This document shows, piece by piece, positions 1 to 32,886 of a stretch of DNA of 32,886 nt (position 1 is its first letter; the number at the start of each line of letters is the position of its first letter). The position numbers and the translations under genes were made by a program. The stretch comes from Candidatus Avelusimicrobium gallicola (lineage in GTDB: Bacteria > Elusimicrobiota > Elusimicrobia > Elusimicrobiales > UBA9959), in assembly GCA_020722185.1 (NCBI GenBank), contig DYLH01000016.1, positions 1 through 32,886 of the forward strand. Direction: 5' to 3'. A model generated the notes under the pieces. The model did not search any database, was not told where the DNA came from, and worked only from the letters and a program-made list of their open reading frames with translations.

Positions 1-27
1 AGGGAACCATAAAAAAGGATGGAAAAT

Positions 28-1467
28 ATGGACCCAGTTTCTCTTTTGAAAACTGTTGTTTTTCTGCCGTTAATAGGCGCCTTTCTGATTCCCTTTTCAA
101 ATCTTGTATCTAGAGAAGTAAGAAATGCCTTTGCTGTTTCTCTTGGCATCCTAACCTTTGCTAGCGCCGTGATGCTTATTCCAGCAGGGGTTATGAACTC
201 TCCATTGAGCTTATACATTCCTTTTCCGCTGGGATTAAATTTTGTGCTTATTGCCGATTCTCTTTCAGTCTTCATGGCTGCTGTTTCATCATTTGTGAGC
301 ATGATAATACTTTTCTACTCGATTGACTACATATCCCATTATGAAAACCAGACAGAATATTACACTATGGTTGTACTTTTTCTTGGATCTATGATGGGAC
401 TGGTTTTTTCCGGAAATCTTATATGGATGTATGGTTTTTGGGAAATGACTGGATTTGCCTCTTGGAGATTGGTTGGTTTTTTCAGGGGAGAAAAAGATGT
501 GCTAAAGGCAAATAAAACTATATTGGTAACTGTGTTTGGCGCTCTTCTTATGCTTTTAGGCATAATCATGGTTTATTTCGAACTTGGGACCTTCGATATA
601 TACGCTATGAAAGGTGCCAAGGTATCTCTTGCCGCATCATTTTTGATACTTGCTGGAATATTTTCCAAATCTGCAACTCTGCCTTTTTCAACATGGTTGC
701 CAGATGCCGGTGTGGCGCCTTCTACAGTGACTTCCCTTCTGCACGCGGCAGTGCTTGTCAAAATAGGAATATACGCGTATGCAAGGCTTTTTGGAGTTAC
801 TCTCGTAGTTCCAGAAGCTTTTTCCTACACTGTGGCGATAGTGACAGGCCTTAGCGCCATAATTTCAGCCGGGGCGGCAATAGTGGAAACTGACATGAAA
901 AGGATAATAGCATATTCCACGGTCAGTCAATTAGCTTTCATATTTCTTGGACTTGCCAGTGGAAATAAAACTGCTTTCATAGGAGGTTTATTGTATATAC
1001 TCATGCACAGCGTGGCAAAAGGTGGACTGTTTTTGTGCGCAGGCATTGTGGAGCAGAAAACACACACCAAAGACATAATGAAAATGGGCGGTTTATACAA
1101 GACAATGCCTCTGACTGGACTTTCTTTCGCGCTTTGCTCTTTATCTGTGATGGGAATACCACCATTTGGAGGCTTTTTTAGCAAATTTTTAGTATTTAAG
1201 GGAGCTGTTGAGTCCGGGAATATCCTTGTTCTTTCCCTGTTTACATTGGGAGCAATTATGACCTTGATATACCTATCCAGACTATTCTATTTGATCTTTC
1301 TTGGAGATTATAAATCTTTAGCTAATCCGCCACAAGAGGGATCGCCTGCCATGATTGCCAGTGTAGCCATGCTGGCTTTTACTGGAATAATTATGGGCTT
1401 GCTTATAGCTTATCCGTTTAACTATGCCACAATAATATCTACACAATTGGGAGTTAACTTACAATGA
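28..1467 (+). CDS. Antiporter-like subunit of group 4 [NiFe]-hydrogenase (NuoL/MrpA-type)
   Basis: This is a polytopic membrane protein of the proton-conducting NuoL/M/N and Mrp antiporter family. It should form part of the ion-pumping arm of the hydrogenase encoded downstream. Numbering from the chosen start, the family residues are visible: a TM5 Glu near 139 (FWEMTG), a TM7 Lys near 214 (IFSKSATLPFSTWLPDA), His and Lys near 239 and 245 (LLHAAVLVKIG), and a late Lys in GGFFSKFLVFKG. About 479 aa is normal for a core antiporter-like subunit. I chose ATG 28 because AAGGATGG at 15-22 lies at Shine-Dalgarno distance from it, whereas the in-frame ATG at 19 overlaps that site. The stop overlaps the next start as ATGA, so the genes are translationally coupled. 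The operon may begin upstream of the window, so this may not be its first gene. Confidence 0.9.
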   Translation: MDPVSLLKTVVFLPLIGAFLIPFSNLVSREVRNAFAVSLGILTFASAVMLIPAGVMNSPLSLYIPFPLGLNFVLIADSLSVFMAAVSSFVSMIILFYSIDYISHYENQTEYYTMVVLFLGSMMGLVFSGNLIWMYGFWEMTGFASWRLVGFFRGEKDVLKANKTILVTVFGALLMLLGIIMVYFELGTFDIYAMKGAKVSLAASFLILAGIFSKSATLPFSTWLPDAGVAPSTVTSLLHAAVLVKIGIYAYARLFGVTLVVPEAFSYTVAIVTGLSAIISAGAAIVETDMKRIIAYSTVSQLAFIFLGLASGNKTAFIGGLLYILMHSVAKGGLFLCAGIVEQKTHTKDIMKMGGLYKTMPLTGLSFALCSLSVMGIPPFGGFFSKFLVFKGAVESGNILVLSLFTLGAIMTLIYLSRLFYLIFLGDYKSLANPPQEGSPAMIASVAMLAFTGIIMGLLIAYPFNYATIISTQLGVNLQ

Positions 1468-3323
1468 CTATAAACCTTATAGCAGTATTGTTGCCCTTTA
1501 TCTGCGCTCTTTTGATAATTCTTATATCAGATAAGACCAAATATCTAAAAGAGCTACTATCCATAGGCGTTTTACTGACTTCCTTTATAGCTGCCGCGCT
1601 TGGACTTGCTTATTCTTCTGGGGGAATTCAAACCTCTCTCAATCTTGAGTGGCTTGGCGAGATTAGCGCCCTGGCTCTTAAAGCTGACATCCTCTCCTCA
1701 TTTCTTTTGGCGGCTATCTCAATGTTTTCTCTAGCTGTAGCCATTTACTCATTCTCAATAGATAAGAAAGGATCTTCTAAATGGTTTTACTTCAATATCC
1801 TGATGACACAGTCTCTCGCCTCAGGAGCTGTTCTAAGCGATAGCCTGTTGACTATGCTTTTTTTCTGGGAGGGTATGCTAGTCTTTCTCTATACTTTCAT
1901 AGCTCTCTCCTCAGATAGCCATGAGGCTAAAAATACTGCCTTAAAAGCCTTCCTCATAAATGGCGCCACAGATCTACTGATGATGGTGGGGATAATAATA
2001 ACGGCCTCTCTTTCAGGAACCTTTAATATGTCAGCAATATCAAATTCAAAATTAACTCTCATTGGATGGGGGACGGCGGGATATACTTTGCTCCTCATAG
2101 GAGCAGTGTCTAAAGCTGGAGCCTTTCCTTTTCACACATGGATACCTGACGCGGCTTTGAATTCTTCAGCTTCATTTATGTCATATGTGCCCGCAGCTAT
2201 AGATAAATTGCTCGGAATTTATTTTTTAGCCAGAATAAGCATTTACCTTTATCAGTTGAGCAGTTCTATGCAAATAGTGCTTATGGCTCTTGGATCAATA
2301 ACAATAATAGTTGCTGTAATGATGGCTTTTGTCCAACAAGACTACAAAAAACTGCTTTCATACCACGCCGTAAGCCAAACTGGTTATATGATACTCGGTA
2401 TAGGTACACTTAATCCAATTGGTATAGCTGGCGGGCTTTTCCATATGATAAATCATGCCACCTATAAGTCATGTCTGTTCATGACAGCAGGCTCAGTGGA
2501 AAGGCAGACTGGCACTTCAAATATAGAGAAACTTGGCGGGCTTTTTAATAAAATGCCTGTGACGGCTGTATGTTTCGTAATAGCCGCCGCGGCTATCTCA
2601 GGGATAGCTCCTTTAAATGGCTTTTTTTCAAAAGAACTAATCTACAAGGGGACGCTTGAAACCGGTTATGTGTGGTTTTTTGTGGCGGCGGAACTTGGCT
2701 CTTTTCTGACTTTGGCCTCTTTCTTAAAACTTGGACACTCGGTCTTCTTTGGTAAAACACCATCCTATCTGGAAAATACGAAAGAAGCGCCATTCTCAAC
2801 CCTTTTTCCAATGATAGCTTTTGCGGCTATATGTCTGGCTTTTGGCTTTGGGGCATACTGGCCTATTGAGAATCTGATAAAGCCCTCCATTTCTCAAATT
2901 GGAGTAAATACCGCCTCAGAGCTAACTGGATTTCATTTAGATTATCTCTTCGCTATATCTATAGCTGTGATACTCCTAGCTATAGGGAATCACTTGCTCG
3001 GATTTCACCTTGCGGGGAATAAAGCCTCGAAAGCCAGCGACCACATACACCATGCTCCTTTGCTCTCATGGCTTTACGATATTGCCGAAAAGAAGTTCTT
3101 CGACATATATGAAATGGGCATGAGATTTGTTAAATACTCTGCTGGCTGGATATTTTCAATAGATAGATTCTTCGATAAGATAACTGATGATATACCTTCT
3201 GGGGCTTTTAATTTAACTTCTGAAAAAATATCTGCGATACACAATGGTTCATATTCCTTATATATGGCTATATCCCTTATAGGCGCAATCATCTATCTGA
3301 TTTTGGCCGGAGGATTAAAATGA
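1464..3323 (+). CDS. Large antiporter-like subunit of group 4 hydrogenase (NuoL-type, 619 aa)
   Basis: This is a second ion-translocating membrane subunit of the NuoL family. Visible conserved sites are the TM5 Glu at 136 (FFWEG), the TM7 Lys at 217 (VSKAGAFPFHTWIPDA), a Lys at 248 (YVPAAIDKLLG) in place of the more usual HAATMVK context, and Lys in NGFFSKELIYKG. At 619 aa it is longer than its two paralogues. The extra C-terminal part (about 480-619) contains a hydrophilic His-rich stretch (DHIHHAP) and ends in one more hydrophobic helix, as in NuoL proteins that carry a long lateral helix. I infer, but cannot prove, that it is the distal subunit. Both ends overlap neighbouring genes by ATGA. 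Confidence 0.9.
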   Translation: MTINLIAVLLPFICALLIILISDKTKYLKELLSIGVLLTSFIAAALGLAYSSGGIQTSLNLEWLGEISALALKADILSSFLLAAISMFSLAVAIYSFSIDKKGSSKWFYFNILMTQSLASGAVLSDSLLTMLFFWEGMLVFLYTFIALSSDSHEAKNTALKAFLINGATDLLMMVGIIITASLSGTFNMSAISNSKLTLIGWGTAGYTLLLIGAVSKAGAFPFHTWIPDAALNSSASFMSYVPAAIDKLLGIYFLARISIYLYQLSSSMQIVLMALGSITIIVAVMMAFVQQDYKKLLSYHAVSQTGYMILGIGTLNPIGIAGGLFHMINHATYKSCLFMTAGSVERQTGTSNIEKLGGLFNKMPVTAVCFVIAAAAISGIAPLNGFFSKELIYKGTLETGYVWFFVAAELGSFLTLASFLKLGHSVFFGKTPSYLENTKEAPFSTLFPMIAFAAICLAFGFGAYWPIENLIKPSISQIGVNTASELTGFHLDYLFAISIAVILLAIGNHLLGFHLAGNKASKASDHIHHAPLLSWLYDIAEKKFFDIYEMGMRFVKYSAGWIFSIDRFFDKITDDIPSGAFNLTSEKISAIHNGSYSLYMAISLIGAIIYLILAGGLK

Positions 3324-4717
3324 CTACAGAATTGCTTTCCTATTCCATTATTCCGCTTTTGGCGGCGCTTGCCATTCCCTTTTTTGGAAGAAGGAGTTTT
3401 AAGTTAACTGAAATTCTATCCAATGTCACACTTCTCGCTGGGCTGGGGAACTTGATGTTTATTATTTTCAACCCCTCAAATAAATTACATAATTACGAAA
3501 CTTTTTCATTCGATGGGTTCACAATTCTTATGCTTTTTACCATTTATCTTGTGGCCCTATCCATTGTTTTTTTCTCCACTTTCTTCAAAGTTGGAGATTT
3601 CAATAAGAACGCTTTTTATCCACTGATAATGATCTCAGTTTCAGCTATGAGTTCAATGGTTTTGTCAGTAGATTTTTTCAGTCTTTACATATTCATGGAA
3701 GCCCTTGCGGTGACATCTTTTGCGCTTATAGCCTGTGAAGAGAAGAAAAGCGGCATAGAGGCTGCCATAAAATACCTTTTGCTGACCTTTCCGGCTTCTG
3801 CTTTAATACTGATTGGACTTGCCATAATGCTCTTTGCAAATGGCTCATTGTATTTTGATATCTCAATGCAGAATGCCTCTCCAGCGGTATTTTCAGCTCT
3901 GGCCTTTATAGTCCTTGGGTTTGCAATAAAGGCGGGCTTATTCCCTTTCCACTTCTGGACACCAGACGCATACCAAGGCGCGCCTGCTACAGTGTCTGCC
4001 TACCTTGCAGGTATAGTAACCAAAGTCTCAGGGATGTACGCAATAATAAAGATATGTACACTGCTTAAGGTTATGGGACCTGCTTCATTTAAGATTTCCT
4101 CTCCTCTTATGCTGATAGGTGTGGCTACGCTAATATTTGGATCTATAGCCGCTTTGGCTCAGAAAGATTTTAAGAGAATGCTCGCCTTCTCAAGCATAAG
4201 CCAAATGGGATACATAGTTGCTGGGGCAGCCACACTTAATCCTATAGGCATATTGGGGGCCATACTTCATCTTTTTAATCATGCCACTTTCAAAACCTCT
4301 TTATTCTTAAATAGCGCGGCCATAGAAAAATCTGCCGGCACAACAAATATGAAAAAACTCTCAGGCCTTGAGAAAAACATGCCAGTAACTTCTTGGACAT
4401 CGGTAATAGCGATATTTTCCACAGCTGGACTTCCTCCGCTTTCTGGATTCTGGAGCAAGCTCCTTATAATACTTGCTTTGTGGGTAGCTGCGCCAAAACC
4501 TTATGCCATTCTTGCTCTGATATTTAGCATAGTCACTCTGGCATACTTTATGCTACTTCAAAAAAATGTTTTTTTCGGCAAGCCGAAAGAAGAATTAAAA
4601 GAAGTGAAAGAGGCCTCTGTGTATATGCTAATTCCAGTGATAGTTATGTGTTTGATAATAGTTGTTTCAGGGATATTTTTCCCTTTTGTTTTTGAATTCT
4701 TTGAGAAAACTCTTTGA
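3320..4717 (+). CDS. Antiporter-like subunit of group 4 hydrogenase (NuoN/MrpD-type)
   Basis: This is the third antiporter-like membrane subunit, 465 aa. The signature FHFWTPDAYQGAPATVSAYL is typical of NuoN/MrpD-like members. The TM5 Glu is at 127 (YIFMEALAVTSF), the TM7 Lys at 204 (FAIKAGLFPF), and a late Lys lies in PPLSGFWSKLLI. DFKRMLAFSSISQMGYI and LFNHATFKTSLF match the usual discontinuous-helix regions. The gene overlaps the previous one by ATGA. Three such subunits plus a NuoH-like protein would give a membrane arm comparable to complex I or hydrogenase-4 in pumping elements. Whether H+ or Na+ is moved cannot be told from the sequence. Confidence 0.9.
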   Translation: MTTELLSYSIIPLLAALAIPFFGRRSFKLTEILSNVTLLAGLGNLMFIIFNPSNKLHNYETFSFDGFTILMLFTIYLVALSIVFFSTFFKVGDFNKNAFYPLIMISVSAMSSMVLSVDFFSLYIFMEALAVTSFALIACEEKKSGIEAAIKYLLLTFPASALILIGLAIMLFANGSLYFDISMQNASPAVFSALAFIVLGFAIKAGLFPFHFWTPDAYQGAPATVSAYLAGIVTKVSGMYAIIKICTLLKVMGPASFKISSPLMLIGVATLIFGSIAALAQKDFKRMLAFSSISQMGYIVAGAATLNPIGILGAILHLFNHATFKTSLFLNSAAIEKSAGTTNMKKLSGLEKNMPVTSWTSVIAIFSTAGLPPLSGFWSKLLIILALWVAAPKPYAILALIFSIVTLAYFMLLQKNVFFGKPKEELKEVKEASVYMLIPVIVMCLIIVVSGIFFPFVFEFFEKTL

Positions 4718-4731
4718 GGAAAGGCGGAAAT

Positions 4732-5217
4732 ATGACATACAACCTATTCATATATCTTATAATCACGATAGTCGCTATCACAGCGGTAATGGCAAGAAAA
4801 ATGCTGATTTCTGCGATAATGCTGGCAGTGGCCAGCATAGCTCTATCCTTGCTTATGTTCAAATTTTCAGCCCCATGGGCTGCTCTTTTTGAGCTTTCTG
4901 TGTGCGCGGGACTTATCACTGTGCTTTTCATAAGCGCGGTAAGTCTTGTAAAAAAAGAGGATATGGCTCTCAAAGAGAGCAGGGCCAAATTTACAATTCT
5001 GCCTCTTATCTCTGGCGCCGTATTCATTTTTATGGCCATTTTTCTGATGCCTTATTTTGAGAGTCTTTCAGGTTTTACCAGAAATCCAGAGATTCAACCA
5101 AAGGTGGGAGAGATAATATGGAAATTTAGAAGCGCAGACCTGCTCGGACAAATCACTATCCTTGCAGCCGCAGTATTTGTGGTTAAATCTGTGTTTTATA
5201 AAAGGAGCGAACAATGA
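4732..5217 (+). CDS. NuoJ/MbhD-E-like membrane subunit of group 4 hydrogenase
   Basis: This is a small membrane protein of about 161 aa with roughly four to five hydrophobic helices. The segment FELSVCAGLITVLFISAVSL aligns by eye with the conserved helix of NuoJ and with the DUF4040/MbhD helix of membrane-bound hydrogenases. The end (SADLLGQITILAAAVFVV) resembles MbhE/NuoJ tails. I chose ATG 4732 because AGGAAAGGCGG at 4718-4728 precedes it; an upstream in-frame TTG at 4714 overlaps the previous stop and has no ribosome-binding site. It is coupled to the NuoK-like gene by ATGA. NuoJ and MbhD/E are hard to separate without a profile search. Confidence 0.8.
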   Translation: MTYNLFIYLIITIVAITAVMARKMLISAIMLAVASIALSLLMFKFSAPWAALFELSVCAGLITVLFISAVSLVKKEDMALKESRAKFTILPLISGAVFIFMAIFLMPYFESLSGFTRNPEIQPKVGEIIWKFRSADLLGQITILAAAVFVVKSVFYKRSEQ

Positions 5218-5528
5218 CTCTTACATCTACTTTTTCCCTTGACTGGCTTTTTGCGGCTCTGATAATTTTTATAGGAGCTTACTGTATGGTACTCACCCGC
5301 AACCTCATAAAGCAGCTTATAGGACTTGAAATAATATCGAAAGGCGTTATGATAGCCATTATCTCTTCAGGAGCTATGTCCGGGAATACCAATCTGGCCC
5401 AGGCAATAATAATAACCGTTATTCTCGTAGAGGCTGTAATAGTGGCGACGGGGCTTGCCCTGCTTGTAAAGGGCTACAGGCTGAATGAAAATATAGATGT
5501 GAAAAAACTTGACAATCTGAGAGGTTAA
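5214..5528 (+). CDS. NuoK/MrpC-like membrane subunit of group 4 hydrogenase
   Basis: This is a 104-aa protein with three hydrophobic helices, the usual NuoK/MrpC/HyfE-core size. It retains two acidic residues typical of the proton path in NuoK: the Glu in LIGLEIISKG and the Glu in ITVILVEAVIVATGLAL. It should sit between the NuoH-like subunit and the antiporter-like subunits and contribute to the central charged axis. The start overlaps the NuoJ-like stop as ATGA. One base separates its stop from the NuoA-like start. Confidence 0.9.
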   Translation: MTLTSTFSLDWLFAALIIFIGAYCMVLTRNLIKQLIGLEIISKGVMIAIISSGAMSGNTNLAQAIIITVILVEAVIVATGLALLVKGYRLNENIDVKKLDNLRG

Positions 5529-5529
5529 A

Positions 5530-5856
5530 ATGGAAATAATTCTCTATCCACCGATAGCTTTTATAATCGCTCTTTGCGTAGTATATCTTTTCTCTATGTT
5601 TTTTTCAGGTTGGGCGCCTAAATCGACTCCCAATACTGAAAAGACAAAGACTTATGCTTGCGGAGAGGATTTCCCTGCTGAGAAAGTTATTCCAAATTAC
5701 GAGGAGTTTTATCCTTTTGCTATTTTCTTCACCATACTCCATGTGGCCGGTCTTATGCTTGCCACAATGGCAACCGCCACTTCTATAAGTTTCGCGGTGC
5801 CAGTTATATATGTTTTATTAATCGGGACTATACTTCTTGTCCTTTTCCTAAGGTGA
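5530..5856 (+). CDS. NuoA-like membrane subunit in a hydrogenase operon
   Basis: This 108-aa protein has three hydrophobic helices. The order helix, polar loop with YACGEDFP, then FYPFAIFFTILHVAGLML parallels NuoA, which has an ECG-type loop followed by an MFFxIFDVE helix. The Asp and Glu of that NuoA helix are absent here: the corresponding stretch reads LHVA. A NuoA homologue is expected in complex I, but it is not a standard part of the simpler Ech or Mbh hydrogenases, so its presence is noteworthy. GAGG at 5521-5524 gives the ribosome-binding site just before ATG 5530. Assignment rests on helix pattern and operon position, so it is less secure than for the catalytic subunits. Confidence 0.7.
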   Translation: MEIILYPPIAFIIALCVVYLFSMFFSGWAPKSTPNTEKTKTYACGEDFPAEKVIPNYEEFYPFAIFFTILHVAGLMLATMATATSISFAVPVIYVLLIGTILLVLFLR

Positions 5857-5862
5857 CAAAAA

Positions 5863-6321
5863 ATGAAAATAAAAGAAAAAATAATACTCTGGTCCAGGCT
5901 TAAATCTCCATGGATACTTCATTTCAACACCGGCGCTTGCAATGGATGCGATATAGAAATAGTAGACGCATTAACTCCAAAATACGATGTGGAAAGATTT
6001 GGCCTTGTGCTTAAAGCCACTCCAAGGCACGCCGATGTCCTTGTGGTCAGTGGACCTGTGACAAGACAGCAGGCTAAAAGATTGAAAAGGATATATGAGC
6101 AGATGCCAGAACCGAAGTTTGTGCTGGCTGTTGGCGCATGCGCATGTTCTGGCGGTGTTTTTGACGGATGTTATAGCGTGCTTGGCGGGCTGGACAAAAT
6201 AATCCCGGTTTCTGCATACATTCCTGGCTGTCCTGTCAGGCCAGAAGCCATAATAGACGGAGTTGTTAAGCTCATAGGCGCTTTAGAATCTGGAGCCAAA
6301 AAAGAGATTGAAGCTAAATAG
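5863..6321 (+). CDS. Group 4 [NiFe]-hydrogenase small subunit (NuoB-like)
   Basis: This is the peripheral electron-transfer subunit that carries the proximal [4Fe-4S] cluster next to the NiFe site. Likely ligands are Cys26 and Cys29 in GACNGCDIEIVDAL, Cys93 or Cys95 in GACACSGGVF, and Cys123 in PGCPVRPE. The CxxC spacing is that of group 4 hydrogenases; complex I NuoB has adjacent cysteines instead. The 152-aa length is typical of group 4 small subunits and lacks the C-terminal half of standard uptake-hydrogenase small subunits. No Tat signal is present, so it should face the cytoplasm. AGGTGA precedes the ATG. Confidence 0.95.
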   Translation: MKIKEKIILWSRLKSPWILHFNTGACNGCDIEIVDALTPKYDVERFGLVLKATPRHADVLVVSGPVTRQQAKRLKRIYEQMPEPKFVLAVGACACSGGVFDGCYSVLGGLDKIIPVSAYIPGCPVRPEAIIDGVVKLIGALESGAKKEIEAK

Positions 6322-6336
6322 CTGGCTGGAGGACAC

Positions 6337-6825
6337 ATGTCTGAAACTTTAAAAGAAGAAGAATTAAAAAAAGAACTTGAAAATAAGTTTGCTGGATCTA
6401 TTTATGAAATTCAAATTGCAAGAAAGAATAGGATGTGGATATCTGTTAATCCCCAAGATGCTTTGCGACTCATGTCTTTTCTAAAAGAAAAAGGATACTT
6501 TCATCTCTCCACCATAACGGGTTTTGATGAAGGGGAGAATCTCGGCGCCATTTATCACATAACAGATTACTACACAATAGTAAATGTGAGAGTTAGAACA
6601 CCCAAGACTTCTCCATCGCTTAAAACAGTACGAGATATTTATCCTGTGTGTGAATCTTTTGAAAGAGAGCTTGAAGATCTTTTCGGTATAAAAATAGAAG
6701 GCCTTCCGGAAGGCAGGAATTATCCTCTGCCCGAAGGCTTTCCCAAAGGAGTTCATCCATTGAGAAAAGAAGTAAAACTTGACGAGCTGGTAAAACAGCT
6801 AGATTCCCAAAAGGAGGGAAAGTAA
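6337..6825 (+). CDS. NuoC-like (30-kDa type) hydrogenase subunit
   Basis: This 162-aa soluble subunit belongs to the NuoC/HycE-N/EchD family and packs on the large subunit. The family signature is visible: DIYPVCESFERELEDLFGI followed by the GLPEGRNYPLPEGFP and HPLRKEV segments, matching the usual W/YxxxERExxDMFGI...PLRK pattern. The N-terminal half (LSTITGFDEGENLGAIYHI) is the common NuoC lead-in. NuoC and NuoD are separate genes here, unlike fused HycE/HyfG. GGAGGA ahead of ATG 6337 supports the start. There is one base between its stop and the large-subunit start. Confidence 0.92.
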   Translation: MSETLKEEELKKELENKFAGSIYEIQIARKNRMWISVNPQDALRLMSFLKEKGYFHLSTITGFDEGENLGAIYHITDYYTIVNVRVRTPKTSPSLKTVRDIYPVCESFERELEDLFGIKIEGLPEGRNYPLPEGFPKGVHPLRKEVKLDELVKQLDSQKEGK

Positions 6826-6826
6826 T

Positions 6827-8020
6827 ATGGCAAAAATAACTATACCCCTTGGGCCTCAACATCCGGCATTAAAGGAACCAGAAAATTTTATGCTGGTGCT
6901 CGATGGAGAGCAAATTTGTGATGCGACAGTAAATCTTGGTTATAATCACCGCGGGATTGAAAAAGCGGCTGAAAACAGAAACTATATACAGGACATATAC
7001 CTACTGGAGAGAATTTGTGGTATTTGTTCACACTCTCATGTGAGCTGTTATATAGGATGTGTGGAAGAAATAGCAAAAGTGGAAGTGCCTCAAAGGGCGA
7101 AAGCCATAAGGACATTGGTTGCTGAGCTTGAAAGGATTCATAGCCACTTGCTCTGGCTTGGCGTTGCCGCTTATGAAATGGGATTTGAAACAATGTTTAT
7201 GTACACATGGCGAGACCGAGAACAGGTGCTTGATTGTCTTGAAATGCTAAGCGGAAATAGGGTTCACTATGGAATAAACACCCTAGGTGGAGTCAGACGT
7301 GATATCAATGCACAACAGGCCAAAGAGATAATTAAAAAGATAAACTACTTAGAGGAAAGGACAAAATACTATGTAAATCTGGCCACTGAAGAACCTACCG
7401 TATTGGCCAGAACTCAAAATGTGGGGAAATTGCCTTACAAAGTAGCGCTAGAAAGAAATGCTCTTGGCCCCACAGCCAGAGCCAGCGGTGTAAAAATGGA
7501 TGTAAGGAAGCAAGAGCCATATTTCATATATGACAAGCTGGATTTTGAGATGATCACTTATGACAGCGAAGATGTGTTTGGGAGGGTGGTCGTAAGGGTT
7601 CTAGAACTTGTCGAGTCGTATAAAATAATAAAGCAAGTGCTTTCAGCTCTTCCAGAGGGTGCGATATCTGTAAAGGTTCCATGGAAAATACCAGCCGGAG
7701 AATCTGTATTCAGATATGAAGCGCCTAGAGGCGAGGATATACATTATGTTAAATCAAATGGAAGCGAGATCCCAGAGAGGGTAAAAGTGAGAGCCCCTAC
7801 TCTTTCTAATTTTCAGTCAATACCCTATATGTTAAAGGGAGATTATCTGGCTGATGTGCCGATAACCATAGCTGCCATAGACCCATGTATGTCTTGCACT
7901 GATAGAGCCGTGGTCTATGATGCTAAAAATGGCAAAACCAGAACTTTTGACTGGGAAGAACTCAGAAAATATTCAATAGAGTTTTACAAAAAAAAGGGAG
8001 TGAATTTCTCGACAAAATAG
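6827..8020 (+). CDS. Group 4 [NiFe]-hydrogenase large (catalytic) subunit precursor
   Basis: This is the catalytic subunit for H+/H2 interconversion. Both nickel-binding motifs are intact: Cys64 and Cys67 in ERICGICSHSH, and Cys354 and Cys357 in DPCMSCTDR. NuoD of complex I has lost these cysteines, so this should bind NiFe(CN)2CO. After Arg360 a 37-residue tail follows (AVVYDAKNGKTRTF onward, with RKYSIE) that resembles the C-terminal extension removed from E. coli HycE by the endopeptidase HycI. It is therefore likely made as a precursor. No hyp maturation genes or endopeptidase gene are in the window, so these must lie elsewhere. AGGAGG precedes ATG 6827. Length (397 aa) is normal for a NuoD-type group 4 subunit without a fused NuoC domain. 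Confidence 0.96.
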   Translation: MAKITIPLGPQHPALKEPENFMLVLDGEQICDATVNLGYNHRGIEKAAENRNYIQDIYLLERICGICSHSHVSCYIGCVEEIAKVEVPQRAKAIRTLVAELERIHSHLLWLGVAAYEMGFETMFMYTWRDREQVLDCLEMLSGNRVHYGINTLGGVRRDINAQQAKEIIKKINYLEERTKYYVNLATEEPTVLARTQNVGKLPYKVALERNALGPTARASGVKMDVRKQEPYFIYDKLDFEMITYDSEDVFGRVVVRVLELVESYKIIKQVLSALPEGAISVKVPWKIPAGESVFRYEAPRGEDIHYVKSNGSEIPERVKVRAPTLSNFQSIPYMLKGDYLADVPITIAAIDPCMSCTDRAVVYDAKNGKTRTFDWEELRKYSIEFYKKKGVNFSTK

Positions 8021-8029
8021 GAGAAAAAA

Positions 8030-8974
8030 ATGGAGATGATTACAGCTTTAGTTTACATAGCCATATTTCCAGGCTTTTTCTTTCTGGCAGTATATGGCAC
8101 TGCACTTCAATGGGCAGACAGAAAGATATGCGCAGTAATGCAAAATAGAGTTGGGCCGCCATGGTATCAGACTCTGGCAGACTTTATAAAATTGGCGTCC
8201 AAAGAGGTGATAATACCAGATGGCGCGGATGTGAAAATGTTTAAAGCTCTGCCATATATCGCTGTGGCGGCTGTGATAACAGCAATGCTATTCATCCCCA
8301 TCACTTCTAGTCCCATTTATTCATTTCAAGGAGATATGATAGCTGTGGTATATCTTCTAACTATTCCAACAGCCACTTTTTTCCTTGCTGGCTGGTCTTC
8401 CACAAGTCCCTATGCTAGCTTTGGTTCTATGAGAGTTATGACTCAATTGTTTGGCTATGAGGTTCCCATGCTCCTGTCTCTAGTAGGGCCAGCCATACTT
8501 GCCGGATCATGGTCCATATATGACATATCCGCTTATTTTTCCACAAATCCCAAAATGCTGTTTTTTCAGATTATAGGGTTTATAGTTTCGCTTCTTTCTG
8601 TTCAAGGCAAACTTGAAAGAGTCCCTTTTGACACTCCACACGCGAAGAATGAAATAGTTGGAGGTCAATTTACTGAATATTCTGGCATTCTTCTTGGCCT
8701 TTTCAATCTCTCTATAGATATGGAAATGGTAGTATGCGCCGCTTTAATAAATGCTATTTTCCTTGGCGGAAGTTGGCAATTGGGCGGGTGGGCATCTATT
8801 GTTCTTTTCCTGATAAAAACTTTCGCAATAGTTTTTCTTTTTACTGCCATCAAAGCGATGATGGCCCGAGTTAGAATAGATCAAATGGTAAAGTTCTGCT
8901 GGAAATATCTTGCTCCGCTTGCCATGATTCAGATAATAGTAGACATTTGCCTTAAATACACATTACTGAAATAA
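8030..8974 (+). CDS. NuoH/HyfC-like membrane subunit of group 4 hydrogenase
   Basis: This 314-aa membrane protein connects the catalytic module to the pumping arm. Family features visible are DRKICAVMQNRVGPPWYQTLADFIKL after the first helix, and the cytoplasmic acidic loop ERVPFDTPHAKNEIVGGQFTEYSG, which matches the NuoH loop ExxRxPFDxPEAExELVAG with some substitutions. About eight hydrophobic helices are visible. AGGAG at 8019-8023, 6 nt before ATG 8030, supports this start over the next Met at 8036. Confidence 0.94.
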   Translation: MEMITALVYIAIFPGFFFLAVYGTALQWADRKICAVMQNRVGPPWYQTLADFIKLASKEVIIPDGADVKMFKALPYIAVAAVITAMLFIPITSSPIYSFQGDMIAVVYLLTIPTATFFLAGWSSTSPYASFGSMRVMTQLFGYEVPMLLSLVGPAILAGSWSIYDISAYFSTNPKMLFFQIIGFIVSLLSVQGKLERVPFDTPHAKNEIVGGQFTEYSGILLGLFNLSIDMEMVVCAALINAIFLGGSWQLGGWASIVLFLIKTFAIVFLFTAIKAMMARVRIDQMVKFCWKYLAPLAMIQIIVDICLKYTLLK

Positions 8975-8982
8975 GAGGAAAT

Positions 8983-9387
8983 ATGAAAAGAAAACCAATG
9001 AGAATTTTACCTGAAGCGCTGAAACAGCTTTTCAAGAAACCTGCTACAAGCAAGTATCCATTTGAAAAAGCTAAGCTTTATGCGGGATACAGAGCCAGAA
9101 TAAATTTTGAAGTGGAAAAATGTATAGGTTGTAAAATGTGTATGAGAGTTTGTCCATCCAAAGCTATAGAAATAATACCTGCGGAAAATCAACCTCAGCC
9201 TCAAATCGGGCCTGACGGCAAGCCTATGCCAGTAAAAAAAATATTTAACTGTATAATGAATCTTGACAGATGTATTTACTGCGCGCAATGCGTTGAGATA
9301 TGTCCCAAGAAAGCCCTGGCCTATACTCAGGATTTTGAACTGGCTCAGATAGAAAAGAAAAAACTTAGACTGCATTATAAGAACTAG
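8983..9387 (+). CDS. Two-[4Fe-4S] ferredoxin-like hydrogenase subunit (NuoI-like)
   Basis: This 134-aa soluble electron-transfer subunit has two ferredoxin motifs, CIGCKMCMRVCP (Cys47, 50, 53, 57) and CIYCAQCVEICP (Cys97, 100, 103, 107), which should hold two [4Fe-4S] clusters passing electrons between the NuoB-like subunit and an external carrier, probably ferredoxin. No NuoE/F/G NADH module follows, so direct NADH use is not indicated. A further Cys90 lies before the second motif. AGAGGA before ATG 8983 is the ribosome-binding site. This is the last gene of the hydrogenase operon: a 127-bp gap and a new promoter-like sequence follow. Confidence 0.94.
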   Translation: MKRKPMRILPEALKQLFKKPATSKYPFEKAKLYAGYRARINFEVEKCIGCKMCMRVCPSKAIEIIPAENQPQPQIGPDGKPMPVKKIFNCIMNLDRCIYCAQCVEICPKKALAYTQDFELAQIEKKKLRLHYKN

Positions 9388-9406
9388 AAAGTTCCAATCA
9401 GTTCAT

Positions 9407-9452
9407 AAGCGTGAAAATTCGTGATGCTGTGGTGTTTATGTCTTCCACGCTT
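9407..9452 (+). terminator. Possible weak terminator after the hydrogenase operon
   Basis: An inverted pair AAGCGTG (9407-9413) and CACGCTT (9446-9452) is followed by TTTTG. The stem is only 7 bp and the loop is 32 nt, so this is a weak candidate. It is the only stem I see in the 127-bp gap between the hydrogenase operon and the MscS-like gene. Confidence 0.25.
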
Positions 9453-9499
9453 TTGTTCTATCTTATGTCTGTTTTTTATTCCTTTTTATTTCCAAAAAT

Positions 9500-9507
9500 T
9501 ATAGAAT
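9500..9507 (+). promoter_or_regulatory. Putative -10 element just before the MscS-like gene
   Basis: TATAGAAT (9500-9507) contains two overlapping -10-like hexamers and ends 7 nt before ATG 9515. No Shine-Dalgarno sequence lies between, and no good -35 is visible. It belongs to the recurrent leaderless-type arrangement seen at several operon starts in this window. Confidence 0.3.
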
Positions 9508-9514
9508 TAATTTT

Positions 9515-10567
9515 ATGGAAAATTTTAATACTTTTCTTGCAATTAAACTTCCTTTCGGCACCATTAAAGACTATTTTATATCAGCGCTAACATTTATTGT
9601 CGTTTTATCAATTCTATATTTACTTAGAAATGTAGTTTTAAAAAAACTTGAGGAGTTTTCTCTCAAAACAGAAACCGACATTGATGACCTTTTAGTTAAG
9701 CTGCTAAAAAAAATCAAATCGCCCGAATATCAGTTGATTGCTTTTTACTTCGCCATAAGACACATCGATAGGACCTACTCTTTTGACTATGCTTTGAAAG
9801 TGATAATGATAATTGTGTTCACTTATAGGTTGACTACAATAGCAGAGGAAATCTTTTCTTATTGGATTGAAAAGCTTGAACAAGACAAAGAAAATCCGCT
9901 ATCTGCTCTTGAAAGTATAAGGATAGTTTTCAGAATACTTATATGGGTTGTGTCCATCTTATTTATCTTACACAATGCTGGACTGAATATATCCACACTG
10001 CTCACTAGTCTTGGGATAGGAGGAGTGGCTGTTGCTCTGGCGGCTCAAACGATACTGGGGGATATTTTTAATTTCTTTGTAATACTGCTTGATAAACCTT
10101 TTAAGAAAGGAGATTTTATAATTTTAGGCAATGCAATAATGGGCACCGTGGAAGAGATAGGGCTTAAGTCAACAAAGATAAGAAGTCTGTCTGGAGAGCT
10201 AATTACTCTAACCAATACGAGAATATTTTCAGAGTCAATACAAAATTATTCACTTATGAAAGAAAGGAGAGTTGTCTCATCTATTGGTATAGTATATAAC
10301 ACTAATCAAGAAAAAATTGGCAAAGTAACGCAGATAATAAAACAAGTGGTGTCCTCTACTGAAAATGTCCGCTTTGACAGGGCAAATATGAGCAATCTTT
10401 CAGCTTATTCAATAGATTTTGAATTTGTCTACTATGTAACCAGTCCAGATTATAATTTATTCATGGAAGTAAAGGAAAAAATTTTTTCAGAAATTCTCTC
10501 TGCTCTAGGAAAAGAGGGCATATCTTTTGCGTATCCGACTCAAACTTTGATATTGCAAAAAAATTGA
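9515..10567 (+). CDS. MscS-family mechanosensitive ion channel
   Basis: This 350-aa small-conductance mechanosensitive channel opens under membrane tension to release solutes. There are about five hydrophobic segments in the N-terminal half. The pore-lining TM3 region is recognisable in LLTSLGIGGVAVALAAQTIL with the usual Gly/Ala packing. It is followed by the beta domain (FKKGDFIILGNAIMGTVEEIGLKSTKIRS, then ITLTNTRIFSESIQNYS), where family members commonly have a PN pair. The C-terminal alpha/beta domain is present. The gene stands alone between the hydrogenase operon and the DUF6754 cassette. The start ATG has no Shine-Dalgarno. Confidence 0.92.
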   Translation: MENFNTFLAIKLPFGTIKDYFISALTFIVVLSILYLLRNVVLKKLEEFSLKTETDIDDLLVKLLKKIKSPEYQLIAFYFAIRHIDRTYSFDYALKVIMIIVFTYRLTTIAEEIFSYWIEKLEQDKENPLSALESIRIVFRILIWVVSILFILHNAGLNISTLLTSLGIGGVAVALAAQTILGDIFNFFVILLDKPFKKGDFIILGNAIMGTVEEIGLKSTKIRSLSGELITLTNTRIFSESIQNYSLMKERRVVSSIGIVYNTNQEKIGKVTQIIKQVVSSTENVRFDRANMSNLSAYSIDFEFVYYVTSPDYNLFMEVKEKIFSEILSALGKEGISFAYPTQTLILQKN

Positions 10568-10580
10568 ATAATCCTATTGA

Positions 10581-10610
10581 TTGAAAGTCAAAAAATATAT
10601 ATATTATCAT
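10581..10610 (+). promoter_or_regulatory. Putative promoter of the DUF6754-like four-gene cassette
   Basis: TTGAAA (10581-10586) is followed after 18 nt by TATCAT (10605-10610), which overlaps TATTAT (10602-10607). The ATG at 10618 lies 7 nt after the -10, with no Shine-Dalgarno between. The transcript would therefore start at or next to the ATG. The surrounding 50-bp gap is very AT-rich, so a chance match is possible. Confidence 0.4.
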
Positions 10611-10617
10611 AAGTAAT

Positions 10618-11880
10618 ATGAAAACTACTAAACTTTTATTTTCTGTTTTTTTTATTATATCTCTAAGTTCTTTCTCATTCTGTTCGCCGAAATATACGGG
10701 AAATTCTAAAACCGTATCGGCTATAGAATTGAAGAATTTTAGAGCGCTTGACTTTCCATATGACAAAGGGGAATCAGGCCTGCTTACATGGGAAAATACT
10801 TCAGATATAATGGATGCAGAGTTTACGGTGTATGTTTCCACTCTATCAGACAATAGCGGTTGGATTAAGGTCACTTCCTTTAAGTCCGGGGAAAGCACCG
10901 CAGAAAAGATAAATTTGCCTTTTTGGTCTTTTGAGAAAGATAAGAAAATTTACGCTGTTCCACTGGAATTTAACAATATACTCTCATCTGAGATAAAAGA
11001 GCCGCTTTCTTATTACGCAAAAGTGGAAGTTTTAAAAAGCGGTAAAAAATATGAAACTTCAGTCCTTTCATCTAGAATAGAGGGGAACTGGTTCAGGGCG
11101 GATAGACTCAACAATTTACTATTTTTCCTTGTAGTCTCAGCGGTTTTCTTTATCGCAGTGTCTCATGCCAAGAAAAAAGGCCTTTTTATCAGAAGAATAG
11201 CTGGCCTTGACGCCATAGATGAAGCCATAGGCCGCGCCACTGAGATGGGGAAACCGATATTTTATGTGCCCGGTATCGGAGCAATGTCTCAGATCTCAAC
11301 GATAGCATCTACCTTTGTGCTTGGAGAAGTATCTAAGAAAGTAGCGCAATACGATTCATACATAAAAGTCCCTCACTATGATCCAATAGTGATGACTGTA
11401 TCTAAAGAAATAGTGAAACAGGCCTATACAGAAGCTGAAAGGCCCGACTCTTATAAAGAGGATATAAATGTCTTTATTAGCTCAGATCAGTTCTCCTATG
11501 CAGCCAATGTGGACGGAATGATAAGCAGAGAAAAACCAGCGGCTTGTTTCTATATAGGATACTTCATGGCTGAATCTCTTCTTTTGGCTGAAGTTGGCGC
11601 TTCTACGGGCGCTATACAGATAGCAGGCACAGATGTAGATCATCAATTGCCTTTCTTTTTCACAGCCTGCGACTACACTCTGATAGGAGAAGAGCTTTAT
11701 GCAGCTGGGGCATATCTTTCAAGAGAGCCTATGCTTGTAAGCGCCTTAAAAGTTCAGGACTTTGGAAAGCTAATTTTTATGGTTTCCGTAACTATTTTTT
11801 CTATACTGCTTTTAATTGGCGACAAACTAAACTGGGATGGATTGAGTCAAATCCTTACCGATCTATTGAAGGTGTATTAA
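10618..11880 (+). CDS. DUF6754-like exported membrane protein, function unknown
   Basis: This 420-aa protein resembles what I recall as the DUF6754 family; that attribution is from memory and needs a profile search. A signal peptide covers about 1-22 (LLFSVFFIISLSSFSFC). An extracytoplasmic beta-rich, fibronectin-III-like region of about 35-160 follows (LLTWENTSD, YYAKVEVLKSG). Next come a TM helix near 165-182, a conserved-looking soluble domain of about 195-370, and a final TM near 382-400. The soluble domain has striking small-residue motifs: FYVPGIGAMSQISTIAS, then EVGASTGAIQIAGTDVDHQLPFF. It begins a four-gene cassette with 1-9 nt gaps. No enzymatic motif is recognised. It could be a sensor, scaffold or transporter subunit; I do not assign a function. 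Confidence 0.75.
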   Translation: MKTTKLLFSVFFIISLSSFSFCSPKYTGNSKTVSAIELKNFRALDFPYDKGESGLLTWENTSDIMDAEFTVYVSTLSDNSGWIKVTSFKSGESTAEKINLPFWSFEKDKKIYAVPLEFNNILSSEIKEPLSYYAKVEVLKSGKKYETSVLSSRIEGNWFRADRLNNLLFFLVVSAVFFIAVSHAKKKGLFIRRIAGLDAIDEAIGRATEMGKPIFYVPGIGAMSQISTIASTFVLGEVSKKVAQYDSYIKVPHYDPIVMTVSKEIVKQAYTEAERPDSYKEDINVFISSDQFSYAANVDGMISREKPAACFYIGYFMAESLLLAEVGASTGAIQIAGTDVDHQLPFFFTACDYTLIGEELYAAGAYLSREPMLVSALKVQDFGKLIFMVSVTIFSILLLIGDKLNWDGLSQILTDLLKVY

Positions 11881-11881
11881 T

Positions 11882-12553
11882 ATGAAACTATTTAAAAAAC
11901 AGATCCCGCTTGCCATAGTATTTGTCTTCGGCCTCGTTACATTGGCCTCATACTATGTTCCACATAGAACTTCGGAAGAATATCTAGATGTAATGAACTC
12001 ATGGGAAAATATAGTATCAGCTTTTGGCTTTTTTTTAGGACTAATAAGCTTATTCTACGCTCACTATAACAAAATAAAACGCAAAGTTGATGGGTGGGGA
12101 TATAGTCTATTTGTCTACATTGGATTTTTGCTTATGGTCATCCCGGCCGTATATAGCAATGGCAAGCAGATAAATCCAGATGCCTCCATCACATGGCTTG
12201 GATGGGCATACAGATACATATATAATCCTCTGCAAGCCACGATGTTTTCAATACTCGCCTTTTACATAATATCCACTGCATATAGATCTTTCAGGATAAA
12301 ATCTCTTCAAGCTTTTGTCCTTTTTGTGGCAGCATTTATCCTTATCTTGGGGAGAATACCTGTGGGTCAGATGATATGGGATCAGCTGTTTGGATTTACC
12401 AAAGTTACAACTGGACAGGCTATAGACTGGGTGATAGGAGTGCCATCTACAGCAGGCAAGAGAGGCATAATGATAGGAGTGGCCATAGGCGCTATAGTAA
12501 CCTCTCTTAAAATAATTTTTGGAATAGAAAGACAATACATGGGGAAGGATTAA
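11882..12553 (+). CDS. Uncharacterised polytopic membrane protein of the DUF6754 cassette
   Basis: This 223-aa protein with about six hydrophobic helices (near 10-27, 42-60, 73-91, 118-133, 143-158 and 193-212) is of unknown function. Short polar loops carry YYVPHRTSEEY and GWAYRYIYNPLQ. The region before the last helix reads IDWVIGVPSTAGKRGIMIGVAIGAI, which is rich in Gly and might pack against partner helices. AAGGTG lies just before ATG 11882. The stop is 1 nt from the next start, so co-translation with the DUF6754-like and 12555 proteins is likely. I recognise no family. Confidence 0.8.
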   Translation: MKLFKKQIPLAIVFVFGLVTLASYYVPHRTSEEYLDVMNSWENIVSAFGFFLGLISLFYAHYNKIKRKVDGWGYSLFVYIGFLLMVIPAVYSNGKQINPDASITWLGWAYRYIYNPLQATMFSILAFYIISTAYRSFRIKSLQAFVLFVAAFILILGRIPVGQMIWDQLFGFTKVTTGQAIDWVIGVPSTAGKRGIMIGVAIGAIVTSLKIIFGIERQYMGKD

Positions 12554-12554
12554 T

Positions 12555-13370
12555 ATGAAAGAGATAATGCATAAACTTCTTAAAATAGACAGAAGGTATT
12601 TATTTGTTCTACTGACCTTATCTATTCTTATACCTATAATAAAACCGCTGGGTCTACCCAATAAATCAATATCGAAAGATGTACAGAATTTATATAATTT
12701 CATAGATAATTTGCCGGCTGGCTCTACCATAATATGTTCGCTTGATTATGACCCCTCCACAGCCCCGGAACTTCATCCTCAAGCCACAGCTATAGTAAAA
12801 CATGCTTTCAAGAAGAATATAAAGGTAATAGTTGTGACTTTTATTCCAGGGTCTACTGGACTTATAGATGAACTTTTTGAGAAAATACCTCAACAATATG
12901 GGAAAAAGTACGGAGAAGATTATGTAATTTTCCCATATATGGCCAATATAGTGGCAGTCCTAACACAGATGAATTCAAACATATACTCCATCTATGACAA
13001 AGACAAGGATGGTAAAGATCTCAAAAGCATGCCTATTATGAAGGGAATCAATAATTACAAGAATATCAGTGGAATTGTGAATATCACAGGCACAGCCATA
13101 TTAGATATCTGGGTAGCTTATGTAGGGGATAAATTTGGAGTGCCGGTTTTAGGCGGTGTTACGGCAATAAGCCAGGTCGGATATGGGCCATACCTTCAAA
13201 AAGGGCAAATTAAAGGTTTGCTCGGTGGAATGAAAGGCGCGGCGGAGTATGAAACTCTTATCAATGAACCGGGCAAAGGCACAAGTGGGATAGACGCGCT
13301 AAATGTGGCGCATTTGCTTGTCCTTGCTCTCATAATAATGTCAAATCTGATTTTAGTGATTTTCAAATAA
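12555..13370 (+). CDS. Uncharacterised protein with a domain between two TM helices (DUF6754 cassette)
   Basis: This 271-aa protein has one hydrophobic helix at each end (about 16-34 and 250-269) flanking a roughly 210-residue soluble domain. The domain looks alpha/beta: alternating hydrophobic strands and helices (STIICSLDYDPSTAPELHP, KVIVVTFIPGSTGLIDELF) followed by a Gly-rich segment (GVPVLGGVTAISQVGYGPYL, then GLLGGMKGAAEYE). The layout, a soluble domain between two TM helices with a Gly-rich end, parallels the C-terminal half of the DUF6754-like protein; distant homology between the two is a guess. GGAAGGA precedes ATG 12555. The function is unknown. Confidence 0.8.
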   Translation: MKEIMHKLLKIDRRYLFVLLTLSILIPIIKPLGLPNKSISKDVQNLYNFIDNLPAGSTIICSLDYDPSTAPELHPQATAIVKHAFKKNIKVIVVTFIPGSTGLIDELFEKIPQQYGKKYGEDYVIFPYMANIVAVLTQMNSNIYSIYDKDKDGKDLKSMPIMKGINNYKNISGIVNITGTAILDIWVAYVGDKFGVPVLGGVTAISQVGYGPYLQKGQIKGLLGGMKGAAEYETLINEPGKGTSGIDALNVAHLLVLALIIMSNLILVIFK

Positions 13371-13379
13371 GGAGAAATT

Positions 13380-14117
13380 ATGTCAGAAGGAATGATAATT
13401 TTTGGAGCATGGGTTGCGGCAGCTCTTACTTTATTTTTATTCAGCTTTCTTTACAAGGACAATCCCTTCTTTAAAGTAGCTGAACATCTATTCATAGGCG
13501 CTGGAATGGGATGGTATTTTCAAACCGTGTACTACAAAATAATGGTGCCCAAAATTCTGGAACCGCTTAACAGTGGAACAGGGTTTGAAATAGCTATGGT
13601 TATTATTCCCTCTATCCTTGGGCTTTCTCTTATAACTCAGTTCATACCTAAAATCTCATGGATATCTCGCTATGGCTTTACATTCCTAATGGGATACTCA
13701 GCCGGTATGGCAATACCTGTGGGGCTCGCCACAGATTTTATGAATCAGGTACTTGGCACTATAGAGCCTTTTGCAAATTTCTTTTCCTTAAGCGGATTTG
13801 AAATGTTCAATGCTCTGATTATAGCAATAGGGACCGTATGCGTCTTATTCTATTTCTTCTTTTCAGTGGAGCATAAAGGTGTGGGGAAAAAGGTATCCAA
13901 TATAGGCATATATTTTCTTATGGTATACTTTGGAGCATCGTTTGGCAATACTGTAATGGCCAGATTTTCTCTGCTATATGGACGTTTTGACACTCTTGTC
14001 AATTACTCATCAGCCAAATATCTTTATGCCACAAGCTGGATAGCCGCGGGACTTACACTTTTCTTTGTGGCAGAAAAATTGGTAAAAACATTGACTAAAG
14101 CTGAATCCGCAGAATAA
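13380..14117 (+). CDS. Uncharacterised polytopic membrane protein ending the DUF6754 cassette
   Basis: This 245-aa protein with about six to seven hydrophobic helices is of unknown function. Notable segments are AEHLFIGAGMGWYFQTVYY near residue 33-51, and YFGASFGNTVMARFSLLYGR near 180-199, where small residues and a polar Asn-Thr lie inside a helix. Such features can line a substrate path but do not prove transport. AAGGAG lies 6-7 nt before ATG 13380. This is the last + strand gene before a convergent junction with the FAD oxidoreductase on the - strand. No convincing terminator is visible in the 38-bp gap. Confidence 0.8.
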   Translation: MSEGMIIFGAWVAAALTLFLFSFLYKDNPFFKVAEHLFIGAGMGWYFQTVYYKIMVPKILEPLNSGTGFEIAMVIIPSILGLSLITQFIPKISWISRYGFTFLMGYSAGMAIPVGLATDFMNQVLGTIEPFANFFSLSGFEMFNALIIAIGTVCVLFYFFFSVEHKGVGKKVSNIGIYFLMVYFGASFGNTVMARFSLLYGRFDTLVNYSSAKYLYATSWIAAGLTLFFVAEKLVKTLTKAESAE

Positions 14118-14155
14118 AAAGGCCGCGTAAAAGTCAATAAGCAGTTTCGGACCGA

Positions 14156-15562
14156 TTATTTAACATATCCTTTTTCAAAATAAGCCTGTTCGCTTCCTAT
14201 ATCGTCTAGATTATACTTTGGACTTTCAATTATGTTTGAGGCAGATAATAACCCCATTTCTATAGCGTGGTCCTGATTATTGTATTTAAAGGCTCCGCCT
14301 CGACCTGCCACCTGAAGATTTGAAAAAGAAGAGACAGCTTTTTTAACTATTTCAAGATTTTTCTTATAGTCAAGATCATATACAGGGTAGGCGAAACGCT
14401 CTCTGTGAACTTCGCGCATAAATATTTCTTCTCTTTTAAGGCTAAATATTTTATTTAGTCTGGGCAAGGCTAATTCAAGCAGTTTTTCTGAACTTGCTTG
14501 CCATACCTCATCGCCATACCAGCAGAAAAATTCAAGCAAAAGAGAAGTCTTTCCATCTTCACTCATGGCATGACTGAAATTCCTAGGCTCCATCATTCTT
14601 CCAAAAGGTATATAAGAATCAGGTAGATAAACCCATTGATCATTAAAAAGGGATTGTCTATCAATGGCAAGAAAAAGCGAGACATGGGATCTGTACTTAA
14701 GTTTTTCGGCAGATTCAAGGACTTTATTATCTAAGCTGGGGGTAATAATTTTAACAAGTTCTGTCAATGGCATGGTTGAAATAAAATTATCGGCCTCTAT
14801 GTCCATTTCACCTTCTTTTGACAAAACTCTGACAGCTTTTATTTTTCCACCTTCATGCCTTAGAGATACAGGGGAGGATTCCATAATTATACGAGAATTT
14901 AAAGATCTCTTAGCCATAGCTTCATATATCATCTTGGTCCCATATTTAGGATAATAAAACATATCCACAAGAGTTTTGGCTGAAGATCCCATATTTAAAG
15001 CTTTTTTAATCACTTCCAAAATAGACAAATCCTTTATTCTCTGAGTAGCCCAATCCGGAGATATTTTTGAACATGGCAAACCCCATATCTTCTCTGTATA
15101 ATTTAGCATATTCAACTCAGCCAGAGAGCGGCCAAAGTCGCTTATTATCTTGTCTTCAAAAGATTTTATCTTTCGTGGAGAAAAATTATTTTTAAGCTTT
15201 TCATATGCATAATCATAAATCACTGAGAGAGAACCTGAGAAACCAAGATTTTTCAATGTGTCCATTATATCAACTGGATACATAAAAAATTTGTCTCTTA
15301 TATAAAATCTGGTCAGCCGATTTACTGCTATCCAATCTGAACCCAATAAATCCTCTATCATATCATAGAGATATCTATTCTTGCTAAAAAATCTGTGCGG
15401 ACCTATATCAGTTCTGAACTTCCCAAATTGCAATGTTGACGATAATCCGCCTATGTAGGGATTTTTTTCAATAACTATTGAGGATGCGCCTTTTTTAGAA
15501 AGCTCAAAAGAAGCAGATATGCCACACGGACCGGCGCCTATTATAAGGGCGTCAGATTTCAT
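14156..15562 (-). CDS. FAD-dependent oxidoreductase, amine oxidase / UDP-galactopyranose mutase-like
   Basis: This 468-aa flavoprotein has an N-terminal dinucleotide-binding fold, IIGAGPCGISASFELSKKG at about 7-25 (GxGxxG). FAD-fold motifs IEKNPYIGGLSST and TDIGPHRFF follow. A C-terminal FAD motif is seen in LQVAGRGGAFKYNNQDHAIEMG. The combination resembles the protoporphyrinogen-oxidase-like and UDP-galactopyranose-mutase-like proteins often found in polysaccharide clusters. Its start overlaps the stop of the upstream glycosyltransferase by ATGA, so the two are coupled, which favours a role in glycan or lipid-linked sugar modification. The exact substrate cannot be called. Last gene of the - strand cluster. 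Confidence 0.85.
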   Translation of the reverse strand: MKSDALIIGAGPCGISASFELSKKGASSIVIEKNPYIGGLSSTLQFGKFRTDIGPHRFFSKNRYLYDMIEDLLGSDWIAVNRLTRFYIRDKFFMYPVDIMDTLKNLGFSGSLSVIYDYAYEKLKNNFSPRKIKSFEDKIISDFGRSLAELNMLNYTEKIWGLPCSKISPDWATQRIKDLSILEVIKKALNMGSSAKTLVDMFYYPKYGTKMIYEAMAKRSLNSRIIMESSPVSLRHEGGKIKAVRVLSKEGEMDIEADNFISTMPLTELVKIITPSLDNKVLESAEKLKYRSHVSLFLAIDRQSLFNDQWVYLPDSYIPFGRMMEPRNFSHAMSEDGKTSLLLEFFCWYGDEVWQASSEKLLELALPRLNKIFSLKREEIFMREVHRERFAYPVYDLDYKKNLEIVKKAVSSFSNLQVAGRGGAFKYNNQDHAIEMGLLSASNIIESPKYNLDDIGSEQAYFEKGYVK

Positions 15563-17706
15563 ATTTTTCTCCCTGAAGTTTTTAGATAAACATCTTTTAT
15601 ATAATTTACAAAACTTTTCTCATTTTTCTCAGTTATTTCATAAACTATCACTCTATTTACAATTTGGTCCTGAGCTTTTTCATCGTACACATATTCCTCT
15701 TTCATATGCTTGTAAAAAAACTTGTCGAATCTCTCCATCGATTTATCGTCAAAATAAAGAATACCATAAACAGCATTATTTCTCATAGCTTCTTTAATAT
15801 TGAAAATAATCCTCTTTATTCCAAGCTTTTTTAGCCTGAGATATATCTCCTCTTCGTCTCTGGAATCAATACATATGTCTATGAGAGTATTTCTATCAAA
15901 TACACTTGAAGCATCAAAAGGTTTCTCAAAATAAAGTGTTTTTGAATCACCTAAAAATAGAGTTCTTTCTTTGTCTTTTGATACTTCCTTGATATGATTA
16001 AACACACCATAGGATGGCCATGGATACCTGCCTCTAGAAGAAGAGAGATAGTCTGAGGCAGAGATAATTCCAAAAAAAACTTTCCACTTAGCTTCCATAT
16101 AAAAGAACAGAAATGACCAGTACAAGGAAAGAATTGTAGTAAGTAAAACCAAAAATTTCACCGCCTTGCCAAAAAGTCCTTCGAAAGATTCAAAAGCGTA
16201 AAATGAAACAAGCAAGGCTCCAGCAAACCATGCTGGCATTAAATACCTTACCACATTACTTGAAAAAGACCACATAAGCCATGAGGATACGAAATATATC
16301 ATTAAAGGTTTGACAATGGGATTTTCTTTTTTGCTAAAAAAGGCCAATGGCAATACAATTAAAAATATAGGAGTGAAGTACTCATCATTTGCTATTTTTC
16401 CGGCGGATACATAAAGTGGATGTATCAGCCAATCTTTTAAATTAAAGTTAAACTGCTTTACTTCACTCATAAAGGATTCTATATGAGAAACATCCAAAGG
16501 AGCAAGCCCTTTCTGAAACACCTTATAAAGCATAGGATAAAAAGGATTGCCATATTGAATAAAATTTTTCACAAGCCATGGCAGAACAGGTAAAGAGGCA
16601 GCTATTGAAAAAATGACCGTAAATTTTAGAAAAGAACGCAAATTGGGTCTGAGCGTATATAAAAGTGAGATAAGCATTGCAAATACAAATATCGCGGATG
16701 TATATTTTATTCCCATCGCAAAACCTGCGGCCAGACCAGAAATAATAGCGTATTTAAACGACAAAGTTTCACTATATCTTAAGGAGAGATAAAATGAGCA
16801 CAGTAGAAAAAAAGAAAGCATAACATCATTTGAAGCATACCATGAGACGTTCATATAATGAAATATGCTAAAAAAAACAGCTGCGGCCACAAAAAGAGTT
16901 TTTTTAGAAAACCTCTCCTTAAAGAAAGCAAAAAAAGAAAAAAGGGTAAAGAGTGAAATTCCCCAGTTTACAAGCTTGGCTGATTGAACCGATCCGGTTT
17001 GAAGGCAATAAAGATAAACTAAACCATGGTTAAATGGCATTTTAGAAAATATGAGGTTTGGCATATCCTTTATCGCTCCCTCTATTTTCCAATAATTAGG
17101 CACGGCTAAGTGATAGATTATTGTGTCATAAAAAGTTTCGGGGGAAAGAGACTGTATCAAATTTAGAACGACTATAACAGAGAGAAAGAGCCAAAAAAGG
17201 GGGAAATCAACAAAAAAAATATCTTTATACTGACTTATCTTTTTTCTTTCAGTGTAGAGAGATAAAATGGAAATAGCAAAACCTAAAAACGCAAAAAAGA
17301 TAAACGCTTCTTTTATCAAAAAGCCAGAAATTCCTGCAATAGCGGAAAAAATAGCAGTTATAATAAGTCCCAGAGATAAAGAAATAATGGATGAAGAGAA
17401 ATGCGATTCCTCTAATTTAATAAATCTCGTAGCCAGATATCCCCAACCAAATATGCCAAGAAAAGAAAATAAACCTTTGATTGACAACAAGGCATTCACA
17501 TACATCGCTTTGAAAATTCCTGAGGATATATACTGGTATGGAGAGACAGCGACAATTAAGAAATCAATGTCTGGTTTAAATTTTGAAAAATACTCTTTCA
17601 AAACCAGAAAAGAAAGAATAAGCAGAATAGACCATGCAAATAAGGAAACAGCCGGCTTTTGAACAGCCGGCCTCTTTTCCTGTTTCTTTTTGTTTTTATT
17701 AGACAC
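15559..17706 (-). CDS. GT-C (family 39-like) integral membrane glycosyltransferase
   Basis: This 715-aa polytopic protein has about twelve hydrophobic helices and a soluble C-terminal domain (about 560-715). The first large extracytoplasmic loop carries ETFYDTIIYHLAVPNYWKIEG, a pattern of the GT39/ArnT/PMT-like superfamily that moves sugars from polyprenyl-phosphate donors on the outer face of the membrane. The GxxxGMKYT-like segment GLAAGFAMGIKYTSAIF is also typical. The start is GTG (complement of CAC at 17704-17706), 8 nt after the upstream stop, with no clear Shine-Dalgarno, so it is less certain than most. The N-terminus is very Lys-rich before the first helix. Acceptor and sugar are unknown. 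Confidence 0.85.
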   Translation of the reverse strand: MSNKNKKKQEKRPAVQKPAVSLFAWSILLILSFLVLKEYFSKFKPDIDFLIVAVSPYQYISSGIFKAMYVNALLSIKGLFSFLGIFGWGYLATRFIKLEESHFSSSIISLSLGLIITAIFSAIAGISGFLIKEAFIFFAFLGFAISILSLYTERKKISQYKDIFFVDFPLFWLFLSVIVVLNLIQSLSPETFYDTIIYHLAVPNYWKIEGAIKDMPNLIFSKMPFNHGLVYLYCLQTGSVQSAKLVNWGISLFTLFSFFAFFKERFSKKTLFVAAAVFFSIFHYMNVSWYASNDVMLSFFLLCSFYLSLRYSETLSFKYAIISGLAAGFAMGIKYTSAIFVFAMLISLLYTLRPNLRSFLKFTVIFSIAASLPVLPWLVKNFIQYGNPFYPMLYKVFQKGLAPLDVSHIESFMSEVKQFNFNLKDWLIHPLYVSAGKIANDEYFTPIFLIVLPLAFFSKKENPIVKPLMIYFVSSWLMWSFSSNVVRYLMPAWFAGALLVSFYAFESFEGLFGKAVKFLVLLTTILSLYWSFLFFYMEAKWKVFFGIISASDYLSSSRGRYPWPSYGVFNHIKEVSKDKERTLFLGDSKTLYFEKPFDASSVFDRNTLIDICIDSRDEEEIYLRLKKLGIKRIIFNIKEAMRNNAVYGILYFDDKSMERFDKFFYKHMKEEYVYDEKAQDQIVNRVIVYEITEKNEKSFVNYIKDVYLKTSGRKI

Positions 17707-17714
17707 CGTAAAGA

Positions 17715-18842
17715 TTATTTTTCAATTATTTCAACATTGGCTCTTGGAATGACTATTTTACTTCCATTCTCAAGCTTAACTTCCAGAACCCTTACATTAC
17801 TTTCAGTGGCAATGGCCTGTAATTCAGATGGCAATTGAGTAACTGTTCCTATTATTCCAAAATGAGGCTCTCTTATTATTCTAACTTGATCGCCAACCTC
17901 TATCCAACCGCGAGATTCTTCTTTCTTCTTTACATCAGATCCTGGAGCGCCAGGTATTATTATCTCTGGACGCATAACGCCAGCTCTTATCTGAGTTGCC
18001 CCCGACACAGAGGCCTTTTCACCTTCCCTTGACTTGAGCAATTTGAAAGTATAATCAGACATAGGTATGTGACCAAAACCCTCTGTTACAATAAGAGTAA
18101 TGCCTATTTTCTCCGTTCCAGTTACTGCAACGCCAATATCATATCCAAGTATCTCTCTTAAATCCTTGTCGTGTATTCCACCAACAACAACGGCGCTTGC
18201 CCCAACTTTTATCGCCTTTTTAATTGACTCAAGTCCGGCATGCCTGCCACCAACAATAACTTTGCCTCTGTATTCTTCCTTTATATCTTCTGGTTTCAAG
18301 TCCACATCAGGAGAATCAACGGCAACTTTTATTTCACCATTTACTTCTCCGCCAATGCCGAAAATACCTTGAATAAATGTCCCATCAGCCTCAATCACCA
18401 CGCCAAAATTTTCTTCCACTTCAACAATTTTTCCCTTGATATAAGCATGCAAGGGCAATATTTTTGGCGGCTCCCTAAAAAGCACCTGTCCCGTTATTTC
18501 AGAGATTGACTCCACAGTTCCCGTTATAGGAGAAGAAATAGATGATTTAAGAAAAGACAGTCCCAGAAAAGGTTTTGTCTCAGCTATTACCTCGTCCTTC
18601 TTGACCTGATCGCCTTCTTTCTTGAGCATATAATTTCTTATTTCAGAAGGTTCAATGCCAAGCCTGTTTACCACATTTACAGAAAAAACCTTACCAGGCA
18701 ATTCTGTCTGCGCCACTGTGTCAAGAGCGTCTACTTCCTTTCCTTTCTCATAGAGAACCTTTCCGGGAATGGGAAGCATTCTTTTTTTTCTCAAAGTAAT
18801 AAAAGGCACAACTTTAAGTCCAGGTGAATAAGCGTGAGCCAT
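17715..18842 (-). CDS. Unknown protein with barrel-sandwich region and C-terminal KOW-like domain
   Basis: This 375-aa soluble protein has no signal peptide or TM helix. Residues about 24-125 look like a split barrel-sandwich (biotinyl-lipoyl/RnfC/RpoB type): LKKEGDQVKKDEVIAETK and then SPITGTVESISEITGQV form the two halves. Residues about 190-290 (GRHAGLESIKKAIKVGASAVVVGGIHDKDL, then GTEKIGITLIVTEGFGHIPM) look like an alpha/beta core. Residues about 311-375 (WIEVGDQVRIIREPHFGIIGTV, ending VIPRANVEII) look KOW- or SH3-like. GGAGG lies before the ATG. It is downstream of the GlmL-like ATPase in the same direction, separated by 176 bp with hairpins. I know no function. An RnfC-like redox role is unlikely because no cysteine motifs are present. 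Confidence 0.8.
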   Translation of the reverse strand: MAHAYSPGLKVVPFITLRKKRMLPIPGKVLYEKGKEVDALDTVAQTELPGKVFSVNVVNRLGIEPSEIRNYMLKKEGDQVKKDEVIAETKPFLGLSFLKSSISSPITGTVESISEITGQVLFREPPKILPLHAYIKGKIVEVEENFGVVIEADGTFIQGIFGIGGEVNGEIKVAVDSPDVDLKPEDIKEEYRGKVIVGGRHAGLESIKKAIKVGASAVVVGGIHDKDLREILGYDIGVAVTGTEKIGITLIVTEGFGHIPMSDYTFKLLKSREGEKASVSGATQIRAGVMRPEIIIPGAPGSDVKKKEESRGWIEVGDQVRIIREPHFGIIGTVTQLPSELQAIATESNVRVLEVKLENGSKIVIPRANVEIIEK

Positions 18843-18888
18843 AATTTTCCTCCGATATTTTCTTAGTCATTCGACCATACACACAAAC

Positions 18889-18950
18889 ACCTGTCAAAGA
18901 CAGGTCTTGTATTTTGCCACTCTTTAAGTGTCGTTCGGTGTCTGAACCGA
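18889..18950 (-). promoter_or_regulatory. Three consecutive hairpins between the GlmL-like and KOW-protein genes
   Basis: The 176-bp gap at 18843-19018 contains a perfect 7-bp hairpin (ACCTGTC 18889-18895, GACAGGT 18899-18905, 3-nt loop), a 4-bp one (CACT 18918-18921, AGTG 18927-18930), and a 5-bp one (TCGGT 18935-18939, ACCGA 18946-18950). This is the only sizeable gap in the - strand cluster. It could be an attenuator, RNA-processing site or weak terminator. There is no proper U-tract, so a strong terminator is unlikely. Confidence 0.35.
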
Positions 18951-19018
18951 TCATTTAATTGTACATCCTCTTCTTATTTTTTCCTTAATCTCTTATTCCA
19001 CTATCCTCTGACTTTTGA

Positions 19019-20806
19019 TCAAGGGTACATATTCAATTTTTTATACCACTTCTCAAGCGATTCCACCCTCTTGCCTTCAGTTTTTGGCAATTCAAGAGGA
19101 CGTCCTCTGCCATCAAAAATAACTCCAACAGTTCCGCCTTGTATTTTAGCCTCATACCTTGATCCCTTGCCCGCGCCGACATCAAAACTTTTAGCGGGCT
19201 TAAGAATTACTTCAGCATTCTCATCGCTTAAAGGGACAATAAATATCTCGCCAAAACGCAATTCTCCGCTTTGATTTCCGCTTTGAGCTTTTATTTCCCA
19301 ATCAAGTATTTTTTCTCCTTCTTTGGCAAGACCTTTTGGAGCAATGTTGGTCCCAAGTTTTATCAAACAATCATTGTAAAAAACATCCAGCGAGGCTTTT
19401 TCATTTATCTGAGCCAAAACACCAAGATGAGGCATCATAAAAATAGAATCAACAGCCAGCATCGTAACACCTTCCAGCTGATATGCGTCTATCATCATAA
19501 GCGCGGATTGTATTCTCCTTGGTGAGTGAGCAAGAATTCCACCCGAACCTATCACGTAATTTAGACTCATCATGTTTATCAAACTCTGTCCGCTTGATGT
19601 CTGATCAAAGGCATCAGATATGGATCTTTCTTGTTGAACGCCTTTCAATCCAACGGCCAAAGCCTTGTGCTGAGCCAGAGCAAGTCTCAATGCCTCTCTT
19701 GCCACAGCATGTTCAACCTGTAAATCCTCCTGAGTCTGAGGAATAGTCGTAGGTCTAATCATCTTATTTTTCAATCTATTTCTGACTTCTTGATCTTCTA
19801 TTTTGAAAGGCAACCACCTCATTATATTTTGGACACCAGCTTCAGCCATCACATTGGAAACCGAATAACTCATGCCTAGATTTGCGCTAACAGTTCTATT
19901 AAAAATTTCACTAAAGACAGAGAATACATCAGTAGTGGCTCCTCCTATATCAACAGCAAGCACATTGTAATTGTTTGCCCTTGCAAATTTTTCAGTCATA
20001 AGGCCCACAGCGGCGGGAGTTGGCATTATCGGAGCTCCCACCATCTTCATTAACTTTGGATACCCCGGAGCCTGTTGCATAACATGCTCAAGAAATATAT
20101 CGTGTATTTTGTGCCTAGCTGGCATTAGATTTTCTCTCTCAAGCACCGGCCTTAGATTCTCTGTTATTACAAGAGCAGTTTTTGAACCAAGTATATCGTT
20201 TATCTCTTTATGGGCTTTGTTGTTTCCCGCATATATCACAGGAAGTTTATAAGAAGCGCCAAGTCTGGGTTTTGGATCAGCGGCTCTTATAAAGTTTGCC
20301 AATTCAACAACATGATTTACCGTACCACCATCCGTTCCACCAGAAAGAAGTACCATGTCTGGGCGAAGCTGCCTTATTCTTTCTATTTTCTCATGATCTG
20401 CTCTTCCATCATTTGAAGCTAAAACGTCCATTACTATAGCGCCAGCGCCAAGCGCGCATCTCTGAGCGGATTCACCAGTCATAGCTTTGACAGCTCCAGC
20501 AACCATCATCTGAAGTCCACCGCCAGCTGAGCTGGTCGAGACATAAACGTCAACGCCGGTATTTCCATTATTTGGCGTTATAACTTTTTCTCCATCAAGT
20601 ATCTTCCTGCCAGAAAGTTCTTCAACTTCAGTTATGGCATTGAGAACCCCTCTTGTTACATCTTCAAAAGGCGCTTCCACAGTGGTGGGAGCTTCTCCTC
20701 TGAAAGTCTGCCTGTATGTATCTCCTTTCTTTTCTATCAAAATGGCCTTCGTGGTTGTACTTCCACAGTCTGTAGCTATTATGACATTAAGGTCCTTGTC
20801 TTGCAT
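19019..20806 (-). CDS. MutL/GlmL-family ASKHA ATPase with extra C-terminal domain
   Basis: This 595-aa protein belongs to the family annotated as glutamate mutase L / MutL, an actin-Hsp70-type ATPase fold. Phosphate-1 motif TDCGSTTTK is at 12-20, SGGTDGG at 155-161, phosphate-2 AVDIGGATTDVF at 284-295, and the adenosine motif VIGSGGILAHSP at 418-429. Classical GlmL from glutamate-fermenting clostridia is about 460 aa. Here roughly 105 more residues (490-595) form a beta-rich extension ending GGTVGVIFDGRGRPLELP. No MutS/MutE or other B12 mutase gene is present nearby, so reactivation of glutamate mutase is not supported by context. AAGGAG lies 7 nt before the ATG. The likely role is an ATP-driven chaperone or switch for the neighbouring unknown proteins; this is inference. 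Confidence 0.88.
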   Translation of the reverse strand: MQDKDLNVIIATDCGSTTTKAILIEKKGDTYRQTFRGEAPTTVEAPFEDVTRGVLNAITEVEELSGRKILDGEKVITPNNGNTGVDVYVSTSSAGGGLQMMVAGAVKAMTGESAQRCALGAGAIVMDVLASNDGRADHEKIERIRQLRPDMVLLSGGTDGGTVNHVVELANFIRAADPKPRLGASYKLPVIYAGNNKAHKEINDILGSKTALVITENLRPVLERENLMPARHKIHDIFLEHVMQQAPGYPKLMKMVGAPIMPTPAAVGLMTEKFARANNYNVLAVDIGGATTDVFSVFSEIFNRTVSANLGMSYSVSNVMAEAGVQNIMRWLPFKIEDQEVRNRLKNKMIRPTTIPQTQEDLQVEHAVAREALRLALAQHKALAVGLKGVQQERSISDAFDQTSSGQSLINMMSLNYVIGSGGILAHSPRRIQSALMMIDAYQLEGVTMLAVDSIFMMPHLGVLAQINEKASLDVFYNDCLIKLGTNIAPKGLAKEGEKILDWEIKAQSGNQSGELRFGEIFIVPLSDENAEVILKPAKSFDVGAGKGSRYEAKIQGGTVGVIFDGRGRPLELPKTEGKRVESLEKWYKKLNMYP

Positions 20807-20821
20807 AGGCTCTCCTTTTAT

Positions 20822-21106
20822 CTAAATGTTCTCCTTAAAAAAATCAAAAGCAGATGGATTTTGAAGCAAATCGGCAAGTCTTTGAATGTCTTCCTTTGAA
20901 AAAATCATATTCAAAAAAGGCATACCGAAAATCACGGCTTGGGAAGTTAGGTTGTGTAGGGGCAATGTAGCATCAACTGCCATAGCGGCCAAATGAGAAA
21001 GATTTCTCCTCTTTATAAGCGCGCAGGCTTTGAGTATAAAATCTTTATCCTGCTGACTAATAGGTGTTTTGCCCGGTATCTTGAAAGCATTTTTCCATAT
21101 TCCCAT
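20822..21106 (-). CDS. Small uncharacterised protein upstream of the GlmL-like ATPase
   Basis: This 94-aa soluble, mostly helical protein is of unknown function. Near residues 31-60 lies KRRNLSHLAAMAVDATLPLHNLTSQ, followed by a moderately hydrophobic stretch AVIFGMPFLNMIF and an acidic C-terminus. It has no cysteines in pairs, so metal-cluster binding is unlikely. It is the first gene of the - strand cluster, 15 bp upstream of the GlmL-like gene. Its ATG is preceded 6 nt earlier by TAAAAT and not by a Shine-Dalgarno. The position suggests it acts with the GlmL-like and KOW proteins. Confidence 0.7.
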   Translation of the reverse strand: MGIWKNAFKIPGKTPISQQDKDFILKACALIKRRNLSHLAAMAVDATLPLHNLTSQAVIFGMPFLNMIFSKEDIQRLADLLQNPSAFDFFKENI

Positions 21107-21112
21107 GCTTTT

Positions 21113-21118
21113 ATTTTA
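21113..21118 (-). promoter_or_regulatory. Putative -10 element of the GlmL-like cluster
   Basis: On the - strand TAAAAT (21118-21113) ends 6 nt before the ATG of the 94-aa gene, with no Shine-Dalgarno between. The -35 region is a T-run and not recognisable. It fits the leaderless-type pattern of other operon starts here. Confidence 0.35.
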
Positions 21119-21143
21119 CATAAATTAATTGCAAAAAAAAAGC

Positions 21144-21172
21144 TTGAAAGATTCAAAAAGTGGATGTATACT
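21144..21172 (+). promoter_or_regulatory. Near-consensus sigma-70-type promoter
   Basis: TTGAAA (21144-21149) and TATACT (21167-21172) are separated by exactly 17 nt. This is the best housekeeping-type promoter I see in the window. Transcription would begin near 21179 and read the ASH-domain gene at GTG 21223. A 5-bp hairpin (CCGCT 21182-21186, AGCGG 21199-21203) would lie at the very 5' end of the RNA. Confidence 0.72.
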
Positions 21173-21222
21173 ATGATTTGACCGCTTTTTTAATTTTTAG
21201 CGGCAAAAAGAGGGGAAATTTT

Positions 21223-22938
21223 GTGTTTAAAAAAGAAAATAATAATTTTTCAAAACCAGCGATTTTTTTGGCTACTATCGTGATTGTTTCAGCAGCGCTT
21301 TTTATAACAGTAAAGAGTTTATTTTCAGAAAGAAGCGCTCATGTGATTTCAGATTCTAATGGAAAACATTCATTTTTTGAAAAAGAGGGAGAGAGCAAAC
21401 TTTTTGCCTCATCAATATCTCCATCTCAGCGCTCTGACTCTATATCTATCCTACTAAAAGCGAATGAGGGATATGCTTCTTCGGCAATAAAATCTGATTC
21501 AAATAGAATACAAGAAAAATTGCCATCCGCAATGAAAGATACATCCACAAGCGCTATTTCAGACTTTGAAAAACAGGCTCTAGCTGAATTGGGAGAAGCT
21601 GAAACTCCTCAAGAGGCAAAAAAAGATATAGGGGGAAGTAGCGCAAAATCAATAGAAAGTCTGGCTGAGGAGCAAAACATAGCCAACATAGGCGCTAGGA
21701 AAAATCAGAGCAGATCTAAAAGCTCTCTCTCAGGCAAAAAGTCAGCTTTTACAAGCCATCTTTCCGCTATAAACAATTTCAACAAACTGAGGATTGGGAA
21801 AAATTTTAAATCTCAGGGGGATAGTGGAGATATTTCACAGACCTTTGAACAGACTTCAAATGGCGCATATCTAAATTCTAATTTTAACTCATCAGGGAAT
21901 CTCGGATTAAACTCTTCAATGGGATCTCAAGGCAATTCAGGAAGCTACGCTTCATCAGACGCAAATACGGCATCGAATTCAGCTGGCAGAACTGATGAAG
22001 CAAATAAGCCCAAGCCAGACATCCCCAGACCACAAATGATGGTATACAAACAAGTTTATGATTTTGGAAATGTGAACCTCTACGAGTATGCTAGAAGACT
22101 TGTTACTGTAATGAATGTAGGGAAAAAGGATTTACGAATAGGTAGGATAAACAAGCTCAATTATGAAGATAATTCATTTTATGTGACTAAAAACAACTGC
22201 TCAAACAGGACATTGAAACCTGCCACAGAATGCACATTTCAGATAGTTTTCAGGCCATATCACAGCGGGACAGCATCTGACGGTTTTGAGATAGAAAGCA
22301 ATGATGCAGACAGAATTCCCTACTCCAATTATATAGAAGTTTCTGGAAAATCGTCATCCAGTCGTCCCCGTTATAACTCTTACTGGAATAGGACACCGTC
22401 GGAGAAATGGTGGTATACATGGTTGCATAGATATGAAGCCACAACAGAAATGGATTTTGGCACTGTTACATCTGGACATTCTCTGGAATTGAACTATTTA
22501 TTCGTAAGCGACGTACCAATTTACGGTCTACACTTTGTAAAGGACTCAAGTAGAAAAGAAAATTCGGCTTTTTCTGTTTCCTACACAAATTGTCCTGATA
22601 ATAAAGTAATAGGTCAGTGGCGTCCTTGTCTTGTGCGAATAAAATTCACTCCTACAGATAGTTTGTTAAAATATCTCTCTTCCAATTATGGCAAGTACTA
22701 TGCCGTAAATGGATACAATGGGAACAAGCAACTCATGGATAATCCAGTATATCCACCTAATGTAATAGACAGGCCCTTTGAACTGGAACTTAAAGGGTAT
22801 ATAAGAGCCAAAGCTAAGGTCAATTATTCATTAAACTCTACAACTGTCAGAACTATCCCATTGAGAGCATTCACAAGCTCGAGATATCCTAACCCTAGAC
22901 TAAAAAGAGTCGCGGAAGAAAATTTATATTCTTTTTAA
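21223..22938 (+). CDS. Membrane-anchored protein with Ser/Asn-rich linker and two ASH/choice-of-anchor-like domains
   Basis: This 571-aa protein has a short basic N-terminus and one TM helix (about 14-30), then a long Ser-, Asn- and Gln-rich low-complexity region to about residue 265. Two beta-sandwich domains follow. The first (about 270-365) has YDFGNVNLYEYARRLVTVMN, LKPATECTFQIVFRP and FEIESNDAD, typical of ASH or choice-of-anchor D Ig-like folds. The second begins MDFGTVTSGHSLELNYLF near 408 and has CLVRIKFTPTD. Paired cysteines in each domain may form disulfides outside the cytoplasm. GTG 21223 is chosen because GAGGGG lies 7 nt upstream and the promoter sits over the longer frame's ATG at 21160. 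It is likely a surface or periplasmic protein. Its role is unknown. Confidence 0.82.
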   Translation: MFKKENNNFSKPAIFLATIVIVSAALFITVKSLFSERSAHVISDSNGKHSFFEKEGESKLFASSISPSQRSDSISILLKANEGYASSAIKSDSNRIQEKLPSAMKDTSTSAISDFEKQALAELGEAETPQEAKKDIGGSSAKSIESLAEEQNIANIGARKNQSRSKSSLSGKKSAFTSHLSAINNFNKLRIGKNFKSQGDSGDISQTFEQTSNGAYLNSNFNSSGNLGLNSSMGSQGNSGSYASSDANTASNSAGRTDEANKPKPDIPRPQMMVYKQVYDFGNVNLYEYARRLVTVMNVGKKDLRIGRINKLNYEDNSFYVTKNNCSNRTLKPATECTFQIVFRPYHSGTASDGFEIESNDADRIPYSNYIEVSGKSSSSRPRYNSYWNRTPSEKWWYTWLHRYEATTEMDFGTVTSGHSLELNYLFVSDVPIYGLHFVKDSSRKENSAFSVSYTNCPDNKVIGQWRPCLVRIKFTPTDSLLKYLSSNYGKYYAVNGYNGNKQLMDNPVYPPNVIDRPFELELKGYIRAKAKVNYSLNSTTVRTIPLRAFTSSRYPNPRLKRVAEENLYSF

Positions 22939-22952
22939 TGGAGGAACATATT

Positions 22953-23186
22953 ATGGTGACTGGACTGGTATTGCTTAAACTTGCGCCGGGCAAAGAGAGA
23001 TTGGCGCTGGCCAAATTGAAGGCCATTCCAAGCGTGGTGCATATGTCTGCTGTTTTTGGCAGATGGGATCTTGTTTTAGATATGGAAACAGAAGATTTGC
23101 CCACGCTTTCAAACATAGTTGTACAGGAAATACGCTCTATACCCGGAGTCATTTCCACAGAAACTCTTGTGACCACTTCTTTATAA
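22953..23186 (+). CDS. Stand-alone Lrp/AsnC effector-binding (RAM) domain protein
   Basis: This 77-aa protein contains only the alpha-beta ligand-binding domain of Lrp/AsnC regulators and no helix-turn-helix. The usual order is visible: VTGLVLLKLAPGKERLALAKL, then PSVVHMSAVFGRWDLVLDME with the GxxDLVL core, then VQEIRSIPGVISTETLVT. Such single-domain proteins form oligomeric rings that bind amino acids or regulate partner proteins. GGAGG at 22940-22944 fixes the start at 22953 rather than at the in-frame ATG 22938, which overlaps the previous stop. It is likely co-transcribed with the ASH-domain gene, though no functional link is obvious. Confidence 0.88.
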   Translation: MVTGLVLLKLAPGKERLALAKLKAIPSVVHMSAVFGRWDLVLDMETEDLPTLSNIVVQEIRSIPGVISTETLVTTSL

Positions 23187-23197
23187 AAGCATAAAGA

Positions 23198-23674
23198 ATG
23201 AAGTTTTTATTTTTTTTATTTTTTGTCCTTTTTTTATCTCAGGCAAAGGCTCAAAGTTTCTATACAGGCGCTGTCATTGATCCGTCTTCACTTATTTCCT
23301 CATCTGCCACCATTCCTGTTTTTGAAAACTTGTTTCAAAGCTCTTTTACTGAATATTTCAAGACATGGGGTGTAGATTTTTCCACTGATTCATTTAATGG
23401 ATCTGACCTTTTATTTGAAAAAAGTGGTTTAGAAAGAAGCGAACTCGTGATGCTTGCGATGATAGCAAAACAAAATAAAACATCATTTTACTCGCTTTTT
23501 TTAAAGGCAAAATCTGTAAAAAGCATAGAAAAAATAGCTACTGAAAATAAATTTGACATTAAAAAAAATTTCAAGCAAGCTATAAAAATAAAAGAAGAAA
23601 TAGAAAAAAAAAGCGGGGATGATTTGAATAAACTTGGCATTGCCATAAGTTCTGATACATATGAAAATTACTAA
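23198..23674 (+). CDS. Exported protein of unknown function
   Basis: This 158-aa protein has a clear signal peptide (about 1-18, FLFFLFFVLFLSQAKA then QS). The mature part has a short Ser-rich beginning and an all-helical, Lys-rich C-terminal half with SVKSIEKIATENKFDIKKNFKQ, which may form a coiled coil. There are no cysteines in the mature protein and no recognised motif. The 3' end overlaps the following DUF192 gene by 14 nt, so the two are probably translated together. The start has no Shine-Dalgarno; TATAAA at 23182-23187 lies just upstream within the end of the Lrp-like gene and could be a -10. Confidence 0.7.
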   Translation: MKFLFFLFFVLFLSQAKAQSFYTGAVIDPSSLISSSATIPVFENLFQSSFTEYFKTWGVDFSTDSFNGSDLLFEKSGLERSELVMLAMIAKQNKTSFYSLFLKAKSVKSIEKIATENKFDIKKNFKQAIKIKEEIEKKSGDDLNKLGIAISSDTYENY

Positions 23675-24158
23675 ACTCAAAATAATTTATTTTTCCCTTT
23701 TTATTTTATTTTTTGTCTCATTGTTTTTCTTTAATTCAAATAAAAAAATCGATTTTTCACATTCCGAGTGCGCCATGCTTAAAACAGATTCTGGATTTAA
23801 GATAAGTCTTGAACTTGCAAAAACTCCCCATGAACATGCCTTTGGACTGATGTTTAGAAAAGATCTTCCTGAAGATAGAGGAATGTTATTTGTATTCAAA
23901 GATGATGAGTACAGAACTTTTTGGATGAAAAACACTTTTATTCCATTAGACATAGTATTCTTGGACAAAAAATTAAAGATAAGAAAAATTTTTCACTCTG
24001 TTGAGCCACCCCAAAAAAATGACGACGATCTTTCCATTCCAAGAGTTTCATCAAAAGCTGCCTATGTGCTTGAACTGAAAGCAGACACCGCCTCAAAATA
24101 TAAATTAACTGAAGGACTTAAGCTTAGCATTTCTAGTTATTCAAAGGGATGCAAGTAA
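23661..24158 (+). CDS. DUF192 family protein, membrane-anchored or exported
   Basis: This 165-aa protein begins with a TM helix or signal anchor (about 7-26) followed by a DUF192 domain. The family pattern is clear: LELAKTPHEHAFGLMFRKDLP, RGMLFVF, FWMKNTFIPLDIVFLD, and AAYVLELKAD. DUF192 proteins are small, widely distributed and mostly of unknown function, commonly exported. A Cys near 34 and one near the C-terminus might pair. It overlaps the previous exported protein gene. Confidence 0.9.
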   Translation: MKITKLKIIYFSLFILFFVSLFFFNSNKKIDFSHSECAMLKTDSGFKISLELAKTPHEHAFGLMFRKDLPEDRGMLFVFKDDEYRTFWMKNTFIPLDIVFLDKKLKIRKIFHSVEPPQKNDDDLSIPRVSSKAAYVLELKADTASKYKLTEGLKLSISSYSKGCK

Positions 24159-24168
24159 AAAGCGCAAA

Positions 24169-24197
24169 AGTTAAGCTTTCTTTTAACTGCCATTTTT
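24169..24197 (+). terminator. Possible weak intrinsic terminator after the DUF192 gene
   Basis: AGTTAA (24169-24174) and TTAACT (24183-24188) form a 6-bp AT-rich stem with an 8-nt loop, followed by GCCATTTTTTC. The T-run is good but the stem is weak. It lies just upstream of the probable dtd promoter, which is where a terminator would be expected. Confidence 0.35.
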
Positions 24198-24224
24198 TCT
24201 ATTATTAAGGTAAGATTTATTTTA

Positions 24225-24230
24225 TATAAT
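24225..24230 (+). promoter_or_regulatory. Consensus -10 box of dtd, leaderless arrangement
   Basis: A perfect TATAAT (24225-24230) ends 8 nt before ATG 24239. No Shine-Dalgarno is present. The best -35 at 17-nt spacing is TTATTA (24202-24207), which is poor. If this promoter is used, transcription starts at or within a few nt of the ATG. Confidence 0.5.
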
Positions 24231-24238
24231 TGAAAAAT

Positions 24239-24676
24239 ATGAAAGCTGTAATACAAAGAGTAAATTTTGCATCTGTAGAGATAGAAGGGCGGATTTACTC
24301 TTCAATAAAAAAAGGCTTCCTTGTTTTCCTCGCCATAGGACAGGAGGACAAAATAGATGACTGTATTAAGATGGCAGATAAAATATCAAAGCTTAGAATA
24401 TTCTCAAATGAAAACGGTAAATTCGATTATTCCATTGAAGACATAAAAGGAGAAATACTTATAATATCTCAATTCACTCTTTATGGAGATGCCTCAAAAG
24501 GCAGGAGGCCAGATTTTACCAAAGCGGCAATTCCACAAAAAGCCAGAGAACTTTATGAAAAAACCGTAAATGAGCTTATAAAAAGAAATTTACCAGTAGA
24601 AACAGGTATATTCGCCGCAGATATGCTGGTAAAACTTGAGAATGATGGACCAGTCACGATAATATATGAAACCTAA
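24239..24676 (+). CDS. dtd: D-aminoacyl-tRNA deacylase
   Basis: This 145-aa protein hydrolyses D-amino acids mischarged on tRNA in the cytoplasm. Family motifs are plain: N-terminal MKAVIQRV, the SQFTLYGD segment (residues about 78-85) used in catalysis, and the NDGPVTI segment near the C-terminus containing the cross-subunit GP motif. Length is standard. I start at ATG 24239; the in-frame TTG at 24230 overlaps the -10 box and would add three residues not typical of the family. The stop overlaps the M20 peptidase start by 11 nt. Confidence 0.96.
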   Translation: MKAVIQRVNFASVEIEGRIYSSIKKGFLVFLAIGQEDKIDDCIKMADKISKLRIFSNENGKFDYSIEDIKGEILIISQFTLYGDASKGRRPDFTKAAIPQKARELYEKTVNELIKRNLPVETGIFAADMLVKLENDGPVTIIYET

Positions 24677-25814
24677 CAAAGAAAGGCTAATTTCAACATT
24701 TATCTCTCTTGCCGAGATCCCTTCCCCATCGCTTAAAGAGGGAAAAGTGGCAAAGCTTGTGATAAAAGAGCTCAAGAAATACTCATCCCAATACTTCATA
24801 GACAAAGCTGCAGAAAAAACAGGCGGAGAAATTGGCAATCTAATAGTTAAGATAGATGGCGATAATAATCTAAAACCTTTTCTTCTCTCAGCCCATTTAG
24901 ATACTGTAGCTGTAAACAAATCTATAAAAACAAGAGCGACACCAAGAGCTATTTACTCAGATGGCAGCACAATACTTGGCGCGGACTGCAAGGCCGGGAT
25001 AGCCATAATTATTGAAACTATAAAAATTCTTAAAGAAAAAAAAATATCTCACCCACCGCTAGAACTTGTTTTTACCATAAGCGAAGAAAATGCTTTACTT
25101 GGGGCAAAAAACCTTGATTTTTCAGTCATAAAAGCCAAAACTGGCCTAATATTTGACAATGAACAACCTTTTGAAAACATAATACTCAAGGCTCCAGCCG
25201 CTGTAGGATTTGAAGTAAAAGTTATGGGGAAAGCCGCTCACTCAGGTGTCGCTCCGGAAGATGGAGTTTCTGCCATAAAAACGGCTGCTTATGCCATATC
25301 TAAAATGAAACTTGGCAGAATAGACAGTGAAACCACTGCAAATGTGGGATTTATTCAAGGAGGAGAAGGGATAAATATAGTACCTTCACTGTCATTTTTT
25401 GAAGGTGAAATAAGGAGTAAAAAAACAGAAAAGATAAAGAGAATAGAAAAACATTTTAAAAAATGCCTTGAGAACTCTACCCTGATGTGTAAGGGTAAAA
25501 TTAAGCCTTCATTTGAATTTAATTCAAGCTTAAAATTTCCAGATCTAGATATAAACGAAAAACACTATATTCCAATCTTACTCTCAAAAACAATGGGGGA
25601 AATGGGATTTAAGGCAAAATTCTCATCCTCTGGTGGAGGAACAGACGCAAATATTTTCAATAGCAAGGGAATAATAACGCCGATACTTAGCACTGGGATG
25701 AGAAAAGTTCACACAAATGAGGAGTATTTGGATTTGAAAGATTTTTTCAATTGCTCTGATTTAGCTCTGAGAATAATTTCAAAGTTAAAGGAGATTAAAA
25801 ATGCAAGAAAATAA
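24666..25814 (+). CDS. M20-family metallopeptidase (PepT-like)
   Basis: This 382-aa zinc-dependent exopeptidase is probably cytoplasmic and cleaves small peptides. Metal-binding and catalytic positions of the M20 family are visible: His77 and Asp79 in SAHLDTV, Asp107 in GADCKAG, the Glu pair 140-141 in TISEEN, Asp164 in FDNEQP, and the late His in KVHTNEEYLDL. The dimerisation domain begins with GKAAHSGVAPEDGVSAIKTA. The overall pattern is closest to PepT-like tripeptidase relatives; substrate specificity cannot be read. It overlaps both dtd and the MFS gene, which suggests one transcript. Confidence 0.93.
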   Translation: MKPNKERLISTFISLAEIPSPSLKEGKVAKLVIKELKKYSSQYFIDKAAEKTGGEIGNLIVKIDGDNNLKPFLLSAHLDTVAVNKSIKTRATPRAIYSDGSTILGADCKAGIAIIIETIKILKEKKISHPPLELVFTISEENALLGAKNLDFSVIKAKTGLIFDNEQPFENIILKAPAAVGFEVKVMGKAAHSGVAPEDGVSAIKTAAYAISKMKLGRIDSETTANVGFIQGGEGINIVPSLSFFEGEIRSKKTEKIKRIEKHFKKCLENSTLMCKGKIKPSFEFNSSLKFPDLDINEKHYIPILLSKTMGEMGFKAKFSSSGGGTDANIFNSKGIITPILSTGMRKVHTNEEYLDLKDFFNCSDLALRIISKLKEIKNARK

Positions 25815-27273
25815 TAGAGAGACAATAATAGATAAATTTTTGACATTGAAAGGAGCCATAAGGGAATTGTGGCTAATATTCATCTCAAAAATATTTACCA
25901 TACTGGCATACTCACTTGTAAATTCAACTCTCGTTTTATGGCTTTCCTCAGATCTTAAAATGAGCGACAGCGGCGCTGGATTTATAATAGCCAGTTGGTC
26001 CACATTTTTGACAATATTCACTGTAATGGTCGGATCTCTTGTAGACGCGGTAGGCATAAGAAAATCTCTTATAGCCGGTTTTTCCATAGCGGCGATATCT
26101 AGGCTTGTAATGGCCATATTTGCTATAAAATGGATTGCTCTTCCTCTTGGACTTCTGCCGCTTGCTCTGGGAGAAGCCTTACAAACACCTGTAATGGTGG
26201 CCGCAGTAAAGCGTTTTTCTTCAACAAAACAGCGATCAATGGCATTTTCAGTATACTATGCGATGATGAATGTTGGATTTGCAATCGCTGGATGGACATT
26301 TGATAAAATACGAGCCGGACTTGGGGAATATGGGCATTACACTTTGCCTTTGATAGGCCTTCAGATAAGCACATACCAAACAATAATTTTTCTTGGAATG
26401 CTTTTTACACTGCCAAACATACTGATAGCATGGCTACTAATAAGGAATGGGATAGAAGTCACAGACAAAGGGCCTGTAATAGTTCCAGAAGAGATAAAAT
26501 ACAAAGATAAAAGTTTTTTAGAAGCCTCAATTTTATCCTTTAAGGACGCTTTGGCAGATTGGTTAAGAATTTTTTCAGGTCTATGGACTCAAACAAGATT
26601 TTATAAATTTTTGGCATTTTTCGCCTTAGTGGTATTCACAAAGTTAATACTATACCACATGTATTATACTTTTCCCAAATTTGCCATAAGAGAGCTTGGC
26701 GAAGGGGCTCCAGTTGGAAGGATATTTGGGATGTTGAATGCGGTTATAGTTATAATTCTAGCGCCAATAATTGGAGCTTTGACTACAAAGATAAGCGCTT
26801 ACAGGGCTGTTATTATAGGGACTTCAATATCTTCCCTTTCTGTTTTTCTACTTGCTATAAACCCACAAATATTTTTGCCGCTGGCAAATGGATACTTTGG
26901 ACATGCTATAGCTAAATGGCTTGATTTGTCAGGGCAAGTAAATCCGCTTTATTGCGCGATAGTATTGTGTGTTGTTCTTTACTCAATAGGAGAGTGTTTC
27001 TACTCCCCACGACTTTATGAATATCCAACGGCAATAGCCCCAAAAGGACAGGAGGGCTCATATCTAGCCCTTTCAATGTTACCATACTTTTTTGCAAAAT
27101 TTTTTGTAGGGACTATCTCTGGATTCCTTCTTGAAAAATACTGCCCGGCTGAAGGAGCTAGAAATACACAGATGTTATGGTTCATAGTGGCCGCAATGGC
27201 CATGATAACACCAATAGGACTTCTAATATATAAGAAACAGATAAAAGTTGAAGAACAAGGACGAGAGGACTAG
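25801..27273 (+). CDS. Major facilitator superfamily transporter
   Basis: This 490-aa polytopic protein has about twelve hydrophobic helices. The MFS loop 2-3 signature appears as GSLVDAVGIRKSL near residues 80-92. A long cytoplasmic segment of about 220-270 lies between the two halves. The adjacent peptidase makes peptide or amino-acid transport attractive, and the two overlap, but there is no diagnostic motif of the proton-coupled oligopeptide family that I can confirm. AAGGAG precedes ATG 25801. The promoter of the next gene follows at 27293. Confidence 0.85.
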   Translation: MQENNRETIIDKFLTLKGAIRELWLIFISKIFTILAYSLVNSTLVLWLSSDLKMSDSGAGFIIASWSTFLTIFTVMVGSLVDAVGIRKSLIAGFSIAAISRLVMAIFAIKWIALPLGLLPLALGEALQTPVMVAAVKRFSSTKQRSMAFSVYYAMMNVGFAIAGWTFDKIRAGLGEYGHYTLPLIGLQISTYQTIIFLGMLFTLPNILIAWLLIRNGIEVTDKGPVIVPEEIKYKDKSFLEASILSFKDALADWLRIFSGLWTQTRFYKFLAFFALVVFTKLILYHMYYTFPKFAIRELGEGAPVGRIFGMLNAVIVIILAPIIGALTTKISAYRAVIIGTSISSLSVFLLAINPQIFLPLANGYFGHAIAKWLDLSGQVNPLYCAIVLCVVLYSIGECFYSPRLYEYPTAIAPKGQEGSYLALSMLPYFFAKFFVGTISGFLLEKYCPAEGARNTQMLWFIVAAMAMITPIGLLIYKKQIKVEEQGRED

Positions 27274-27292
27274 GGGCTTAAGAACTGATTTA

Positions 27293-27321
27293 TTGCCACA
27301 GCAGTCTATTATTTGTATTAT
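27293..27321 (+). promoter_or_regulatory. Sigma-70-type promoter of the acyl-CoA synthetase-like gene
   Basis: TTGCCA (27293-27298) and TATTAT (27316-27321) are 17 nt apart. Transcription would begin near 27328, leaving a 17-nt leader with AGGA (27330-27333) before ATG 27345. Confidence 0.62.
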
Positions 27322-27344
27322 GTATATTTAGGATGATTAATTAA

Positions 27345-28916
27345 ATGGTGACTATATACGAACAAATCAAACTGACCGCTTCCAAGTGTGGCAATAAGAC
27401 TTCTTTTGTGGATGGGGAAAGAAGATTTACATATAATGAATTACTGCATTATTGTGATAGATGCGCTGAGATGTTTTGGCAACTTGGGATAAGGAAAGGG
27501 GATTCTGTGGCAATTTGTCTTAGAAATTCTGTGGAATTTGTTATATCATCCATAGCGCTTGGAAAACTTGGCGCCATTTCTGTGCCAATAAATTTCATGA
27601 TTTCCAAATCAGATGAACTTATATATATACTAGAAAATTCCAAAGCAAAGGGCGTTATAACTGAAAAAGATTTTTTCAAAAATTATGAGAAACTTACAAA
27701 AAAACTTCCCGATTTAAAATTTACGATTTTGACAGATTCACACCAGGAACGCACACACAATTTCTGGACATATCTAAAACACAGCCATCACCATTTCCAA
27801 GCCGCTAGAGTATTGGCAGATCCGGACGATGTGGTATCCATACTTTACACTTCTGGAACCACCGGGAATCCAAAGGGTGTTATTCTCACTCATAGGAATA
27901 TACTGGAAAACGCCAAGTCAGCGATAGATATAATAAACCCATCAAATAAAGAAGTTTTCATGGCATTGTTGCCTATGTTTCACACTCTTTGCTGGACTGC
28001 CAATGTGATTATTCCGATAGTTTTAGGAGCAAAAACACTGATAGTCAGAAATATAACCCCGCCAAAACCATGGCTAAAAGCTATGGGGAGAGAGGGCGTA
28101 ACGATAATGATAGCAGTGCCTCAAATATATGCAGTCTTGGCAAAAGAAGCCAGAGGATTCAAAAAGATATTTTTAAGATATTGGTCTTTTAGGAAGGTAT
28201 GGCTGGCAGTTTCAGGAGCAGCTCCGCTAAATAAAACAGTTGCGCATGCTTTTGAAAAGGCTTTTGGCATAAAAATTTGCGAAGGATATGGCCTTACTGA
28301 AACCAGCCCAATTGTAACAATAACACCTCCTAAAAAAGTAAAGCATGGCTCTGTGGGCAAAGCTCTTCCGGGAGTGAAAATAAAGGTTATAGATGAAAAT
28401 GGAAATGATATCGGGAATAATCATCCTGGAGAAATATGCGTAAAGGGGCCTAATGTTACTAGAGGTTATCATAAAAATGAAAAAGCCACTGAGGATCTTT
28501 TCACGAAAGATGGATGGCTTAAAACTGGCGATATAGGAATAATAGATGAAGAAGGATTTCTTTTCATACAAGACAGGAAAAAAGATATGGTTATAGTCAA
28601 AGGTTTGAAAGTTTTTCCAGCCCAAATAGAACAAGTCATAAATACACATCCGAAAGTTCAGGAAAATGCTGTGATAGGTATACCAGATTCCTCTGGCAAT
28701 GAAACAATGAAATGTTTTTGTGTTACAAAGCCGGGTGAATCATTGGATAAGTCAGAGATAATGTTATTTATAAAAAATAACCTGGACGCTTATAAACGCC
28801 CAAGAGAAGTGGAAATAATTGACTCTCTTCCTAAAAACAGCCTACAAAAAGTGCTTAAAAGAGAATTGCTAAAGAGAGAAATTGAAAGGAAAATGCGCAT
28901 TAAAGTGCCTGCCTAA
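27345..28916 (+). CDS. AMP-dependent acyl-CoA synthetase (long-chain fatty acid-CoA ligase-like)
   Basis: This 523-aa ANL-superfamily enzyme activates a carboxylic acid with ATP, most likely a fatty acid, to an acyl-adenylate and then acyl-CoA. Motifs in order: the P-loop-like LYTSGTTGNPKGVILTHRN (about residue 166-184), EGYGLTETSP (A5), DGWLKTGDIG with the conserved Asp (A7), the hinge DRKKDMVIVKGLKVFP (A8), and a catalytic Lys in KNSLQKVLKREL (A10). All key residues are present. Chain length and exact substrate are not readable. The CCA-type nucleotidyltransferase gene starts 3 nt after the stop, so they are likely co-transcribed without a clear functional link. Confidence 0.93.
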   Translation: MVTIYEQIKLTASKCGNKTSFVDGERRFTYNELLHYCDRCAEMFWQLGIRKGDSVAICLRNSVEFVISSIALGKLGAISVPINFMISKSDELIYILENSKAKGVITEKDFFKNYEKLTKKLPDLKFTILTDSHQERTHNFWTYLKHSHHHFQAARVLADPDDVVSILYTSGTTGNPKGVILTHRNILENAKSAIDIINPSNKEVFMALLPMFHTLCWTANVIIPIVLGAKTLIVRNITPPKPWLKAMGREGVTIMIAVPQIYAVLAKEARGFKKIFLRYWSFRKVWLAVSGAAPLNKTVAHAFEKAFGIKICEGYGLTETSPIVTITPPKKVKHGSVGKALPGVKIKVIDENGNDIGNNHPGEICVKGPNVTRGYHKNEKATEDLFTKDGWLKTGDIGIIDEEGFLFIQDRKKDMVIVKGLKVFPAQIEQVINTHPKVQENAVIGIPDSSGNETMKCFCVTKPGESLDKSEIMLFIKNNLDAYKRPREVEIIDSLPKNSLQKVLKRELLKREIERKMRIKVPA

Positions 28917-28919
28917 AAA

Positions 28920-30416
28920 ATGTCTGATCTTGTCAAAGAACTTTTAAAAATGGAAAAGGACGTCTATTTAGTAGGCGGAGCCTTAAGGGATTATTTTCTA
29001 AAAAAACCTATAAAAGACCTTGATTTCGTGATAGCTATTGAAGCATCTCAATGCGAAAAATATTGCCTAGAGTTGGCTAGAGGAATAAATGCCTCGGCGT
29101 TTCCATTAGATATTGAAAAAGGAATATGGCGACTTAAAATGAGCAATGGTCTTCAAATTGATATATGTCCTATTCAAGGAGCAGGAATAGCTGAAGATTT
29201 AATATCCAGAGACTTTACAATTAACTCTTTGGGCATTCCCTTGATAGGAATTAAAAAAATTTCTTTAAATCAGGAAAAATTTACGATTCAAATCAACAAA
29301 AAATATTTATTGGATTTATCAAATGGCATTCAAGACATAAAGAACAAAAAAATAAGAGTTGTTCATCCAAAGACATTTGTGGATGATCCGCTTAGAATGT
29401 TGAGAGCTTTTCGCTTCGCTTACACTCTCAATTTTTCAATTGAGAATAAAACAATATCAGCAATAAAGAAAACTTTCAGAAAAATAAATGACTCGGCAAA
29501 AGAGAGAATAAGAGAAGAGCTTCTTCTCATACTCTCATCTGGCAATAGCGCTTGCGCATTCAAGGAAATGAAAAAATGTGGATTGCTCTATATGATTTTT
29601 CCTGATTTAAAAAAACAAGAAAAGTGCGCCGAAATTTACTATGGCAAGGGGGGGGTTTTAAAACACACTTTTAGGGTTCTTGAAAGGATGGACCTTTTCT
29701 TTTTATCCCCTAAAAAATACATGCCTGCATATAAAGGTTTTTCTTTAAACGAAAAAAAAATAAAACTTATAAAAATTTCGGCCTTGCTCCACGACATAGC
29801 CAAACCTCATACTGCTAAAAAGATCAATGGAAGATTGAGATTTTTCGGTCATGAAGAAAGAGGCGCTTCAATTTCTTATAAAATACTCAAAGAACTTAAA
29901 TTTTCAAATGAAGAGATAAAGTATATATGCAAGATAATAGGACAGCACTTGAGAATAGGGAATATAGCTAATAGCCAGGAAATCACCCAAAGAGCGATGA
30001 TGAGGATATACTCAGATCTTGGAGATGTCGCAACTGGTCTGATGATATTGTCATGGGCAGATCATGCAAGCTACATATCAGAAAAAAAACTTATATCTTC
30101 AATATCAGAAATGAAGAAAAAACCATTTTCTATACCTGCTCGCGGGCTTCCTAAGACAGGCTTTAAAAAAACTCTCAGATTTATACAGGTTGTAAATCTT
30201 ATAGCAAAAAACTATCTAAAAAACAAAGACAAGCTCAATACAAAACCTATTTTAGATGGGCATGAAGTAATGGAAATATTAAATCTGCCACCGGGGCCTA
30301 ATGTTGGGAATGCCCTAAGGAAACTAAGATTCATGCAACTGGAAGGGAAAATAAAAAACAGACAAGAAGCTGAAAGATATCTCAAATCCTTAAAGTTTAA
30401 TAGATGTGGTTTGTAA
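28920..30416 (+). CDS. CCA-adding / poly(A) polymerase-type tRNA nucleotidyltransferase with HD domain
   Basis: This 498-aa class II nucleotidyltransferase is expected to add or repair the tRNA 3' CCA. The head motif VGGALRDYFLKKPIKDLDFVI (about 18-38) carries the GG and DxD catalytic residues. RDFTINSLGI and the DDPLRMLRAFRFAYTL motif follow. A C-terminal HD phosphohydrolase domain is present (ALLHDIAKPHTAKK near 289-302, then FFGHEERGA). HD-containing CCA enzymes can also trim 2',3'-cyclic phosphates. The tRNA-Gly in this window has no encoded CCA, which is consistent with a need for this enzyme. The start lacks a strong Shine-Dalgarno and is probably translationally coupled to the upstream ligase gene. 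Confidence 0.92.
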   Translation: MSDLVKELLKMEKDVYLVGGALRDYFLKKPIKDLDFVIAIEASQCEKYCLELARGINASAFPLDIEKGIWRLKMSNGLQIDICPIQGAGIAEDLISRDFTINSLGIPLIGIKKISLNQEKFTIQINKKYLLDLSNGIQDIKNKKIRVVHPKTFVDDPLRMLRAFRFAYTLNFSIENKTISAIKKTFRKINDSAKERIREELLLILSSGNSACAFKEMKKCGLLYMIFPDLKKQEKCAEIYYGKGGVLKHTFRVLERMDLFFLSPKKYMPAYKGFSLNEKKIKLIKISALLHDIAKPHTAKKINGRLRFFGHEERGASISYKILKELKFSNEEIKYICKIIGQHLRIGNIANSQEITQRAMMRIYSDLGDVATGLMILSWADHASYISEKKLISSISEMKKKPFSIPARGLPKTGFKKTLRFIQVVNLIAKNYLKNKDKLNTKPILDGHEVMEILNLPPGPNVGNALRKLRFMQLEGKIKNRQEAERYLKSLKFNRCGL

Positions 30417-30514
30417 GCGCATAAGTTCTAATTTTAAAAGTTTCTAATATTCTGACTTTTTAATATTCAAACTCAATATTGTTCTCTATTTTATATTCTC
30501 TGCTTTTTACAGTG

Positions 30515-31096
30515 CTATTTAGAAGCTATATAAAGCCACTTACTAGAAGCTTTAAGTCGTGCGGAAGATTTTTCAAGAGATATAAATTCCTTTTTTATAC
30601 TCTCAGAAATCTCTTTTTCCTTGATAATTTGTTGCAGTTTTTTTCCTTTGACTTTTCCTGAAGACATTGGGGCATTTCTCAATGAGGAAGTGGAATCTTT
30701 CACCAGTAGAAAACGCATAACATTTATTTTTCTATTTATCCTATTGCTATAAACCATTATTGTTCTGGTATATTTGGCAGTTTCGGCATCAGGTCTTATA
30801 TTTGATAATTGAGTTTTATTTAGAGCAGTCACTTCATTTAGACTTTTCTTTATAAGTCTTACTTTTTGAATTATAGAATCTGTGTCACTGATTTTTTTGG
30901 AAATCTTTATTTTCTCTATAGTTTCGTCCATATACTCATCTTGTTTAATAAGTTTGTAGAGTATATCTTTTAGATTTGAAGAAGCGGATATTGACTGATT
31001 AGGAGATGTGGGAACTTCCTTTGCGTTTTTAGATCCGGCAAAAACAGGCGAATAGATAAAAAAGGATACTAAGAATATTCCAAATATTTTTTTCAT
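30515..31096 (-). CDS. Exported helical protein of unknown function
   Basis: This 193-aa protein has a signal peptide (about 1-20: KKIFGIFLVSFFIYSPVFA, cleavage before GSK). The mature chain is very Lys- and Ser-rich and almost wholly helical, with a coiled-coil look in YMDETIEKIKISKKISD and IKEKEISESIKKEFISLEK. It has no cysteines and no recognised domain. I chose ATG 31096 because GGAGGG lies directly upstream and the signal peptide begins there; a longer frame to 31153 would put 19 residues before the signal. It is convergent with the CCA-type gene, with only a weak AT-rich stem (30436-30441 with 30455-30460) between them. Confidence 0.75.
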   Translation of the reverse strand: MKKIFGIFLVSFFIYSPVFAGSKNAKEVPTSPNQSISASSNLKDILYKLIKQDEYMDETIEKIKISKKISDTDSIIQKVRLIKKSLNEVTALNKTQLSNIRPDAETAKYTRTIMVYSNRINRKINVMRFLLVKDSTSSLRNAPMSSGKVKGKKLQQIIKEKEISESIKKEFISLEKSSARLKASSKWLYIASK

Positions 31097-31250
31097 TTTC
31101 CCTCCATTCATCGATAATATTTTAGCTTTGCTTAAGCCATATAGGAAGGGCATTAAGTGTAATTTTTTTGATTTTGAGTACCCATATCTTAATAGGCCTT
31201 TTTTCCTAGGTAGTGATTATCTAAAAAATAAAAACAAATTATTTTTCCAT

Positions 31251-31280
31251 TTGTAATTTTTCTTGCAATTTATGTAAAAT
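31251..31280 (+). promoter_or_regulatory. Putative promoter of tRNA-Gly
   Basis: TTGTAA (31251-31256) and TAAAAT (31275-31280) are 18 nt apart. Transcription would begin near 31287, 30 nt before the mature tRNA 5' end. The rest of the gap from 31097 to 31316 shows no gene. Confidence 0.42.
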
Positions 31281-31316
31281 CTAAGTGAAGAGATGGTTTT
31301 GTTTTCTAATTTTTGC

Positions 31317-31387
31317 GCGGGCGTAGTTCAATGGTAGAACGAGTGCTTCCCAAGCATTAGACGTGGGTTCGATTCCCATCGCCCGCT
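31317..31387 (+). tRNA. tRNA-Gly (anticodon CCC)
   Basis: A full cloverleaf can be folded: acceptor GCGGGCG (31317-31323) with CGCCCGC (31380-31386); D stem GTTC/GAAC; anticodon stem AGTGC/GCATT with loop TTCCCAA, giving anticodon CCC at 31349-31351; a 4-nt variable loop; and T stem GTGGG/CCCAT with loop TTCGATT. The discriminator is T at 31387. CCA is not encoded. It reads the glycine codon GGG. Confidence 0.93.
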
Positions 31388-31533
31388 TGCGACGCTAAGC
31401 GAAAACAATGGTTTGTTTTCGCAAGGGAATCGAAGACCGCAGCGAGCTTAAGCTGATATAGCGAGCGAGGGGCGGCCCGCGAAAAATTTTGCGGTGAGCA
31501 AAATTTATTTGTGGGAGATTCCCATCGCCCGCT
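31388..31533 (+). repeat. GC-rich hairpin element ending in a duplicate of the tRNA-Gly 3' end
   Basis: This 146-bp stretch lies directly after the tRNA and is visibly more GC-rich than its surroundings. It contains a perfect 10-bp hairpin with 4-nt loop (31399-31408 with 31413-31422), GGGAATCGAA (31425-31434), which is the reverse complement of the tRNA T-arm TTCGATTCCC, a palindrome AGCTTAAGCT (31445-31454), and a perfect 9-bp hairpin (31484-31492 with 31498-31506). It ends with GATTCCCATCGCCCGCT (31517-31533), identical to 31371-31387 at the tRNA 3' end and preceded in both copies by GTGGG. It looks like a small tRNA-targeted repeat or inserted non-coding element. No coding sequence is evident inside it. 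Confidence 0.7.
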
Positions 31534-31546
31534 AGTCCTCATAATT

Positions 31547-32104
31547 ATGATAGAGAAAGAAATAGAATCAATACTTAAAAAAATAGGCGAAGATCCGCAA
31601 AGAGAAGGCTTAAAGAAAACTCCTCTTAGAGTAGCTAAAGCATATAGTGAAATAATGTCGGGGTATAAATCCAACATAGATGATGTCTTTAATAAAGCAT
31701 TTTTTAAAGTTAATTATAAGGAAATGGTCATAGTCAAAAATATTGATTTCTATTCCATGTGCGAGCATCATATGTTGCCATTTATGGGGAAAGTACATGT
31801 GGCATATATACCAAATGGCCTTATAGTTGGCTTATCAAAGATACCCAGAATAGTCGAGGTATTTTCAAAAAGGCTACAAATACAGGAAAGGCTGACAGTT
31901 CAGATTGCAGATATTCTATACAAGAAGTTAAAACCTAGAGGTGTTGGGGTGATAATAGAAGCCAGACATCTCTGTATGACTATGCGCGGCATAAAAAACC
32001 AAACCGCCACAGCTGTGACAAGTTCTATGCTTGGTTGTTTTGAAAAAGATCCTAAAATTAGAAATGAGTTTCTGTCTCTAATAAGGGACACTGAAAAAGT
32101 CTAA
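31547..32104 (+). CDS. folE: GTP cyclohydrolase I
   Basis: This 185-aa enzyme converts GTP to 7,8-dihydroneopterin triphosphate, the first step of tetrahydrofolate synthesis (and a source for queuosine-type pathways). Zinc ligands are visible at Cys72 and His75 in [10 protein letters not shown] and at Cys143 in [11 protein letters not shown]. The substrate region [23 protein letters not shown] and the TSSMLGCF segment are typical. I start at ATG 31547, which gives the usual length. A GTG at 31511 is in frame, but its first 12 codons run through the tRNA-derived repeat and are unlikely to be protein. No Shine-Dalgarno is seen before the ATG, so expression may depend on the tRNA transcript or on an unrecognised promoter. 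Confidence 0.96.
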
Positions 32105-32155
32105 CATAGTTCTAATTCCTGATAAAAGATCCTTGTTTTTACCTCCTAAATATAG

Positions 32156-32161
32156 TAGAAT
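32156..32161 (+). promoter_or_regulatory. Putative -10 element before the glycogen-binding-domain gene
   Basis: TAGAAT (32156-32161), overlapping TATAGT (32151-32156), ends 8 nt before ATG 32170. No Shine-Dalgarno and no good -35 are visible. It follows the leaderless-type pattern. Confidence 0.3.
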
Positions 32162-32169
32162 TTCAATGT

Positions 32170-32673
32170 ATGAGGAACAAAAACCTTTTGTATGTAATTA
32201 TTTTGCTCTCTCTTGTAAGCGGCGTATGGTCCGGCAGAGAAGTTTACAAAAAAATAAAGCTTCATCTTTATGGCGACAGTCTTGAAATAAATCCTGCCGC
32301 TGTTGATGCCGAAACAACAACAATAAAGACTGCCAGTGTGCCAGAACCTGTTCAAGATAAGCAAGAACAAGATGTAAACATTGAAGAAAAGTTACCAGAC
32401 AACTCTGTCATTCAAACACAAGAAAAAACAAAAGTAAAAGCCGTAAAAACTCTGTTTAAATACAAAAACAAAAAGGCAAAAAAAGTTTATCTTTCAGGCT
32501 CTTTTCTTAAATGGAAAGAAAAGCCTATGAAAAATAAAAACGGAGAGTGGCAAAGGGAAGAGTATATATTGCCAGGTAATTATTTCTACCACTTTATTGT
32601 GGACGGGAAAAAAACTCTTGACCCTACTGCGTCTAAAACCCCTATGGGGGAATCTTTAGTAGTTATTAGATGA
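32170..32673 (+). CDS. Membrane-anchored protein with AMPK/CBM48-type glycogen-binding-like domain
   Basis: This 167-aa protein has one N-terminal TM helix or signal anchor (about 6-22) followed by a charged Glu/Thr/Lys linker to about residue 88. The C-terminal 75 residues match the early-set domain seen in AMPK beta subunits and CBM48: KKAKKVYLSGSFLKWKEKPM, then GEWQREEYILPGNYFYHFIVDG and TLDPTAS. In this family the aromatic residues bind alpha-glucan, but many bacterial members are of unknown role. No glycogen enzyme is encoded nearby. The domain would probably lie on the outer side of the membrane. The function is not known. Confidence 0.82.
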   Translation: MRNKNLLYVIILLSLVSGVWSGREVYKKIKLHLYGDSLEINPAAVDAETTTIKTASVPEPVQDKQEQDVNIEEKLPDNSVIQTQEKTKVKAVKTLFKYKNKKAKKVYLSGSFLKWKEKPMKNKNGEWQREEYILPGNYFYHFIVDGKKTLDPTASKTPMGESLVVIR

Positions 32674-32697
32674 GGTTTTTATTTAACAAATATTTAA

Positions 32698-32703
32698 TAT
32701 AAT
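32698..32703 (+). promoter_or_regulatory. Consensus -10 box before the last, partial gene
   Basis: A perfect TATAAT (32698-32703) ends 6 nt before ATG 32710. No clear -35 and no Shine-Dalgarno are visible. If translation begins at ATG 32734 instead, the leader would be about 24 nt. Confidence 0.4.
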
Positions 32704-32709
32704 CTTAAT

Positions 32710-32886
32710 ATGCTTTTCCTAAAATATCTGCAAATGAAAAGGTTTATTGCCAAAGATTGTTTTTTTCTGTTTGTTTCCATTTTGTCTCTATTCTTGTCCC
32801 CTTCATATTCCTATTTAACTCATGGCAATGCTTTGGGACTTATGCCAGATGGTAATTTTGTTTCCTGCGGCGGCTGGGTATGTGCA
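32710..32886 (+). CDS. Exported protein, 5' part only (cut by window end)
   Basis: An open frame of 59 codons runs off the end of the window. From either ATG 32710 or ATG 32734 it begins with a basic N-terminus and a strongly hydrophobic signal peptide (CFFLFVSILSLFLSPSYS). The first mature residues, THGNALGLMPDGNFVSCGG, resemble the start of a kelch or delta-60-type beta-propeller repeat, in which LxDGxxxxxGG recurs. With only one repeat visible this is a suggestion. The start codon is not settled between the two ATGs. Confidence 0.55.
   Translation, partial: MLFLKYLQMKRFIAKDCFFLFVSILSLFLSPSYSYLTHGNALGLMPDGNFVSCGGWVCA

Follow-up and report, generated by a model that had tools for sequence, protein, structure and literature searches.

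A predicted ATP-driven inner-membrane machine of seven proteins, with a GlmL-like ATPase, encoded in at least four bacterial phyla

The GlmL/MutL ATPase family is known from the repair of B12 enzymes, and annotated GlmL genes have glmS on one side and the gene for mutase E on the other. The actin-like proteins PilM, GspL and FtsA serve as nucleotide-bound scaffolds on the inner side of envelope complexes. Here we describe a locus in which a GlmL-like ATPase is encoded next to membrane proteins. The window, that is, the whole stretch of DNA analysed, covers 33 kb; the genome amounts to 1.6 Mb and is assembled in 60 contigs. The closest relatives of the window in a DUF6754 alignment scan of bacterial genomes are Elusimicrobia/Elusimicrobiales genomes from metagenomes. 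The unit has seven genes, S, MutL, KOW, A, B, C and D, and every open reading frame, those of two accessory genes included, was found at the following positions:

10618..11880, plus strand: A, DUF6754 protein, 420 aa (PF20539, 361 bits; structure model; hydropathy)
11882..12553, plus strand: B, membrane protein, 223 aa, about six transmembrane (TM) segments (hydropathy; kept beside A in four phyla)
12555..13370, plus strand: C, 271 aa, TM / Rossmann-like alpha-beta / TM (model with pLDDT 92, pTM 0.88)
13380..14117, plus strand: D, membrane protein, 245 aa, about seven TM segments (hydropathy; kept with A-B-C)
14156..15562, minus strand: OX, FAD-dependent oxidoreductase of the PRK07208 type, accessory (NF005548, 426 bits, cut-off 389)
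15559..17706, minus strand: GT, GT-C-like membrane glycosyltransferase, PMT_2, 715 aa, accessory (PF13231, 42 bits)
17715..18842, minus strand: KOW, soluble protein, 375 aa, barrel-sandwich hybrid with a C-terminal KOW motif, core (domain matches, co-occurrence)
19019..20806, minus strand: MutL, ASKHA ATPase family, 595 aa, core (PF13941, 417 bits; tree; motifs)
20822..21106, minus strand: S, small soluble protein, 94 aa, core (upstream of MutL in four phyla; alignment)

Adjacent genes of the A-B-C-D block are 1–9 bases apart on the plus strand, and by hydropathy all four encode membrane proteins, MutL, KOW and S being soluble. The original prediction, made from the window alone, had described four tightly packed plus-strand genes for membrane or exported proteins and a convergent minus-strand cluster of a small protein, an ASKHA ATPase and a KOW/sandwich protein, and both descriptions agree with the reading frames, positions and domains found. 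In the four-gene cassette, for which it recognised no function, B, C and D lack a family and A belongs to DUF6754 (PF20539), itself a family of unassigned function. The supposed pair of glycosyltransferases consists in fact of one GT-C-like membrane protein and one FAD-dependent oxidoreductase, and the list of six core proteins omitted the 94-aa S.

Several other features of the window may be mentioned. A 592-aa protein encoded at 21160-22938, divergently from S, has a hydrophobic N-terminus and a choice-of-anchor D / HYDIN-like Ig domain. The sole RNA gene found in the window is tRNA-Gly (CCC) at 31317-31387. At 19-9387 there is an operon of complex I-like subunits, including three of the antiporter type. 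As its 49-kDa homologue retains the CGIC and DPCMSC motifs, the operon appears to encode an energy-converting group 4 [NiFe]-hydrogenase, and it adjoins A-D in many or most Elusimicrobiota loci.

For comparison, 80 loci, sampled via DUF6754, were taken from the 498 relatives found by the alignment scan, and their genes were marked with seven protein profiles. The loci come from the Elusimicrobiota, Nitrospirota, Planctomycetota and Latescibacterota, plus a few records that name no phylum. All seven genes are present in 39 of the 80, on the same strand in every case (39 of 39) and in the order S-MutL-KOW-A-B-C-D in nearly all of them; most incomplete loci are truncated or have only A-B-C-D inside the fetched flank. 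This order recurs in four phyla, far above chance, and in each of them S lies upstream of MutL and B is a neighbour of A. Because all complete loci are co-directional, the convergent layout of the window is a local rearrangement, a derived form. Hence the facing clusters of the original prediction are real in the window, but the usual form in its relatives is one co-directional operon.

Fifteen related Elusimicrobiota genomes have the genes mostly co-directional; S-MutL-KOW usually comes first, followed by GT, sometimes with OX, and then by A-B-C-D. GT lies between KOW and A in many loci of this phylum. The order in G133, from another Elusimicrobiota family, is S-MutL-KOW-A-B-D-C. Among the loci examined, GT and OX accompany the set only in the Elusimicrobiota, and they are accessory, lineage-specific genes. 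The A-B-C-D block is duplicated in tandem in five loci (L020, L074, L094, L095, L105), with a single S-MutL-KOW beside the duplication in L020, L094 and, in part, L105. All extra neighbours in the fetched loci are lineage-specific, and none common to several phyla was found. In 18 loci, mostly or all from the Nitrospirota (L096, L098, L101, L106, L107 and L108 are examples), the gene directly after D codes for a Memo-like protein (PF01875) that has an additional N-terminal portion, and the Latescibacterota loci have a BpsA-like neighbour. Carriage of the set by phages or plasmids was rejected, as DUF6754 was not found in collections of phages, plasmids and viral contigs.

The presence of the genes was surveyed in 150 Elusimicrobiota, 296 Nitrospirota and 372 Planctomycetota genomes. 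In the Elusimicrobiota, 16 of 150 genomes have DUF6754 (A); KOW is present in 15 of these 16 and in no other genome, and MutL in 14 of 15 carriers, the genome of the window being excluded, versus none of the eight non-carriers tested. In the Nitrospirota, DUF6754, KOW and an above-cut-off MutL are each found in 79 of 296 genomes, and these are the same 79. In the Planctomycetota, DUF6754 is present in 101 genomes, any MutL in 106, and both in 94. Five genomes of this phylum have a system-type MutL with no DUF6754 detected; others of the MutL-only genomes carry different MutL proteins, which score low against the system clade. Fisher's test yields p-values of about 1e-19, 5e-74 and 3e-65 for the Elusimicrobiota, Nitrospirota and Planctomycetota, respectively, which ignore relatedness and so are not probabilities.

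A stronger argument is the co-occurrence of the modules where they are not linked. MutL and DUF6754 lie 0.25–2.9 Mb apart on the same contig in seven Planctomycetota genomes and on separate contigs in a further 31, where assembly breaks are possible for some. The point of the split differs: in G480, G735 and G820 MutL is elsewhere, with KOW still accompanying A, and in G669 and G576 S-MutL-KOW is separated from A-B-C-D. One genome, G129 (locus L034, 94% complete), has A-B-C-D without MutL or KOW, and its A is shortened, the Ig-like domain being missing; this is possibly a partial system or an assembly gap. Gaps in the assemblies may explain both this exception and the MutL-only Planctomycetota.

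It may be argued that S-MutL-KOW and A-B-C-D are two independent modules sharing only ancestry and location, since they are separable in position, a few genomes have one of them alone, and the co-occurrence counts are inflated by relatedness. We regard this as very unlikely: both modules are kept where they are unlinked, the operon breaks vary, leaving KOW beside A in some genomes, and the presence in the Nitrospirota matches exactly. Given the operon order kept in four phyla, the near all-or-none presence, the co-occurrence that survives unlinking, the varying break points and the duplication of A-B-C-D as a block, the seven genes are co-inherited, kept together even where the operon is split, and very probably form a single system. 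The original prediction had tied the ATPase/KOW cluster to the four-gene cassette and had set the comparison of homologue neighbourhoods across genomes as the test beforehand; in three phyla this comparison demonstrates co-occurrence and a conserved neighbourhood well beyond chance, also in genomes whose two halves are distant from each other.

The MutL protein of the window scores 417 bits against PF13941 (Pfam gathering cut-off 27). However, its scores against the GlmL-type models (NF040745, GlmL; NF040744, Or-4; TIGR01319) are all below the cut-offs: 231 versus 475 for GlmL, 209 versus 600 for Or-4, and 165 versus 204 for the GlmL family. The system proteins group as a single clade (support 100/100) in a tree built from 35 sequences, whose outside branches are long. 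The ASKHA ATP-binding motifs, which in the window protein read DCGSTTTK, DIGGATTD and GSGG, align with those of GlmL; the ATPase motifs are invariant across phyla. A C-terminal extension (residues ~480 to 595) is absent from GlmL. Judging by these sequence features, MutL is distinct from GlmL and belongs to a clade of its own. A profile search of solved structures with MutL gave nothing useful. Short MutL proteins (~470–490 aa) of a different clade were seen in two Planctomycetota clusters, L151 and L152; the enzymes encoded there are, by eye, PrpF-like and isocitrate-lyase-like and not B12 mutase-like.

Still, MutL is homologous to GlmL (PF13941), and a B12 aminomutase is present in the genome, so that MutL could be a GlmL-type reactivase for a mutase encoded elsewhere, its adjacency to membrane genes being incidental or indirect. 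Indeed, the original statement that no B12 mutase is encoded is correct for the window and incorrect for the genome, the sole clear B12 mutase of which, lysine 5,6-aminomutase, is on another contig. The genes at this site (L147, G000:C54:26000-42000, positions 2605-7428) encode the alpha and beta subunits, KamC and a KamB-like protein, then an aminotransferase and a thiolase. The aminomutase has reactivase genes of its own next to it, KamC and the KamB-like gene, the latter scoring under the curated cut-off. Further, MutL accompanies DUF6754 in every one of the 79 Nitrospirota carriers, and no mutase subunit gene is present in the operon in any phylum among the loci examined, whereas annotated GlmL genes are flanked by glmS and the gene for mutase E. 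Together with the scores, the separate clade and the added C-terminal part, this makes the reactivase identity of MutL improbable.

The KOW protein of the window produces weak matches to the RnfC/NqrA barrel-sandwich domain, below the cut-off, and to the KOW motif. Of 23 proteins of the family, 16 match RnfC_N and 11 match KOW, and NQRA_N matches occur as well; the C-terminal motif matches the KOW domains of SPT5 and uL24. The resemblance to RnfC and NqrA covers the barrel-sandwich part alone, as no full-length match including the redox part was found, and no named protein in the libraries searched matched the combination of barrel-sandwich and KOW domains. Lipoylation of KOW was rejected, since the lysine at the equivalent position is not conserved.

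The RnfC_N and NQRA_N matches raise the possibility that the complex is a redox device moving electrons, and the complex I/group 4 hydrogenase genes adjoining A-D in most Elusimicrobiota loci would agree with that. On the other hand, none of the core proteins matched a domain for an iron-sulfur cluster, flavin or haem, the hydrogenase neighbour was not seen in loci beyond the Elusimicrobiota, and barrel-sandwich domains are frequent in non-redox proteins. We therefore give this explanation very little credence.

The topology of the membrane proteins was derived from hydropathy, positive charges and structure models, not from a dedicated TM predictor, and the TM counts are approximate. A scores well above the gathering cut-off of PF20539 (361 bits versus 27) and has three hydrophobic segments. 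Together with its model, which is approximate (pLDDT 71, pTM 0.42), hydropathy and charges suggest the order signal/TM, Ig/Fn3-like domain outside, TM, alpha/beta DUF6754 domain in the cytosol, TM, with the DUF6754 domain placed in the cytosol by the positive-inside rule. Ig/Fn3 matches were obtained for the outer domain only; a match of the model to Nir2 was discarded (rmsd >30). C has two hydrophobic segments, and its model (pLDDT 92, pTM 0.88) shows a Rossmann-like alpha-beta domain, probably outside, with a TM segment on each side; no PDB match was found at E <= 0.001. The scan yields five strong segments of the approximately six in B and three of the approximately seven in D, the rest being assigned by eye from alignments. 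In both DUF6754 and C, numerous polar residues are invariant from phylum to phylum.

The original prediction held that A and C share an unusual plan. This was not upheld: C is TM / alpha-beta / TM, A differs, and a common domain was rejected with an hhalign probability of 0.2%, as was paralogy of B and D (0.4%). B, C, D and S have no convincing Pfam or NCBIfam family, S has no Pfam or PDB match, and a profile search of solved structures with A, B, C, D and S returned nothing useful. An anti-phage defence system was rejected, since none of the seven proteins has a significant PADLOC match, the weak one of C being to PbeC (14 bits). A literature search, most subscription journals lying outside it, produced no paper naming the DUF6754 family and, for the carrier phyla, no relevant work on glutamate mutase or GlmL.

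From the genes, we predict that the set probably makes up a complex in the inner membrane, equipped with an ATPase module in the cytosol and engaged in envelope work. The polytopic B and D would build the complex together with A and C, whose globular domains, anchored in the membrane, would sit on its opposite faces. S, MutL and KOW would form the cytosolic module, docking onto the DUF6754 domain of A. MutL would bind and hydrolyse ATP; motion of its ASKHA domain would be passed via the barrel-sandwich/KOW protein to the membrane complex, driving or resetting it. The Ig-like domain of A and the alpha/beta domain of C would be the parts by which the complex acts on the membrane or beyond it. 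This architecture agrees with our inference that the membrane complex is energised or assembled by the ATPase. The task would most likely be transport or assembly of an envelope component.

The presence of four membrane and three soluble proteins, the invariant ATPase motifs and the invariant polar residues of A and C argue for a machine. However, G129, having A-B-C-D alone, and the five MutL-only Planctomycetota genomes count against it, as does the fact that no neighbour common to the phyla reveals a substrate. On balance, we lean slightly towards a machine of seven proteins in the inner membrane, driven by ATP, self-contained and so far undescribed, with a GlmL-like ATPase, in at least four phyla. 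By analogy with PilM and its like, MutL might instead be a nucleotide-bound scaffold and not a motor, the set building or positioning an envelope structure. A cytosolic ASKHA protein is indeed encoded alongside membrane partners, and MutL has weak matches to MreB-like and ParM profiles (E ~0.01–0.04). But these actin-like matches are not significant, and among the members scanned no Pfam match of B, C or D to pilus, secretion or division families, PilN/O and GspM-like ones included, was found, so we consider a scaffold unlikely.

The seven-gene set so far has no name, assigned function or structure, and five of the seven proteins have no family or belong to one with no assigned function. Its conservation in the Elusimicrobiota, Nitrospirota (including Nitrospira), Planctomycetota and Latescibacterota means that it probably does something these bacteria need. 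If the machine is real, the GlmL/MutL ATPase family extends into membrane biology, and the set provides defined genes for probing the functions of the envelope in nitrifiers and planctomycetes of environmental importance.

Compared with known systems, A is a clear member of DUF6754 (PF20539), a family that carries no assigned function. KOW has a weak but recurrent resemblance to the barrel-sandwich domains of RnfC and NqrA, differing from them in having neither the iron-sulfur domain nor Rnf or Nqr partners, and an equally weak but recurrent likeness to the KOW domains of SPT5 and uL24. The general plan, a cytosolic ASKHA protein with membrane partners, is like that of PilM-N-O and GspL, although no homology was found to any membrane part of the set. 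MutL shares with the GlmL/MutL-type ATPases the ASKHA family PF13941 and the phosphate and adenosine motifs. It differs in its low identity to annotated GlmL (<30%), in its C-terminal extension and in its genomic setting: the system MutL is encoded among membrane proteins, whereas GlmL is encoded among mutase subunits.
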